A stretch of 64,000 bases of DNA from contig NZ_JAWPMM010000001.1 in assembly GCF_033344935.1 (NCBI RefSeq), positions 1,908,001 through 1,972,000 of the forward strand, written 5' to 3'. This document shows, one piece after another, positions 1 to 64,000 of the stretch; positions within the stretch are counted from its first letter, which is position 1, and every line of letters begins with the position of its first letter. The notes under the pieces are model-generated. The model was not told the origin of the DNA. It saw only the letters and a list, made by a program, of their open reading frames with translations, and searched no databases. Source of the stretch: Reichenbachiella sp. GTDB lineage: Bacteria > Bacteroidota > Bacteroidia > Cytophagales > Cyclobacteriaceae. A program made the translations under genes and the position numbers.

Positions 1-127
1 GAAAGTAGAAGTGAGTAAATGAGTTTCATAGATCGACTTCAATTAGCCATAACGACCCTGTATGGATCTGTGGTCATAAAGATAGGGTGCGCTGGTCAAA
101 GATCATATGTCAAAAGCTCAAAACCTA

Positions 128-147
128 CATTTTGCCGCGGCAAAATG
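128..147. repeat. 20-bp perfect palindrome
   Basis: The two 10-base halves, CATTTTGCCG and CGGCAAAATG, are exact reverse complements. It lies downstream (on the minus strand) of the small AT-rich genes at the left edge. It may be the centre of a recombination site or a transcription-end hairpin; it has no flanking T-tract that would make it a clear terminator. Confidence 0.5.
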
Positions 148-158
148 AACTGGACAAG

Positions 159-329
159 TCATCGGATTAGCCCGCCTTCAGGTAAGAAACAACGAGCGCC
201 AACGACTTTGTCCGCGTAGCAAGTCACTAATACCATCGTAGCTGTTCTCGGTGACATATGATCGTCGATGATGGCAGGGGAGGTTCTATCATCTGATATG
301 ACCATGATCTCATACAATTTGTTAGCCAT
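159..329 (-). CDS. possible small protein, 56 aa
   Basis: An open frame of 57 codons starts ATG GCT AAC inside the same 12-bp motif that holds the stop codon of the preceding gene, so the two frames overlap by 8 bp. The product begins MANKLYEIMVISDDRT and ends at TGA in 159-161. No family is recognised and there is no signal peptide or membrane segment. The start-stop overlap is the only support; the frame could equally be chance, or a remnant of a longer gene. Low confidence. Confidence 0.2.
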   Translation of the reverse strand: MANKLYEIMVISDDRTSPAIIDDHMSPRTATMVLVTCYADKVVGARCFLPEGGLIR

Positions 330-799
330 ATTTTTTTAGGTTTTTGAATAGAATGAAGGCTCCAATTATTATACCTGTTAACCAGAAAAATGGCGCAATT
401 GTTAAATCGTAATTCAAATTATTATAACCCTGATTAAGGTTGTTGATATATTCAATACCCATTAATCCGTCAATAAAAGGTAGTGAAGTCCAAATAATTT
501 GATAGGATAAATAAAAAGCTATTGATGTTAAGAATGCTCTACGAGTTTCCGATTTATCAGAAAAATTGGTTTTTGATAACCTGTTAAGTGTGTAGTTAAA
601 TATTACGACGGAGCAAATTAGTCCGATAATATTCGCACTTAGTGCACTAATGATATTGTTAATTGATGATTGAAAAAATACCCTTTCTAACAACTTTGTT
701 ATTAAGTCTCTTAATCCGAACCCAGGAAATGTCGGGCTAAAAAAGAAACCTACTCCAAGAATAGCAATTGTACGATAATTCATAAGTTATGGCTAACAA
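319..799. repeat. 12-bp inverted motif flanking one gene (319-330 and 788-799)
   Basis: TTGTTAGCCATA at 319-330 is the exact reverse complement of TATGGCTAACAA at 788-799. The two copies bracket the 153-aa membrane protein gene, one overlapping its stop codon and the other ending 5 bp before its start codon. A related TTAGCCATAA occurs at about 43-52. The layout recalls the short inverse core sites that bound integron gene cassettes, but the 7-mers do not strictly match the GTTRRRY/RYYYAAC consensus and no integrase is in the window. Confidence 0.5.
322..783 (-). CDS. unknown small integral membrane protein
   Basis: Product of 153 aa, not recognised. Hydrophobic stretches suggest three or four membrane segments at roughly residues 5-20, 43-63, 86-105 and 128-147. 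The last is followed by a short basic tail (KNLKKYG), which by the positive-inside rule would be cytoplasmic. The gene is visibly more AT-rich than its neighbours and is bracketed by a 12-bp inverted motif with a 28-bp palindrome just upstream, which suggests acquired DNA. No conserved polar or catalytic residues stand out, so no function is offered. Confidence 0.55.
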   Translation of the reverse strand: MNYRTIAILGVGFFFSPTFPGFGLRDLITKLLERVFFQSSINNIISALSANIIGLICSVVIFNYTLNRLSKTNFSDKSETRRAFLTSIAFYLSYQIIWTSLPFIDGLMGIEYINNLNQGYNNLNYDLTIAPFFWLTGIIIGAFILFKNLKKYG

Positions 800-801
800 C
801 C

Positions 802-829
802 GGATAACACACACTAGTGTGTGTTATCC
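802..829. repeat. 28-bp perfect palindrome
   Basis: Each 14-base half (GGATAACACACACT and its exact complement) matches with no central loop. It sits 19 bp upstream of the start codon of the minus-strand membrane protein gene and next to one copy of the 12-bp inverted motif. It could be an operator, the terminator hairpin of an upstream transcript, or part of a folded recombination site. Confidence 0.75.
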
Positions 830-1055
830 ACTATATGTTTTTGGTCTCTTAATTTTACTTAAAATCATCGTTCTAACCAAACGGAGCTTAATAAGCATTT
901 TTTTAAACGTTTATTACACTTTCTCAGAATGGCTGCGGTTAGGCTAGCAGATTGATGGTCTGCAATAAAAAAAACAGGCATTGACAAGCTGCTGACCAGA
1001 CCGATTACCAAAGTAGTGGATATGTAGGGAAATTACAAGAGCTCAGGCCGTAGAA

Positions 1056-1478
1056 CTACTCAGCGGCTTTTTTCCATACAAAAAAGTCCTTCAAGTATTC
1101 TCGATAGACATATCCCCAAGGGATAACCACTAGATCGATCACGATGCCGGGTGCCATCGACCAAAACCAGGATTCGTAGTTGTCATCCAGCAGCCCGGTG
1201 CTTTTTGCAGGCAGGTAAGTACCAATGATCCAGGCGGATTTATACACCAGTTGGATCAAAAGCAGGGGGATAAACTTCAATGGGTGCCGAATCCCCAGTA
1301 GGCATAAAAAGGAGAAGGCGGCATAGAAACTGATCGTCACCCCAGACATGGGACTTGGTACGTTGGTAGGCGCAAATACTTCTGCCCAATGATCAGGCCC
1401 CAGGCCGACAAGAATAAGTAAAAAAAGTACACGTAAGACATGCTGTCTCCATAGAGGAGGCGTAAGATTGGTAGTCAT
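1056..1478 (-). CDS. unknown four-helix membrane protein
   Basis: Product of 140 aa with four probable membrane helices at about residues 14-29, 47-62, 68-88 and 107-125, ending in a lysine-rich cytoplasmic tail (FFVWKKAAE). The third helix includes Gln-Leu-Val-Tyr-Lys-Ser, as in small DoxX/DUF-type inner-membrane proteins, but I cannot assign a family. It is transcribed alone; the gaps on both sides hold no obvious regulatory structure. Confidence 0.6.
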   Translation of the reverse strand: MTTNLTPPLWRQHVLRVLFLLILVGLGPDHWAEVFAPTNVPSPMSGVTISFYAAFSFLCLLGIRHPLKFIPLLLIQLVYKSAWIIGTYLPAKSTGLLDDNYESWFWSMAPGIVIDLVVIPWGYVYREYLKDFFVWKKAAE

Positions 1479-1577
1479 AGTTTTGAGTTTATGATTAATA
1501 AAATTTTAAAAACTAAGACTCAGATGCAGAGAATCGCCAGAGGGTTGCATCAAGTGTATTTATTCTGTCTAAGGAAG

Positions 1578-2744
1578 CTATCTTTCTTCTTTGATCAGCT
1601 TCCAGACCGCCTTATTGTAATTTGCCTTGCTTATTCCTGTCAATTGTTCGAGGGCTGAATAATAATTGGCATTTCCTTTTTCGAAAGGGCCACAGTTGAG
1701 CATTTGCCATACGCCTTCGAATCCTTGTTCTTTTTCTATTTTTTGTATGACAAGCGCATTTACCACATAGTCCGCCATCAAGTGCGTGGCTCTACTTTCA
1801 CCGAAGTTTACAGGCTCTTCTTTGATCTGCATCCAATTGGTCTTTTTATCACTGGCCACTTGCGCATAAAACCGATCGAAAATTTCTTCCCAGGTCAACC
1901 CCCAGCTACCACCGTATAAATAGGCGCATGCTTCGTCTACGGGCTTGTTTACTTTCCTTCTCGAGATTTTCAGACTCAATCGATCGTGCCACAGGTCATG
2001 CGCATCTAGGTTATCGAATGTTGCATTGTTATTGCCTAAGATGATCAGCTTCTTGTTTTCAAGAGACGAACTGAAGTTGGCCTGACGCACACCATTGTAA
2101 TCCAGTCGATAGTTCACACCCATGAGTTTGAGCAAGGTGGTGAGATTTTCTGTACAGTAGAATTCTGTGATTTTGTTTTCAATTTTGAGTTTTTCGTCAA
2201 ACTCGTGAGCGAGGCGGCCAAAGGCTTGCAGGTTGTCTTCATTGATGTGGTTTGCATAGTGAAAGATATTGTTGTTGATTTCGGCTGTCTTCCAGTTTCG
2301 TGTATTGTAAATGAGCGGAGAGGAGAATTTGAATGAATCTCCCGATCGATGAGCAATCAGTTCGTAAGATGCCCTGAGGTGACTTACTGTATCTTTTGTA
2401 CCGATGTAGGAGAGCTGGATGAGGTATTGATTTTCATTTAACTCTACTACATTATTCAAATAGGGTTGGTAGAAGTGGTTGTCAGCAAAGGCCTGGCTCT
2501 TTTCTATGTCCTTGAATTCATCCAATAGGATATGAGTTTCTATTCTTTGGGATTCCAGCACCCAAGGGTTGTCTTCGTTGGGTTCGGCGCTTGCTGCCAA
2601 AAAACCATTCAGTGCATGCACAAGTTGCTGGCTGACAAGACTGTCTTGTGGTAATCGAATGTGTGGTTGGATTTGTATATCGCTAGTTTGCGCGAACGTA
2701 AAAAATACAGGAAAAATTAAAAGAATTGATAATTTGAGTTTCAT
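1578..2744 (-). CDS. secreted protein, possibly degenerate metallopeptidase-like
   Basis: Product of 388 aa with a clear N-terminal signal peptide (KLSILLIFPVFFTFAQ), so exported to the periplasm or beyond. Around residues 249-253 there is a His-Asp-Leu-Trp-His sequence, followed 17 residues later by Glu in DEACAYLYGGSWG. That resembles the HExxH plus downstream Glu of gluzincin peptidases, except that Asp replaces the catalytic Glu. A C-terminal helical part (about 310-388) contains a hydrophobic pairing segment typical of such folds. Family and function are not established; the zinc-site reading is inference. Confidence 0.55.
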   Translation of the reverse strand: MKLKLSILLIFPVFFTFAQTSDIQIQPHIRLPQDSLVSQQLVHALNGFLAASAEPNEDNPWVLESQRIETHILLDEFKDIEKSQAFADNHFYQPYLNNVVELNENQYLIQLSYIGTKDTVSHLRASYELIAHRSGDSFKFSSPLIYNTRNWKTAEINNNIFHYANHINEDNLQAFGRLAHEFDEKLKIENKITEFYCTENLTTLLKLMGVNYRLDYNGVRQANFSSSLENKKLIILGNNNATFDNLDAHDLWHDRLSLKISRRKVNKPVDEACAYLYGGSWGLTWEEIFDRFYAQVASDKKTNWMQIKEEPVNFGESRATHLMADYVVNALVIQKIEKEQGFEGVWQMLNCGPFEKGNANYYSALEQLTGISKANYNKAVWKLIKEER

Positions 2745-2853
2745 GAGTTTGGTTTTTTTTTGAATTCAAAGAAAGCCAAACTCAGCACCAGGGCTTGTTA
2801 ATATTTTCCTATCAATTGTTAATGAAAAGTTAAACCGCACCGCTCAAGATATA

Positions 2854-3363
2854 TCACTCACAAGAGAAAGCCGTATGAAAAACCTGTAGTTGTGGAGTCT
2901 TATCACTGATCACCACTTGGTAGATGCGATTGTAAATACTTTCATCAAAGGGTTCAATTTTTTGATCGCAAAGAAGCCCAGCCAATACGCCTGTGGTATT
3001 GCTGTGACCCACGACTAAGGCATTTTCTTTTCGCTCCAGTAGCACTTGGGCGATGGTATTTAATTCGCCAGGGTTGTATAGCGTTAGGTCTTTGTTTTTG
3101 GATTCAGCAGTTGGATTGGCAGTGTCTTTGGTTCGGATGTAATCTGAGCTGTAGACTTTTTCCAATGCTACTTGGTCAAAGAAAACAGCGAGACTTTCGG
3201 CTCTCTCCTCGCCACAGGGGGTTAAAGTAGGGTCCGAGTTGGTTTTATCCGACACATCTTTTTCAGCATGCCTGACCAGGTAGATGGTGAATGGTTCTTC
3301 GCTTGTGGGCGTACAAGAAAGATGACAAATAATGAAAAGTAAGAAATAAAGAAGATGTTTCAT
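2854..3363 (-). CDS. histidine phosphatase superfamily lipoprotein
   Basis: Product of 169 aa in the histidine phosphatase (phosphoglycerate mutase/SixA-like) superfamily. The N-terminal hydrophobic stretch ends in a lipobox-like HLSC, with Cys17 as probable lipidation site, so the enzyme is likely anchored in the envelope. The catalytic motif LVRHAEK is at residues 29-35, with His32 the expected phosphate acceptor, and the second conserved His is in VVGHSN at residue 120. The length matches the short SixA-like branch. The substrate is unknown. Confidence 0.85.
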   Translation of the reverse strand: MKHLLYFLLFIICHLSCTPTSEEPFTIYLVRHAEKDVSDKTNSDPTLTPCGEERAESLAVFFDQVALEKVYSSDYIRTKDTANPTAESKNKDLTLYNPGELNTIAQVLLERKENALVVGHSNTTGVLAGLLCDQKIEPFDESIYNRIYQVVISDKTPQLQVFHTAFSCE

Positions 3364-3537
3364 GCCAGTGAGAATATGGTGTAAATATGGTCAACACATT
3401 TTGTAAATGTATGGATTTGAGTTTTTAATGAGAGTTGTGGCTTTGTAGAAAGAGAAAATTCATAGGGGTGAATTTGCCCCTTATTGACTTAAGTGTCCCT
3501 TCGATCTAGCTTTGTTTTTTTTAATAAACAGAGACAT

Positions 3538-4560
3538 ATGAACCGAAGTCTTGTAGGTAACTTTTTGATCCTAACTTTTCTTGTATTAACCCTGTCAGGT
3601 GGGGTCATGTATTTTAATGCATTTCAGAAGAATGTTGCAGCCATTCATACTTTGTTCGCCATGTTTTTTGTATTGAGTGTGACCTTTCATATTGTGAATA
3701 ATAAGAGACCACTCAAGAACTATTTGACCGGCAAAAGATCTAAGCACCTGGCTAAATATCAGGGTTTAATTTTGACTGTGCTTTTGTCTTTGATTGTTTT
3801 CGCAGGCTATCAGAATGTGGCTGGAATTAATGCTTTGTATGATTGGGGCAATGAGTGGCGAAATAGACAAGTGGGTAAAGAAGAGAGTTCATTTGACTAT
3901 CAATTGATTAAAGTAAATGAGTCAATAGCTTCCAGACCATTAGCAGTTGAAGTAAAAAAAGGAAGGGCCTTTAAATATCCATTGTTTGCCATTTGGTTGG
4001 AAGACTCAGCGGGTAACTATATAGAGACACTGTATATCTCCAGAGTAATTGCTTCTGGTGTTTTTGACTATGGAATCAAAGAAGGGGACGTTTGGAAACC
4101 TTCCGTGAAAAGACGTCCAGAAGCCTTGCCATTCTGGTCACATAAAAGAAACATTTTGGCTGAGGACGGATACTATGTTCCTCTGACGCCGGCGGCCGAT
4201 TTAGATGGCGTCTCTGGAGCCACACCAACGAACAACTTTATCATTCAAACAAAAAGTGAAAGCCGCGTGAATCAATATAGAATTTTGATGGAAGTGAATC
4301 AATCTTATGATTGGAACGAGTTTTACAGTGAAGATAAATTTCCTGATGACGAAATATATTCAGGCAGTGGTCAGGTTGGTCAGCCCTCCATGATTTATTC
4401 TTCTGATCTTCTGGATAGTGATCGATCTGAACGGTATGAGTTGTTGCATCTTATAGGTCATGGACATCATTCTGGCCGAGATGGAAAGTTATACACTGAT
4501 ATGAGTCGAATAACCACGGCTAAGGAGATTGTAGATCTTGTGTTGGTGAAACTACGATAA
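3538..4560 (+). CDS. DUF4405/DUF2271-like flavinylated electron-transfer protein
   Basis: Product of 340 aa from the ATG at 3538; an upstream in-frame GTG at 3493 would add a polar 15-residue extension in front of the first helix and is less likely. Three membrane helices (about 5-26, 33-53, 75-92) carry His37 and His51, spaced as in b-type haem ligands of DUF4405-like proteins. The extracytoplasmic part (from about residue 120) resembles DUF2271. At residues 223-229 it has DGVSGAT, matching the Dxx(S/T)GAT signature where ApbE attaches FMN to Thr; Thr229 is the predicted site. It is probably part of an extracytosolic flavin electron-transfer chain. ApbE is not in the window. Confidence 0.65.
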   Translation: MNRSLVGNFLILTFLVLTLSGGVMYFNAFQKNVAAIHTLFAMFFVLSVTFHIVNNKRPLKNYLTGKRSKHLAKYQGLILTVLLSLIVFAGYQNVAGINALYDWGNEWRNRQVGKEESSFDYQLIKVNESIASRPLAVEVKKGRAFKYPLFAIWLEDSAGNYIETLYISRVIASGVFDYGIKEGDVWKPSVKRRPEALPFWSHKRNILAEDGYYVPLTPAADLDGVSGATPTNNFIIQTKSESRVNQYRILMEVNQSYDWNEFYSEDKFPDDEIYSGSGQVGQPSMIYSSDLLDSDRSERYELLHLIGHGHHSGRDGKLYTDMSRITTAKEIVDLVLVKLR

Positions 4561-4566
4561 TCTAAT

Positions 4567-5133
4567 CTAAAGCAATGCAACAGGGATAGACATATCATAC
4601 GCTAACCCATAGTATTTAGAATTATTGTACTCAAACTCATCTTCAATAGTCCAGCCCAATTTGAGGTGAGCTTTGGTCGATATTAGATTGGCTTGATTGA
4701 TGAAGGTGGCTGCCAATGGATAAGCTTTGATAAAGTCTTTGCGCATGGCTTCGAACAAATGATTGATGATTTGTTTCCCTCTGTGATTAGCATCTATACA
4801 GACTGGTCCGTACTGAAAACTATTTTCATTCGTGATTTCCCATTCTTTGAATTTCCAATTCAGAAACCTGGAAGTCATATATGGAAAGATGGGCCATTTC
4901 TCATAGTAAGGCCAGGAACCGCCAAATAGATAGGCTACAATTTGACCCTCAATCTCAGTGACAAAAGCCCACCCTAATCCTATAATTTCATCTAGTAATT
5001 CAGGTGTGAAGGGTGTGGTAACAAAGCCATTGGTAGCTTTCTGCTCTTCACTGAGTTCACTGATCAGGTTTTGAGCCTGCAGCGCCAATATACCTGGTAT
5101 GTCGTTTGGGGTTGCCTTTCTTGATATCATCAA
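4567..5133 (-). CDS. GNAT family N-acetyltransferase
   Basis: Product of 188 aa with the GNAT fold pattern. The N-terminal strand-helix is MISRKATPNDIPGILALQ; a central strand reads VTEIEGQIVAYLFGG; and the acetyl-CoA pyrophosphate-binding segment VCIDANHRGKQIINHLFEAM is at about residues 110-130, with the R-G-K motif A core. The C-terminal part (INQANLISTKAHLKLGWT) matches the usual motif B, where a side chain follows the cofactor. The acceptor substrate is unknown. It converges on the DUF4405-like gene with only 6 bp between the two stop codons. Confidence 0.8.
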   Translation of the reverse strand: MMISRKATPNDIPGILALQAQNLISELSEEQKATNGFVTTPFTPELLDEIIGLGWAFVTEIEGQIVAYLFGGSWPYYEKWPIFPYMTSRFLNWKFKEWEITNENSFQYGPVCIDANHRGKQIINHLFEAMRKDFIKAYPLAATFINQANLISTKAHLKLGWTIEDEFEYNNSKYYGLAYDMSIPVALL

Positions 5134-5187
5134 TCTGTAGATATGAACTAATGGCTACCTTAACGAAGCACGGAGTGTGAAGTTGAT

Positions 5188-6021
5188 TTAATACTCGTCA
5201 AAATTTTTGATAACAAAATCATGCTCGTTGCACACTGGTAGAAGCAACTTATTTAGGTAATACCTATGGAAGAAGCCGTTGAGTACCAGAATTCGTTTTC
5301 CAGGATATGTTTTTACAAAGTGAAGAATGTGCTTCGACATGGCCTCATTTCTCATTTTCCAAAATTCACCTGCTCGTTTATATCCATCCAAAAAACTGAT
5401 GCTGTCTCCATTTTCCATTTGATAATGAATATCCGAAAATACAGGATACTGTTCCATGATCTTGGCCAGCGACTCATATTGTAATTGTTGCCTGGATTGA
5501 GCAATGCTGTCTGTGGCAGGATTGTTAAATGATGCTGCACCATAATAAGCCAGCGCATTTAAAGTGTCATTGACTCGTAGATAGCTTTCGTATTGAAGCT
5601 GATCTGCAGGGTTGAGCAGACCGGTTTGATATAAACTATCTAACAATGCTTTGGCCAAGCCGTCGGTGGGACGAGCGCCTATAGCTTTTCTATATTCATT
5701 TCTACCCGTAAAATCGTAGGGTCTAATGATGACTTCATTCAGGTTGGCATATTTTGAAGTGGCTTTATATTCATTGCTTTTCCAGCTGGTATTGAATTCA
5801 AATTGGTCCGTAAAAAAAGAGGAGTCTACTTCGTACAGAATGACGTCTGGCGAAATTCTTACCAAGATGTTGTACAAACTGTCTGCATTGAAGTTCTCGA
5901 CTGGTTGGTGTACCGTACCTAAAAGAATGAGCTCTGTTTTTGGTTTAGTACAAGAGCCTATCAAAACAGTCACAATTCCTAAGAGGAATAATCTTTTGAT
6001 ATGGATGAATAATCCTCTCAT
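5188..6021 (-). CDS. TraB/GumN-like lipoprotein
   Basis: Product of 277 aa. Residues 1-24 form a lipoprotein signal ending IGSC (Cys24). Next comes ELILLGTVHQP, close to the N-terminal GTxH motif of TraB/GumN/ChaN-related proteins. The C-terminal segment has WKMRNEAMSKHIL followed by GKRILVLNGFFHRYYL, resembling the RNxxM and GxxH motifs of the same group. Members are proposed metal-dependent hydrolases, but the activity here is unproven. It is the last gene of a tlpA-nhaC-traB-like operon: its start codon overlaps the nhaC stop by one base (TAATG). Confidence 0.6.
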   Translation of the reverse strand: MRGLFIHIKRLFLLGIVTVLIGSCTKPKTELILLGTVHQPVENFNADSLYNILVRISPDVILYEVDSSFFTDQFEFNTSWKSNEYKATSKYANLNEVIIRPYDFTGRNEYRKAIGARPTDGLAKALLDSLYQTGLLNPADQLQYESYLRVNDTLNALAYYGAASFNNPATDSIAQSRQQLQYESLAKIMEQYPVFSDIHYQMENGDSISFLDGYKRAGEFWKMRNEAMSKHILHFVKTYPGKRILVLNGFFHRYYLNKLLLPVCNEHDFVIKNFDEY

Positions 6022-7499
6022 TACATTAAAAATCCAAGTGCTAAGTACAAAATCAAGGTTACACCTCCAGCAGTCAATGCATACGGAAGTTGGGTATTGA
6101 CATGATCCACATGGTCGCTTGCAGAAGCCATAGATGAAATGATCGTAGTATCCGATATTGGTGAGCAGTGATCTCCAAATACTCCGCCGCCAATAGCTGC
6201 CGCTATGGCCAGGTGTGGATCTACATTCATAGAGGTAGCCATCGGCACCGCTATAGAAATCATGATGGCAAATGTACCCCAGGAGGTACCAGTGCTAAAG
6301 GCGATAAAGCAACTTACTAAAAACACAATCGCCGGAACCAGATTGGGCGAAAGCCAGGCTTTCGAGACTTCTGCTACATAGAGTCCTGTTTTCAATTCTT
6401 TACAAAGACTTCCGAGTGCAAAGGCAAATACCATCAATATGGCGAGAGACACCATGCCGGACATGCCTTTGAGGGAAAGGCCTACCATTTCCTTAATGCC
6501 TAATAATCGCTGTGCTTTATAAAGGGCTATAGCGATGAGTACAGATGTGGCTACCGCGGTAAGTACAGAAGTAGAACCAGAACCTTGGCCCATGGCTTGC
6601 AGCGATAAATCAATGAAACTGCCTTCGGTTGATTCCAGACTTTCCCATCCGGTATAGACCAGCATAACCGGCATCATGACGATCATGGTGATGATAGGAA
6701 GAATCATATTGATACTTCGGTGTGCAATGTTTTCTTTGGCTTCTAGCATAGACACCTCGTCAGAAATCATAGGCGTTGATCCATCCGCGATGAGTTTGCC
6801 TTCATCCTGTGCGCGTTTTTCAGCTTTTTTCATAGGACCAAAATCCTTGCCCGTGTAGATGATGTAGCCAACAATTCCTAGTGCTAAGAATGGATAGAAG
6901 TTGTAAGGCAAGGCGCTCATCATCGTAGCAAAAGGACGATCAAATCCCTGCATCACCAAGAGTCCCATAATGTAAGCCCCCCAAGCATTAAATGGAAAGA
7001 TAATACAAGACGGCGCAGAGCTTGAATCAGCGAGGTAGGCCAGTTTTTCTCTAGGTATTTTTAGATTGTCGAAGATGGGACGGTAAAGTGTGCCTACGGT
7101 TAGAATGGAAATGTTGGACTCTACAAAAATTACGATTCCAGTCAGAGACGCAAAAAGCTGCACCAAACGTCGGTTGTTTCGATTTTTCTGTTCTTGTTTT
7201 TCTAGAACGTTCTTAACTGATTCGATAAACCCGGCTACTCCACCAGACCGTTGGATAAGTGCAATGAGTGCCCCAATGAGGAGTGTGAATATGATCGTTC
7301 TAGTATTACCAGCATCTTCGAATACGGCCACAAAGGCGTTCAGTGTAGCAAACGATCCTGACAATGGGTTGCCGCCTTCGATAATTACCCAACCAATCCA
7401 GATACCAAGAGTAAGTGAAAGAAAAACCTGTTTGGTACGAAGGGCCAGACCTATAGCTACAAGAGGGGGGACTAATGACCAGAATCCATATTCGCTCAT
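6021..7499 (-). CDS. nhaC: Na+/H+ antiporter, NhaC family
   Basis: Product of 492 aa with about twelve membrane segments, the usual size for the NhaC/MleN family of ion antiporters that expel sodium or swap organic acids with protons. Family-type segments are visible: LTLGIWIGWVII near the N-terminus, SSSAPSCIIFPFNAWG mid-protein, STGTSWGTFAI and GGGVFGDHCSPISDTTI in the C-terminal half, where the Asp, Ser and Thr residues are expected to line the ion path. It lies one base after the TlpA-like gene and overlaps the following gene by one base, so the three are almost certainly co-transcribed. Exact substrate (Na+/H+ or malate/lactate exchange) is undetermined. Confidence 0.88.
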   Translation of the reverse strand: MSEYGFWSLVPPLVAIGLALRTKQVFLSLTLGIWIGWVIIEGGNPLSGSFATLNAFVAVFEDAGNTRTIIFTLLIGALIALIQRSGGVAGFIESVKNVLEKQEQKNRNNRRLVQLFASLTGIVIFVESNISILTVGTLYRPIFDNLKIPREKLAYLADSSSAPSCIIFPFNAWGAYIMGLLVMQGFDRPFATMMSALPYNFYPFLALGIVGYIIYTGKDFGPMKKAEKRAQDEGKLIADGSTPMISDEVSMLEAKENIAHRSINMILPIITMIVMMPVMLVYTGWESLESTEGSFIDLSLQAMGQGSGSTSVLTAVATSVLIAIALYKAQRLLGIKEMVGLSLKGMSGMVSLAILMVFAFALGSLCKELKTGLYVAEVSKAWLSPNLVPAIVFLVSCFIAFSTGTSWGTFAIMISIAVPMATSMNVDPHLAIAAAIGGGVFGDHCSPISDTTIISSMASASDHVDHVNTQLPYALTAGGVTLILYLALGFLM

Positions 7500-7500
7500 A

Positions 7501-8016
7501 CTATTCTACTTCTCTCAGGCTGTTCAACATGTCCTCGCTATCCCATTTTACCGCTCCGGCGATTTTTCTTATCTGTTTTCCATTGGTATTGTAGATCATG
7601 GTAGTGGGCAAAGACTGAATGTTTAGGTCCTGAATTTTCCCGTTGAGTTTGGCAAAAGTCAAATTGAAGCCTTTTTTGTTTTCGAATTCCTTGATTTTGT
7701 TCATGTCTTGGTCAGAGACCAAAAAGAATACATAGTTTTCTTTAGTTAAGATTTCTGCTGCTGCTTGTATGTCTGGCATTTCTGCTATGCACGGTTTGCA
7801 CCAGGTCGCCCAATAGTTGATGAAGACTCTTTTGCCTACCAGCTCTTCCAGATAGTAGTAGGTGCCATCTGTGGCTTGCATGAAATATTTGTCGTTTGGT
7901 GGAGGGTTGATTTCTGCGGTTTCATTTTCTACCTCTGTATTTTCATCATTGCTTTTGGGGGTGGAACAACCAAAAACCAAGAACATGAGCAGACAGGACA
8001 AATGGGCAATCTTCAT
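7501..8016 (-). CDS. TlpA-like thioredoxin-fold lipoprotein
   Basis: Product of 171 aa. A lipoprotein signal ends in LVFGC (Cys17), followed by an acidic linker of about 25 residues and a TlpA/ResA-type thioredoxin domain from about residue 42. The redox motif WATWCKPC has Cys73 and Cys76, and the cis-proline loop is SLPTTMIY at about residue 139. Such proteins reduce periplasmic disulfides, for instance during cytochrome c maturation. It is the first gene of the operon with nhaC and the TraB/GumN-like gene, and is divergent from yceI. Confidence 0.9.
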   Translation of the reverse strand: MKIAHLSCLLMFLVFGCSTPKSNDENTEVENETAEINPPPNDKYFMQATDGTYYYLEELVGKRVFINYWATWCKPCIAEMPDIQAAAEILTKENYVFFLVSDQDMNKIKEFENKKGFNLTFAKLNGKIQDLNIQSLPTTMIYNTNGKQIRKIAGAVKWDSEDMLNSLREVE

Positions 8017-8111
8017 AAGCTAGTAGTATTTATCAAATTCCAAACATACATATTTTTCATAGGTAATGTTTTCAAAATTGATTATATTATGTGAAACAAA
8101 CATTAACCAAA

Positions 8112-8690
8112 ATGAGAAGAGCTTTTCTATTACTAATATCGATTTTCGTAGTTTATTCTGTCAGTGCTCAAACCATGTGGAAGGCAGATCCTGCCCATTC
8201 TTCTATTCAGTTTGAGGTATCACACATGACCATATCTACGGTGACAGGAAAATTCACAGATTTTACTTGTGAGTTGGAAGCCAAGAAGAACTCATTTGAT
8301 GGCGCTAAGATTGATGCAAAGGTGAAGGTAGAAAGCGTTTCAACTGAGAATCTTACTCGTGACAAACATTTGAAAGAAGATGATTTTTTCAATGCGAAAC
8401 AATATCCTCAAATGACTTTTGTGAGTGAATCATTTAAGAAAAAGGATGGAGATCAATATGAGATCACCGGAATGCTCACGATTAGAGACGTAACTAAAAA
8501 AATCACATTCCCTGCTACTTATAGTGGCATGATCAATATGGGGAAGAAGACGGTTAGCGGCTTTAAAGCTAGTTTCACTATCAATCGATTTGATTATAAA
8601 TTGAAGTGGGATGATACATTGGATACCGGTAGCCTGGTAGTTGGAGAAGAAGTGGATGTGAAATTGAATCTCGAACTCGTAAAGATTTGA
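8112..8690 (+). CDS. YceI-family periplasmic protein
   Basis: Product of 192 aa from the ATG at 8112, which puts a standard signal peptide (RRAFLLLISIFVVYSVSAQ) directly at the N-terminus; an upstream GTG at 8091 would add seven residues. The mature part is the YceI lipocalin-like beta barrel: WKADPAHSSIQFEVSHM, then the DKHLKEDDFFNAKQYPQMTF signature, and the C-terminal VVGEEVDVKLNLEL strand. YceI proteins bind polyisoprenoids or related amphiphiles. Transcription probably ends at the hairpin at 8812-8840. Confidence 0.92.
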   Translation: MRRAFLLLISIFVVYSVSAQTMWKADPAHSSIQFEVSHMTISTVTGKFTDFTCELEAKKNSFDGAKIDAKVKVESVSTENLTRDKHLKEDDFFNAKQYPQMTFVSESFKKKDGDQYEITGMLTIRDVTKKITFPATYSGMINMGKKTVSGFKASFTINRFDYKLKWDDTLDTGSLVVGEEVDVKLNLELVKI

Positions 8691-8811
8691 TGAGTCAACC
8701 AAATCAAGAGCAAGCACATGAGCCAGGATTTATGTAAATAATTGTTTAATGAGGTGCGTTTCGTGGCATTAAACTCTCACTTTGTGAGTAAATTAATTAT
8801 TTGAATTGGTG

Positions 8812-8840
8812 GAGGTCTTCGAGAGAAGACCTCTTTTTTT
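8812..8840 (+). terminator. intrinsic terminator after yceI-like gene
   Basis: A perfect 9-bp stem (GAGGTCTTC/GAAGACCTC) with a GAGA tetraloop is followed directly by seven T residues. The surrounding 280-bp gap before the NSS transporter gene otherwise shows only a small ACTCTCAC/GTGAGT-type hairpin at about 8771-8789. Confidence 0.88.
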
Positions 8841-8972
8841 GATACTATATTCACTAATCCTCCGCAGATATAAGTATTCTTTTTTTCTGTCGGTTTTTTC
8901 CATAATATTGGCGATTGTTAAAAATGCCGGCCTAGGTTGTTTTAGGTCGATTTGACAAACAACAACCAAATT

Positions 8973-10466
8973 ATGAGTCAGACAGATCAGTTTAGTAATA
9001 GATGGGGAATTGTATTGGCCTCCTTAGGGATGGCCATTGGTGCCGGTAACCTTTGGCGATTTCCAAGATTGGCAGGACAGTACGGAGGTACATTTATTAT
9101 TCTGTGGATTCTATTTCTTTTTATTTGGTCCATACCTCTGTTATTAGCAGAGTTCTCGATCGGTAAGAAATTCAAGAAAGGAGTTATTGGCTCTTATGCT
9201 CAACTGGCGGGAGAGAAGTACACTTGGATGGGGTTCTTCGTCACGATTTGTACACTTGGGATTGCATTCTATTATTCGATCGTTACGGCTTGGGCATTGC
9301 GCTATCTTGGTTTCTCTTTGGGGAACTTGGTTGATACGCAGCCATTGTCTGAAAAATTGGTCGAGAACCCCGAATACCTCAATCAGTTTTGGAATTCCAT
9401 TTCTAATGGCAATTGGATCACCATTGGACTTTATATTTTGAACGTCTTATTAGGTGTTTTTGTCTTGTCCAAAGGGATACAGAAAGGCTTAGAAAAGGCT
9501 AACAAAATTCTAATTCCCAGTTTGTTTTTCTTGCTCCTCATCATTGCTGCCATTGCGCTCAATATGGAGAATGGTGTTTTAGGATTGGAATACATGTTCT
9601 CTATCAATTGGGATGATTTTGGAAATTCAAGAATTTGGATCGAAGCGCTGACTCAATCGGCTTGGTCTACAGGTGCCGGCTGGGGACTGATGATGACACT
9701 TTCTTCTTATTCGAGAAAAAATGAGGAGGTTACCCTTAATACGTTTATTAGTGCTTTTGGAAATAACACGGCTTCGTTAGTGGCTGGTATGGCGATCCTT
9801 CCGGCAGTATTTGCGCTGGCTCCATCATATGAGGGTGCGGTGTCATACCTGCAATCTGGAAATCAAGCCTTGACTTTTACCATTATACCCAAATTGTTTT
9901 CAACTTTTCCAGGCGGTGGATTATTGTCAATCGTCTTTTTTACGGCTTTGTTTCTGGCAGCATTTAGTTCGTTGTTGCCCATGATTGAGCTTTTTACAAG
10001 AAATCTAAACGACTTAGGTTTCAGTCGAAAGAGTGCGATGACCAGAGTAGTGATATTCTTTATCATATTTGGTTTCCCTTCTGCCTATTCTTTGGATTTC
10101 TTTACCAACCAGGATTGGGTTTGGGGGGTAGGTTTGATTGTAACAGGTCTGTTTATTTTGTTCGCCGTAGTTAAATCTGGAGCTAAGAAATTCAAAGAAG
10201 AACTGGTAGATGAAGATTCTGATTTCAAAGTTTCAACCAAATACTTTGTGATCTGCATGAGTGGAAATATAGTCTTGGCGCTGTTCTTAATTTACTGGTG
10301 GTTGTCGCAAGGTTACAGTGAGTATCCATGGTTCGATGCCAATGGCCATTGGAATTTCTTTGATGTCTACAGTAACGCATCTATTCTTACACAATGGGGA
10401 GCTGTGATGTTGATTGGATTCTTGATGAATAAATTTTTGTACAACAAATTCGCAACTAAAAAATGA
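8973..10466 (+). CDS. sodium-dependent transporter, NSS/SNF family
   Basis: Product of 497 aa from the ATG at 8973; an in-frame TTG at 8952 is the alternative. It belongs to the neurotransmitter:sodium symporter family (bacterial LeuT/MetP type), importing amino acids with Na+. The first helix holds the family signature GMAIGAGNLWRFPRLAGQYGG, with the unwound sodium- and substrate-binding segment. About twelve helices follow, including STGAGWGLMMTLSSY in TM6 and FGNNTASLVAG in TM7. The stop codon overlaps the start of a 36-aa MetS-type small subunit (ATGA), which suggests methionine, alanine or another neutral amino acid as substrate. Confidence 0.92.
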   Translation: MSQTDQFSNRWGIVLASLGMAIGAGNLWRFPRLAGQYGGTFIILWILFLFIWSIPLLLAEFSIGKKFKKGVIGSYAQLAGEKYTWMGFFVTICTLGIAFYYSIVTAWALRYLGFSLGNLVDTQPLSEKLVENPEYLNQFWNSISNGNWITIGLYILNVLLGVFVLSKGIQKGLEKANKILIPSLFFLLLIIAAIALNMENGVLGLEYMFSINWDDFGNSRIWIEALTQSAWSTGAGWGLMMTLSSYSRKNEEVTLNTFISAFGNNTASLVAGMAILPAVFALAPSYEGAVSYLQSGNQALTFTIIPKLFSTFPGGGLLSIVFFTALFLAAFSSLLPMIELFTRNLNDLGFSRKSAMTRVVIFFIIFGFPSAYSLDFFTNQDWVWGVGLIVTGLFILFAVVKSGAKKFKEELVDEDSDFKVSTKYFVICMSGNIVLALFLIYWWLSQGYSEYPWFDANGHWNFFDVYSNASILTQWGAVMLIGFLMNKFLYNKFATKK

Positions 10467-10573
10467 GTACTTCAGCAATAATCGGTATGATTTTAATTCT
10501 TGGAACTGTGGTCGGAGGGTTTGTTTACTTTCTGTCATTGGCCATGCGAAATGAATCAAAAAAGAAAGGCTAG
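10463..10573 (+). CDS. MetS-type small subunit of NSS transporter (36 aa)
   Basis: A 36-aa, single-helix protein (MSTSAIIGMILILGTVVGG... ending NESKKKG). Its ATG overlaps the transporter stop codon in an ATGA junction, a sign of translational coupling. The MSTSAI start, the hydrophobic helix with a Gly-Gly and the short basic tail match the putative methionine/alanine importer small-subunit family (MetS). In Corynebacterium MetS is required for MetP-mediated uptake. The gene is easily missed because of its size. Confidence 0.82.
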   Translation: MSTSAIIGMILILGTVVGGFVYFLSLAMRNESKKKG

Positions 10574-10655
10574 ATACTTTTCCACATTTTTTGGGATTTA
10601 AGAGGTGAATGAAGAATTTCGAGCTTTCAATTTTTCAACATCAACAAAGAATTTC

Positions 10656-11126
10656 ATGGAGAAGATAGATTCACTCAATCAGGTTGCCGAGTTTCATAAG
10701 ACATTCAAACACCCTATCGTAGATGCTCCGGCTATCCCAGATGCTAAAAGGTGTGCCTTGAGAGTAGAGTTGATTTCTGAAGAATTGAAAGAACTACAAG
10801 AGGCGATTGATAACAATGACTTGGTGGAAGTGGCTGACGCACTTTGTGATATTCAATACGTACTGTCGGGCGCGGTTTTGGAATTTGGCCTAGGAGATAA
10901 ATTCGTAGAACTATTCAACGAAGTACAGCGCTCGAATATGAGCAAGGCTTGCAAAACCATGGAAGAAGCCGAAGCAACTGTCAAGCATTACAAAGAAAAC
11001 AAAGACACGGACAGCTACATCAAAGAGGCAGATGGACTATTCTTGGTTTATCGTAAGGAAGACGATAAGACATTGAAATCTGTGGAATATTCTCCCGCTG
11101 ATTTGAAAGGAATTTTGGGAAAGTAA
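10656..11126 (+). CDS. MazG-like nucleoside triphosphate pyrophosphohydrolase
   Basis: Product of 156 aa from the ATG at 10656; the longer frame from GTG at 10605 adds a non-conserved leader. It belongs to the all-alpha NTP pyrophosphohydrolase/PRA-PH-like group. The magnesium site is visible as EELKELQEAI followed by VEVADALCDIQYVL, i.e. EExxE and ExxD. The C-terminal third (TVKHYKENKDTDSYIKEADG) is as in the phage and bacterial MazG-like variant. The likely role is hydrolysing non-canonical or excess (d)NTPs to NMP and pyrophosphate in the cytoplasm. Confidence 0.82.
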   Translation: MEKIDSLNQVAEFHKTFKHPIVDAPAIPDAKRCALRVELISEELKELQEAIDNNDLVEVADALCDIQYVLSGAVLEFGLGDKFVELFNEVQRSNMSKACKTMEEAEATVKHYKENKDTDSYIKEADGLFLVYRKEDDKTLKSVEYSPADLKGILGK

Positions 11127-11136
11127 TTCAGAAATT

Positions 11137-11252
11137 CGTCATTCTCTGATGCGACGGAGGAGCATTCAGGGAATCTGCTTATGATAAGTGCTGCAATATT
11201 CGAATGTCCTGCGTACCGATAAAGATTACCCGGACATCGCCGGGTAATGACG
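11137..11252. repeat. intergenic dispersed palindromic repeat, copy 1
   Basis: The 116-bp segment is bounded by CGTCATT and its complement AATGACG, contains the GCGACGGAGGAGC-type core of Bacteroidota intergenic repeats, and has an inner CCCGG/CCGGG hairpin at 11229-11244. It fills the gap between two convergent genes and may act as a bidirectional transcription end. Confidence 0.6.
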
Positions 11253-11259
11253 CGCGTGT

Positions 11260-12393
11260 TTAACGATTCATCACCATCTCATACACCTCAAACACCTGAT
11301 TAGTCACATGTTCCCATTCATAGGTTTTCGCTTCTTTGATTCCCCAAGCCGACATCTCTTTTCTGATATCTTCATTGAGGTAGAGCTTTTCGATTTTGTC
11401 AGTGAGCGTTTCTAAATCTCGAGGGGTTGGAAAATACTCGTCCCAGGGCGATTTGATCACGTTGAGATAGCCTTCGTTTCCGAATCCGGCTACCGGTGTG
11501 CCGCACGCCATAGCTTCCAAGAGCACGATACCAAAGCTTTCACCATAGATGGCAGTTGCGAGTAGTACATCAGCGGTGCGTATCAAATTGGCCTTGATTT
11601 CTTCGTCTATGAAGCCTAAGAAAACCACATCTTCCAATTTGTTGTCAGCAACAAAGTCCAGCGCTTCTTGCTTTTGTTCACCATCACCAGCGATCAATAA
11701 ACGAATATCTGGGTATTTCGCTTTTAGTGCTTTGAAGGCTTTCAGTGTATAGAATAGCCCTTTTCGTTCTTCAAATCGCCCAAGAAATAGGAGGTTGAAC
11801 TTACCATCCTTGTATTCCTCGATAGGTTCAAAGGAAGTATTGAATTGCTCTGGATTGATGCCATTCGGAATTATGGTCGGGTCTTTCGCTAGAAAAGACT
11901 TGACATATCTGGCTTGAGATTCAGAAACAGAAATCATATGATCGGCGACCTTCCAAACTAAGCTTGCCGCCAACGGCATCAGTATAGGCCCTACGAATTT
12001 CTGCATCAGGAAATTATCGGCTGGCGTATCATGAAAAGTCCCAATGTGTTTGGCTTTGGAATAGTATCTCACCTGGTACGTCATGAATGGCGTCCATCCG
12101 TTGTGAAAATGCAACAAATCAAATTGCTCTTCCTTAAGATACTTTTTTAATTCATTGACTTCCTCGCCTTTGGCCACGTTGATGTCGATCTCGGTTCCAC
12201 CCCATAGTGTGGTGCTTCTACCTTTTCCAATCAATTTGACATTTGGATCATTAATCTGATCAGCATTTACATTAGGCGCGATGATTTTTACCTCGTGCCC
12301 CATTTTCCTTAGATAGATGGCCAAATTTTCAATATGGGCTTTTACACCTCCAGGTCTGGACCAATCATACGGACATACTTGTGCGATCTTCAT
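11260..12393 (-). CDS. glycosyltransferase family 4 protein
   Basis: Product of 377 aa, starting at the ATG at 12391-12393 so that it begins MKIAQVCPYDWSRPGGVKAH; the open frame continues upstream through non-conserved sequence. It is a GT-B retaining glycosyltransferase of family 4. The N-terminal domain has the glycine-rich PGGVKAHIENLA loop, and the C-terminal domain has GRFEERKGLFYTLKAF and the donor-binding signature ESFGIVLLEAMACGTPVAG with the two conserved Glu residues (EX7E). It likely transfers a sugar from an NDP-sugar to a lipid or glycan. It resembles PimA/PimB-like enzymes and stands next to phospholipid-type genes, so a glycolipid acceptor is plausible but unproven. Confidence 0.88.
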   Translation of the reverse strand: MKIAQVCPYDWSRPGGVKAHIENLAIYLRKMGHEVKIIAPNVNADQINDPNVKLIGKGRSTTLWGGTEIDINVAKGEEVNELKKYLKEEQFDLLHFHNGWTPFMTYQVRYYSKAKHIGTFHDTPADNFLMQKFVGPILMPLAASLVWKVADHMISVSESQARYVKSFLAKDPTIIPNGINPEQFNTSFEPIEEYKDGKFNLLFLGRFEERKGLFYTLKAFKALKAKYPDIRLLIAGDGEQKQEALDFVADNKLEDVVFLGFIDEEIKANLIRTADVLLATAIYGESFGIVLLEAMACGTPVAGFGNEGYLNVIKSPWDEYFPTPRDLETLTDKIEKLYLNEDIRKEMSAWGIKEAKTYEWEHVTNQVFEVYEMVMNR

Positions 12394-12489
12394 AAAGGAA
12401 TGGGTACTTAGTTTGGACGCAAAAAAACAATATTTTGAAGAGTACCCAATAGGAGTTACAATATTTTCACATAATCTCACCATAAGACT

Positions 12490-12560
12490 ACTCAGAGTCA
12501 CTTGAAAAGGACTCTGAGTTTTGAGTAAGAATCAGAGTTCTCTAGCGAGTGACTCTGATT
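12490..12560. promoter_or_regulatory. two tandem hairpins sharing CAGAGT/ACTCTG arms
   Basis: ACTCAGAGTC (12490-12499) pairs with GACTCTGAGT (12510-12519), and AATCAGAGT (12530-12538) pairs with ACTCTGATT (12552-12560). Because all four arms carry the same CAGAGT/ACTCTG core, alternative pairings between the two hairpins are possible. They lie about 100-170 bp upstream of the glycosyltransferase gene and 250 bp before the divergent PLD gene. An operator array or an attenuator-like leader are both possible. Confidence 0.4.
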
Positions 12561-12703
12561 GGAGAAACGAATTAGTTCGATTGAACTGGAACTGAATTGC
12601 GCTTTTCAGCTAATTTTGCTGCTTTCCAATTTTTGGTATTCAATTGGTTGAACTAAGCTTTTTGCAAATCGTAATTTGAAGCTATTTCAAAAGTCAAACC
12701 TGA

Positions 12704-12788
12704 TGTCAGGCTGAGCGGTACGCCGTCCGGGCCCTCGAAGCCTAGATGCTAGTAGCAGACAGACATTTCGACGTAGCTCAATGTGACA
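12704..12788. repeat. intergenic dispersed palindromic repeat, copy 2
   Basis: The ends TGTCAGGCTGAGC and GCTCAATGTGACA are imperfect inverted repeats (10 of 13). The inner sequence ACATTTCGACGTAGCTCA is of the same type as the copy at 23684-23759. The base composition is clearly more GC-rich than the flanks. It occupies part of the 420-bp gap between divergent genes. Confidence 0.55.
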
Positions 12789-12813
12789 AGTATTGGTGAG
12801 TATTGACTTTTGA

Positions 12814-13959
12814 ATGACCTTCATGACAATAAATAAACAAATGACCGGACAGGTATTAGTAGATTCAAATGCATTCAAAGTACGATTTGAAGCATTAGCG
12901 GCTAAAGCACAGAAAAGTATTTATATACAAGCCATGTCTTTTGAGGGGGATTCTGTGGGGGAGTGGCTCGTAGATACCTTGATTGCTTCTCCAGCCAAAG
13001 ACATTCAGCTCTGTCTGGATTCCTATTCAAAATTTGTGATCAATGATCGCTTCATTTATAGTCTGGGTTATTTCAAAGATGAGGCGTTCCGTGCTGAAGT
13101 AAAAAATACTGCAGCTGTTATCAAGAAAGCCAAAGCCAATGGTATCAAAGTCAAATACACCAATCCGCTTGGTTTTTTGTTTCTCAAATACCCACACCGA
13201 AATCACAAAAAGATGGTGGTTATCGACGAGGAGGTCTCTTTCATTGGTGGCCTCAACTTCTGTGAGCACAATTTTGAGTGGCACGATATGATGGTGGAAA
13301 TGAATAGCGCTGATATGGCGAGGTCATTATCTAACGACTTTCACCGATCTGTTGCGGAGAATGACCAATCAATCGTCAACGACTTGGGTGATACGAAAAT
13401 GTACTATCTCGATGGCTATCGAAGTAAAGAGATTTACAAAGAGGTTTTCAATAACATTGACCAGGCCAAAGAATCGATTCAAATCTTTTCACCATATGTC
13501 TCTGATCCTTTATTGACCTATACTCGAAACCATAAGGCTGACGGGGTGAGGCTTGATATTGTTTCTCCGGGTATCAATAATAAAAACATATTCAAGGCGA
13601 TCCTTACCAATGAATTGATGAAAGGGTACTTTAATTTTTACGAGTATCAGGGTAGAATGTCACACCTCAAAGCCATATTGATAGATGGGAAGAGACTTGT
13701 CTGCGGGAGCAGCAATTTTGATTTCATCAGCTATTATTTTGAGGAGGAAGTGGTTATGATTACGGAAAATCAAGAAATAGTACAAAGTTTTATTGATAAT
13801 ATCTCAAAACCTGATATTGAGAATAGCATATTGAAAAAAAGTTTGGGGGGTAAACGAAATATCGTTGTCCCATTAGTGTTCGCTGGAATCAGCAGGCTTT
13901 GCCATGTAGTGGCATCCATAATTAGTTTGAAATATCTATTTAGAAAGTCTGACGTATAA
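12814..13959 (+). CDS. phospholipase D-like / cardiolipin synthase-like protein
   Basis: Product of up to 381 aa; in-frame ATGs at 12814, 12823 and 12841 are all possible starts, the last giving MTGQVLVDSNAFKVRFE. It has two HKD (HxKx4D) phospholipase D motifs: His131-Lys133-Asp138 in HKKMVVID and His284-Lys286-Asp291 in HLKAILID, each followed by the usual Gly/Ser-Asn segment (GGLNF, GSSNF). Two motifs in one chain form a complete active site. There is no N-terminal transmembrane pair as in classical cardiolipin synthases, but residues 350-372 are hydrophobic and may associate with the membrane. A phosphatidyl-transfer role fits the CDP-alcohol phosphatidyltransferase gene next door. Confidence 0.85.
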   Translation: MTFMTINKQMTGQVLVDSNAFKVRFEALAAKAQKSIYIQAMSFEGDSVGEWLVDTLIASPAKDIQLCLDSYSKFVINDRFIYSLGYFKDEAFRAEVKNTAAVIKKAKANGIKVKYTNPLGFLFLKYPHRNHKKMVVIDEEVSFIGGLNFCEHNFEWHDMMVEMNSADMARSLSNDFHRSVAENDQSIVNDLGDTKMYYLDGYRSKEIYKEVFNNIDQAKESIQIFSPYVSDPLLTYTRNHKADGVRLDIVSPGINNKNIFKAILTNELMKGYFNFYEYQGRMSHLKAILIDGKRLVCGSSNFDFISYYFEEEVVMITENQEIVQSFIDNISKPDIENSILKKSLGGKRNIVVPLVFAGISRLCHVVASIISLKYLFRKSDV

Positions 13960-14052
13960 GGAAGGCTGGAATTAGTAGAAAATTAGTCTAATTTTGCAGC
14001 CGCAAAAACTCAGCGAGTGTTTGACCTAAATTGACAACGAGATACGCAGTAA

Positions 14053-15006
14053 ATGTTACGTAGCATAAAAAACCACTTCAGCAATCACAACGCCGAAGTT
14101 CATTCTACCATTAAGCTTATTGATATTGAGGAGCGATTCGACTTGGCATTCAGCCGATTCTTTGGATTGTATTTTGCCAAATTGGGCAAATTTTTCAATA
14201 TGACACCTACACAGGTTTCTATCATAAGTTTGATCGTGGGAGTAGCTGGTGGATACATGTTGTTCTACCAAGACAGCTGGGTGATTACGGTTTGGGCTTC
14301 TGTACTTATCACACTTGCTGGGGTGTTAGACAGTGCTGATGGACAATTAGCCAGAATGACTGGGCAGTCTACTGAGCTTGGTCGATTCATAGATGGATTC
14401 ATTGACAGTGCCATATTTATCGCTTGTTACTTGGCAGCTTGTGCTTATTACGTGCAAGGAGAAATGGGTTGGACTATTTTCTTGTTAGCCATTCCAGCTG
14501 GTGTTGTCTCTCATATTTTTACCTCTCAGATATACGATTTCTACAAAAGTGAATTCTTGTATTATGTTGCTGGTTCTGAGAGTTCTAAGGTTAAAAAAAT
14601 TGTAGAACTACCACAAGCATCTGATGAAGTAGGTTTTTGGAATAAGTTTTTCAGAGGATTAGAAATTGACTATACCAAAAGACAATGGATGTTGGTGACT
14701 CGTACCGAAGAGATGCGAGATGTATATGAGCACTTTGCTTTCAATGACAGCACGAGAGAAAAGTTTATTGAAAAATACAGGAATACTTTCAATCCTATCA
14801 TGTTTTGGTGGGCGTTAGTGGGAGGTACCAATACGCATAGAACACTAATTATGCTTTTTAGCATTATGGGACGTTTCGATTTGTATCTTATTGTATGTCT
14901 GATCAAGCTGATACCTATTGCTATCGTGATGCTCGCTCAAAAATTCATGGATGAAGATTTCGTGAAACAATTGAAGTTTCAATTGGCCACTCAGGAATCT
15001 GCCTAA
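14053..15006 (+). CDS. CDP-alcohol phosphatidyltransferase family protein
   Basis: Product of 317 aa. The complete family signature DGx2ARx8Gx3Dx3D is at residues 96-118 (Asp96, Arg101, Gly110, Asp114, Asp118), which binds the metal ions and the CDP-alcohol. About six membrane helices surround it, with a hydrophilic insert at residues 180-245 (including KRQWMLVTRTEEMRDVYEHF). The enzyme swaps CMP for an acceptor alcohol or phosphate in the membrane. A nucleotidyltransferase gene starts 78 bp downstream. Together they resemble the cytidylyltransferase plus phosphotransferase pair used for inositol-phosphate or similar polar heads. A TAATTTTG -7-like box is at 13989-13996. Confidence 0.9.
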   Translation: MLRSIKNHFSNHNAEVHSTIKLIDIEERFDLAFSRFFGLYFAKLGKFFNMTPTQVSIISLIVGVAGGYMLFYQDSWVITVWASVLITLAGVLDSADGQLARMTGQSTELGRFIDGFIDSAIFIACYLAACAYYVQGEMGWTIFLLAIPAGVVSHIFTSQIYDFYKSEFLYYVAGSESSKVKKIVELPQASDEVGFWNKFFRGLEIDYTKRQWMLVTRTEEMRDVYEHFAFNDSTREKFIEKYRNTFNPIMFWWALVGGTNTHRTLIMLFSIMGRFDLYLIVCLIKLIPIAIVMLAQKFMDEDFVKQLKFQLATQESA

Positions 15007-15084
15007 TTTCATTACAGATTGGGTAATAAATCGTTGATAATTTGCTAACATTGCGCATTCCTATCAACTGATTACAATCACTCT

Positions 15085-15819
15085 ATGGTCTGTGTAATTC
15101 TCGCCGCTGGCAAAAACTTACGTTTAAACTTAGGACAGCCAAAATCTGCTTTGACAGTTGGAGGACAAAGTTTAATGGAGCGGCATATTGACCAATTTCA
15201 AAAAATTGGAGTAACGGACTTTGCAGTAATCACTGGATTTCATAAAGATGCACTAGAGGAAATCTGCGAGGATATTCGTCAAAAGTATGATGCAAACATC
15301 ACCACCATTTACAATGAGAAATTTGAATTGGAAAATGGCTATTCATTGTATGCTGCAAAGGATTGGGTTCATGAAATAGGTGACGAGGAATTTTTCTTTA
15401 CCATGGCGGATCACTATTATGAAGAAGCCTTTCTGGATGATCTGAAGACTAAATTGATCTTTGATAAAGGGGCTTATCTGAAATTAGCCGTTGATATTCC
15501 TGGAGCGCACAATGAACACATCGATTTGGATGACGTAACCAAGGTAGATGCTGATGATTATATCAATAGAATTGGGAAAGAGATTGAAGGATATAATTAT
15601 TACGATACGGGTTTGTTCTATGTGAAGAAGAATGTTTTTGATGTATTAGACCATATCGCTACGAATCAAAAATTGTCTATTTCGAATCTTGTTACACACC
15701 TTTCTGCAGAGAAGAAAGCCAGAGTAATTGAAGTAGTAGGATATTATTGGAATGACATCGATACCCCCGAAGATTTTAAGAGTTCGCAGGAGCATCTGGC
15801 TCAAAGAGCCGCCAAATAA
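15085..15819 (+). CDS. sugar/alcohol-phosphate nucleotidyltransferase
   Basis: Product of 244 aa with the nucleotidyltransferase (GT-A-like) fold. The nucleotide-binding signature ILAAGKNLRL...GQPKSAL is at residues 4-25, a variant of LAAGxGxRx...PK with Asn in place of the second Gly. The metal-binding acidic motif is in FFTMADHYYE (Asp at about 109), and the C-terminus has YYWNDIDTPEDF, where a second metal-binding Asp is expected. This closely follows the cytidylyltransferase half of bifunctional inositol-phosphate enzymes (IPCT/DIPPS), whose other half is a CDP-alcohol phosphatidyltransferase, as encoded just upstream. Substrate choice is inferred. Confidence 0.8.
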   Translation: MVCVILAAGKNLRLNLGQPKSALTVGGQSLMERHIDQFQKIGVTDFAVITGFHKDALEEICEDIRQKYDANITTIYNEKFELENGYSLYAAKDWVHEIGDEEFFFTMADHYYEEAFLDDLKTKLIFDKGAYLKLAVDIPGAHNEHIDLDDVTKVDADDYINRIGKEIEGYNYYDTGLFYVKKNVFDVLDHIATNQKLSISNLVTHLSAEKKARVIEVVGYYWNDIDTPEDFKSSQEHLAQRAAK

Positions 15820-16905
15820 TCAAAATTCAAGGGTAAGTTGAAGGCCTTGATCATCTTTCTCTTCTGTATTCAGGTTGGATAACCCTACACCAAGGAGTCG
15901 AATTGGTTTTTCTGTCAGTTTTTGCTCACTCATAATTTCCTTCCATAGCGGTTCATATTCTTGACTTTTAGACAGCCAAACTTGTGCTGTTTTACTTCTT
16001 GTTACCTGCTCGAAGTCAGCGTATTTTATTTTGATATTTACTGTCTTTCCTTTTATTCGGTTGTTTGACAAGCGTTTTTCTAACGATTCAGATAAAGCTT
16101 GCAATTCAAGGATAACATCTTGAGTTTCCGTAAGGTCTACGTCGTAAGTGTTTTCAATGCTTACTGATTTTCTGATGCGATTGGGGTTGACTTCTCGGTC
16201 ATCTATCGCGCGACATATATTATAGTAATAAGCGCCGCTCTTGCCGAAATTTTTGGTTAGAAACCCAATGGATTTGTTCTTCAAGTCCAATCCGGTATGG
16301 ATACCCATTCTTTTCATTTTCTCTGCCGTCACCTTTCCTACACCAAAAAAGTCTTTGACTTTTAATGTTTCTATAAAAGCAGTGGCTTCATCTGGTTTGA
16401 TTAATTTGAACCCATTGGGTTTGTTGATGTCGGAGGCGGTTTTAGCTAGGAACTTATTGATAGATATACCTGCCGAGCAAGTCAATCCTGTGGTGTCGAA
16501 TATTTTCTTTCGTATTTCTTCAGCAATCAAAGTAGCAGAGGGAAGGCCAATTTTATTGTTGGTGACATCCAGATAGGCCTCATCAAGGGAGAGAGGCTCA
16601 ACGAGATCTGTATATTCAAAGAATATATCTCTAATGATTTGCGATACCTCCTTGTATACTTCAAATCTGGGTTTTACAAAAATGATATCCGGGCACCTTC
16701 GATAAGCAGTGACGGACGGCATGGCAGACCTTACTCCAAATTTACGAGCTTCATAGGAAGCCGCAGCTACTACTCCACGAGAACGACTACCACCGACAGC
16801 TACCGGTTTTCCCTTTAGTTCCGGGTGGTCTCGTTGCTCCACGGATGCATAAAATGCATCCATATCTATGTGTATGATTTTTCGTATGGGTAAATTGTCA
16901 GACAA
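15820..16905 (-). CDS. dinB: DNA polymerase IV (Y-family)
   Basis: Product of 361 aa, the normal length of DinB/Pol IV. The palm motif IHIDMDAFYASVEQRD is at about residues 12-27, with the first catalytic Asp, and PLSLDEAYLDVT at about 103-114 holds the Asp-Glu pair. Helix-hairpin-helix thumb sequences (TCSAGISINKFLAK, FFGVGKVTAEKMKRMGI) and a little-finger domain (SIENTYDVDLTET) follow. It ends in QGLQLTLEF, which resembles a beta-clamp-binding peptide at the C-terminus. It carries out error-prone translesion synthesis. It converges with the nucleotidyltransferase gene with no base between the two stop codons. Confidence 0.95.
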   Translation of the reverse strand: MSDNLPIRKIIHIDMDAFYASVEQRDHPELKGKPVAVGGSRSRGVVAAASYEARKFGVRSAMPSVTAYRRCPDIIFVKPRFEVYKEVSQIIRDIFFEYTDLVEPLSLDEAYLDVTNNKIGLPSATLIAEEIRKKIFDTTGLTCSAGISINKFLAKTASDINKPNGFKLIKPDEATAFIETLKVKDFFGVGKVTAEKMKRMGIHTGLDLKNKSIGFLTKNFGKSGAYYYNICRAIDDREVNPNRIRKSVSIENTYDVDLTETQDVILELQALSESLEKRLSNNRIKGKTVNIKIKYADFEQVTRSKTAQVWLSKSQEYEPLWKEIMSEQKLTEKPIRLLGVGLSNLNTEEKDDQGLQLTLEF

Positions 16906-16989
16906 TCTTTGATTTGGCTTTATATTATCATTTATTAATGTGAAATTTGCTTAGCTGAGCATCTACTGATATACGAAGTAAACTATTTG

Positions 16990-17127
16990 ATGAACAAGTC
17001 TAAGAAGATATTTTTTGTGGCAGTGTTTTTGTTTTTGCTCGTACTGCTATGGGTTGTGATTGATTTTGCAAAACACACTAAATTTCGTGGCTCCACAAAT
17101 ATGATTAATATTATTCAGGTACTTTGA
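16990..17127 (+). CDS. small single-helix membrane protein, 45 aa
   Basis: A 46-codon frame encoding MNKSKKIFFVAVFLFLLVLL and a polar tail (DFAKHTKFRGSTNMINIIQVL). The basic N-terminus and one long hydrophobic helix give an inside-to-outside bitopic protein. It starts 85 bp upstream of divergent dinB and ends 31 bp before the LptF/LptG-type permease gene in the same direction, so co-transcription with the permease is likely. Not recognised; it may be a chance frame, although its hydrophobic layout is convincing. Confidence 0.5.
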   Translation: MNKSKKIFFVAVFLFLLVLLWVVIDFAKHTKFRGSTNMINIIQVL

Positions 17128-17158
17128 TTATTAAATCCCCCTTATTTAGACTTCAAAA

Positions 17159-18889
17159 ATGAAAAAACTCGATAAGCTTATTCTCAAATCTTTTATCGGG
17201 CCATTTGTCATTACCTTTTTGGTGGCAGTGTTCATTTTGTTGCTAGTCTACATGATGAAGTATTTCGATGACTTCATTGGTAAGAACATTGGTTTTGCCA
17301 CTCTGGGGGAATTAATGGGATATTTCAGTATCAACCAAATGCCTATGGCGTTGCCACTAGCTGTATTGATTTCGTCCTTGATGACCTATGGGAAGCTGGG
17401 AGAGCATTTCGAGTTAACCGCCATCAAAGGATCAGGTATTTCTCTCCTTAGAATCATTTTGCCGGCGTTTGTATTTTGTTTGATGCTGGCATTGGGCGCA
17501 TTCTTTTTAAGTGATCGAGTGGTGCCTACTGCCAACTTGCGAGCATTTAGTTTGTTGTATGATATTAAGCAAACGAAACCTGCATTAGATCTTAGAGAGG
17601 GGCAATTTTATAACGGTATTCCAAAGTATAGTATCAAGATTGAAAAGAAATACCCAGACGGAATTTCCATCAAGGGTATTGTCATCTATGATCATACGGC
17701 AGGATCGGGTAATAAAACGGTAATACTTGCTGATTCTTGTAGAATGTATTCCTTTATGGGGGATAGATATCTCAAGATGGATTTGTTCAATGGTAATTAT
17801 TACGTAGAAGAAGAAAAGGCCTCGGGGCGGAAAGGTAAGGATCAAATTACTCAATTTGTAAGGACCAAATTCGTCAATATGGATTTGGTTTTCAGTCTGG
17901 CATCATTTGATCTGAATGATACGGATGATAATCTTTTTGCCGATAATAGGTACATGAAAGGCATTAAAGAATTAACAGAGAGTATTGATTCTATGAACCA
18001 CTCTATGTTGGACTCAAAGCATAAAGTGTATGGAAGTGTAGCTGGTTCTTATAAGTTGCACATGGCAGGGTATATCTCTCCGCCAGAAGAATTAACAAGA
18101 GAGAAGGAAATGCTTGACTCTTTAAAGGAGTTGAGAGTGGCTTTGAGAGATTCGCTACGGCAAATTGCTAAACTAAATGCAAGAGACTCTTTAGAAACTG
18201 AAGCTGATTCGATTCCGAAAAAGAAACTAGCTTCAAAATCTTTTAGGAAAGACCGGACAAAAAGTACCAGAGGCGTGGTCACTGCAAAGACAAAAAACTT
18301 TCAAGTCAAGAAAAAAATAGAGAAAAAGGCTCGTTTGGATACTTTATTTATTAATAGCGATTCTTTAATTGCCCTGATCAAACTCAAAATGGATAGCGTC
18401 TATGAAAAACAAGGAGTAAAAGATCAGGTGCTGTCGAGGGCTGTAGGGAATGCTAGAAACATTAAGTCCACTTTGAATAGTAGTGTGCTAAAGATGCGAG
18501 GCTTGAAAACTTCTCTAGATTCGCATGTAGTGGAGAAATATAAAAAATACGCCCAGGCTTTTTCATGTATCGTGATGTTTCTGATTGGCGCACCATTGGG
18601 CGCAATCATAAAGCGAGGAGGTTTAGGGTTTCCTGTGATCATCTCTATATTCTTTTTTATTATCTTCTATGTGCTCACTAGTGTAGGAGATAAGTGGGCG
18701 AAAAGCGGGGTGGTAGATGGCTTGTATGCTGCCTGGATGGCCAATGTTGTACTGTTTCCAATTGGTGTTTTCTTCCTGAAGCAGGCGCGTAAGGATGCTA
18801 AGATATTTGATGCTGACTTCTACAGCGTTTGGATTGACCGCGCGAAAAGCTGGTGGGAGTCTAGAAAGAATAAAAAGCAAACCGTATAA
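17159..18889 (+). CDS. LptF/LptG (YjgP/YjgQ) family permease
   Basis: Product of 576 aa, longer than the usual 350-400 of LptF or LptG. Three membrane helices at the N-terminus (KKLDKLILKSFIGPFVITF at 2-20, then around 60 and 100) and three at the C-terminus (about 468-485, 492-512, 527-547) flank a large periplasmic domain. The part at about 265-460 is a hydrophilic, Lys/Ser/Asp-rich extension predicted helical or disordered. LptF/G permeases form, with the LptB ATPase, the transporter that lifts lipopolysaccharide out of the inner membrane. It lies 5' of rpsO-pnp but is separated by a clear promoter. Confidence 0.88.
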   Translation: MKKLDKLILKSFIGPFVITFLVAVFILLLVYMMKYFDDFIGKNIGFATLGELMGYFSINQMPMALPLAVLISSLMTYGKLGEHFELTAIKGSGISLLRIILPAFVFCLMLALGAFFLSDRVVPTANLRAFSLLYDIKQTKPALDLREGQFYNGIPKYSIKIEKKYPDGISIKGIVIYDHTAGSGNKTVILADSCRMYSFMGDRYLKMDLFNGNYYVEEEKASGRKGKDQITQFVRTKFVNMDLVFSLASFDLNDTDDNLFADNRYMKGIKELTESIDSMNHSMLDSKHKVYGSVAGSYKLHMAGYISPPEELTREKEMLDSLKELRVALRDSLRQIAKLNARDSLETEADSIPKKKLASKSFRKDRTKSTRGVVTAKTKNFQVKKKIEKKARLDTLFINSDSLIALIKLKMDSVYEKQGVKDQVLSRAVGNARNIKSTLNSSVLKMRGLKTSLDSHVVEKYKKYAQAFSCIVMFLIGAPLGAIIKRGGLGFPVIISIFFFIIFYVLTSVGDKWAKSGVVDGLYAAWMANVVLFPIGVFFLKQARKDAKIFDADFYSVWIDRAKSWWESRKNKKQTV

Positions 18890-18892
18890 GGC

Positions 18893-18923
18893 TTTGTTTT
18901 AATGATTTGAATTCCTAATTTTG
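18893..18923 (+). promoter_or_regulatory. Bacteroidota-type promoter of rpsO
   Basis: TTTG at 18893-18896 and TAATTTTG at 18916-18923 are separated by 19 bp, matching the -33 TTTG / -7 TAnnTTTG consensus used by the Bacteroidota sigma factor. The start codon of rpsO is 40 bp downstream. Confidence 0.8.
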
Positions 18924-18963
18924 CATTTCGAAAAAATACAATTAATTAAACTTTTTACTAAGC

Positions 18964-19239
18964 ATGTATTTAACAACAGATAAGAAACAAGAATTGTTTG
19001 AAAATCATGGTCGGTTGAAGTCTAAGAAGGATACAGGTTCTGCGGAATCACAAATCGCTCTCTTTACTCACCGAATCAATCACTTGACAGATCACTTGAA
19101 GTCACACAAAAAAGATCACTCTACTAGATTAGGTCTTTTGAAATTGGTAGGTAAGAGAAGAAGCCTTCTCGATTACCTTTACAAGAAAGATATCGAAAGA
19201 TATAGAGCGGTAATCGCTGAATTAGGATTAAGAAAATAA
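18964..19239 (+). CDS. rpsO: 30S ribosomal protein S15
   Basis: Product of 91 aa. It shows the diagnostic S15 segments: [42 protein letters not shown] and [14 protein letters not shown]15 is a primary binding protein of 16S rRNA in the central domain of the small subunit. It is followed by a strong terminator and then pnp, the same gene order as in many bacteria. It is driven by its own promoter in the gap after the permease gene. Confidence 0.98.
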
Positions 19240-19250
19240 AAATATGCGCA

Positions 19251-19280
19251 AAAGGAAGTCTCTCACAGACTTCCTTTTTT
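19251..19280 (+). terminator. intrinsic terminator after rpsO
   Basis: A perfect 11-bp stem (AAAGGAAGTCT/AGACTTCCTTT) with a 5-base loop runs into a T-tract at 19275-19280. It separates rpsO from pnp. Confidence 0.9.
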
Positions 19281-19358
19281 GTTCTTTCTCACTCGTTAAT
19301 AACAAATTTTGACATTCACTCACACTCAATTTTTTAGTCAAAATTTAACATTTTACTT

Positions 19359-21506
19359 ATGTCATTAAACGTAGTAACAAAGTCCGTCAAATTAAAAGAC
19401 GGCAGAGAGATTACTATCGAGACTGGAAAATTGGCCAAGCAGGCTGACGGTTCGGTAGTTGTCAAAATGGGTAAAACCATGTTGTTGGCCACAGTAGTGT
19501 CTAACAAAGAAGCTAGAGAAGGTGTAGATTTCCTTCCAATGTCTGTTGATTATCAAGAGAAATTTGCTGCAGCTGGAAAAATCCCTGGTGGATTTTTGAA
19601 AAGAGAAGGCAGATTGTCTGACAACGAGGTGTTGGTTTGTAGATTGGTAGATAGAGCATTGAGACCATTGTTTCCTAGCGACTATCATGCTGAAACACAA
19701 GTAATGATCTCTTTGATTTCATTGGATGAAAACGATCTTCCAGATGCATTGGCTGCATTGGCTGCTTCTGCTGCTTTGGCCGTATCGGATATTCCATTTG
19801 GAGGACCGATCTCTGAGGTAAGAGTAGCTCAGAAGGATGGTGAATTCATCATCAACCCTACCAAAACTCAATTGGAAGGTTCTGACCTGGACATGATCAT
19901 CGCTGGTACTAAAGACGATATCATGATGGTAGAAGGTGAGTTGCTTGAAGTTTCTGAGGAAACTATGATCGGTGCGATTAAAGCAGGTCATGAGGCTATT
20001 ATTGATCAGTGTAATATTCAGTTGGAATTAACTGAAGCTGTAGGCAAAACTGAAAAGAGAGAGTATTCTCACGAAGAAGAGCCAGATGAAGAGCTAAGAG
20101 CGGACATCAAAGCAAAAACTTTTGATAAAGTTTATGCAGTAGCAAAAGAAGGTAATCCAAACAAAAGTATCCGTAAGGAGAAATTTGCTGCGATTATCGA
20201 AGAATACAAAGAAGGACTTCCTGAATTACCAGAAGGTGAGTCTCACAACGAAGGTTTGATTGCAAAATATTACCACGATGTGGAAAAAGAAGCAATCAGA
20301 CAGTGTGTATTAGACACAAGAAAAAGATTGGACGGACGTGAACTAGACGAAATCAGACCCATCTGGTCTGAGGTAGATTACTTGCCATCAGCGCACGGAT
20401 CTGCTATTTTCACTAGAGGTGAAACTCAGTCTTTGACTTCAGTTACTTTGGGTACCAAGCTAGACGAACAAATGGTAGACGGTGCAGTGCACTCTGGATA
20501 CAACAAGTTCTTCTTACACTACAACTTCCCTGCATTCTCTACTGGAGAAGCTAGACCAAACAGAGGTCCTGGACGTAGAGAAGTAGGTCACGGTAACTTG
20601 GCATGGAGAGCCATCAAGCCAATGCTTCCTGCAGACGAAGAGAATCCATACACTATCAGAGTAGTTTCTGATATTTTGGAATCTAACGGTTCGTCTTCTA
20701 TGGCAACAGTTTGTGCTGGTTCACTAGCGTTGATGGATGCGGGTATTCCGTTGAAGTCGCCAGTGTCTGGTATCGCGATGGGAATGATCTCTGATTCAGA
20801 GACAGGAAAATATGCGATCCTTTCAGATATCTTGGGTGATGAAGATCACTTGGGAGACATGGACTTCAAAGTAACTGGAAACGACAACGGTATCACTGCA
20901 TGTCAGATGGATATTAAAGTGGATGGTTTGTCTTACGAAGTATTGACAGAAGCATTGATGCAGGCGAAAGCAGGTAGAGCTCATATCCTTGGTGAAATGA
21001 GAAAGACCATGACTGAGTCTAGAGATGATATGAAGTCTCATGCACCAAGATCTACCATGATCAGAATTGAAAAAGAAATGATCGGGCCATTAATTGGACC
21101 AGGTGGTAAAATCATTCAGGAGATTCAGAAAGAATCTGGCGCGACTGTAACAGTAACAGAAGACGATAAAAACGGTATCGTAAACGTCTTTACTGCTGAT
21201 GGAGATGCGATGAAAGAAGCCCTAAGAAGAATCAACAACATTGTGGCTACGCCAGATGTTGGGGAGACTTACGAAGGTAAAGTGAAGTCGATCATGCCAT
21301 TTGGTGCGTTTATCGAATTCATGCCTGGTAAAGATGGTTTGCTTCATATTTCTGAGATCAAATGGGAGCGAGTGGAGAATATGGACGGCGTACTAGAAGT
21401 TGGCGAAGAGATCAAAGTGAAGTTGATCGAAATCGACAAGAAAACTGGTAAGTTCAGATTGTCAAGAAAAGCGCTTTTACCAAAGCCAGAAAAAAAAGAA
21501 GGGTAA
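19359..21506 (+). CDS. pnp: polyribonucleotide nucleotidyltransferase
   Basis: Product of 715 aa with full PNPase architecture. It has two RNase PH-like domains (about 10-140 and 310-545, the second containing [25 protein letters not shown]-type active-site residues and [16 protein letters not shown]), a linking helical domain, a KH domain around [15 protein letters not shown] (about 570-585) and a C-terminal S1 domain ([20 protein letters not shown], about 628-700). It degrades RNA 3'-to-5' using phosphate and can add heteropolymeric tails. It has its own transcription unit between two terminators. Confidence 0.98.
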
Positions 21507-21530
21507 TTAACCCTTTTGAAATTATAGATA

Positions 21531-21557
21531 AAAACCACGCCTAGATGCGTGGTTTTT
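21531..21557 (+). terminator. intrinsic terminator after pnp
   Basis: The stem AAAACCACGC/GCGTGGTTTT (10 bp) with a 6-base loop is followed by further T residues. It lies 24 bp after the pnp stop codon. Confidence 0.88.
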
Positions 21558-21691
21558 TGTTTAAAAAAAAGCTATTTGCTCATAGATAAAGATTATCTAT
21601 CTGCGTAAACTTTTTTTGATATTAAATGTTTTATAGTCGATTAGCTTCATGCTAAATTGCAAAATCATTTTTAAATAGAAGTATTGAAATA

Positions 21692-22642
21692 ATGACTCAA
21701 GAGAACGTAAAAGTATTGATCATAGGCTCAGGACCTGCGGGTTACACAGCTGCTATATATGCCTCAAGAGCAGGGTTGAAGCCAGTATTGTACACTGGTG
21801 GTGAGCCTGGAGGACAATTGACCACCACTAATGATGTGGAGAACTTTCCTGGCTATCCTGATGGTGTGAATGGCCCTCAAATGATGACTGATCTTCAGAA
21901 GCAAGCTGAACGGTTTGAAACCGATGTTCGCTTTGGATTGGTGACGTCTGTAGACTTTTCTGGTTACCCACACAAGGTGATTGTAGATGAGAAGCATGAG
22001 ATTACCGCTGAGGCTGTTATTATCTCAACAGGAGCAAGCGCTAAATACTTAGGACTTGAATCTGAAAAAAGACTATTGAATGTAGGTGTATCAGCTTGTG
22101 CGGTTTGTGATGGTTTCTTTTATAGAGGAAAAGAAGTGGCTGTTGTAGGTGGTGGTGATACCGCTGCAGAAGAAGCTACTTACTTGGCGAATATTTGCCC
22201 TAAAGTTTACCTTTTGGTAAGAAGAGATGAAATGCGTGCTTCTAAAATCATGCAACAGCGTGTATTGAATACACCAAACATCGAAGTGCTTTGGAATACA
22301 TCTACCGATGAAGTGTTGGGTAAAGATGAAGTTGAAGGTATGAGAGTGGTTGACACTGTTACTGGTGAGAAGAGAGAGATTCCAATCAGCGGCTTCTTTG
22401 TTGCCATTGGTCACAAGCCAAATACAGATATCTTCAAAGATTATTTGGAAATGGATGAATCTGGATATTTAATCGTGGAGCCAGGTACGTCCAAGACAAA
22501 AGTGGAAGGCGTGTTTGTAACGGGTGATGCTGCCGATCGAGTATACCGTCAGGCAGTAACTGCTGCAGGTACTGGCTGTATGGGTGCCCTGGATGCTGAG
22601 CGATTCTTAGCAGCCAAAGAATTTGAAAGTGTAGAACAATAA
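21692..22642 (+). CDS. trxB: thioredoxin-disulfide reductase
   Basis: Product of 316 aa, the standard low-molecular-weight bacterial TrxR. It has an FAD-binding GSGPAGYTAAIYASRAG loop at residues 12-28, the redox motif CAVCDG with Cys136 and Cys139, the NADPH-binding GGGDTAAEEA loop just after it, and the C-terminal FAD motif GVFVTGDAADRVYRQAVTAAG. It passes electrons from NADPH to thioredoxin. The next gene, an M23 peptidase, begins 6 bp after its stop codon, so the pair is co-transcribed. Confidence 0.97.
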   Translation: MTQENVKVLIIGSGPAGYTAAIYASRAGLKPVLYTGGEPGGQLTTTNDVENFPGYPDGVNGPQMMTDLQKQAERFETDVRFGLVTSVDFSGYPHKVIVDEKHEITAEAVIISTGASAKYLGLESEKRLLNVGVSACAVCDGFFYRGKEVAVVGGGDTAAEEATYLANICPKVYLLVRRDEMRASKIMQQRVLNTPNIEVLWNTSTDEVLGKDEVEGMRVVDTVTGEKREIPISGFFVAIGHKPNTDIFKDYLEMDESGYLIVEPGTSKTKVEGVFVTGDAADRVYRQAVTAAGTGCMGALDAERFLAAKEFESVEQ

Positions 22643-22648
22643 TAAGGT

Positions 22649-23674
22649 TTGATACTAAGAGTAATCGTAATAATATGTGCTGTGTCATTGTTCACGGCAA
22701 ACAAATCCTTCAGTCAGAAAAAGCTGAAGGATTTTTTTAAATTCAAAAACAAAGAGATAGTTCCAATCATTCCTGAGGATACCATCATCGATATAGATGA
22801 AGATATTTTTGTCATTGAAGATGCTTATTGGGATAGCTTGGCGATGGAGGAGGAGGTTTCACTGCAGCGTGAGTTAAATATGCTGCGTGAAGATACTGCC
22901 GAAGTAATATTGGCCTATGATGTTCCTGTTCAGGTGACTGAGCAATTGATGATAGACTCAGTATGGGTGACGCTTCGTGAGTATTACAGCACCTGGAGTA
23001 CCACTAAAGTGAACCCTTATGAAATCGATGGAGAGAAATTTTCGGATACCCTTGCGCTTTCATTGACCTTTGAAAACCCAGCTTTAGATTGGTGCCTGCC
23101 TATTCCCAATACAGAAGTTACCTCTCCATTTGGCTTGAGACGCTGGCGATGGCATTATGGGGATGATCTAAGGTTAAAAACAGGGGATTCCGTCAGAGTG
23201 GCATTTGATGGAATCGTAAGAGTAGCTCAATATGACCGATACGGTTACGGCCATTATATTTTGATTAGACATTACAATGGGTTAGAAACACTTTATGGAC
23301 ACTTGAGTAAGCGGTTGTTGAAGCCGGGCGATGTGGTGAAAGCTGGTGACGTGCTAGGCCTGGGAGGAAGCACAGGAAGAAGTAGTGGACCTCACCTGCA
23401 TTTTGAAACGAGATATCAGGGCAATGCAATTGACCCCAAAGAGATATTCAATTTCGATATGGATACCATTCGCACGACCACCATGATTGTTACACCAGAT
23501 ACCTTCTCTTATTTAAAAGAAGCTCGCAAGATCAGGTATCATCGCGTACGCAGTGGAGATACTTTGAGTCATATTAGTTATCGTTATGGTGTATCTATTA
23601 ATAAGATTTGCCGTTTGAATGGAATCAGAAGAAGTACTATCTTGAGAGTTGGTCAGCGCTTAAGGATTACTTGA
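22649..23674 (+). CDS. M23 family metallopeptidase with LysM domain
   Basis: Product of 341 aa. A TTG at 22649 is the only reasonable start: an in-frame TAA lies two codons upstream and starting here gives a signal peptide (ILRVIVIICAVSLFTANKSFSQ). The M23 (lysostaphin/DD-endopeptidase) domain spans about 150-270. The zinc ligands are His169 and Asp173 in HYGDD, and HLH at 249-251 supplies the general base and third ligand, so the enzyme looks active. The C-terminal LysM (about 297-341, YHRVRSGDTLSHISYRYGVS) binds peptidoglycan. It probably cleaves peptide cross-links in the cell wall, and is co-transcribed with trxB. Confidence 0.93.
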   Translation: MILRVIVIICAVSLFTANKSFSQKKLKDFFKFKNKEIVPIIPEDTIIDIDEDIFVIEDAYWDSLAMEEEVSLQRELNMLREDTAEVILAYDVPVQVTEQLMIDSVWVTLREYYSTWSTTKVNPYEIDGEKFSDTLALSLTFENPALDWCLPIPNTEVTSPFGLRRWRWHYGDDLRLKTGDSVRVAFDGIVRVAQYDRYGYGHYILIRHYNGLETLYGHLSKRLLKPGDVVKAGDVLGLGGSTGRSSGPHLHFETRYQGNAIDPKEIFNFDMDTIRTTTMIVTPDTFSYLKEARKIRYHRVRSGDTLSHISYRYGVSINKICRLNGIRRSTILRVGQRLRIT

Positions 23675-23683
23675 TTTTTTTTC

Positions 23684-23759
23684 TGTCACTTCGAGTGACA
23701 GCGAGAAGTCTTAATGATTTTTTATTGACGATGAGATTTCTCCTACCGTCGAAATGACA
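23684..23759. repeat. intergenic dispersed palindromic repeat, copy 3
   Basis: TGTCACTTCGA (23684-23694) and TCGAAATGACA (23749-23759) are inverted repeats with one mismatch in 11. The inner arms, GCGAGAAGTCT and GAGATTTCTCC, also pair partly. This is the common CTTCGAGTGACA/GTCGAAATGACA type of short repeat between Bacteroidota genes. It fills most of the 98-bp gap between the M23 and bshB1 genes. Confidence 0.7.
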
Positions 23760-23772
23760 AAAAAGTATAAAT

Positions 23773-24489
23773 ATGAAATTAGATGTTCTTGTTTTTGCTG
23801 CTCATCCAGACGATGCTGAGTTATCGTGTGGAGGTACTATTCTTTCATTGATTGCTAGTGGCAAAAAAGTAGGTTTGGTGGATTTCACTCGAGGTGAAAT
23901 GGGAACCAGAGGAACCCCTGAGATTCGTGATGCAGAAGCTGAAGCAGCCAGTGAAATTCTAGGTTTGACCATTCGAGAAAATCTTAAATTTCAAGACGTG
24001 TATTTCAAAAATGATGATGAACATGTGCTTGAGGTAGTAAAAAAAATTAGACAGTATCAACCAGATGTTATTTTGGCCAATGCCATAGCAGATCGCCACC
24101 CAGATCATGGCAAAGGAGCTCAGGTTGTAAAACGCGCTACTTTTTTAGCTGGACTGAAGAATGTGAAAACTGATTTAGAAGGGAAGGCACAAGAAAACTG
24201 GTACATCAAAAACTTATATCACTACATTCAGACAGATTTTCACAAACCAAATTTTGTGGTAGACGTTTCCGACTTTTGGGAAACCAGAATGGAAGCAGTA
24301 AGAGCCTACAAGTCTCAGTTTTTTGACCCTTCTGGAGAATCGTCTAATACGTTGATCTCCACTCCCGAATTTATGGAATTAATTGAGGCTAGGGGCAGAG
24401 AGTTCGGCATGTCTATTCGTGTGAAATACGGCGAGGGATTTATTGCAGATAGAATGCCTGGTGTCTCGGATTTGACCTCTTTACTCTGA
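23773..24489 (+). CDS. bshB1: bacillithiol biosynthesis deacetylase BshB1
   Basis: Product of 238 aa of the LmbE/PIG-L deacetylase family. The zinc-binding motif AAHPDDAE is at residues 9-16 with His11, Asp13 and Asp14; the third ligand is the second His of DRHPDHGKGAQ (about residue 113-116). The segment FTRGEMGTRGTPEIRDAEAEAAS is characteristic of the BshB1 subgroup, which removes the acetyl group from GlcNAc-malate in making the thiol bacillithiol. Other bsh genes are not in the window. Its last 175 bp are overlapped on the other strand by the M50 protease frame. Confidence 0.93.
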   Translation: MKLDVLVFAAHPDDAELSCGGTILSLIASGKKVGLVDFTRGEMGTRGTPEIRDAEAEAASEILGLTIRENLKFQDVYFKNDDEHVLEVVKKIRQYQPDVILANAIADRHPDHGKGAQVVKRATFLAGLKNVKTDLEGKAQENWYIKNLYHYIQTDFHKPNFVVDVSDFWETRMEAVRAYKSQFFDPSGESSNTLISTPEFMELIEARGREFGMSIRVKYGEGFIADRMPGVSDLTSLL

Positions 24490-25754
24490 GGCCTGATTTC
24501 CTCCACATTGAAGGGCTTGGGACTGAAAGAAATAACGAATACCCCAAGAGAAATCCAACCTAATACTTTTCTTTTCATATCCAAAGGTTGATTGACAATA
24601 ACTGGTGGATGATAAATACCCAAAGCTCTACCCAATATAAATGCAAAGAGCAACCAACCTGAATATCCTTCAAGTGTAGGGTAAAAGAAGTTTAATGTCA
24701 TTTGAGCAGAGAATATCCCCAAGGCGTACATGAGTTTATCTCTATTTTGAGTAGTGAATTTGGTGAAACATAAAAATAGAAAACCCAAATAGATTAACTC
24801 ATTGATCATACTGTCTGAAAAGCGGTGAGGATTGGCTAGGCCTAGTCCCGCGTAGAAAAGAAAACCGATGTATAATACTTGAGAGACCTTTCGGTGTTGC
24901 TTATATCCAATCAATCCATACAAGATATGTCCTCCGTCTAACTGTCCAATAGGAAGCAAATTCAAAGAAGTAAAAAACAAAGCCAAAAATCCGGCGAAAA
25001 GCCAAGGGTAATGCGCCATTTCATACTTGTTTGGTACTTGGTCAGGGTCCGAAACAAATAGGTATTCAAAGCATGTAAACAAGAGATTTCCGCCAAGGGA
25101 AGTGGAAGTATAAGAAGGCCATGGCTCAAAGGCTGGGTAGCCCCAGTTTTCGATATTTCCATATTCTGCCACATGAGCCAACGAGTCCTGGGCACGGTCT
25201 TCCATGTAAAGGCCATAATGCTGATGCATGTAATGTTCGTAGGTATAAACATGATCAGCGTAGTCCAATCCATAAGTTTCATAATCAGGGTGAATTTTAT
25301 AAATAGACTCACGCTCGGGTAGATTAGTAAAGGCGTAGACCAGTACTAAAAGGGCAACCACAAAACCAGCCAATGGTCCGGCAATACCAATATCGAAATA
25401 TTTTTTACGGCTGTCGATGATGTCCTGAATCTTGATGAAAGCACCCATAGAGCCAAGGGATGGCACGCCAGGGATAAAACCGAGCCACAATGGGATATAA
25501 AAGGGAAGGGTCACTTTTACTTTGTGATACTGGGCCATGAAGTAATGGCCAAATTCATGTACAGTCAGAATAAACAGAAAGGGGATAGAGAACTTAAGTC
25601 CATTGAAAAGTTCAGTCTGTGTGATGGTGTTCTCCCCGTATAACAGCGATTTGCCAGTCATCCATTCTGCTCCAGCGAATGTTGTGACTATCAAGGTAAT
25701 AATGAATAGCCCAATTTGTATGAGCTTAGTTTTATCTTCTTTGTCCTTAAACAT
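24315..25754 (-). CDS. site-2 protease family (M50) membrane metalloprotease
   Basis: Product of 479 aa from the ATG at 25752-25754; the open frame extends 12 codons further upstream into the HAD gene. The zinc motif HEFGH is at His66-Glu67-His70 within a membrane helix, and the third ligand Asp273 is in NLLPIGQLDGGH. About seven hydrophobic segments are present, with a soluble insert between the two motif halves. It is an intramembrane protease of uncharacterised substrate. Oddly, the frame runs on for 58 codons past the end of convergent bshB1, so its C-terminal tail is antisense to that gene. The start overlaps the HAD stop by 8 bp. Confidence 0.88.
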   Translation of the reverse strand: MFKDKEDKTKLIQIGLFIITLIVTTFAGAEWMTGKSLLYGENTITQTELFNGLKFSIPFLFILTVHEFGHYFMAQYHKVKVTLPFYIPLWLGFIPGVPSLGSMGAFIKIQDIIDSRKKYFDIGIAGPLAGFVVALLVLVYAFTNLPERESIYKIHPDYETYGLDYADHVYTYEHYMHQHYGLYMEDRAQDSLAHVAEYGNIENWGYPAFEPWPSYTSTSLGGNLLFTCFEYLFVSDPDQVPNKYEMAHYPWLFAGFLALFFTSLNLLPIGQLDGGHILYGLIGYKQHRKVSQVLYIGFLFYAGLGLANPHRFSDSMINELIYLGFLFLCFTKFTTQNRDKLMYALGIFSAQMTLNFFYPTLEGYSGWLLFAFILGRALGIYHPPVIVNQPLDMKRKVLGWISLGVFVISFSPKPFNVEEIRPQSKEVKSETPGILSAINPSPYFTRIDMPNSLPLASINSINSGVEINVLDDSPEGSKN

Positions 25755-26364
25755 GTGCTGATAAGTTAAATATTTGATCTGGATGGGCAATGTGCATGGT
25801 GTGTATGCCTAACTGAGCTGCGGTATCCAGGTTGTGCTGGGTATCGTCTAGAAATAAGCAATCTTCGGCTTTGTTGTTGGATCGATTTAAAACCTCTTGA
25901 TATATCTCCTCGTCAGGTTTTCTCATCTTTAGCTCATGAGAGAAGTATACCTCATCGGCAAAAGCCTCCAGAGACTCCTCGCCAGATACTTGCTTTATAG
26001 TTTGATTAAAGGCCTCTACGTGGATGGTATTGGTGTTGCTTAGTACCAAGACTTGGTGTTTTTTTCTCAGCTCGTTCATGAAGTCGAGACGGGCTTTAGG
26101 AATACTACCCAGCATAGCACACCAGGCCTTATCTATTTGCGCATCGGTGAGGTTGGTGCCAAACAAATTATTGATTCCTGTTCTAAGTTCTAGATCAGAG
26201 ATGAGTCCTTTTTCATAATCCTGAAACAAACCAGGTTCAAAGTACATTTGGTAGATGTCTTCAAATTTCCAATCTGTTAACTTAGAGAAAGCCTCTGGTG
26301 TACGTTTGAAATCAAGATCGATGATCACGCCACCGAGATCAAAAATTATTGTTTTGATATTCAC
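25747..26364 (-). CDS. HAD family phosphatase, YihX-like
   Basis: Product of 205 aa if it starts at the GTG at 26362-26364, giving VNIKTIIFDLGGVIIDLDF. The only in-frame ATG is 18 codons upstream and would add a non-conserved leader close to the tRNA gene. The nucleophile Asp9 lies in FDLGGVIIDLD, like the FDLGNVIVDID of E. coli YihX (sugar-phosphate phosphatase). Motif II is in VLVLSNTN (Ser), motif III Lys lies in KMRKPDEEIYQ, and motif IV is CLFLDDTQHNLDTAAQLG. It probably dephosphorylates a small phosphometabolite. It is translationally coupled to the M50 gene. Confidence 0.88.
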   Translation of the reverse strand: MNIKTIIFDLGGVIIDLDFKRTPEAFSKLTDWKFEDIYQMYFEPGLFQDYEKGLISDLELRTGINNLFGTNLTDAQIDKAWCAMLGSIPKARLDFMNELRKKHQVLVLSNTNTIHVEAFNQTIKQVSGEESLEAFADEVYFSHELKMRKPDEEIYQEVLNRSNNKAEDCLFLDDTQHNLDTAAQLGIHTMHIAHPDQIFNLSAHV

Positions 26365-26442
26365 CTGTTTGTTTGTGTAATTTTGGGCAAATATGTAACA
26401 TTGCACCTCCAAATTCAAGGCAGTCTCCTAGACTATTTTGAA

Positions 26443-26516
26443 GGGCCTATAACTCAGTTGGTTAGAGTATCTGACTCATAATCAGAAAGTCCCTGGTTCG
26501 AGCCCAGGTGGGCCCA
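26443..26516 (+). tRNA. tRNA with CAU anticodon, probably tRNA-Ile2 (elongator Met possible)
   Basis: A 74-nt cloverleaf is complete: acceptor GGGCCTA/TGGGCCC, D arm ACTC/GAGT, anticodon stem TCTGA/TCAGA with loop CTCATAA (anticodon CAT), 5-base variable loop, T arm CCTGG/CCAGG with TTCGAGC, discriminator A. CCA is not encoded. The C4-G69 and C5-G68 pairs match determinants known for lysidine synthase (TilS) on E. coli tRNA-Ile2, which favours an isoleucine (AUA) tRNA over elongator methionine. The first pair G-C rules out an initiator. Confidence 0.95.
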
Positions 26517-26525
26517 CAGACTAAG

Positions 26526-26557
26526 CCTCCAATACGAAAGTGTTGGAGGTTTTTTTT
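26526..26557 (+). terminator. intrinsic terminator after the tRNA
   Basis: CCTCCAATAC and GTGTTGGAGG form a 10-bp stem (one G-U pair) around a GAAA tetraloop, followed by eight T residues. It begins ten bases after the tRNA. Confidence 0.92.
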
Positions 26558-26612
26558 ATCCAAAAACGTAAATTGAAAGACCAGTCATTCCGTAGCTCAG
26601 CGGAGATGATTT

Positions 26613-26852
26613 CTACCTTTTGTTTATTTGAGTTCCTGCAAAGAAACCTGTTAGTGCTAAAGTTATTGAGGCAAAATAAGTCGTAATGTTTTCATCAATT
26701 TGTTCTTTGACCGCGACAATAATGGTGAAACAAATCACACAGCAAATAATCAAGGCACCGACTATAATACTATTTATATGCGGACCAACATTTTTTTCTA
26801 ACTTACTGGGTTCTGTACTTATGCCACCTTGTTCATCAGGGTTACGAAGCAT
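26613..26852 (-). CDS. unknown small membrane protein
   Basis: Product of 79 aa. The N-terminal 25 residues are polar (RNPDEQGGISTEPSKLEKN), followed by two hydrophobic helices at about 28-48 and 58-74 and a short basic tail (INKR). Its start overlaps the end of the preceding 128-aa gene by 11 bp, so they are translated from one transcript. The family is not recognised. Confidence 0.5.
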   Translation of the reverse strand: MLRNPDEQGGISTEPSKLEKNVGPHINSIIVGALIICCVICFTIIVAVKEQIDENITTYFASITLALTGFFAGTQINKR

Positions 26853-27228
26853 CTTTCACCTCCTTCCAAACTGTAATATGAAATTCTCTGAATGTATGTT
26901 CTTTTTGGCTTTTTGTTGAATACTTGATCCAAAGAACTTGGTCTTTATTTGTAGACTCCCATATAACTGGGTTTGTGTTCTCAATGTTGAAATCGTGGTA
27001 CCATCCATGTAAAGTGAATTCTAGAATTCTGCCTTCATCAAATTGTTCAATATCTGCTGCATATTTTTTTCCTTCGTCAACAAATTTGAATTTTAACGTT
27101 AGTTTAAGACTCTTTTCTTTTACTTCAAATTGAATCTCATCATACTTGTCGACTAACAAGATATTTTCATTAAAAATGAGCTTCCTTTTGTGCTTTCCGT
27201 TTTTTGAGCTTGCTGTTATCATTGCCAA
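26842..27228 (-). CDS. unknown soluble protein, beta-rich
   Basis: Product of 128 aa with no signal peptide or membrane segment. Alternating hydrophobic and polar residues (LKLTLKFKFVDEG, EFTLHGWYHDFN, DQVLWIKYSTKS, FREFHITVWKE) suggest a beta-sandwich domain. It resembles short uncharacterised Bacteroidota proteins but I cannot name a family with certainty. It overlaps by 11 bp with the downstream 79-aa membrane protein, so the two probably act together, perhaps as a membrane-bound complex. Confidence 0.55.
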   Translation of the reverse strand: MAMITASSKNGKHKRKLIFNENILLVDKYDEIQFEVKEKSLKLTLKFKFVDEGKKYAADIEQFDEGRILEFTLHGWYHDFNIENTNPVIWESTNKDQVLWIKYSTKSQKEHTFREFHITVWKEVKDAS

Positions 27229-27551
27229 TATTATTTTTTAAATATAACAATGTTTAGTTTATTTTTTATTACTTCCTCTTAACCGCATTTATTATTCTGT
27301 CAGTGATTGTTTTGAGAGAACGTTTTTAGCTCGTCCTAAAAAATGTTCGACTTTTGATTGTATCTTATTTGTACCTTAATTTGCGAACCTGATTTCAAGC
27401 TTTTTGTATCTACTACATGTACATAGTTGTAGTGATTGTCTAAGTATTCTCCGAACAGCCACGACAGTCGAAAGACTATCATCCGCATCTGTATTGGGTG
27501 ACTAGCCAGCTTCTGAGACAAGACCCCATGCGACCTAACGTACGTATTTAA
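27229..27551. other. 323-bp gap with no supported gene
   Basis: Lies between the response regulator's 3' end and the 128-aa gene's upstream side. A 61-codon minus-strand frame at 27336-27521 has no recognisable features. No terminator with a T-tract was seen. The stretch may hold the promoter of the 128-aa gene. Confidence 0.4.
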
Positions 27552-28187
27552 TCACACCAATTTCTTCTCCATGCTTACTTTAACCAGCTGAGCGCTGTTA
27601 TGCACATTTAGTTTTTTCATGATGTTTCTGCGGTGTGCATCTACTGTTCGGGTGCTCACAAAGAGATTGGCACTTATTTCTTTATTGGTAGAGCCATTGA
27701 CCAAGTGTTTGAGAATTTCTTTCTCACGTGTGGTCAACGAGGCCCCTAAGTCACCCCCAAGACTTTTTCTTTCGATTAGGGATGCACCTACAATTTCCAT
27801 GATTGAAGGAGTGTAGAACAATTTTCCTAGTGACGTTTCTTCTATGGCGTGGATCAATTCTTCTTCGTTCGATTTTTTAGGAAGGTAACCCAAAGCACCG
27901 GCTTCGAATGATTTTAAAATATTCTCTTCATCAAAAAAGGCCGATAGTATAAGTACATGGGTATGAGGATGGTGTTTCTTCACCTTGGCGGCTACTTCAA
28001 TCCCAGATAGGCCAGGCATAGTTAAATCGGTTATCAAGACGTTTGGCTTTAGATTATTGACTAGTTCTACTGCTTGAAGTCCATCATTAGCTTCTCCTAT
28101 AATTTCAATTTTCTTCTTGCCATTGATCAATAATCGGATTCCTTTTCTTACTATTTCGTGGTCGTCAGCCAGCACAACTTTAATCAT
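27552..28187 (-). CDS. NarL/FixJ family response regulator
   Basis: Product of 211 aa. The receiver domain (1-120) has Asp8-Asp9, the phosphoacceptor Asp54 in VLITDLTMPGLSG and the Lys in GYLPKKS (about 105). The C-terminal LuxR-type helix-turn-helix (about 145-205) has LTTREKEILKHLVNGSTNKEIS and TVDAHRRNIMKKL. It is a DNA-binding two-component regulator. No histidine kinase is adjacent; the only kinase in the window, at 60.7 kb, has a HisKA rather than a HisKA_3 type domain and is unlikely to be its partner. It is monocistronic. Confidence 0.95.
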   Translation of the reverse strand: MIKVVLADDHEIVRKGIRLLINGKKKIEIIGEANDGLQAVELVNNLKPNVLITDLTMPGLSGIEVAAKVKKHHPHTHVLILSAFFDEENILKSFEAGALGYLPKKSNEEELIHAIEETSLGKLFYTPSIMEIVGASLIERKSLGGDLGASLTTREKEILKHLVNGSTNKEISANLFVSTRTVDAHRRNIMKKLNVHNSAQLVKVSMEKKLV

Positions 28188-28513
28188 GAGTTAGGGGGTT
28201 AGGTAGAGGTTATGGTTACATGTTGCTAGTTTAAATCTAAAAAATAAACAGGTCTTTCTATAACCTTTAAGAATTTGATTTTGACCATAGTGACCAGAAA
28301 TGCAAGCTGAAATTTGACTAAAAATGAAGGAAACCGAATGCTGGAGAGAAATAGAAGGGCAGTGGTTATCGGTTTAATGATGAATTAGATTGATGATATC
28401 TAGCCTGGAATAGTAAATAAGATGATGAAGAGTAGGAACTCAAGTTTGAGCACGAAACTCGAAGAGCTGTTAATTCTTGAGTATCTTCAGTCAGGATCTA
28501 ACTTTTATCACTT
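28188..28513. other. 326-bp divergent intergenic region, nothing specific seen
   Basis: Separates the divergent response regulator and uracil-DNA glycosylase-like genes and must contain their promoters. No strong hairpin, repeat or -33/-7 pair could be picked out with confidence. Confidence 0.4.
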
Positions 28514-29086
28514 ATGCAGTCTTTACTTCAAGAGATTCGACAATGCGAAATTTGCAAGTCTCAATTAAACCATGCACCCAGGCCTGTCCTAAATGCAAGT
28601 AAATCGAGCAAAATACTGATCATCGGTCAAGCGCCTGGTGCCAAAGTGCACGCCAGTGGAGTGCCATGGGATGATAAAAGTGGAGAAAATTTAAGGTCAT
28701 GGTTAGGTATAGATCAAAAATGCTTTTATGACCCCAAGAATATTGCCATTGTTCCCATGGGGTTTTGTTATCCCGGAAAAGGAAAATCTGGCGACTTACC
28801 TCCAAGGCCAGAATGTGCTGCTCAATGGCATGAGGTACTATTAAACGAGCTGAAAGAGGTTAAACTTACACTTCTGATTGGGCAGTATGCTCAAAACTAC
28901 TATTTAGGTGAAAGAGTGAAGAAAACACTGACAGATACGGTGAGACACTTTGAGGAGTACCTACCGGACTATTTTGTACTACCTCATCCATCTCCGCGCA
29001 ACAATATATGGCGAGCCAAAAATCAGTGGTTTGATGAGTCTGTTTTACCTCAATTAAAACATTTAATAGATGAAATTTTGTATTGA
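28514..29086 (+). CDS. uracil-DNA glycosylase superfamily protein
   Basis: Product of 190 aa of the UDG superfamily (COG1573-like). Motif A is IIGQAPGAKVHASGVPWDDKSGE at about residues 34-56, with the GQAPG phosphate/uracil loop, and the C-terminal motif is VLPHPSPRN (about 158-166), with the catalytic-site His. It has only one CxxC pair at the N-terminus (CEICKS), so the four-cysteine Fe-S cluster of family 4 enzymes appears incomplete. It is likely a base-excision repair glycosylase, but the exact family is uncertain. Confidence 0.82.
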   Translation: MQSLLQEIRQCEICKSQLNHAPRPVLNASKSSKILIIGQAPGAKVHASGVPWDDKSGENLRSWLGIDQKCFYDPKNIAIVPMGFCYPGKGKSGDLPPRPECAAQWHEVLLNELKEVKLTLLIGQYAQNYYLGERVKKTLTDTVRHFEEYLPDYFVLPHPSPRNNIWRAKNQWFDESVLPQLKHLIDEILY

Positions 29087-29120
29087 AAGCTGCACATACC
29101 GACTGTATGTGCGTGCTTTC
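29085..29120. terminator. shared terminator hairpin between convergent genes
   Basis: GCACATAC and GTATGTGC pair around a 5-base CGACT loop; outer arms GAAAGC/GCTTTC extend the stem past a small bulge. It begins at the stop codon of the glycosylase-like gene and ends 4 bp before the stop codon of the giant gene. Confidence 0.75.
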
Positions 29121-29123
29121 GAT

Positions 29124-32100
29124 TTACTTGATAATTAATCTTTGGATTTGTTGATTATTCGCTTGTGACACGACTACCTGATATACGCCTATGTCCATTC
29201 TGGTGTTAGATTGTATCTGATGATTAGAAATACCCAAGATGGCTTCAATCGTTTCACTATGAACCAAATGTCCCATCAAATCATAAATCAAGATTTGGAT
29301 TGGGGTGTTTTCATCACCGCTGGCAATTCTCACATTGATATTGTACTCATCTGTTGGATTAGGAAATAGCGTAAGTTCCATTTCTGATCTGAACAGATCA
29401 TTGTCGATTGCAATTGGATTGTAGATCGTGTATGTACCGTCGTAATCCACTTGTACCAATCGATAATAAGATATACCATAATAAGGGTCTTTATCCAAAT
29501 GGCTATAACTCATTATTTCGTTGATCGTTCCATTTCCATCTATTTTTCCAATCACCTCGAAGGCAATTCCATCACCCGATCTTTCTAGTTCGAAATAATC
29601 ATTGTTAAGCTCACTCGCGGTTTGCCAATGAATTTCGACGCCTGCATCTGTAAGTAACGCATCAAAACTCATTAGTTCTACTGGAGTTGCAATGGCCAAT
29701 GATTCGCCGGTATGATCCGAGAAGGAATCGTGTCCAGTATAAGCCAATACATTGGTCGCTACTGTCACAGATCCGCCTATGGCATCTCCTGAAGCAGAGA
29801 ACTTTCTGGCTTTCAATGCTAGTTCTGTTCCAACTACATCAACTTGTTGATAGGTGTATGAAACGTCGTAATCTAGTGTGCCTGTGATGTTCTCATTATT
29901 AAGCGACCAATAACGAGTGATATAGTCATCCTGTTCTATGTTGGTATGTTTAGTATCTCTCATATTGATGGTCACATTGGATGAGCTTAAAGTACCCTGA
30001 TTCAAGGTGAAAGTAAATGGAGCGTATTCATCACTATCGCCAATCGGGAAGGTGTAAGCTGTGCTCAAAGCCGTAATGGCATGTCGAAGCACTCCAATAT
30101 TGTCAGCCACGATGTAACTCGTCGCATCACCTCCTGAAATTGTAGAAGTGCTGGTTATGTTCAAATCATTAATGCCCAAATCAATATTTCCAGAAGTCAA
30201 AGTAACTGTTCCATTGGTAGATACACTAGATTGAAGGTCCACATCGCCAGTCGCTTTATTGATGATCAGATTATTATAGGTTTCACCTCCGTCTGTGTCG
30301 ATACTTTGATCTGCAGTACCATCAAAAGTAACTGTACCAGACCGCGGTAAGAAAGTAATTTCACTGGTCCAATGGCCTGCAATCGTAATATCATAATCAT
30401 TTGTAGTACTTAACTCACGGGCGTCGAAAGTCGCTGCTAATCCAGATGCGCTGGTTAAATTCATGTCTCCAAGTATGACAATATCACCTAATAAGTATTT
30501 AACAGATCCAGCTGTACCTTCAGTGAATATGTTGTTGTAAGTCATACTTGTGACACATTGCTCTATCACATTAGGGTTTACGTATCCAATAGAACTACCT
30601 GAGGTAGCGACATCTACAGAAGCAGTACCTTCAAGTGTAATACAGCCATCTGAAAATTCAATTGTTTGACCACTTAAATCTAAGGAAGCACCAGTTTCAA
30701 TCGTCAAAGACCCAACCACAGCATCTGATGATAGGAACATAGGGTGACCACTTACGATGGTTGCATCTGTGCCTTCAGTTGGGACGATTCCTGTAGTCCA
30801 AGCTATCGGGTTATTGAAATCGAAACTAGCTCCAGTAGTTTCAAACTTCACAAGTGCAAAAGTAAAGTAGTCGCCTGTATTGAAGTCTAATCCATTGATG
30901 CTTACAATATTACCTCCAATATTAGTCAGTGGATATGAATTGTCCACTGTATTGAAATCACCATCGCTGTCAACCATGAGTACCCAAGTCAATCCACTTT
31001 CTGGTGGAGTAGGGAGGGCAGAGTTATCTATTTCCAGCGTCACTGTACCTACTTCGTTGGTCTCATCTACACGCCATTCTCTAGCTATTCTTCTTGTGCT
31101 ACCATTTGGAGTTTCTGTTGTGGTCCAGGCCGTGGCATCCGCATTATCGTTGGCGAATAGTAGATAATCTCCATCTTCAAGGCTATTTGGATTTTTGACG
31201 GTTAAATAATCCTCAGACGTTGCTTCGACATGAAGATTAGTTGCATCTTCCCTTCCAATGCCTATCAGATTGCCTGTGAACCCACCTGCTCCATCATAAG
31301 CATAGCGGTCTAGCGCCCCAATATTGATGTTGAATCGGGCAGAAAGGTAATTTAGTGTAATGATGCGCTGAGCATCGTTCAAGTTATTGTTGAACACGAT
31401 TACTTCTCCAATATCTCCTACAAATCCTTCTGCTCCTGTGGTTAATGCACCCAAAGCACGACTTCCACTGATGGCAGTAGGGGTATAGGTGGTACTTGCT
31501 TGTGCGACGCCATTTACAGAGTATTCGGCATTATTGCTTCCACTTTCCAAATTGAGTTGAATGATATTTGTACCGGAAACAGCTAGCTCATTTCCTGTCC
31601 ATCCGTTTTGATCTAAAAATGCACCATTCGAATGATGATAACCAAAAGCTAGATCTTCTGTGCCACTGCCGTCAACGTGAAATAGTACCTGATCACTGGT
31701 TGCAGATGAATTGGTCACAAAGAAAAAATCAAAATCTTCAGCACCTTCAGTCAAGGCATCAGCAGACAAATATTGGGAGCCATCAAAACTTACGGTAGCA
31801 AGACTATTAATATTGGTACTGGTACTTGGCGAAACCCCGCCATTCAAGTCATTGTTATTTCCTGAAATATCAGTCCAGGTAGCTCCGTCATACTGATCTC
31901 CTCTCAACCAAAGCACATTATTTGTCGAATTACCAACTCCACCAGGGCCAGTGCCGCCGGCTGCATCATTATCAATGATAGTGATGGTATGTATCTGATT
32001 AGTGCCCAATGTGGCCCCACTAGGGTTGCTAATGGTTACGGTTATGGTTTCTGCCGATTCAGATAAGATATCGTCAACCAATGTAACCAGAATATTTTCA

Positions 32101-35100
32101 TCCATTTCACCTGCACTTATGACAAGTGTACCATCTGCCAGCGTATAGTCTATTCCATCCGTGGCTGTCCCAGCTGTGACGCTATAGTCTATAGTAACAT
32201 CGGCTACGGAAGTGGTACTCAATGATACTTCTATAGTAGCTGTTCCACTTGTCTCTGAAGCAAAAGAAGAAGTTTCAGTATACGCCACTGTAGGAGCGGT
32301 GTCATCATCTGTAATGGTATAGGTGTAACGATCATCTGTACCCAACTGTGCATTGTTAGGATTGGTCAAATCAATCGTAATAACCTCTGTATTTTCATAA
32401 AAGGTGTCATTCACAATATTGATATCAAAAGTAGCCGTTGATTGATTGGCAGGGATAGTTACTGTGGTCGTTGATAAAGTGAAATCATCAGTTTCAGTTG
32501 CTGTATTCCCAATAGCCACCAGTTCCAAATCCACGGTCGTTGGATTAGACGGGTCAACGACATCTACCTCCACAGTCACTGTTTTACTTGCTACTGATTC
32601 CAGCTGAGTATCGCTTAGTGGAGTAGAAAAAGAGATGGCTCTTGTATTGTCATTGTCATGAATGGTGTAGGTATGTTCGGATATACTTCCAAGCGATACA
32701 TTGGCCGATGGTGTAGTCAACGTGATTGTAATGGTTTCATCATTTTCCAATACGTTATCATCTATTACACCAGGAATAATGTTGGCACTCATCTGACCCT
32801 CAGGTATAGTCAGTGTTCCTGCTGTCAATAGATAATCTACATTATTGCCTTGCGCACTGCCACCAGTAGCTGCATAGTTTACAGTTACATCATTTCCCAT
32901 GGTAAAATTCAGAGAAACTTGAATGTTAGGATTAGCAACGTTCTCATTTCCATCTGAGCTACTCAGACTGAATTGCACTACAGTTTGACCCACGCCTAAA
33001 GTAATAAATGTGCCGTCGGCTAGTGTGATCGGGTCTGTAACATGAAATCCAAAAATAGGTGAGTACTCCAATTGATAAGTAGTGGCTCCAGACCTAAAAT
33101 CACCATCTGCATCGGCCCAAACTACATATTGGTCATATCCGTTAGGAGGCACGGGCAATTGTGTCGTGTCTATTTTAACGATCACTGTGCCTGGAGTACC
33201 TGTCAAATCAGTTCTCCATTCTCTTGATATTCTTCTTACATTGGATCCACTATTAGGTGCTTCTGTAGTAGTCCATGTCAGCTTGCTACCACCGTCGTGA
33301 CCAGCGAAAACGTAGTCTCCATCACCTAATGAGCTAGCCCCACTGAGCATTAGTAAACTATCAGACATGGCTTGTAAATGTTGGCCATCTGCTTCTTGTC
33401 CAATGCCCACTACATCTGCGCCATACGTACCGTCATAACTATACAAATCCGTATTGACAGCTATTCCATATTTTGAGGATAGATAGTTTTCAACAATGTT
33501 TTGTTGAGCTGTATTAAGTGGTTTTTTATAGATAATAAACTCCGATAAATCTCCTTCAAAGTCCGCGGTAGATTCTCCAGTTGCTCTACTGGCAACACTA
33601 AAATCATTGCTAAGTCCCATGACCGCAAAATTGTTGTCACTTGCAAGTGCAGTTCCATCGCGTCTCACTTGAGCATTTGGCGTGGCTTCAGCATCGAAGA
33701 TCCATGTCGTAATGTCTATATCTGTACTGGAATTTCCTACAAGGAAGTCCCCGCTATTTAAATAGTACAAACCATTGGCACCTTGATTCAGACTGAAATT
33801 ACCACTTGCTGCTGTTGTAGTTTCTGCCAAGTATTGACCACCAGTTTGTTGTGCAACAGTAAAGAAAGAATAATTTGATAGGGAGTTGCTAAAGTTGGCA
33901 GGAGCTCGGTACCCTTGGGTAGCATTCGAAATAGTAATTGTTCCATTGCCATTGAGACCAGTTGCATCATAAGTAGAAGCAATACCTACAGCTGTAAAAT
34001 CATAATTGTTACCGGATCGATCAGTCCATGTAGTGATGGTCGCACCATCAGTTGGTCCGCTTACCCCAGTTCCATTAATATTTTCTGCATCAAGCCACAA
34101 TTGATTGCTTTTCTTTCCACCCACTCCACCAGGTCCGTAGAATCCGTACTGTGCATCATTGTCTATCAAGGTGATGGTATGTTGGGTCTGAGCACCTAAC
34201 GTTGCTCCAGTTGGGGAGCTAATATCTATAATAATGGTTTCGGCACTTTCCTCTTCTGTATCATCTGTTAAAGCAACATTGATGGATTTGATTTGATTAC
34301 CAGGAGCAATGGAGAGTATACCATCCGCCAAGGCGTAGTCTGTACCAAAACCAATAGCAGTACCGCCAGATACAGCATAATCAACTGTCACAGTTTGTCC
34401 TGAAGGATTTGATAGTTCCACAACTATTTGAGCGATGTTTCCTCCTTCATCTATGGTAGTAGCAGCATCTTGAAATTCTAGAGAAACAGGGCTGTCGTTG
34501 TCTTGAATGGTATAAGTATAGACTGCATTCGTACCCAAATTCGCATTTCCTGGACTAGTCAAACTGATTTCAATCGTTTCATCAGCTTCATCCAACACAT
34601 CGTCCAATACACTGAAGTCAAAAGTCACGCTATTTTCTGTAGCTGCAATTCTAACAGTATCAGCAACAAGCGTATAATCTGGAGCTGGAGAATCTTCTGC
34701 TGTTCCTCCAGTTACTGATAGATAGGCTTTGGTTTCATTGACTGGATCGGGGTTATTTAGCTCAATAGTTAGCTGAATGTCTGTGACACTTTCGTCACCC
34801 GCGGATGCAGCTGCAGAAAATTGAATACTTCGTGCATTGTCATCGTCATTGATGGTGTAAGTATGAATGCTATCTGCACTGTATCTAAAGCCTGAAGGGA
34901 CATTTCTAAGTTTGATGATAATGGTCTCATCTGATTCTATCAGACCGTCATTATTAATCCCCAACGGAAGGGAAGTACTAGTTTGACCAGACAAAAATTG
35001 CAACGTACCAGTGGCTGCTGTTGAATAATCTACATTTCCACCTGTGGCCGTACCACCAGTTATGGCATAATCAAAATTGATATCCGTATTATAGGCATAG

Positions 35101-38100
35101 TTTAAACTAATGCCAACATTTTCAGATGTACTTTCTAATCCATTTGAATTCGCTAAATTAAATTCAATGGTACGGATAATGATTCCCACTGAAACATAAT
35201 CTCCAGATGCAACTGGAACTTCAGAAGCCTTGTATTGGCCATCAACTAATGTAGTTTGGTAAACAGAAGCTCCATCAGTGAAGTCACCATCAGCATCCAC
35301 AAAAATCACATAGTCTTCATAACCTGAGATGATCGTAGGTAGCAAATCAGTATCAAGCGCAATTGTAATTGTCCCCGGATCGTTGTTTAGGTCGAATCTC
35401 CATTCTCTGGATACTCTTCGGATACTATCTCCTTCAGGCGTATCTGTGGTTACCCAAGAAGCAATAGATGCATTGTCATGTCCGAATAGCACATAGTCAT
35501 CGTCCGCTAATGTACTGGCATTACTTATTGTAATTACGCCTGCCTCTGCAGCCACATGCTGGTCGGTAGCTGAAGTCTGCCCAATTCCTGCTACTTCATT
35601 GCCATGGGTATTGTCAAATACATATAAATCCGTGGCTACAGGAATGTCATATTTAGAAGATAAATAGTTGTTGATGATGTTTACTTGCGTATTGTTTACC
35701 GGTCGGGTAAACATGATCAGCTCAGCAATATCTCCTTGAAAGGGATTTGTTTCTTCTCTTCCAATATAAAAATTGTAATTGGAATGATTGGTAAAAGGGT
35801 TTGAATTGGTGGCAGTTTGACCAATAATCCCGTTATTTCTCCAAACAATAGAGCTATCAGAAGTGATTCGATGAGCAAAGATGCTATGATCACCATTGGC
35901 CCAAGCCGATGGGTACGTATTGCTTATATTGACTCCTGAAATATCAAAATCGTAATTTCCAGTGCCAGGTATATCTGCAGAAATATTGTTCGCTCCGGTA
36001 GCACCAGTTGCAGCAGTAGCTGTGGAATAAGCATTGGATTGTTGAGATAAATTATCTGTTCTCGTGACAATGAAGAAAGTAGCTTCATTGTATGGAAAAG
36101 TAGAAGCTGCCAAAGTGGAGTTAGAAATTAGCGCATCATTTACATTGGCAAAACTTATCTCTGCATGTCCGTTTACTGCATCTTCAATTTTTGAGGGGCT
36201 AGTACCAACAGGGGTAAAGTCTAAGCCAGTAATAGTAGGAACGGCATTGTCCCAGTTAGTGACGTCGGTGCCTGTAGTGGCAGCTGAGTCTGCTGCCAAC
36301 CATAATTTTAGTGTTTTTGAACCATCAAATTCACCAACTCCACCGGGGCCGTTGTATCCCAAGTCATCATTATCATTGATGGTCATGGTATGCTGTATGT
36401 TTGATCCCAGGGTTGCGTTTGTAGGGCTACTGATATCTAATATTATAGTTTCCAAAGCCTCCAAATCAATATCATCTATGATACTCAAAGTGATATTGGT
36501 ATTCAAGTCTCCTGCAGTAATGGTTGCTGTACTGGAAGGAATAATAAAATCAACATTGTCTGTGCCAGTGGAACTGCCATTCAATCCATATTGCACTGTG
36601 ACGTCATTTCCGGACTCCGCATTAAGTTGAAGCCCAATGGTTACGGTTGCGGTTCCTTCATTGATACTAGATTGGGTGTCAACAAAATCAATTTCCGGAA
36701 CATTATCATCATCTTGAATCGTATAAGTAATGGTGCTATTGCTTCCTATTTTTGCGTTTGAAGATGGGTTTGAAATGGTTAAAATGATAGTTTCATCTAC
36801 CTCGTCCAGCAAGTCATTAGTTAATTCGATTTCAAAAGATGCACTGGTAGCACCTTGAGGTATGGTCACGGTTCCACTAGCCAAAGTATAATCTTCACCA
36901 TTCACTGCTGTTCCACCAGTAGCTGTGTATGTAGCAGTGGTTGTGCTTGCATTATCAAATGGGTTGATCGACACAGTAGCTGAGAAAGTTCCATCATTTT
37001 CAGCAACAACACATCCTGCTCCTGCTACTTCTGTAAGTGGCAAATTATAAAATGTTGAGTTTTCTATTTGATTGTTGTATTCTGTTTGAATTCTTTCTGG
37101 AGATAATAATCCATTATATACCCGGACTTCATCCATAATACCAGTGAATCGATTACCAGTTTCTCCTGAGAGTGTTTCACCACCAATGGCTGCACTACCG
37201 ACATCTACACCCATTTGAGAAGTGTGTGAGACGTTGGCTGCTTCTTGTCCATTTACATAGATAATTCTGCTACCACCCGCATTGTAGTCAGCTACACCAC
37301 TAACGAAATTCCAGGCTGCGGCTGTAGCAGCTTGACCTGCTCCACCGTCTACAGATATTGGATTGGTGCCTCTGCTATAAAATCGTACTCGTCCACTACC
37401 TGGATCACCAATAGATAATGCATAGCCTTGGGTATTGTTATCATCGTCAATGAAAACCCTTGACCCTGCATTGACATTCGTAGGGTTGACCCAAGCCGTG
37501 ATTGAAAAATCTTGCTGTAAATCTGGAAAAGATGCCAATTCGATAAAGTCTCCTACGCCGTCAAAATCACGTCCATTTCCAAATCGTCCGGTAATCACAT
37601 CTGTGCCGTTGTTAGTTCCATCGTATTCATTGGGAGTGGCATCTTCTTCATTGTCGTGCAAATGCCACACACCTAGATATTCATCCCAAACTCTATTACT
37701 GGATGGGTCTGTGGTAATGTCTGAATTGCCATAATACATTTCGATGTTCGTGTCGTCATCAAAATCAAGTGTAGGCAAGAGTACCCAGGCAACAAAGTCT
37801 CCGTTTCCAGAATTGAAATACTCAATGTCATGGTCGAGCCAGAATGTGCTGTCTTGATATTTGAAATAGATGTCATAACCGTTTGCATTTTGGACATTGG
37901 CTGCGAGATCTGCGTCTCCTGCAATATTCACAAGCAAAGGGAAATTCGTTAAGTCTGCTGACCCAATGACTTCGCCACTATTAATGGTCAAAACTTTGCT
38001 GAATCCAAACTCACAGGCAGCATTGAAAAAGATATCTCTGGTGTTGTCGTCATCAGAAATAGTGTAAGTGAAACTGGCTTGTGCACCCAGCTGTAGGTTG

Positions 38101-41100
38101 GCTGAAGGATTACTAAGCGTGATAATAATAGTTTCATCCCCTTCTTTAATGGATTCATCAATGATGCCTAAATCCAAAGTAGATGAAGCTTGTCCCTCTA
38201 GGATTGTAAAAGTTCCGGTTGTAGCCGCTGCATAGTCTACCCCTCCGGAAGTGGCTGTACCCGTAAGGGTGTAATCCATGGTGATGGTAGATCCAGCAGC
38301 ATAGTCTAGTTGCACCGTAACTAAGCCCTGATTTGATTCCGATGATATTATTCCCGAAGAACTAAATTCTGCCGTCCGTTTTAATAGTGCAAGTGTAACA
38401 TAGTCTCCTTTTGTAACAGCTATAGATTCTGTAGTATACTCACCAGAGATTAAAGTTGTAGGGTATATGGCTGCTCCTGACGAAAAATTACCATCTCCAT
38501 CTACTAAAATAACGTACTCGTTGTACCCAACTGGCTCGGTGATCACCATATCTGGATCAATCGAAATCGTAATTTCTCCTGGTGTCCCAGTAAGGTCAAA
38601 TCTCCATTCTCGATCTAATCTTTGGAAATCTCCATCTGGAATATCTGATGTTGACCAAGTTGTTATGTCCTCATTATCGTGACCAAAAAGTACATATTCA
38701 TCATCATCCAGATTGGTTGGTGCACTGATAGTAATGGCTCCCGCTTTTGCTGCTACATGAGATTCGCCGCTTGTTTGTCCGATACCAGCTACTTCAAAAG
38801 AATGAGTGCTTTGCCAAACATAATAATCGTTGGTTATAGGCAAATCATACTTGGCAGCTAAGTAATTATTGATAATAATTCTTTGTGCTTCATTGATAGG
38901 TTTTGTGAATAACAAAAACTCTACGATGTCTCCTTGGAAGTCGTTGGTTTCTGATTGCCCCAATTGGAAATAACTGCTTGTATGATTTAGGAACTCACTT
39001 GTGCCTGTATTGCTTCCAATTTGTGTATTGTTTCTCCAGGCAGTTTTAGTGCCACCTGAGGAAGCATCAGCTCTATAGGTGAAGATGCCATATTCTCCGA
39101 CCCAAGTCGGGTCATAAGCTGCATTCAAGCGGCCACCAGCGTTCCAATTTCCAATATCATAATACCAGATGCCATTCCATGGAAGGTGAGAGCCAAATCT
39201 ATTGACAGCCTGTCCACCGGTTTGCGTATTGGATGTGCCATAGGTGTTGGCTTGTTGTGACATGTTATCATGTCTGGTTACAATAAACGAAGTAGCTTCA
39301 TTGTATGGAAAAGTGGAGGCACTTAATACGCTGTTGGTTGCCAGATTGTCTTCAACATTATTGAAACTAATTTCTGCATGCCCATTAAGTGTTCCTGTAC
39401 CATCGTAACTAATGTAGTCTGGGTCGGCAGCTGGTGTGATCATGTCATAAGCACTATTTCCGACAAGGTTTTTCAGATCTGTTACTTTGCCTCCCGTCAC
39501 AGTTGCTGAGTCCGCCATGTACCACATGGTAAGGGTTCCTGACCCATCTTTGTATCCGACACCTCCAGGGCCATCATACCCTAAATTATCATTGTCGCTG
39601 ATCGATATGGTTATAACATCATCAGTACCTATTAGAATATCAGGAGAAGGGGTAGGATTGGACAACGTGATTTCTATTGTTTCCAATGTTTCGATGGTGC
39701 CATCATCAATGATGTTGGCGATAAAGCTGTTGGTCAAACTACCAGCAAGTATAGTTATCGTTCCACTATTTAATACGAAATCAGAATTTGCTGTGGCACT
39801 TCCACCAGTGACGGTATAGGTAGCCGATACATCTTGTCCGGCTACAGCGCTAAGTTGTACAGGGACGTAAAATTGTGAAGTACCTTCATTTACAGTAACT
39901 GCCGAAGAGGCAAATTGAACCTCCGGGCCATTATCATTGTCAACAATGGTTAGTGTAATGGTATTGTTTGTTCCTAAGTTCGCATTAGTGGGAGAAGAGA
40001 GTGAAATTGTAATAGTCTCATCTGATTCATATATTAAATCATTCGTGATTGACAACTCAAAGTAGTTGCTAGTTTCACCGATATTAATATCTACAGTACC
40101 AGAGGCCAATGTATAATCAGATCCATTGATTGCAGATCCAGCTGTTGCAGCATAATTTACCTGAGTAAGCGATCCGCTTGCCGCATTGATAGTAACTGTC
40201 AGAGCTACTGTAGCGGTAGATTCGGAAATATCAAATCCTGTGACCACTTCCTCTACGGGATCAATAGTGAGGAATGTGCTGGGATCATCTTGGTTGTTGA
40301 ATTCTGTAGCAATCCATGCGGCATTTCTTACCACACTTGAAACTCTTACCTCATCAATTGAGCCATTGAAATATCTTGCGCCTTCTCCTCCAATAGAGGC
40401 AACACCAGCATCTGTGCTCATAAGTCCAATATCGGATAAGTCAGAGATACTAGAGTTTCCATTGGCATAGATGATTCTGTCTAAGTTTGGACGGTCTATT
40501 ACAAAAGACACATATTGCCATGTACCTGCAGTATAGGTGTAAGTATCGTCTATATTGGCAGGGCTAAAACCTGTACCGCGTAGTGTACCTCTGATTCGCT
40601 CATTTCCTGCTTGACCATAATTCAAGAAGTAGCCTGAATTGTTAACATCATCTGAAAAAAGCATACCATTCTGAGCGGCTGCTCCGGCATTAATCCACAT
40701 GGATATGGTGAAGGCTCCATCGAGATTAGGAAATGTGTTCAGGTTAATCTGACTACTCCCATCAAAGGATTGACTTCTACCTGTTTTTCCTACAGCATCT
40801 GATGTACCCGAATTGGTTCCATTATAGCCATTGATGGAGGCATCTGTAAAATTGTCATCACCCATGTGGTATACAGCGTGATAATCTACCCACGTACTAG
40901 TTGAAGATGGGTCAGTTACAACATTGGCATTGCCATAGTACATGTCAATCTCTGTATCTTCATTATAGCTGAGTGAAGGAATTCTTACCCAAGCGACATA
41001 CTCTCCTGTAGCCCCATTGTAATACTCCAGATCATGATCTAGCCAAACCACCGAGTTGGCCAAAGTAAAACGAACATCAAATCCAGAAGTGTTTTGTATT

Positions 41101-42875
41101 TTGCCTGAAGCGGTTTCGAAATCCACATCTGTAAAAGAGATCATTACAGGAAAGTCATCCAAGTTGGATGATCCGGAAACCTGGCTGCTATTGACAGTTA
41201 TGTGTTTTTTATAGGCATAGCTAAAAGGAGCATCAAATTGAATGATCTGCGTATTGTCATTATCATTGATCGTGTAGGTATGAGTTGTGTTAGAGCCTAA
41301 TATGCCAAATTCCGGATTAGCCAATTCGATGATAAAAGTTTCATCCGGTTCCACATCACCGTCTGGCAAAATTGCAGCAGTTGTAATATTGGCAGAGGTA
41401 TTTCCTGCAGGTATAGTAAGGGTACCGTCAGTAAATGTATATTCTGTATTGATTACTGCTGTCCCACCATTAATGGCATAATCTACATCAATGTCAGCCG
41501 ATATTGCATAATCTATTCTTACATTGAAGTCGGGGGAGTTGCTTGCCTCCTCATCTCCGGCAGAATTGGTGTTTGTGAATTGGATATTCGGCCTATAGGC
41601 ACCGACCGTTACATAATCCCCGTCAGCTATTGTCAGGTTGTAAGCTTCATAGATGCCACCATTTAATGTTAAGGGATAGGCTACAGCACCATTGCTAAAA
41701 TCGCCATCTGAATCAACCCAAAGTGTATAGAAATCAAAATCAGCATTTAAAACTGGGAGATTCGAAGGATCTATAGATAAAGTTACTGTGCCAGGGTCGT
41801 TCGTAACATCAAATCGCCATTCTCTTGCGATTCTTTCTAGGTTAGGATCTCCATTGATTTGTTCGGCAGATGTCCAGGTGGATACATCTGCATTGTCATG
41901 ACCGAATAACAACCAGTCTCCATCGTTTAGCGCGGAAGGGCTGCCTACACCAATAATGTCTCCTGAATAAGAATTCGTATGGGAGTCTGCCCCTGTTTGA
42001 CCTATTCCTGATACGTCATGTCCATGAGTGTTTTCGAAAATGTAAAAGTCATTTGCTACGGGTAACTTGTATTTGGCAGCTAGATAGTTTTCAATCAGTA
42101 TTCGTTCCGCATTATTGACTTTATATTGTATAATGGCAAATTCCAGAACATAGCCGTCCCATCCCGTACTTCCGTTATCTTTTGGACCACGACCAATGAC
42201 AGCTTTTGATGCACCGGTTACAAGCCCTGTTTGAATAGTTCCTTGATTAGTGGGGACGTCTTGTACTCCGTCAAGCCAAAGTTCATTGAATTCTCCTTGT
42301 TGCCAAAGTCCAAGCATCAATTGAGGATCTACCGTATGGGTATCGTCAGCTGACTCATATTGATTTTGCCCACCTGCTTCAACTCCGAATTTGATTACAT
42401 TGTCTCCTCCACCATAGGCACCAGCATTGTCATATCTCCAGGTAAATTCATCATCGGCGCCATCTGGATCTTCAGAATCGAAAATCCCTACATCGATGGT
42501 AGCTAATTCATCAGATTGAATAAGTGTTAAAAGTGTGTATCCCGTCTGGTTGTTGATATAGTTTTCGCCATCCTCATCTTCAAATCTGGAAGCATCTCCA
42601 TGAAAAAGTACACCTGGTTGTCCATTTATAGAGGAGGTTCTCAATATTGGTCTTAACCCGCCATTTCCTGCGAACGAGGTAAAATCATTTCCATTCCCAG
42701 ATTTATCCGGCCATGTTATAATTTCATTTCCGTCTCCAACAGAAAGGTCAGAAGCCCGAAGCCATACCGGAACATTTGTAGAATTGCCCACCCCACCTGG
42801 TCCTGTCTGGGCATTTACGCCGCATGCATACCAAATTAATAATAGAAACGCAGGTATTGATTTCCACCTTTTCAT
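29124..42875 (-). CDS. giant multidomain Calx-beta/lectin-like T9SS-secreted protein, 4583 aa
   Basis: A single uninterrupted frame. A signal peptide ends at GVNAQ. Five homologous modules begin with a GPGGVG sequence at about residues 25, 1099, 2173, 2910 and 3640. Each has a concanavalin/LamG-like domain ending in a NYLxxKY motif, then a GIGQ...GHDN...REWR domain. Modules 1-4 each continue with three Calx-beta domains (twelve in all, ending in DND/DDD sequences), and modules 1-2 also carry a DUF2341 plus LamG insert (from about 552 and 1621). Module 5 leads to a beta-helix-like stretch, a SELNNDYFELERS domain (about 4396) and a T9SS type A sorting domain (4498-4583, LFPNPTDEY). It is presumably a surface adhesin or matrix protein; Calx-beta domains usually bind calcium. 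Confidence 0.93.
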   Translation of the reverse strand: MKRWKSIPAFLLLIWYACGVNAQTGPGGVGNSTNVPVWLRASDLSVGDGNEIITWPDKSGNGNDFTSFAGNGGLRPILRTSSINGQPGVLFHGDASRFEDEDGENYINNQTGYTLLTLIQSDELATIDVGIFDSEDPDGADDEFTWRYDNAGAYGGGDNVIKFGVEAGGQNQYESADDTHTVDPQLMLGLWQQGEFNELWLDGVQDVPTNQGTIQTGLVTGASKAVIGRGPKDNGSTGWDGYVLEFAIIQYKVNNAERILIENYLAAKYKLPVANDFYIFENTHGHDVSGIGQTGADSHTNSYSGDIIGVGSPSALNDGDWLLFGHDNADVSTWTSAEQINGDPNLERIAREWRFDVTNDPGTVTLSIDPSNLPVLNADFDFYTLWVDSDGDFSNGAVAYPLTLNGGIYEAYNLTIADGDYVTVGAYRPNIQFTNTNSAGDEEASNSPDFNVRIDYAISADIDVDYAINGGTAVINTEYTFTDGTLTIPAGNTSANITTAAILPDGDVEPDETFIIELANPEFGILGSNTTHTYTINDNDNTQIIQFDAPFSYAYKKHITVNSSQVSGSSNLDDFPVMISFTDVDFETASGKIQNTSGFDVRFTLANSVVWLDHDLEYYNGATGEYVAWVRIPSLSYNEDTEIDMYYGNANVVTDPSSTSTWVDYHAVYHMGDDNFTDASINGYNGTNSGTSDAVGKTGRSQSFDGSSQINLNTFPNLDGAFTISMWINAGAAAQNGMLFSDDVNNSGYFLNYGQAGNERIRGTLRGTGFSPANIDDTYTYTAGTWQYVSFVIDRPNLDRIIYANGNSSISDLSDIGLMSTDAGVASIGGEGARYFNGSIDEVRVSSVVRNAAWIATEFNNQDDPSTFLTIDPVEEVVTGFDISESTATVALTVTINAASGSLTQVNYAATAGSAINGSDYTLASGTVDINIGETSNYFELSITNDLIYESDETITISLSSPTNANLGTNNTITLTIVDNDNGPEVQFASSAVTVNEGTSQFYVPVQLSAVAGQDVSATYTVTGGSATANSDFVLNSGTITILAGSLTNSFIANIIDDGTIETLETIEITLSNPTPSPDILIGTDDVITISISDNDNLGYDGPGGVGYKDGSGTLTMWYMADSATVTGGKVTDLKNLVGNSAYDMITPAADPDYISYDGTGTLNGHAEISFNNVEDNLATNSVLSASTFPYNEATSFIVTRHDNMSQQANTYGTSNTQTGGQAVNRFGSHLPWNGIWYYDIGNWNAGGRLNAAYDPTWVGEYGIFTYRADASSGGTKTAWRNNTQIGSNTGTSEFLNHTSSYFQLGQSETNDFQGDIVEFLLFTKPINEAQRIIINNYLAAKYDLPITNDYYVWQSTHSFEVAGIGQTSGESHVAAKAGAITISAPTNLDDDEYVLFGHDNEDITTWSTSDIPDGDFQRLDREWRFDLTGTPGEITISIDPDMVITEPVGYNEYVILVDGDGNFSSGAAIYPTTLISGEYTTESIAVTKGDYVTLALLKRTAEFSSSGIISSESNQGLVTVQLDYAAGSTITMDYTLTGTATSGGVDYAAATTGTFTILEGQASSTLDLGIIDESIKEGDETIIITLSNPSANLQLGAQASFTYTISDDDNTRDIFFNAACEFGFSKVLTINSGEVIGSADLTNFPLLVNIAGDADLAANVQNANGYDIYFKYQDSTFWLDHDIEYFNSGNGDFVAWVLLPTLDFDDDTNIEMYYGNSDITTDPSSNRVWDEYLGVWHLHDNEEDATPNEYDGTNNGTDVITGRFGNGRDFDGVGDFIELASFPDLQQDFSITAWVNPTNVNAGSRVFIDDDNNTQGYALSIGDPGSGRVRFYSRGTNPISVDGGAGQAATAAAWNFVSGVADYNAGGSRIIYVNGQEAANVSHTSQMGVDVGSAAIGGETLSGETGNRFTGIMDEVRVYNGLLSPERIQTEYNNQIENSTFYNLPLTEVAGAGCVVAENDGTFSATVSINPFDNASTTTATYTATGGTAVNGEDYTLASGTVTIPQGATSASFEIELTNDLLDEVDETIILTISNPSSNAKIGSNSTITYTIQDDDNVPEIDFVDTQSSINEGTATVTIGLQLNAESGNDVTVQYGLNGSSTGTDNVDFIIPSSTATITAGDLNTNITLSIIDDIDLEALETIILDISSPTNATLGSNIQHTMTINDNDDLGYNGPGGVGEFDGSKTLKLWLAADSAATTGTDVTNWDNAVPTITGLDFTPVGTSPSKIEDAVNGHAEISFANVNDALISNSTLAASTFPYNEATFFIVTRTDNLSQQSNAYSTATAATGATGANNISADIPGTGNYDFDISGVNISNTYPSAWANGDHSIFAHRITSDSSIVWRNNGIIGQTATNSNPFTNHSNYNFYIGREETNPFQGDIAELIMFTRPVNNTQVNIINNYLSSKYDIPVATDLYVFDNTHGNEVAGIGQTSATDQHVAAEAGVITISNASTLADDDYVLFGHDNASIASWVTTDTPEGDSIRRVSREWRFDLNNDPGTITIALDTDLLPTIISGYEDYVIFVDADGDFTDGASVYQTTLVDGQYKASEVPVASGDYVSVGIIIRTIEFNLANSNGLESTSENVGISLNYAYNTDINFDYAITGGTATGGNVDYSTAATGTLQFLSGQTSTSLPLGINNDGLIESDETIIIKLRNVPSGFRYSADSIHTYTINDDDNARSIQFSAAASAGDESVTDIQLTIELNNPDPVNETKAYLSVTGGTAEDSPAPDYTLVADTVRIAATENSVTFDFSVLDDVLDEADETIEISLTSPGNANLGTNAVYTYTIQDNDSPVSLEFQDAATTIDEGGNIAQIVVELSNPSGQTVTVDYAVSGGTAIGFGTDYALADGILSIAPGNQIKSINVALTDDTEEESAETIIIDISSPTGATLGAQTQHTITLIDNDAQYGFYGPGGVGGKKSNQLWLDAENINGTGVSGPTDGATITTWTDRSGNNYDFTAVGIASTYDATGLNGNGTITISNATQGYRAPANFSNSLSNYSFFTVAQQTGGQYLAETTTAASGNFSLNQGANGLYYLNSGDFLVGNSSTDIDITTWIFDAEATPNAQVRRDGTALASDNNFAVMGLSNDFSVASRATGESTADFEGDLSEFIIYKKPLNTAQQNIVENYLSSKYGIAVNTDLYSYDGTYGADVVGIGQEADGQHLQAMSDSLLMLSGASSLGDGDYVFAGHDGGSKLTWTTTEAPNSGSNVRRISREWRTDLTGTPGTVIVKIDTTQLPVPPNGYDQYVVWADADGDFRSGATTYQLEYSPIFGFHVTDPITLADGTFITLGVGQTVVQFSLSSSDGNENVANPNIQVSLNFTMGNDVTVNYAATGGSAQGNNVDYLLTAGTLTIPEGQMSANIIPGVIDDNVLENDETITITLTTPSANVSLGSISEHTYTIHDNDNTRAISFSTPLSDTQLESVASKTVTVEVDVVDPSNPTTVDLELVAIGNTATETDDFTLSTTTVTIPANQSTATFDINIVNDTFYENTEVITIDLTNPNNAQLGTDDRYTYTITDDDTAPTVAYTETSSFASETSGTATIEVSLSTTSVADVTIDYSVTAGTATDGIDYTLADGTLVISAGEMDENILVTLVDDILSESAETITVTISNPSGATLGTNQIHTITIIDNDAAGGTGPGGVGNSTNNVLWLRGDQYDGATWTDISGNNNDLNGGVSPSTSTNINSLATVSFDGSQYLSADALTEGAEDFDFFFVTNSSATSDQVLFHVDGSGTEDLAFGYHHSNGAFLDQNGWTGNELAVSGTNIIQLNLESGSNNAEYSVNGVAQASTTYTPTAISGSRALGALTTGAEGFVGDIGEVIVFNNNLNDAQRIITLNYLSARFNINIGALDRYAYDGAGGFTGNLIGIGREDATNLHVEATSEDYLTVKNPNSLEDGDYLLFANDNADATAWTTTETPNGSTRRIAREWRVDETNEVGTVTLEIDNSALPTPPESGLTWVLMVDSDGDFNTVDNSYPLTNIGGNIVSINGLDFNTGDYFTFALVKFETTGASFDFNNPIAWTTGIVPTEGTDATIVSGHPMFLSSDAVVGSLTIETGASLDLSGQTIEFSDGCITLEGTASVDVATSGSSIGYVNPNVIEQCVTSMTYNNIFTEGTAGSVKYLLGDIVILGDMNLTSASGLAATFDARELSTTNDYDITIAGHWTSEITFLPRSGTVTFDGTADQSIDTDGGETYNNLIINKATGDVDLQSSVSTNGTVTLTSGNIDLGINDLNITSTSTISGGDATSYIVADNIGVLRHAITALSTAYTFPIGDSDEYAPFTFTLNQGTLSSSNVTINMRDTKHTNIEQDDYITRYWSLNNENITGTLDYDVSYTYQQVDVVGTELALKARKFSASGDAIGGSVTVATNVLAYTGHDSFSDHTGESLAIATPVELMSFDALLTDAGVEIHWQTASELNNDYFELERSGDGIAFEVIGKIDGNGTINEIMSYSHLDKDPYYGISYYRLVQVDYDGTYTIYNPIAIDNDLFRSEMELTLFPNPTDEYNINVRIASGDENTPIQILIYDLMGHLVHSETIEAILGISNHQIQSNTRMDIGVYQVVVSQANNQQIQRLIIK

Positions 42876-42907
42876 AATAATTAATCCTTTTCAAGTAAAT
42901 CTGAATA

Positions 42908-43063
42908 CAAAGTAGCTCTATTTTGATCTTCACTTCATCGGTATTGTGTACTATTTAGAAAAAACAGAGAATCCCCTAGGCATATAGGGGGATTTCCTAG
43001 GTGTGTGAATTTTTGACTAGAGATATAGCTAAAAATTGTATTATTATAATAAATAATGGTTAT
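42908..43063 (-). promoter_or_regulatory. upstream regulatory region shared with the second giant gene, copy 1
   Basis: Contains CTACTTTG (minus strand, 42908-42915, -7-like), CTATTT-N2-AAAAAA at 42951-42964, CCCCTA-N6-TAGGGG plus GGATTTCCTA at 42973-42999, and AATTGTATTATT at 43034-43045 with an adjoining TTATTATAATAA palindrome. Every block has a counterpart exactly 9293 bp to the right, upstream of the other giant gene. The intervening bases are not conserved, which suggests selected binding sites rather than recent duplication. Confidence 0.72.
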
Positions 43064-43141
43064 TTACCCGTGTTATGTTGAATTATTTAAGGAGTAAGAT
43101 GAGTATAGAAATTAGATGATTGTTATAATCAGTTGAATTGA

Positions 43142-46100
43142 TTAACGGACGCTTAACCTTTTGATTTCTTTGTTATTACCCTGCTGAACAGCGATTAAAT
43201 AAATACCTGCCTGGATTTCTTTATAAACTCCTAATTGGATATCTATGAGCCCTTGGTTCGGAGTCACCTGTTCAAAGTGGATTAGTGTTCCGGACAGGTC
43301 AAACATAGAAACCTGAATGATGGTATTTTCATCTCCACTAATTAACCTAAGGTTTACGTTATTTGAGTTGGTCGGATTTGGAAATACGGACACTTCTATT
43401 CCAGATCTGTAGCCTTCATTGTTGACGGTAACTGGAGCATGTACATTTCTAGTCCCATCATAATCTACCTGAACTAATCTGTAGTAGGACAATCCATAGT
43501 AAGGATGACTATCTATGAATTGATAGTTTACAAACTCATTAGTGGTGCCACTACCGTCTATCTCTCCAATAGTGTCATAGTTTTCACCGTTGGTAGATTT
43601 TTGCACTTCAAAGTACTCGTTGTTGAGTTCTGATGATGTTGTCCAGTTTAGTTCTACCTGATTATCGATGAGATCCGCTGTAAATCTTACCAGCTCCACA
43701 GGAAGGGCAACCGTCGTTATTCCGCCAAAAGAAAAGGTACTAGATGAAAAATCAGAGGCGGTTTGAGAGGTAATAGAACCACTCGATTCATTTCCTGCAG
43801 GAGAACCTCCTAAGTTGACCCATTCGCTTGCTGTTGGCCCATTATAAATGGCAATTCTCACATCTTCTATGACATGTACGCCCATACCAGATATTACACC
43901 TAATTCTACATTGGCTGAATTACTTCCGCTAGGAGTGATAGTCCATGAGTTAAGTGTACTGATCTCAACCATAGCCCCATAACCGGCATTTGTAGTAATG
44001 TCAATTGTTTGCCCGCTGTTTGCATTAGATGAGAAATATTCTGCTGTCCAATTTTGACCGCCTGTGCCTACATTTTCTATACGGGCGTATCCATATCTGC
44101 TGCTATTGCCAATTGGGAAAGTGAAGTTTGCGCTTGCTGCTATTCCGTTTTTTGTCAATGGGCCTTCCACGTAGCTGGCTGAAGATCCTCCGACGATAGA
44201 CGCTGAGGACGTCAAAGTCAAAGTATTGCTTCCATCTGTTTGAATATTTTGAGAGGTAAGAGTCAATACACCATCTACCTCAACAGCATTGCCTCCATCT
44301 ATAATACTCAAATCACCTGATGATTTATTAACTGTAAGTCTATTGAAAGCTTCAGCACCAGTGAAGTCACCGGAAATAGTTTGGGTACCAGTTCCATCTG
44401 CCGTGAATGTTGTAGTGGTCGCATCAACGCTAAATGTGCCAGTAGTTTTTGTTATGTCTTGCGCAAAATTAAAATTGCTTGAATTGGCTCCGGAGATCGT
44501 GCTTGACCCGGCAATGGTTAAATCACCTTCCAGATCAATCGTTCCATTTGTGCCTAAAGCCACAGTACCTCCGTTGAGAATTAAATCACCAAGTATGATG
44601 AGATCGTTGTTTCCAAGATCAAGTGTTCCAGCTGTGACGGTTACATTACCATTTACTGTAAAAGTGGTGTTTGTTCCTAAATCCAATGTACCATTGGTCA
44701 GCGTCATATTGCCAAGGACTTCAACGGTTACATTAAAATCATTGTTAAGTGTTGTGCCACCGCGAAGCTCTAAATCATTACAAATGGTAATGTCGGTGTT
44801 CGGAAATGATTTTGTACCTGTACCGTCGATCAAAAGGTTTCTAAGGTTGGCAATTTGGTCGGGTAAGGTGTAATCATCATTGTCATTGAATGCTAAAGTA
44901 CCTCCAGTAGAGCAGTTGAAGAAATCGTCATAAATACCTGCTGGTAAGTTGCCTCCTCCAGAAATCACTAAAGTTCCTGTGCCAGATACTCGTCCTAGTC
45001 TGGCATTGGTAGCTAAAGCTGAAACAGTCAATGTTCCATCAATTACTGTTTTGTATGCCAGTAGATCTGGACCGTCCATGATAATTTCATCACCGGCCAA
45101 TATATCTACAATAGCTCCTCTTGGAGCTGAGTTTGTATCCCATGAACCATCTGTAGTCCAGTTTCCTGTACCTCCAGATACATTAGAAGTTACGGTCTGT
45201 ACCTGATTTGGAATTGCCCCATCTACACCTGCTGTATAATCACCACCGATTCCAGAATCACCCGTCGCACTAATGACATCAAAGGATAGTGTGTTACTAC
45301 CGTCTCTAGATTGGTAGTTGAAGCCAGTTTCGAGTTTATTCCAGGTGTCTGATGCGTCGGGGAGGAGACGAGCGGTATTGTAGTCATTTAGTGTAAATGG
45401 AGAGGTGACATAGGCATCCGAACCGAAATATGTAAAGGTTAAATTACCAATAAAGTCTGTCATCCCTGATGAGGTCACTTCCCAATAGTATTGTAGTACG
45501 TTGTCTTGATCAACGAACTCTGGTGAATCAACATCTTCCTGTACATTAGGGTGCGGTTCATCTGCTGCTCTGATGGCAATCGTTGCGTTTGTTTCACTGT
45601 TTTGTGTCAAAGAAATAACCACTGGTGTGTACTTATTTCCTGAGCCTATGGGATAGGTGAAGGCACTAGCTGCCGTGCCATTATATACCTTGATAACACC
45701 AGCATCTGTAAAACTCCTTCTGGTCTGAACCATTTTCGATGAAGAAAACCCTCCGCCGCTAGCATCGAAGAAGACTGCATCCTCATTCATTGTCAATTGG
45801 AAGCCCTGAATGTCTAATGACCCTGTGTGCAATCTAACTTGCTCAGTAATAACTACGTCGTTGTTTATAGTAACATCAGAAGCGTTTTGAACCTGAATTC
45901 TACTGAAAGTACCTGTTCCATTAATATCTTGTGGAGTAGAGCCCGCTAGAATAATACCACTGTTGCTTTTTGTTCCATTTGTATTGGTATGAATGGCTGA
46001 GTTAGTGACTGTACCTGAAACAGTAATATCGTTGTTGTTGTCATCTAATGTTCCTGAGGTAATGTTCAAATTGTTTTGAATGGTTAGGTCACTGGAAGCC

Positions 46101-49100
46101 TGTAATTGAACCGTGTTGGCACTTGATTTATTCAAGTTGTAAAAAGTGGTAGCACCAGTTATTAATTGGGTGCTTGAGCCATTAAAAGTTGTGGTGTTTG
46201 AATTTGGAGTAAATGTTCCGCTATTGGTAAAATCCCCAGCAATAGAGAGAGCCAAGCCAGAAGCATCCAGGATAGTATTGGCTTCAATCGTTAAGTCATT
46301 ATTGATGGTCAGAGGCGTATTCAACAAACTCAGCGTCGGATAGTCAGAAGTACCAGATGAGTTATCTACAACTATATCATAAAGATTGATGAAACTCTTA
46401 ATAGATAATGCCTCAGTTCCAGAAACTGTAGAGAGATCTCCGAATTGAATAGTTGTACCAGTGCCTACGGCGTAAGTATCAGGGTCCAAATATAAGGATG
46501 CTACAGATGCAGTAGATAAATGGTTTGCGATGGTAATTGAGCCACCTGAGAAGTTAAACGAACTTCCGGTTCCATAGACAGCAAACATAGGCTTGTTCGT
46601 ACTAGGTGATCCTCCATTATTGGTTCCAATAAGGGCTGTACCACCTGATTGGTTATAACTCAATATCCCTCCAGAGGTAAAGATGGATTCACGAATTTGC
46701 GATCCTACCAGCAACTGTGCAGTCCCACTTAAGTCTATACTTGCAGAGCCTGAACTTGAATATTGCAGATAGTTGTTGTTTCCACCATCCATGTCTAATA
46801 TTCCAGTTCCATCCAATGTGATTGACCCATCTAGTGTTATGCCTAAATCATCTCCAAGGACGGTCATTGTACCAGCACTAATTTGCAGACCAGCAGTAGC
46901 TGGAATGTTGAAGTCAGAATCATTTGTTTCATTAGTTAAAATAATATCATTCGCATCTCCGATGTTGGTGTCATTAATAACTAATACTCCATTTTGAAGT
47001 TCAATCGGCTGAACCGTAGCCGTAGGGGTGCTTAGCGTAAAATCATCATTGAATGTGAAGGAATAGGTCTGATCAGTTCCCTTATTTTGAACAATCCTGT
47101 GTAGATCAGGGGTGGAGGTAGACGTTCTTGAATAGCTATTATTACTTTCTCCTTGTAGCTCTAAGATTGCTCTTGGTCTGGCATTGTCAGCATTGTAGAG
47201 GTCAAAACTGTGTCCATTTTCCGCTCCGTGAATGATGTCTCCCTTAAGGATTAGTGTATGTTCCAGATCTACTGCTGCATCGGCAACGATCAAATCACGA
47301 TCTTGTGGATTTGTAAATGGATCCACAGTATAATCAATATCTCCATTCACAGTTACGGTCACTGCTGAACCACTATTTGGAAATTGGAAAGTTCCCCCCA
47401 CCCAAGTTCCGATGACTAGATCTTCACCAATCGTCATGTCCTGTACAGGAATTAACGTCCCGTTTCCTTGTACCACTACATTGGCGTTAGTTGTAATATT
47501 TTGATCGATGGTATAAGTGGCTGATTCTACCATCAGATTAGGGATGGGGGTGGGAATGTTATTGAGTGTAGCAGTACCTCCAAAGTATAGGTAGTATGAA
47601 TCAGTATTTTCTCCAAAATCTCCAAAATCGCCATTAGCAGTAATTGCTAATGTGGCGTCAAAAGAGACCATGCCTGAGCCTGTAACCAGTCCCAGGTTGT
47701 AGGTGCCAGCAGTTAAAAATTGTAGCCTTGGTAAATCTTCAGATGTGGGGTCGGGATAGGTCGTATAGTCGTGTTCGAATATTACCGCACCTAAATCATT
47801 GATACCTGCTAATACATTGACACGGTGAGAATCCCCGGCACCGTCTGACTGGATGATGACTACGCTGCCTTCAGTAGGCACTTCTTGGGTACCAGATCCA
47901 TCCTGTACATTTCTAGACCAGGTGGCGGCAGTGTTGAAATTTCCATCCTGACGAGAATAGTAAATAGTTGGATTGCTGTTGAAGCGGTTGTTATGTCCAG
48001 CGCTATAGAAGGCTTTATCTAATGGAATGGTAGAATCGTCGAATGTGATTTCATTAGTTCCAGCATTGTAATCGTTTTCTGTAGAACGGGTAAAAGGCAA
48101 TACTGCTAATCCTTTACCACATCTCCAACTTCCCGTACCAGAACCATCCAAATCCACTTCGTCATGAATAAAAACCTGCGAGCTTACCTGTGGCAAAACG
48201 GTGAAGTCAGAATGGTTGACTCGCCAGTAATAACTTAGAATACCCCCAGCTCCAGGGTCGTTGGATGGTATCTCATCATCTGCTACACTCACTGTGATAT
48301 AGCCATCGTCAGTTAGAGTAGAAATATTTATGCTTGCAGGAGTATATCTAGAGCCGTCCGTAACGTCCTGGTTATTAGCGTCTGTTCCAATTGGAAATAC
48401 GAATGTGCCTGTGGCATCTACATACATTTCAATTCCACCATCTGAAGCATTTCCATCTGTTTGCACAAATCTGTTCGCTCCAAATCCACTAATCGTTGCT
48501 GATGCTCCTTGCATACGGAGTTTGCTAGAGTTTATGTCCAACAACTGGTCCTGGCTAAAGGTTAATGTTCCTGTAACCACCTGGTCAGCAGAGAAACTAA
48601 CATCATTGGATGCATCATTTAGATTGACATTTCCAAATACACCATTCCCATCGCCGCTCACTGCATAGTCAGTAGAGCCTCCACTAAATTCTAAGGCCCC
48701 AGTTCCAGTACTTTGGTGTGTTCCAGAGTTGGATAGACTGCCCTGAACGATAATATCTTGATTGGCATTATCTATAGAAGCACTCGATCCGATAGTCAAT
48801 GAATTGTTGACGGTCATGTCTCCACTATTGATTGTCTTCAGGCCTGTGCCGGACACATTCACATCATAAAAATCACCATATGTACCTGCTAATGTAATGG
48901 TCTGACTCGCCTCGCCATTAAATGTAGTCGTGTTGTTTCCTCCCTGGGTATAGGTAGATCCGGTTGCAATATTAAAATTTCTACCCAGCGTAATGTTATT
49001 TCCTCCCAGTCTAAAATCTGCCCCACTAGCTAATATTAAGTCATTAGATACGGTAATGTCCGACTGTATATCGACAAACTCAGTGTCGTCATCAGTAATC

Positions 49101-52099
49101 GTAAGGTTATAAAAATTTGGAGTAAAATAGATTTCAAAACCGTCTGTTCCCAATTCTCCTGGCTCGATGTCGATTTCGATAGTCCCACCTGTCACGCTGT
49201 AATTGCCTTCAGCAACGTCTACATTTATACCGTTTACTACTCCTGATCCGGCTAGGACTCTTTCATTGTAATCTTTAAGGATGATGCTACCACCAGACAT
49301 GACAAAAACCCCATTGGTAGATTTGAAATCAAATAGACCAATAGTGTCGTCCCAGGTATTACCAGCTTCTGTAGTTCCTACCAAATTAAGTGTACCTCCA
49401 CTCTGCTGATATACGATTTTCGCATTAGCTCCTCCACTATTTCTCAGCTGAGGTAGTGTCATCGTTCCTCCTTCTATGATCAAATTGGGAGAGCCATATT
49501 GTGAAAAGAAGGAGCCGGGGGCTTGATGAGATTCAAATGTGCCATCTGTTAATCGCCATTTACCCATAAAGGTAACGGATTGTTGTTGGCCAGTAGCCCC
49601 TCTTACACCATCAATATCTACGGCATCAAGTTCTGGATCTATGGCTGCAATTTGGGCTTCACTATTTGCGGTTGCCCATACTTCCACATTTGGACCATCC
49701 ATCCAAAGCGCACCACTCTCTGGGATCATCCAGGATCCATTGGTTCCGCCTCCCAGGTTAACATTGCCTTCAGAAAGTGAGGGAATAAATGTACTACCAG
49801 TTAAGTGCAGCGTTCCATTTTGAATATATATTGGTTTTCCAACTGTCGGATTGGCACTATTAGGGGTATTGCCAATATCATTTCTTCCGTAAACTCGAAA
49901 GTTTTCCAATGCGGAAGGGTTGACAGTAAGTAAGTAGGTTTGATCTGTTCCTTTATCGATGACCAGGTCATAAAAATTGGTCGTGTTATTACAGGTCAAT
50001 GTATTATCAGATTGTCCTGTAAACCGCACAGTTACAGCGCCCTCATTTGCCCCTGTTGGAAAGGAATCAAAATCGTATCCACTGAGGTTGGAAAAATTAA
50101 TTATTCCATTGTTGGTCAAGTCGCCGTATAAGTTGAGTCGGTGATAGGTAGTGTGGTAATCAGCCGGACCAGTTGGGTCGCCGATATCTCCGCTACCTAC
50201 TGATATTTCTCCATTAGCGGCGACGTTCAGGTTTCCGAGAACATCTATAATCAACCGAGTAGTGCTCGCATCATTAATTTGAAAATCACCTCGAGTAATA
50301 GTCAGGTTGTTATTAACAGTTATATCACTAGTAAGAATAAGATGCTGAGCTGAAGAATTGAAATTGAGCACCAAGTTATAAAAAGAGGTCAAGCCTGAGG
50401 CCGAAGTCAAGTTTACATCACTGGACCCATAATATTCCACTGTACCAGCTCCAGAACCTGCATTGGTAAAAACACTGCCGTCTGTTATGGTTGGGAGGAT
50501 ATCATCGCTCAATCTGATTGTGCCTGATCCTTCCAGTTCAGTAACCGTTCCATGACCTGTACTGCTGCCAAAATCAAGTGTCCCATTGACTACCAGTTTA
50601 GAAAGCGTACCGGATATATCACCATTGCCTACCGTTACTGTTTTACCAGAGAGAATGGTAACTATATCTGTCGCTGCTGTAGGAGAAGTGTCAGGAGTTA
50701 AGCCGTCAGGGTTGTTGTAAATAGCTCCAGCGGGATCAAGCGTCCATGTATTGGTATTTGACCAGTCGCCTGAATTAATAACATACCATTTTTTTGACGT
50801 AGAAGGACTACCAAGCGTGAAGTAACCACTATTTAATTCTCCATCAGTCAATGTGAACCGTATTCTGTCTCCATTGAATGTAGGGTTGGTAACCATGCTT
50901 ACCTGAGTGAAGTCACCAGAAGTTCCTGCTCGAGTCAAAAGACTGAAATCAGTTGCAGTTAGTCCAGTGACATCAGTGTACATTCCGGATTCCACGATGT
51001 CGAATTCAATAATGCCACCAAGATTTCCAGTTTTTTCCAGATACCAAATTCTATTATAGCGTTCGGTATTTGCTATACCGGTTAAGTTTGTTGATGTGGT
51101 ACTTAGATTACTATTGTTGTGTCCTGTGAAAAGGTATTCATCATTTGAGAATGCATCTGAGCCATTTTCAGATAAGTAGATAGTGCCACCCTCTCCAGTA
51201 GTTGCGTTATGAGTTGTGGTGTTGAGTTGTCCAACTCCTACCAAATTGTACCGGTAGTTAGCACCAGCGCCACTATAGTGATCATTTCCCCCGATAGAAA
51301 TACCAAATTTTTCCGAATAGTAGTTTTCAACTACTCTAATTTCAGCTTCGTTTAAAACCACATCATAATAAATTAGCTCTCCAAGGTATCCGTCAAAGTA
51401 ATTAGCACTTGAAGCATCGCTACCTATTTTAATTTGAACGGCATTGTGATCACCTATGGTGGTAGGGATTGATGTGTTATTTGTATAGGTGACCCCATCC
51501 AGTGTAAGCGCTATTTCTGCAGGACCTGCAGCACCATCATAGGTACAACTAACAATATGGCTTTGTCCAGCAATGATTGAGGAAGCCGGACTTGATACAG
51601 TATAGCTTGAAGACCCATTGTTAATTCCGAAAGTCATACTTCCGTCGGCAGCTATATAAGCGTATATCCCATTAGTACCATCTCCTTGCTGATAAATGTA
51701 TTGTAAACTACCTACTGTAGAAGGCTCGATGATCATGAACATGGTTCTAGCATTGAGCGTAGAGGCAGGGCTAATGCTATTGGAAGGGTCAGCCAAGTCT
51801 AGGAACTCACTACTGGCAGCTGTGAATAAAACTCCTGGTTCGGCATTTGTGCCAATTCCCGCAGAGGCATCAAATGTAGGGTTCGTGGCCGTGCTGTTGT
51901 TAGTGGCGTCGTTGCTGTTTGCTCGATCAGTCCAGGTGGTTACGTTGTTGGTGCCATCATAGGTCAGGCCTTTATCAGATCGAAGCCAAAAGGTAATGTT
52001 GCTCGCAGGCGAATTAACTCCACCAGGCCCGGTTTGAGCATATGTTGATCCTGCGCCTAGCAGGACAATGACTAATGAAAGTAGAAGGTTTTTCATCAA
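43142..52099 (-). CDS. giant T9SS-secreted beta-repeat protein, 2985 aa
   Basis: A signal peptide (MMKNLLLSLVIVLLGAGSTYA) is followed by the same QTGPGGV start as the neighbouring giant protein, one LamG-like domain (about 25-270) and one GVGQ...GHNN domain (about 275-430). Then come three long blocks, each opening with a WS/TW sequence (about 442 WYVINSGDWSNTNTW, 1380 YYSRQDGNFNTAATW, 2317 GNWTTDGSWDTN). They are filled with short repeats such as GTLDLGTN and NNLTITRG, predicted as right-handed beta-helix. The end has a SELNNEYFEVQKS domain and a T9SS type A sorting domain (2900-2985, VFPNPTNSNN). It is probably a surface or secreted adhesin/matrix protein. No Calx-beta domain was seen. Confidence 0.92.
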   Translation of the reverse strand: MMKNLLLSLVIVLLGAGSTYAQTGPGGVNSPASNITFWLRSDKGLTYDGTNNVTTWTDRANSNDATNNSTATNPTFDASAGIGTNAEPGVLFTAASSEFLDLADPSNSISPASTLNARTMFMIIEPSTVGSLQYIYQQGDGTNGIYAYIAADGSMTFGINNGSSSYTVSSPASSIIAGQSHIVSCTYDGAAGPAEIALTLDGVTYTNNTSIPTTIGDHNAVQIKIGSDASSANYFDGYLGELIYYDVVLNEAEIRVVENYYSEKFGISIGGNDHYSGAGANYRYNLVGVGQLNTTTHNATTGEGGTIYLSENGSDAFSNDEYLFTGHNNSNLSTTSTNLTGIANTERYNRIWYLEKTGNLGGIIEFDIVESGMYTDVTGLTATDFSLLTRAGTSGDFTQVSMVTNPTFNGDRIRFTLTDGELNSGYFTLGSPSTSKKWYVINSGDWSNTNTWTLDPAGAIYNNPDGLTPDTSPTAATDIVTILSGKTVTVGNGDISGTLSKLVVNGTLDFGSSTGHGTVTELEGSGTIRLSDDILPTITDGSVFTNAGSGAGTVEYYGSSDVNLTSASGLTSFYNLVLNFNSSAQHLILTSDITVNNNLTITRGDFQINDASTTRLIIDVLGNLNVAANGEISVGSGDIGDPTGPADYHTTYHRLNLYGDLTNNGIINFSNLSGYDFDSFPTGANEGAVTVRFTGQSDNTLTCNNTTNFYDLVIDKGTDQTYLLTVNPSALENFRVYGRNDIGNTPNSANPTVGKPIYIQNGTLHLTGSTFIPSLSEGNVNLGGGTNGSWMIPESGALWMDGPNVEVWATANSEAQIAAIDPELDAVDIDGVRGATGQQQSVTFMGKWRLTDGTFESHQAPGSFFSQYGSPNLIIEGGTMTLPQLRNSGGANAKIVYQQSGGTLNLVGTTEAGNTWDDTIGLFDFKSTNGVFVMSGGSIILKDYNERVLAGSGVVNGINVDVAEGNYSVTGGTIEIDIEPGELGTDGFEIYFTPNFYNLTITDDDTEFVDIQSDITVSNDLILASGADFRLGGNNITLGRNFNIATGSTYTQGGNNTTTFNGEASQTITLAGTYGDFYDVNVSGTGLKTINSGDMTVNNSLTIGSSASIDNANQDIIVQGSLSNSGTHQSTGTGALEFSGGSTDYAVSGDGNGVFGNVNLNDASNDVSFSADQVVTGTLTFSQDQLLDINSSKLRMQGASATISGFGANRFVQTDGNASDGGIEMYVDATGTFVFPIGTDANNQDVTDGSRYTPASINISTLTDDGYITVSVADDEIPSNDPGAGGILSYYWRVNHSDFTVLPQVSSQVFIHDEVDLDGSGTGSWRCGKGLAVLPFTRSTENDYNAGTNEITFDDSTIPLDKAFYSAGHNNRFNSNPTIYYSRQDGNFNTAATWSRNVQDGSGTQEVPTEGSVVIIQSDGAGDSHRVNVLAGINDLGAVIFEHDYTTYPDPTSEDLPRLQFLTAGTYNLGLVTGSGMVSFDATLAITANGDFGDFGENTDSYYLYFGGTATLNNIPTPIPNLMVESATYTIDQNITTNANVVVQGNGTLIPVQDMTIGEDLVIGTWVGGTFQFPNSGSAVTVTVNGDIDYTVDPFTNPQDRDLIVADAAVDLEHTLILKGDIIHGAENGHSFDLYNADNARPRAILELQGESNNSYSRTSTSTPDLHRIVQNKGTDQTYSFTFNDDFTLSTPTATVQPIELQNGVLVINDTNIGDANDIILTNETNDSDFNIPATAGLQISAGTMTVLGDDLGITLDGSITLDGTGILDMDGGNNNYLQYSSSGSASIDLSGTAQLLVGSQIRESIFTSGGILSYNQSGGTALIGTNNGGSPSTNKPMFAVYGTGSSFNFSGGSITIANHLSTASVASLYLDPDTYAVGTGTTIQFGDLSTVSGTEALSIKSFINLYDIVVDNSSGTSDYPTLSLLNTPLTINNDLTIEANTILDASGLALSIAGDFTNSGTFTPNSNTTTFNGSSTQLITGATTFYNLNKSSANTVQLQASSDLTIQNNLNITSGTLDDNNNDITVSGTVTNSAIHTNTNGTKSNSGIILAGSTPQDINGTGTFSRIQVQNASDVTINNDVVITEQVRLHTGSLDIQGFQLTMNEDAVFFDASGGGFSSSKMVQTRRSFTDAGVIKVYNGTAASAFTYPIGSGNKYTPVVISLTQNSETNATIAIRAADEPHPNVQEDVDSPEFVDQDNVLQYYWEVTSSGMTDFIGNLTFTYFGSDAYVTSPFTLNDYNTARLLPDASDTWNKLETGFNYQSRDGSNTLSFDVISATGDSGIGGDYTAGVDGAIPNQVQTVTSNVSGGTGNWTTDGSWDTNSAPRGAIVDILAGDEIIMDGPDLLAYKTVIDGTLTVSALATNARLGRVSGTGTLVISGGGNLPAGIYDDFFNCSTGGTLAFNDNDDYTLPDQIANLRNLLIDGTGTKSFPNTDITICNDLELRGGTTLNNDFNVTVEVLGNMTLTNGTLDLGTNTTFTVNGNVTVTAGTLDLGNNDLIILGDLILNGGTVALGTNGTIDLEGDLTIAGSSTISGANSSNFNFAQDITKTTGTFSVDATTTTFTADGTGTQTISGDFTGAEAFNRLTVNKSSGDLSIIDGGNAVEVDGVLTLTSQNIQTDGSNTLTLTSSASIVGGSSASYVEGPLTKNGIAASANFTFPIGNSSRYGYARIENVGTGGQNWTAEYFSSNANSGQTIDITTNAGYGAMVEISTLNSWTITPSGSNSANVELGVISGMGVHVIEDVRIAIYNGPTASEWVNLGGSPAGNESSGSITSQTASDFSSSTFSFGGITTVALPVELVRFTADLIDNQVELNWTTSSELNNEYFEVQKSTNGENYDTIGEIDGSGTTNEFVNYQFIDSHPYYGLSYYRLVQVDYDGTRNVHAPVTVNNEGYRSGIEVSVFPNPTNSNNVNLRLISGDENTIIQVSMFDLSGTLIHFEQVTPNQGLIDIQLGVYKEIQAGIYLIAVQQGNNKEIKRLSVR

Positions 52100-52200
52100 A
52101 GTTCTTATTTCAATTATTTCAGGTCAGGTCATTACAACCTTCAGGATTTACTATTTTGACAAATACAACCAGCTGCTATGCGCCAGTTATATCTACAATG

Positions 52201-52356
52201 CAAAAATAGAAAGCATATAAACACTATATATACGTAAACCCCTCTATTTGCAAAAAATGGGTATTCCCCTAACATTATAGGGGGATTTCCTACGAATGCT
52301 GCAAAATATTCGATTAATGAGTAACAAATTGTATTATTCTAATAAAAAATAATCAA
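52201..52356 (-). promoter_or_regulatory. upstream regulatory region shared with the first giant gene, copy 2
   Basis: Contains TATTTTTG on the minus strand (52201-52208), a full match to the -7 consensus TAnnTTTG, CTATTT-N2-AAAAAA (52244-52257), CCCCTA-N6-TAGGGGGATTTCCTA (52266-52292) and AATTGTATTATT (52327-52338). No good -33 TTTG is present, consistent with an activator-dependent promoter in which the CCCCTA...TAGGGG dyad is bound by a regulator about 60 bp upstream of the -7 box. Confidence 0.72.
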
Positions 52357-52480
52357 TTATCATTTTTTAATTGTACTACCCTGGAAGAGTGGCTTTTCTC
52401 GTACTGGGTTAATTAGATTTTTGAGTGGCACTATTGCGAGAAGAAAATGGAAATCGAAAGTTTATATTTTAATGAGACAT

Positions 52481-52516
52481 AAAAAAAACGAGGAAAACCA
52501 AAACCTCGTTTTTTTA
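52481..52516. terminator. orphan bidirectional intrinsic terminator
   Basis: ACGAGG (52488-52493) and CCTCGT (52504-52509) are extended by an A-tract on the left and a T-tract on the right, so either strand reads as a stem plus U-run. No annotated gene ends here, which implies an unrecognised short transcript nearby. Confidence 0.75.
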
Positions 52517-52751
52517 TTATGAGAAAAATTACTGATTGAATTTCGTTTAATCCAATCACGTAATGACAACTGATTATTTCCAAATGTTAGCAAAAGAAAA
52601 ATCAGTAAATTGGATGTTAAATGTTGAACTTCTTAACCTGTAAGACTGCAACGCTTATAAGCTTGCCTGATATCAAGTCCGATACATTAGCTGTGTATCA
52701 ACAAATTGAGAATTTAACCTTTAACACTGACAAAACAGCTGGTGAATTTGA

Positions 52752-52797
52752 TCCCCCTATACTTTTTTATTGGCTATTATTACGCCTATAAGGGATT
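52752..52797. promoter_or_regulatory. CCCCCTATA dyad resembling the giant-gene element
   Basis: ATCCCCCTATA and TATAAGGGATTT form an imperfect dyad with a 23-base centre, recalling the CCCCTA...TAGGGGGATTT element upstream of the two giant genes but with a longer spacer and without the AATTGTATTATT block. It could be a weaker site for the same regulator. Confidence 0.3.
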
Positions 52798-53160
52798 TTT
52801 TGAATGAAATGAGGGGCTTACCAATTAAATATTAGAAGTTTTTAAAAAGGCCGAATTTTATTGCTGAAAGCGTAGGGTTTGCCTTATTATTCGGCATTAA
52901 ATATTGTAAAATAAGACTGTCTTTTTTGCGACATTTTCTAGTTAATTTTAGAAACAAAATTTTATTTTGTGAATACCAGAAATGGCAACCTTTTAAGTTG
53001 GTTTGGATTCCTGAAATACTTCCATTCATTAGGAGATAGAATATAATTCTTTGATTGGTTACTTAATCCTTGTGATTTTCTGATTTATGTTTATTATTTC
53101 CAATGAATATTTTGATGGGCAACAAGATGCTTAGCTTTACATCATGATAAAAGATAGCTC

Positions 53161-54396
53161 ATGTATTGGAAAAAATATAGTAGACAAAAAATAAGAGATG
53201 TAGTTTTTGAAGCGATTGGAAAGAACCTTAACTACCGAGATTCACCACCAATAGGGCTTCCAGCCTCATATTTAGATCCTAAGGTGTTCTATTCAGACGC
53301 ACCTTTTTTAAGTGAGGCTCCATTTATGAGTACAATGGTAGCTAATCCGAATCATATTGGTTGTCACACCATGGGCGACTCCGAACCTGTTTTTAGTGGA
53401 ACCCAGGCTATTGAAAGAGAGCTTATTGAGATTTGTGCAACTCAAATTTTTGGTGCTGAATCGGATGCGGTAGATGGGTATGTTGCTTCTGGCGGCACGG
53501 AGGCCAATATTCAAGCATTTTGGGTTCTAAGGAATTATTTTATACAGGAATTGGGAGCCGCTCATGATGAAATTGCTATGGTATATTCTTCAGATGCTCA
53601 CTATTCGATGCCCAAAGGCGTGAACCTGTTGAATATTAAGTCTATAGTGGCGCAGGTAGATGAAGAAACGCGCTTGATCGATTTGATCAAGTTGAAAGAA
53701 TCATTGACTCAAGCCAAGGCGTCTGGTGTTAAATATTTTATTGTAGTCATGAATATGTCTACCACCATGTTTGGTTCAGTGGATGATATGGAAGGCGCTA
53801 TTGATTTGTTTCATTCTATGAGCTTGAATTTTAAGATTCATGTGGATGGTGCTTATGGAGGGTTTATTTACCCTTTTTCAGCCAAGGATGTCTTATATTC
53901 TTTTCAGAATGAGCATGTGTTTTCATTTTCTTTAGACGCCCATAAGATGCTACTGTCTCCTTATGGTACTGGTATTGTACTGATTAGGAAAGGGTATATA
54001 GACTATGCTATGACCCAAGAGGCAAACTATGTAAAAGGGAAGGACTACACTTTAATTGGTAGTCGTTCAGGTGCGAATGCAGTGGCTATTTGGATGATCT
54101 TAAGAGCATATGGCTCTGAGGGTTGGACTGCAAAAATTGCCGAGCTTCTTGATCGTACCGATTGGCTTTGTGAGCAATTGTCCAAGCGAGGTATTGTGTA
54201 TTTTCGGCATCCAAAGATGAATATCGTTACGATGAAACCAGATATGATCGATAAAGCATTGGCTGAAAAGTATTTTTTAGTTCCTGATGATCATGATTCT
54301 CCGGCTTGGTGGAAAATTGTTGTGATGGATCATGTTACCGAGGGTGTTTTAGATCATTTCTTATTGGATTTAGATAAATCAATCACAAATGCATAA
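53161..54396 (+). CDS. PLP-dependent group II decarboxylase family protein
   Basis: Product of 411 aa of the fold-type I PLP enzymes, group II decarboxylase branch (tyrosine/glutamate/aspartate decarboxylase-like). The phosphate-binding region is VASGGTEANIQAFW (about 112-125), the cofactor-binding Asp229 is in HVDGAYGG, and the Schiff-base Lys262 is in LDAHKMLLSPYG. It is shorter than typical decarboxylases, more like archaeal MfnA. It probably decarboxylates an aromatic or acidic amino acid. Its last 8 bp overlap the start of a DUF423 gene. Confidence 0.85.
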   Translation: MYWKKYSRQKIRDVVFEAIGKNLNYRDSPPIGLPASYLDPKVFYSDAPFLSEAPFMSTMVANPNHIGCHTMGDSEPVFSGTQAIERELIEICATQIFGAESDAVDGYVASGGTEANIQAFWVLRNYFIQELGAAHDEIAMVYSSDAHYSMPKGVNLLNIKSIVAQVDEETRLIDLIKLKESLTQAKASGVKYFIVVMNMSTTMFGSVDDMEGAIDLFHSMSLNFKIHVDGAYGGFIYPFSAKDVLYSFQNEHVFSFSLDAHKMLLSPYGTGIVLIRKGYIDYAMTQEANYVKGKDYTLIGSRSGANAVAIWMILRAYGSEGWTAKIAELLDRTDWLCEQLSKRGIVYFRHPKMNIVTMKPDMIDKALAEKYFLVPDDHDSPAWWKIVVMDHVTEGVLDHFLLDLDKSITNA

Positions 54397-54763
54397 AAAT
54401 GGATTGTTAATAGGAGCGGTGCTAGGTCTGTTGTCCGTAGTTATTGGTGCGTTCGGTGCGCATGGGTTGAAAGATATCTTAGTGGAAAATGGTAGACTAG
54501 ATGTTTTTGAAACGGCAGTGAAATATCAAATGTACCATGCATTTGCGTTGCTGTTTACTAGTCTCCTAGCTGAGAAAATAAAAGGAAGATGGGCCACTAG
54601 AGCGATCTTTTGTTTTGTGACTGGGGTTATAATTTTTAGTGGCTCCTTGTATGTTTTGAGTATATCCAACATCGGCATTTTCGGAGCGATTACACCAATT
54701 GGTGGTTTGTTTTTTGTAGCTGGGTGGATTTACCTAATTATTAGTATTGTCAAGAACACTTGA
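54389..54763 (+). CDS. DUF423 family membrane protein
   Basis: Product of 124 aa with four membrane helices. The family-typical N-terminal sequence GAVLGLLSVVIGAFGAHGLKD is followed by the conserved YHAFALLFTSLL and FSGSLYVLSIS...ITPIGGLFFVAGW segments. The biochemical role of DUF423 proteins is unknown. The start codon lies 8 bp inside the preceding decarboxylase-family gene, so the two are translationally coupled. Confidence 0.92.
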   Translation: MHKNGLLIGAVLGLLSVVIGAFGAHGLKDILVENGRLDVFETAVKYQMYHAFALLFTSLLAEKIKGRWATRAIFCFVTGVIIFSGSLYVLSISNIGIFGAITPIGGLFFVAGWIYLIISIVKNT

Positions 54764-54837
54764 AAATGATTAATTTTAATAGCTAGTAGATGGGACGATT
54801 GATTACTTTGAATTTTTGTTTATCTAACTTTATTAAC

Positions 54838-55560
54838 ATGAAAAGGCAACTTTTTACTTTTTGGCTTTTACTTCTTGTATTGATATGTTCTTGTAGTGAT
54901 GACGATGAAGAAGGCTTAGGGGATTTGCCAGATTATTGGGTTGGAACTTGGACTTCTGTTCTACTGAATGCTACTAGCTGTCCAGATGATACTGACAATG
55001 GAACGTGCACTGTTGGCTGTTTGAGTATTTCATTTGATTCAGAAGGTAAATACTCAGGTGTGTTTTTCAATGAAACTATATCAGGGACTGCAACTGGAAA
55101 CAGTAATACTTTAGAATTATGTTCACCGAATAATGAATGTACAACTATCACTTATTCATTTACTTCAAGTGGAACCTCAGTATCCTGGACGGATTTAGAG
55201 GATGGTTGTAGTTATAACGGAATTGTTATCCAACCTAATTTTCCAAGTGAATTGGTGGGAACGTGGACTTCTAATTCGGGTGTAGCTTCAGGATGCGACG
55301 ACGATTCAGATAGTGGAACTTGTACGCAAGACTGTTTGACCTATACATTTGATGTGGATGGTACTTTTGAAGGGGAGTTGTTAGAAGAACCCCAAAGATC
55401 AGGTTTTGGTTATGCTAGCGGTTCTAGTCTCTACTTATGTTGGTCTGGAGAATTTAGTTGTCAGGAGGTGACCTATGAAATCTCGGGAGATTCTGGTACA
55501 GTAACATGGGACGATAATGAAGATGGGTGTACTTACACTGCAGATATTTCTAAGGAATAG
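54838..55560 (+). CDS. lipoprotein with two tandem homologous domains
   Basis: Product of 240 aa from the ATG at 54838; the frame opens 16 codons earlier with no signal sequence. The lipoprotein signal MKRQLFTFWLLLLVLICSC ends at a lipobox, followed by an acidic run (SDDDEEG). Two repeats follow, each starting GTWTS, with the pattern C-x-DD-x-D-x-GTC-xx-xC-L and ending in DGC(S/T)Y (about 36-135 and 140-235). Six conserved cysteines per repeat suggest disulfide bonds, and the size and WxGTW start suggest a lipocalin-like barrel. No function is known. Confidence 0.65.
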   Translation: MKRQLFTFWLLLLVLICSCSDDDEEGLGDLPDYWVGTWTSVLLNATSCPDDTDNGTCTVGCLSISFDSEGKYSGVFFNETISGTATGNSNTLELCSPNNECTTITYSFTSSGTSVSWTDLEDGCSYNGIVIQPNFPSELVGTWTSNSGVASGCDDDSDSGTCTQDCLTYTFDVDGTFEGELLEEPQRSGFGYASGSSLYLCWSGEFSCQEVTYEISGDSGTVTWDDNEDGCTYTADISKE

Positions 55561-55567
55561 TATTTAA

Positions 55568-55612
55568 TAGACAAAAAAGGCTTTCAGATTACCTGAAAGC
55601 CTTTTTTGTCTA
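55568..55612. terminator. strong bidirectional terminator between lipoprotein gene and gyrB
   Basis: A perfect 20-bp stem (arms 55568-55587 and 55593-55612, core AAAAAAGGCTTTCAG) with a 5-base loop. The A- and T-tracts in the arms allow termination from both sides of the convergent genes. Confidence 0.93.
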
Positions 55613-55626
55613 AAACATTGAAGTGA

Positions 55627-57606
<1,980 letters not shown>

Positions 57607-57837
57607 TTATTAATCTTTGTTCGGGTGTAATTTTTCTTTAAAATGGCTATTGAATTGTAACCGTGACAATATCCCGAAACGGGACTTGATTTACCCGAAT
57701 AAAATCTGCCAAAAATACGAAAATCTAGCTGCCCAATTGGTGGTTTTTTTAACATTTTTAAGATTATGACTGAGATAATTTTTCTGGTTGGGTAAATTGC
57801 GATAGAGAATCAGATTTCAGCGAAATTTATATTATTC

Positions 57838-58857
57838 ATGCCCCATATTTTAAAGCAAGCTTCACTTAAAGGATATAATACTTTTGGAATAGAAGCTGTG
57901 GCAGAACAACTTATCAAAGTTTCTAATAATCAGGAAGTTAAAGAAGCAATTGATATGGCTAAAAAACTGGATGTGCCTCCCTTGGTACTAGGTGGAGGGT
58001 CCAATGTTTTATTCACTAAAAAAACATACCCGCTGGTTATCCTTAATAATTTGACCGGCATAGAAAAACAAAAGGAGAATGAGGACTTTGTTTGGATAAA
58101 ATCTGGCGCAGGTGTGATTTGGCATGAGTTGGTTTTGCACTGTATTGATAATGGCTGGGGAGGGATCGAAAATTTGTCCTTAATACCGGGTACGGTGGGG
58201 GCTGCACCTATGCAAAATATTGGGGCATATGGAGTAGAAATAAAGGAAGTGTTTGAGTCATTGGAGGCAATTCATTTGGATACTTTAGCCGAGCAGGCTT
58301 TTGGCAACGACGATTGTCAGTTTGGTTATAGAGAAAGTGTTTTTAAAAGAAAGTTGAAGGGAGATTATTTTATTACTTCAGTTACCTTAAAACTGACTAA
58401 AAAACACAAAGTGAACGTCAGTTATGGGGCTATCACCGATGTGTTGGACAGTCAATCGATATCGAATCCATCTATTAAACAAGTGAGCGACGCAGTTATT
58501 CAGATTAGAGAATCAAAGCTGCCCAATCCGAAAGAAATAGGTAATGCCGGAAGTTTTTTTAAAAATCCGGTGATAAGTAATGATCATTTCCAAGAGCTTA
58601 GAGCAACCTATTCTAATATTCCAAGTTATGAGCAGCCTAATGGTAAGGTAAAGGTACCAGCCGGGTGGTTGATCGAACAGTGTGGATGGAAGGGCATGCG
58701 TGAGGGCCACATTGGTGTCCATGTAAATCAGGCATTGGTATTGGTGAACTATGGAAATGGAACAGGCGCAAACATTAAGGATCTGGCATTCAAAATCAAA
58801 GATTCAGTTAAGCAGAAGTTTAATATTGACATCACTCCAGAAGTCAACATTATCTAA
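57838..58857 (+). CDS. murB: UDP-N-acetylenolpyruvoylglucosamine reductase
   Basis: Product of 339 aa, matching the E. coli-like type I MurB length. The FAD-binding domain has LVLGGGSNVLFT and the IPGTVGAAPMQNIGAYGVE loop. The catalytic Ser lies in GNAGSFFKNP (about 239-248), and the C-terminal substrate domain has GWLIEQCGWKGMREGHIGVH and a final Glu in DITPEVNII. It reduces the enolpyruvyl group to lactyl in making UDP-MurNAc, an essential peptidoglycan step in the cytoplasm. Confidence 0.96.
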   Translation: MPHILKQASLKGYNTFGIEAVAEQLIKVSNNQEVKEAIDMAKKLDVPPLVLGGGSNVLFTKKTYPLVILNNLTGIEKQKENEDFVWIKSGAGVIWHELVLHCIDNGWGGIENLSLIPGTVGAAPMQNIGAYGVEIKEVFESLEAIHLDTLAEQAFGNDDCQFGYRESVFKRKLKGDYFITSVTLKLTKKHKVNVSYGAITDVLDSQSISNPSIKQVSDAVIQIRESKLPNPKEIGNAGSFFKNPVISNDHFQELRATYSNIPSYEQPNGKVKVPAGWLIEQCGWKGMREGHIGVHVNQALVLVNYGNGTGANIKDLAFKIKDSVKQKFNIDITPEVNII

Positions 58858-58905
58858 TATTTCATATCATGTATTATAACCTTCTGAAACAACCTACGTT
58901 TAGTG

Positions 58906-58923
58906 ACTGAGTAATCACTCAGT
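58906..58923. promoter_or_regulatory. inverted repeat operator for the TetR-type regulator
   Basis: ACTGAGT-N4-ACTCAGT (7-bp arms) ends at the base before the ATG of the TetR gene. TGACTGA/TCAGTCA-like dyads are usual TetR/AcrR operators, and its position suggests autorepression of the regulator and the co-directional MBL hydrolase gene. Confidence 0.7.
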
Positions 58924-59481
58924 ATGACTAAGAAAGAAAAAATCATGCGGTCGGCGATCAAACTATTTTGTTCGCTGGGTTTTCAAAATACTTCTACCAC
59001 CAAGATCACTAAAGATGCTGGTGTAGGGACGGGCACTTTGTTTTTATATTTCAAATCTAAAGATGAGCTAGTTAACGCTCTATATGCTGATGTCAAGCGA
59101 GAAATTATGGAATTTCATCATGTGTTTGCAGATCAGTCTTATCCTTTCAAACAACAGCTGAACTTATTCTGGCAGCACATTGTGACGTGGGGTGTTCAAA
59201 ACCCCGTAAGATTCAAGTTCATGATGCAGTTTAAGAACTCCCCTTATATTTCTCAGCTTACCGTTCAGGAACTTCAAGAAGAGAATCAATTTGTAGAGAA
59301 GGTGATGAATCAAGCGATAAAGGACGGAATTCTTATTGACCAGCCCTTCGAGTTTTTGATTTCAATATTTACTTGTCAATTCAGTGCTATTATCCAATAC
59401 CTTAGTACGCAGGAAGCCAATGAGCATGAACGAATGATTCAAATCTCTTTTGACGTTTTGTGGAACGGAATCAAGAAATAA
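58924..59481 (+). CDS. TetR/AcrR family transcriptional regulator
   Basis: Product of 185 aa. The N-terminal helix-turn-helix (about residues 5-50) reads MRSAIKLFCSLGFQNTSTTKITKDAG, then GTLFLYFKSKDELVNALY, the TetR signature. The C-terminal ligand-binding domain is all-helical and not assignable to a ligand. A dyad sits right before the start codon. The MBL-fold hydrolase gene starts 3 bp after its stop, so the regulator probably controls that gene and itself in response to an unknown lipid-like or hydrophobic ligand. Confidence 0.94.
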   Translation: MTKKEKIMRSAIKLFCSLGFQNTSTTKITKDAGVGTGTLFLYFKSKDELVNALYADVKREIMEFHHVFADQSYPFKQQLNLFWQHIVTWGVQNPVRFKFMMQFKNSPYISQLTVQELQEENQFVEKVMNQAIKDGILIDQPFEFLISIFTCQFSAIIQYLSTQEANEHERMIQISFDVLWNGIKK

Positions 59482-59484
59482 ATC

Positions 59485-60621
59485 ATGTTAAAAATACTAA
59501 AAATGACCCTATTAACAATTTTTATGGCTGTAATTGCCATCGTCATTCTTGTGGTTATCTTTTTCAAAACAGCTCCCCAAATTGGGGTATCTGCATCAGG
59601 AGTAAGGCTAGAAGAAATTCAAAATTCTCCGCAATTTCAGGAAGGAAAGTTTCAAAATTCAGTGCCAACTGAGACTGATTTTCCTATTTCCAAATATTTC
59701 AAAGTGATGTATCAGTTTGTTACAAATACCAAAGGTAGGGAACCGGAAGAAAGGATCGAGACTTTTGCTTTTGATCCTGAGAAGTGGGCTTCAAGAAATG
59801 AGAATGAAATCATGTTGAGTTGGTTTGGTCACTCTACCGCTCTTATAAAAATAGATGGTAAGACGATTCTGGCTGACCCTGTTTTTGGTGAGCGAGCTTC
59901 TATGTTTTCCTTTATGGGGCCTAAAAAGTTTGATTACAGTCATCATATGAATGTGAATCAACTACCTGAAATCGATTTGGTTATTATATCACATGATCAC
60001 TATGACCATTTGGATTATCCAACTATTACTCAACTAAAGGATCGTGTAAAGCTGTTTTATGTACCGCTTGGTGTGGCGTCTCATTTGGAAAGTTGGGGAG
60101 TGGCAGCTGATAATATTGCAACCTTTGATTGGTGGGATGAGCAAAATCTGGATGAAAATATCAAACTGACATTTGCTCCAACAAGGCATTTTTCAGGGAG
60201 GGGCCTGACCGATAAGTTCTCTACTTTATGGGGTTCATGGGTCATAGAAGGGAGAGCTCAGAAGATGTATTTTAGTGGGGACTCTGGGTATTTTTCTGGC
60301 TTCAAAGAAATTGGAGAAAAGTTTGGTGAGTTTGATTTGGCTTTGATCGAATGCGGAGCCTACAACAAAGAAAATTGGCCTGACATTCATATGTTGCCTG
60401 AGCAATCGGTGCAAGCAGCATTAGACGTAAAAGCTAAAATTGCCATGCCTATTCATTGGGGTAAGTTCAATCTGGCTTTGCATCTATGGAAAGACCCTAT
60501 CGAAAGATTTAAGAAGGCAGCCAGGTCTAATGGCCTGAACACGCACACACCAAAGGTTGGTAAAGTATTAATGATTCCTTCAGGATACAGCTCTGACGAG
60601 TGGTGGGAAAATTACATGTAA
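59485..60621 (+). CDS. MBL-fold metallo-hydrolase, NAPE-PLD/UlaG-like
   Basis: Product of 378 aa. An N-terminal membrane anchor (about 7-29) is followed by a metallo-beta-lactamase fold domain. The zinc motif HDHYDH is His170-x-His172-x-Asp174-His175; further ligands are in PTRHFSGR, FSGDSGYFSGF and MPIHWGKFNLALH. The sequence LSWFGHSTALIKIDGKTILADPVF matches the NAPE-PLD/YhfI-like branch, whose known members hydrolyse N-acyl phospholipids. Anchoring to the membrane fits a lipid substrate. It is in an operon with the TetR gene. Confidence 0.9.
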   Translation: MLKILKMTLLTIFMAVIAIVILVVIFFKTAPQIGVSASGVRLEEIQNSPQFQEGKFQNSVPTETDFPISKYFKVMYQFVTNTKGREPEERIETFAFDPEKWASRNENEIMLSWFGHSTALIKIDGKTILADPVFGERASMFSFMGPKKFDYSHHMNVNQLPEIDLVIISHDHYDHLDYPTITQLKDRVKLFYVPLGVASHLESWGVAADNIATFDWWDEQNLDENIKLTFAPTRHFSGRGLTDKFSTLWGSWVIEGRAQKMYFSGDSGYFSGFKEIGEKFGEFDLALIECGAYNKENWPDIHMLPEQSVQAALDVKAKIAMPIHWGKFNLALHLWKDPIERFKKAARSNGLNTHTPKVGKVLMIPSGYSSDEWWENYM

Positions 60622-60732
60622 ATGTCCCGCAAGCCTTCTCTCAAGAAAATCCTATAAATGTTATTCTCAGGATAGTTCGGTTTTATTCTTTTTTTGAGTA
60701 ATTTCTTGCCTAACGGACTATACGACTGAGCT

Positions 60733-62697
60733 ATGAGAATTGACATTCTGTTTTTGAGTGTTGTATTTGTTTTTATTTCCAACTCTTATTCTATAAGTGA
60801 ATCCCTTCAGACTGATACTAATCGAATAGAGGCTGATTCATGTGCTCGTGTCCTTGATTTTGACTGTGCGATTGACTCATATAAAGAAGCTTTATTATTT
60901 GAAAATGTAGATAGTAGCTTGGTTGATTTCTTAGATATTCATAATCGAATAGGTGACATCTACTACAAACAAGGGTATTTCACAGAGGCCAATAGGAGTT
61001 ATCAGCTGGTTCTGAAGTACGCAGAGAAACATGGTGAAGAGAGTGAAGCGGCTAAGGCCCTTATGGGGCAATCACATGTCCTCTGGAGATATGGAGATAA
61101 TGTCAAATCAATTAAAAACATATTGAAGAGTATTGATCTATTTCGGTCATTGAAGGATACTGCTAATTTGGTAAGTGCATCAAATATTTTAGGAGGAATC
61201 TATGTGAGTACGGGTGAACTAAGGAAAGCAAGCGATATCTATGAAGAAACTTTAAGTATCGCTATAGCGGGTAAAGATTCTATAGGAATGGCCAGCTCTT
61301 ATGAATACAAAGGAGTGATTCGATCATTTAAGAAGGAATATGCAGAGGCAATTAAGTACTATCTCAAGTCTCTATCCATTAATTTGAAAATTGGAAATGA
61401 AGTAGATGCTGGAATTACCAATGCCAATATTGGTGAAGCCTATATGAATTTAGCTGACTACAAAATTGCATTGGAATATCTTTCGGTCGCAGAGGAAATT
61501 CTAACCAGGTATAATTTCAATTCAGGATTAATCTTTGTGAATTACTGTGCAGGTGAATGCTATATGAGACTAGGACAATTTTCAAAGGCACATCAGCGAT
61601 TCAATAAAAGTTTAGCACTTATATCGGTCACCGGAGAATCAAGAGAAAAATCAACTGTACTGGGGTTAAAAACGGAATGTTTTGAATTGGAAGGTGAATT
61701 TGAACAGGCGTACAAACTGCAAAAAGAATATGCGATTGCCAAAGACTCATTGAATGCCTCAAACCAAAACGAACAACTCATGCAGATCATGGGACAGTTT
61801 GAATTTGAGAAAAAGGAACAAGAAAATTTATTCTTGCAACAAGAAAATGACCTGAAAGCAAAAGAGATTGAGTCTAAACAGGCTCAAATCAGATTACAAT
61901 ATGCCATTGTAATAATCTTGATCATTTTCCTTCTTATTGTAGTTTTTCTATTCATTAAACTTTACAAAAATAAGAAGCTATTAGATGAGGCCAACCAGAC
62001 AAAAAATAAGCTATTCGGTTTTATAGCTCATGATATCAAAGCTCCATTGGGAAACCTGCAAATGCTGGTGCATATGCTAGGTGATGGGTATGCACATAAT
62101 AAAGAGGAGCAATCCAAAGTGCTTTCAGAATTGAATAATTGTGCCTATTCGGTGGTTCAATTGACCGACGATCTTATATCCTGGTCAGTGGCGCAACAGG
62201 ATGGGTTGAATTTTCATCCTGAAAATTTGGTTTTGGGAGAATTGGTCAAGGACACTCTTGATTTGTTTAAACCACAGATTGATTTTAAGAAAATTGATAT
62301 TGAAAATTCAATTCAGCCCTTTTTGGAAGTCTATGTAGATAAAAAAGCGTTTCTGTCTATCATGAGAAACATTGTTTCCAATGCGATCAAGTTTTCGGAG
62401 TCGGGAGGTGAAATTGTGATAAGTGCCAAAGAGGTGATGGATAAAAAATCTGGTCGTGCCATGACAGAGCTTCGGTGTAAGGATGAGGGCGTTGGAATGT
62501 CAAAGAAAAAGATTGATCTATTGATTAACTCAAATCAAATTCATACTACAAGGGGAACGGCTAATGAAAAAGGCACAGGGTTGGGTTTAAACTTGATAAA
62601 GGAATTTGTAGAGAAATCGGAAGGCTATATCAAAATCAAGAGCAAAGAAAATGTGGGCACAAGGTTTTCAGTATTTCTCCCGACAGTCGATCAATAG
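60733..62697 (+). CDS. TPR-containing sensor histidine kinase
   Basis: Product of 654 aa. A signal sequence (about 1-22) precedes a periplasmic helical region with about seven tetratricopeptide repeats (about 35-355), a coiled-coil (about 355-385), one membrane helix (about 389-410) and a cytoplasmic kinase. The phosphoacceptor His433 is in FIAHDIKAPLGNL (HisKA); the ATPase domain has SNAIKFSESGGE (N box), CKDEGVGMS (G1) and GTGLGLNLIKEF (G2). TPR-type kinases of this layout are common in Bacteroidota. No response regulator is adjacent. It is convergent with batA, with 13 bp between the stop codons. Confidence 0.94.
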   Translation: MRIDILFLSVVFVFISNSYSISESLQTDTNRIEADSCARVLDFDCAIDSYKEALLFENVDSSLVDFLDIHNRIGDIYYKQGYFTEANRSYQLVLKYAEKHGEESEAAKALMGQSHVLWRYGDNVKSIKNILKSIDLFRSLKDTANLVSASNILGGIYVSTGELRKASDIYEETLSIAIAGKDSIGMASSYEYKGVIRSFKKEYAEAIKYYLKSLSINLKIGNEVDAGITNANIGEAYMNLADYKIALEYLSVAEEILTRYNFNSGLIFVNYCAGECYMRLGQFSKAHQRFNKSLALISVTGESREKSTVLGLKTECFELEGEFEQAYKLQKEYAIAKDSLNASNQNEQLMQIMGQFEFEKKEQENLFLQQENDLKAKEIESKQAQIRLQYAIVIILIIFLLIVVFLFIKLYKNKKLLDEANQTKNKLFGFIAHDIKAPLGNLQMLVHMLGDGYAHNKEEQSKVLSELNNCAYSVVQLTDDLISWSVAQQDGLNFHPENLVLGELVKDTLDLFKPQIDFKKIDIENSIQPFLEVYVDKKAFLSIMRNIVSNAIKFSESGGEIVISAKEVMDKKSGRAMTELRCKDEGVGMSKKKIDLLINSNQIHTTRGTANEKGTGLGLNLIKEFVEKSEGYIKIKSKENVGTRFSVFLPTVDQ

Positions 62698-62710
62698 CTA
62701 TGCGTTTGAA

Positions 62711-63763
62711 TCAATCTTGAAGCACGTTGCTCACAAAAGTCGATTTAAACATCATCCACAAAAGGAAGAAAACAATCGCCCACTTAAGATAGATCGGGTA
62801 GAAGTCAGTAGTGTCACGAAACCTGTTTTCTTTGATTTCGGCTTTTTCATACTTGTCGATCAATTCAAATACACTTTCCAAAGCCTTGTTGTCGGACACC
62901 CGATAGAACTGGCCATGGCCTATTTCTGCTATCTTTCTTAGCGTAGTTTCATCCAACGTGTTTTCTACATAGCGCGTTCGACCAAAAAAATCTTTACCAA
63001 ATGGCACTTTGCCTTCTTTACCTATCGCAATTGTATAAATCTTGATATCGTACGCACTAGCCAGTTCTGCGGCAGTTATAGGGTCAATATTACCAGCCGT
63101 ATTGTCCCCATCACTTAGCAAGATCATCACCTTGGATTTGGAGTCGGACTCTCTCATTCGGTTAGTGGCTACGGCCAAAGAACTCCCAATGGCGGTTCCC
63201 CCTTTTTCAATTAGATCAAAAGATATACCATCAATGTATTCGCCTAGAAGGTCATAATCCGAAGTGAGGGGTGATCGCGAATAGGCTTCACCAGAAAACA
63301 CCACCAAACCAATTCTATCTTGAAATCTTCCGGCAATAAACTTTCGTGCGACATCTTTAGCAGCTTCCAGTCTATTCGGTTTAAAATCCTCGATTTGCAT
63401 CGACTCAGAAATATCAATGACCAGCATGATATCAATTCCCTCAGTCCATTGCTCCACTTTTTCATTGGTTTTCTGTGGCCTCGCCAAAGCAACAATAATC
63501 AACGATACGAATAATAAAAAAATGAAGCTAGGGATGTGTCTAAGCAATGATGAAGGGCTCCATTTAATGTCTTTTTTGATTAGCGCTATAGCTAGATTCT
63601 TCTTTTTGCTAAGGCTCCAAGCCCACCATATAAGGAGAAATAATGGCAGAAGAGAAAAAGCATAAAAAAGTATCGGATTTTCCCATTGAAAATTAGAAAA
63701 AGTGGCTGGTTTGAACCAATCCAAGGAAAACCAGTTAGCAGTATTGCCTTGTTGCTCACCCAT
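62711..63763 (-). CDS. batA: BatA-type VWA domain membrane protein
   Basis: Product of 350 aa. Two N-terminal membrane helices (about 29-50 and 74-92), a von Willebrand A domain (about 110-300) and a C-terminal helix (about 328-345) match BatA of the aerotolerance (Bat) operon. The metal-ion-dependent adhesion site is complete: DISESMQ at about residue 117, then the Thr in RSPLTSDYDLLG and the Asp in LSDGDNT. BatA and BatB are thought to form a periplasmic complex under oxidative stress, though the function is disputed. It overlaps the upstream gene by 8 bp. Confidence 0.88.
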   Translation of the reverse strand: MGEQQGNTANWFSLDWFKPATFSNFQWENPILFYAFSLLPLFLLIWWAWSLSKKKNLAIALIKKDIKWSPSSLLRHIPSFIFLLFVSLIIVALARPQKTNEKVEQWTEGIDIMLVIDISESMQIEDFKPNRLEAAKDVARKFIAGRFQDRIGLVVFSGEAYSRSPLTSDYDLLGEYIDGISFDLIEKGGTAIGSSLAVATNRMRESDSKSKVMILLSDGDNTAGNIDPITAAELASAYDIKIYTIAIGKEGKVPFGKDFFGRTRYVENTLDETTLRKIAEIGHGQFYRVSDNKALESVFELIDKYEKAEIKENRFRDTTDFYPIYLKWAIVFFLLWMMFKSTFVSNVLQD

Positions 63764-64000
63764 GCTTCACCTCCTTGATTTTATGCTGATATCTTTCCAA
63801 AGTAAAATCCTCTAGTGCTTCAAAATTCTTGTGCATTTCATCATCGTCAATGGCACCGTAAATGGCACGGTCAATCGTTTGTAATACAGTTTTTAGCTCC
63901 TTTTCGAATCCGACTTTTAGTATTTCCTTAGAAGTATATTTGGTAAAAGGGCGATCTTCTAACTTTTCCATATACTTCTTCCAAGTGACTAGAATTTGTT
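63756..64000 (-). CDS. C-terminal part of the gene upstream of batA (truncated by window edge)
   Basis: The frame is open to the right end of the window, reading ...QILVTWKKYMEKLEDRPFTK...LERYQHKIKEVKHG before a stop that overlaps batA by 8 bp. An internal Met at 63971 is not necessarily the start. In Bacteroidota bat operons this position holds a membrane protein of about 300 aa, with a MoxR ATPase and a DUF58 protein further upstream. The visible part is soluble and helical, consistent with the C-terminal end of that protein. Confidence 0.75.
   Translation of the reverse strand, partial: QILVTWKKYMEKLEDRPFTKYTSKEILKVGFEKELKTVLQTIDRAIYGAIDDDEMHKNFEALEDFTLERYQHKIKEVKHG

Follow-up and report, generated by a model that had tools for sequence, protein, structure and literature searches.

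Among the products of gliding Bacteroidota the giant T9SS proteins stand out, and no account of their transcriptional control was found among the open-access matches listed, which were covered as titles and abstract openings. In the Reichenbachiella genome considered here two such genes, encoding proteins of 4583 and 2985 amino acids, stand in tandem within a window of 64,000 nucleotides (the whole stretch of DNA that was analysed), and four short sequence blocks recur upstream of both at a constant offset of 9293 bp. This locus raises the question of whether the paired blocks are a trace of gene duplication, a mobile repeat, an RNA structure, or an operator, and, in the last case, which regulator may bind it. 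The reading that we consider fairly probable from genome comparison is that they hold the site of a NarL/LuxR-type response regulator, which would co-activate giant surface proteins and SiaABC-type signalling.

Conserved Blocks Upstream of the Giant Genes

Both giant genes lie on the minus strand, and the blocks are read towards them on that strand. When the coordinates were rechecked, all four block pairs proposed by the sequence-only reading were found: the −7-like octamers CAAAGTAG and CAAAAATA at 42908 and 52201, the CTATTT-N2-AAAAAA pair at 42951 and 52244, the CCCCTA-N6-TAGGGGGATTTCCTA pair at 42973–42999 and 52266–52292, and the fourth block AATTGTATTATT at 43034 and 52327; the equal spacings of 61 and 65 bp are also correct. 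Compared without gaps, the two upstream regions (42900–43050 and its counterpart) are identical at 79 of 151 positions, the two longest exact runs measuring 17 and 13. In the control, 500 dinucleotide-shuffled pairs, each taken at the best of 121 offsets, gave a mean of 52.1 and a maximum of 60 identities, and a longest run of 13, which equals the second-longest real run. The features of the locus are collected in Table 1; the C-terminal sorting domain PF18962 was detected in both giant proteins with 27.1 and 31.5 bits against a cut-off of 27.

Table 1: Features of the two giant genes and their upstream regions (window coordinates; offsets are counted from the operator start).
Feature	Position	Strand	Remark
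Operator of 4583-aa gene, TAGGAAATCCCCCTA	42985..42999	minus	the genome has one other exact copy, at 52278
Third half-site TAGGGGA, 21 bp from the first	42972..42978	minus	TAGG at +21 recurs at other loci
TTTTTTCTAAATAG block in the interval between operator and core promoter	42951..42964	minus	+35 in both copies; partly changed in G004 (TATTTTGTATTTAG)
Predicted −7 box CTACTTTG, 7-base variant (TACTTTG) of TAnnTTTG	42908..42915	minus	TTTG at +88 from operator start, as in copy 2 and G004
Distal block AATAATACAATT	43034..43045	minus	exact in the window only at 43034 and 52327
Operator of 2985-aa gene, TAGGAAATCCCCCTA	52278..52292	minus	exact copy; ranked with the siaC matrix
Third half-site TAGGGGA of 2985-aa gene	52265..52271	minus	
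TTTTTTGCAAATAG block of 2985-aa gene	52244..52257	minus	+35
Predicted −7 box TATTTTTG, fits TAnnTTTG	52201..52208	minus	84 bp from operator start
Distal block AATAATACAATT of 2985-aa gene	52327..52338	minus	
4583-aa secreted protein	29124..42875	minus	Calx-beta, LamG-type, DUF2341, T9SS sorting domain
2985-aa secreted protein	43142..52099	minus	LamG-type, T9SS sorting domain
NarL-type response regulator (Response_reg + GerE), near 3′ end of 4583-aa gene	27552..28187	minus	candidate regulator

The same arrangement precedes a single giant gene in another genome of the genus (G004, R. faecimaris), in register with both window copies. Counted from TAGG, AATACAATT lies there at −43, the distance at which it stands in the distal block of the window, and is followed by TAGGAAAT at 0, by TAGGGGA at +21, by a T-rich/TAG block starting from +35 and by the TTTG of the −7 box at +88, with different spacers. 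According to these comparisons the block set is real and probably represents a functional regulatory element.

A plain tandem duplication, in which the upstream likeness would come from copying and would have no special regulatory meaning, agrees with the tandem order of the giant genes and with a stretch near their 3′ ends that also shows 68% DNA identity. It agrees further with the R. faecimaris locus (L113:8909–17815, against window 29124–52099), where the single giant gene occupies the same place between the same flanks as the window pair (one gene each of the decarboxylase and the uracil-DNA-glycosylase families) and is 75% identical in its product to the 2985-aa protein over 2971 aligned positions, with a signal peptide and start-proximal bases that resemble the 4583-aa gene. 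This mixed likeness indicates that leader sequence was probably copied or exchanged between giant genes. However, the N-terminal regions of the two giant proteins are only about 27% identical, yet the blocks and their spacings are kept, also in R. faecimaris, and the same operator core is found before unrelated genes, which argues against plain duplication and leaves it quite unlikely.

Conserved Unit and Its Occurrence

The conserved unit is a 15-bp pseudopalindrome, TAGGnnAWTnnCCTA (TAGG-N7-CCTA). The window operator is TAGGAAATCCCCCTA plus a third TAGG half-site 21 bp on, and not the CCCCTA-N6-TAGGGG dyad that had been proposed as the activator site of a shared promoter; what stands of that proposal is a promoter-linked element and a probable activator site at a fixed distance from the −7 box, which forms part of a wider site set. 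The dyad was rejected as the unit, since the siaB genes of G001 and G005 and the siaC gene of G049 (a genome of another genus) do not keep it intact and it shows no covariation.

The exact 15-mer TAGGTAATTCCCCTA occurs at ten sites in six of the eight genus genomes and at two sites in 287 other genomes of the family (L101 and L102), and its reversed-pattern control gave three sites in all 295 family genomes. When up to one mismatch was allowed, the genus held 19 sites against 2 in the control, and five of the nine added sites are TAGGTAAATCCCCTA. The pattern TAGGNAATNCCNCTA was matched at 13 genus sites, namely the ten exact TAGGTAATTCCCCTA sites, the two window sites, and one site (L092) that lies in a coding frame and was taken as chance. 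By these counts the operator is nearly restricted to the genus.

The third half-site is present as TAGG at +21 in both window copies and before the R. faecimaris giant gene, the siaB genes of G001 and G006, and the G049 siaC gene; before the G005 siaB gene it stands at +22. At eight of the ten exact TAGGTAATTCCCCTA sites there is no TAGG at +21 or +22 and both arms of the 15-mer are kept; therefore the third half-site is optional and the palindrome is the unit.

These eight sites bear on the suggestion, which we regard as unlikely, that the operator belongs to a regulator other than NarL-type, e.g., one of LytTR type acting on direct repeats 21 bp apart. LytTR-type sites are repeats 21 bp apart, like the TTCATCNA repeats of this genus; TAGGAAAT and TAGGGGAAT are indeed direct repeats at this distance, and separate TTCATC-type 21-bp repeats precede a giant gene of G007 and, in three genus genomes, a gcvP-like gene. 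Against this, the LytTR unit is absent from the eight exact sites that have no TAGG at +21 or +22, and the regulator genes beside the sites are of NarL type. As the main reading the LytTR repeats were set aside, the TTCATC repeats being a different motif. In the genus, TTCATC repeats at 20–22 bp gave 24 matches against 5 in the control, and 10 of the 24 are outside ORFs of at least 120 aa; since 21 is divisible by three, coding DNA favours an offset of 21 bp. Intergenic TTCATCNA repeats 21 bp apart were observed at L061, L069, L071 (upstream of the gcvP-like gene) and L081 (the G007 giant gene).

The partner arms could also be read as RNA, that is, as a transcribed leader with the hairpin CCCCUA-N6-UAGGGG instead of a DNA operator. 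Such a stem is possible in both window copies and, with G–U pairs, in R. faecimaris, and 85.7% of cells pair, above slid versions. No pair, however, is changed on both sides in seven sequences, equally good pairing is seen in 180 of 500 shuffles, the TAGG partner is missing from this position at eight of the ten exact operator sites, and the predicted −7 boxes are located downstream of the stem, so that a leader hairpin is very improbable. A search of Rfam at the gathering threshold returned nothing on 11 operator loci and only tRNA in the window.

The long element TAGGAAATCCCCCTA-N4..8-TAGGGG has two exact copies in its own 4.88-Mb genome and none in the other genus genomes (eight genus genomes were searched). 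A T9SS-gene regulon under this exact signature was not found in these genomes; related operators mark siaC and siaB genes. That the element is a mobile or randomly placed repeat is scarcely credible, because the long form has these two copies only, both at the same gene-relative place, and none of the ten exact TAGGTAATTCCCCTA 15-mers falls inside a listed ORF of at least 100 aa. With up to three mismatches the long element was matched in 9 of 295 family genomes, and the matches outside the genus (6) are below those of the control (about 22), which marks them as chance. An exact scan of an 84,980-species collection, which may leave out records of the window's own genome, gave seven loci, among which the R. 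faecimaris locus alone fits and was studied. In the open-access literature on the operator or its targets nothing like this operator appeared among the matches listed (titles and abstract openings), and a GerE consensus had no match in the open-access literature.

Genes behind the Operator

The operator is found before giant T9SS genes, siaB-kinase operons (three genomes), siaC genes, and a probable small RNA, and the wider set of sites is SiaBC-linked and includes a few giant T9SS genes. The sites of L115, L116, L118, and L121 have no clear target. The giant-gene targets are the window pair, the R. faecimaris gene, and genes of G007 and G005: among the three giant genes of G007 one has the exact 15-mer at −434 and in another a pair of sites stands at −281 and −303, whilst a single site near −334 belongs to the giant gene of G005. 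Only weak matches were obtained for the giant genes of G001 and G003 and for the third of G007 (8.8, 9.4, and 9.4), those of G002 and G006 being left out of the scoring, and the region of a 2043-aa giant gene elsewhere in the window's own genome (G000) had no match of at least 11.5.

In G001, G005, and G006 the operator precedes an operon that starts with a SiaB-family kinase gene (DUF6272) and continues in G005 and G006 with a coiled-coil protein gene, a histidine kinase gene, and a gene for a receiver-PP2C phosphatase, their domains having been scanned in G006. The G006 kinase reaches 132.5 bits with SiaB_fam_kinase NF038262 (cut-off 85) and 59.1 with the strict SiaB equivalog (cut-off 225), and DUF6272 was identified in the siaB-operon kinases of G001 and G005. 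The PP2C phosphatase has a SpoIIE domain, and its best model is SiaA, with 187.8 bits against a cut-off of 700 and in the C-terminal part only. The SiaC family PF09345 is present, with an NTSS phosphosite stretch that aligns with a solved DUF1987 protein and a score of 63.9 for the NCBIfam SiaC equivalog, below the cut-off of 150.

In Pseudomonas aeruginosa the phosphorylation of SiaC at T68 is determined by SiaA and SiaB, and the pathway governs aggregation (PMC7647112). The proteins encoded here resemble this SiaABCD system in comprising a SiaB-family kinase, a SiaC with NTSS, and a PP2C phosphatase that scores best, though far below the cut-off, with the SiaA model. They differ from it in that the siaC genes are multiple and scattered (eight SiaC-family genes at eight loci in the window's own genome, and 4 to 8 per genus genome), the phosphatase is fused to a receiver domain, and the promoters carry the new operator.

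With a matrix built from ten chosen sites, the 450-bp upstream regions of 27 of the 45 genus siaC genes scored at least 11 and the remaining 18 were below this score, compared with a mean of 0.57 and a maximum of 4 for 30 column-permuted matrices on the same regions; inside each ortholog group the siaC sites are comparably placed. A matrix trained on siaC sites (26 of the 27 scored ones, the L154 site being omitted) placed the window operators joint first in 64 kb (15.3; next 11.8). Since a score of 15.3 is also attained within the window by column-permuted matrices in 37 of 200 trials, the rank and not the score is the evidence. The matrix tests are moreover circular in part, as likeness to a set containing the window sites had guided the choice of the siaC sites. 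Outside the genus, where 69 of 85 family matches beyond the own genome were sampled, 9 of the 69 siaC upstream regions scored at least 9 against a mean of 2.9 and a maximum of 9 for 100 permuted matrices, i.e., there is no clear overall enrichment; the best of these matches (G049) has the same architecture as in the genus.

The operator is also located before a conserved noncoding stretch in G000, G003, and G004, which by its sequence is a candidate for a new small RNA. About 180 nt of strongly conserved noncoding DNA at L010:1593–1775, with orthologs in L085 and L086, sits behind the operator and a TATCTTTG box and contains a GC-rich hairpin followed by a T-run; it folds better than 200 of 200 shuffles (z −3.1). 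Its comparison with Rfam gave no family at threshold and one weak match (E 0.16), far below the gathering score.

Position Relative to the Core Promoter

In F. psychrophilum the TAnnTTTG box occupies −12 to −5 (PMC9723704), and from this position the transcription starts of the giant genes are predicted near 42903 and 52196. Inspection of these two promoters by eye revealed no TTG at the usual −33 distance upstream of the −7 boxes, which fits activator dependence.

Downstream of 46 operator sites, at 20–300 bp, 26 strict TAnnTTTG boxes were found, and 12 of the 26 lie at 62–64 or 83–85. The former class consists of eight siaC sites and the latter of the 2985-aa gene and three noncoding loci, the two classes being two helical turns apart; the best six listed pairs of 3-bp bins 21 bp apart gave 12, 10, 8, 8, 7, and 6, each overlapping the same clusters. 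The 4583-aa and R. faecimaris genes also have TTTG at +88, with the 7-base variant of the box, and in two closely similar siaC promoters from one genome of another genus CATCTTTG is found at 84. In the giant genes the third half-site starts 63–64 bp from the −7 box, that is, where the whole operator starts in the 63-bp class. In many promoters whose operator is good, TAnnTTTG is absent at both 63 and 84, and the independent cases of phasing number about five, because sites within ortholog groups are related. Promoter phasing is more independent evidence than the matrix tests.

Candidate Regulator and Proposed Mechanism

Operators of the NarL/FixJ (LuxR-type) family, e.g., of NarL, RcsB, and GerE, are short pseudopalindromes with TA ends and a TAGG-like half-site. 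The window-type site is like them in being a short pseudopalindrome upstream of the core promoter with helical-turn spacing; unlike the NarL heptamer pair, this putative binding site has a different half-site, a 15-bp spacing, and a third half-site at +21.

Homologous regulator genes (218-aa-type Response_reg + GerE) that stand immediately before the operator and siaC were found in G000, G003, G004, and G007, the operator behind the G007 regulator gene being weak (TAGGTAATTCCTTTA, 11.9). The same order recurs in G049, where the operator has TAGG at +21, a receiver-PAS-HisKA_3 kinase gene adjoins the regulator, and a PAS-HisKA kinase gene is also located upstream; kinase-like proteins are encoded upstream of the regulator in G000 too. 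In addition, a different siaC of G000 and its operator are preceded by a second NarL-type regulator, whose homologues adjoin siaC in G003 and G004. The Response_reg and GerE domains were scanned in G004, G007, G049, and the second regulator of G000, and the homologues of the first regulator in G000 and G003 have E values of 1e-134 and 3e-129 in a genome-wide search that left out G001, G002, G005, and G006. The best models of the neighbouring regulator are MctR- and NarL-type, all below cut-offs, and the structures of VraR and NarL were matched by sequence.

From this adjacency and the shape of the operator we infer that a NarL-type response regulator is the likeliest binder; the candidates are a 218-aa protein (L237:4742–5398), a 216-aa protein (L238:5260–5910), and one encoded in the window. 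The regulator genes that were found beside operators adjoin those of siaC and not those of the window pair. Close to the giant pair, the window has its own NarL-type gene (27552–28187); no kinase domain was detected in its scanned neighbours, and no operator-matrix match upstream of it is among the window's best 15.

The proposed mechanism is as follows. A regulator with Response_reg and GerE domains would bind the 15-bp pseudopalindrome and, probably cooperatively, also the third half-site, which is nearer to the gene by 21 bp and would lie on the same helical face; if the −7 box occupies −12 to −5, the 15-mer would be centred near −89 and the half-site near −72. The bound regulator would then recruit RNA polymerase to a −7 box that has no −33 TTG, and the same regulator would switch on both giant T9SS proteins and SiaABC-type signalling, with attachment or aggregation as the probable purpose. 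The extended form of this proposal, a genus-level attachment switch in which one NarL-type regulator turns on giant T9SS proteins, an SiaA/B/C-type relay, and a small RNA through the 15-bp operator with its optional half-site, is tentative, its chances being slightly under even. If it is true, sensor kinases feed both an adhesive surface and the signalling that governs this surface. The operator may serve as a concrete link between giant T9SS proteins and SiaABC-type signalling, which comes with a candidate regulator gene, predicted transcription starts, and a small set of targets per species.

A two-component route to T9SS-related genes, as it is proposed here, is also described for Porphyromonas gingivalis, where PorXY-SigP controls T9SS (PMC4800418). 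The two cases differ in that the P. gingivalis route acts on the T9SS machinery via an ECF sigma factor, whereas here it is single giant cargo genes that carry the sigma-A-type −7 box and the putative NarL-type operator.

In L119 and L122 a second palindrome, TACGGAWATCCTGTA, follows the operator at a distance of about 129 bp. Some siaC genes have a possible −7 box (CAACTTTG or CATCTTTG) 38 bp downstream of this palindrome, to which a further regulator of the same type may bind.
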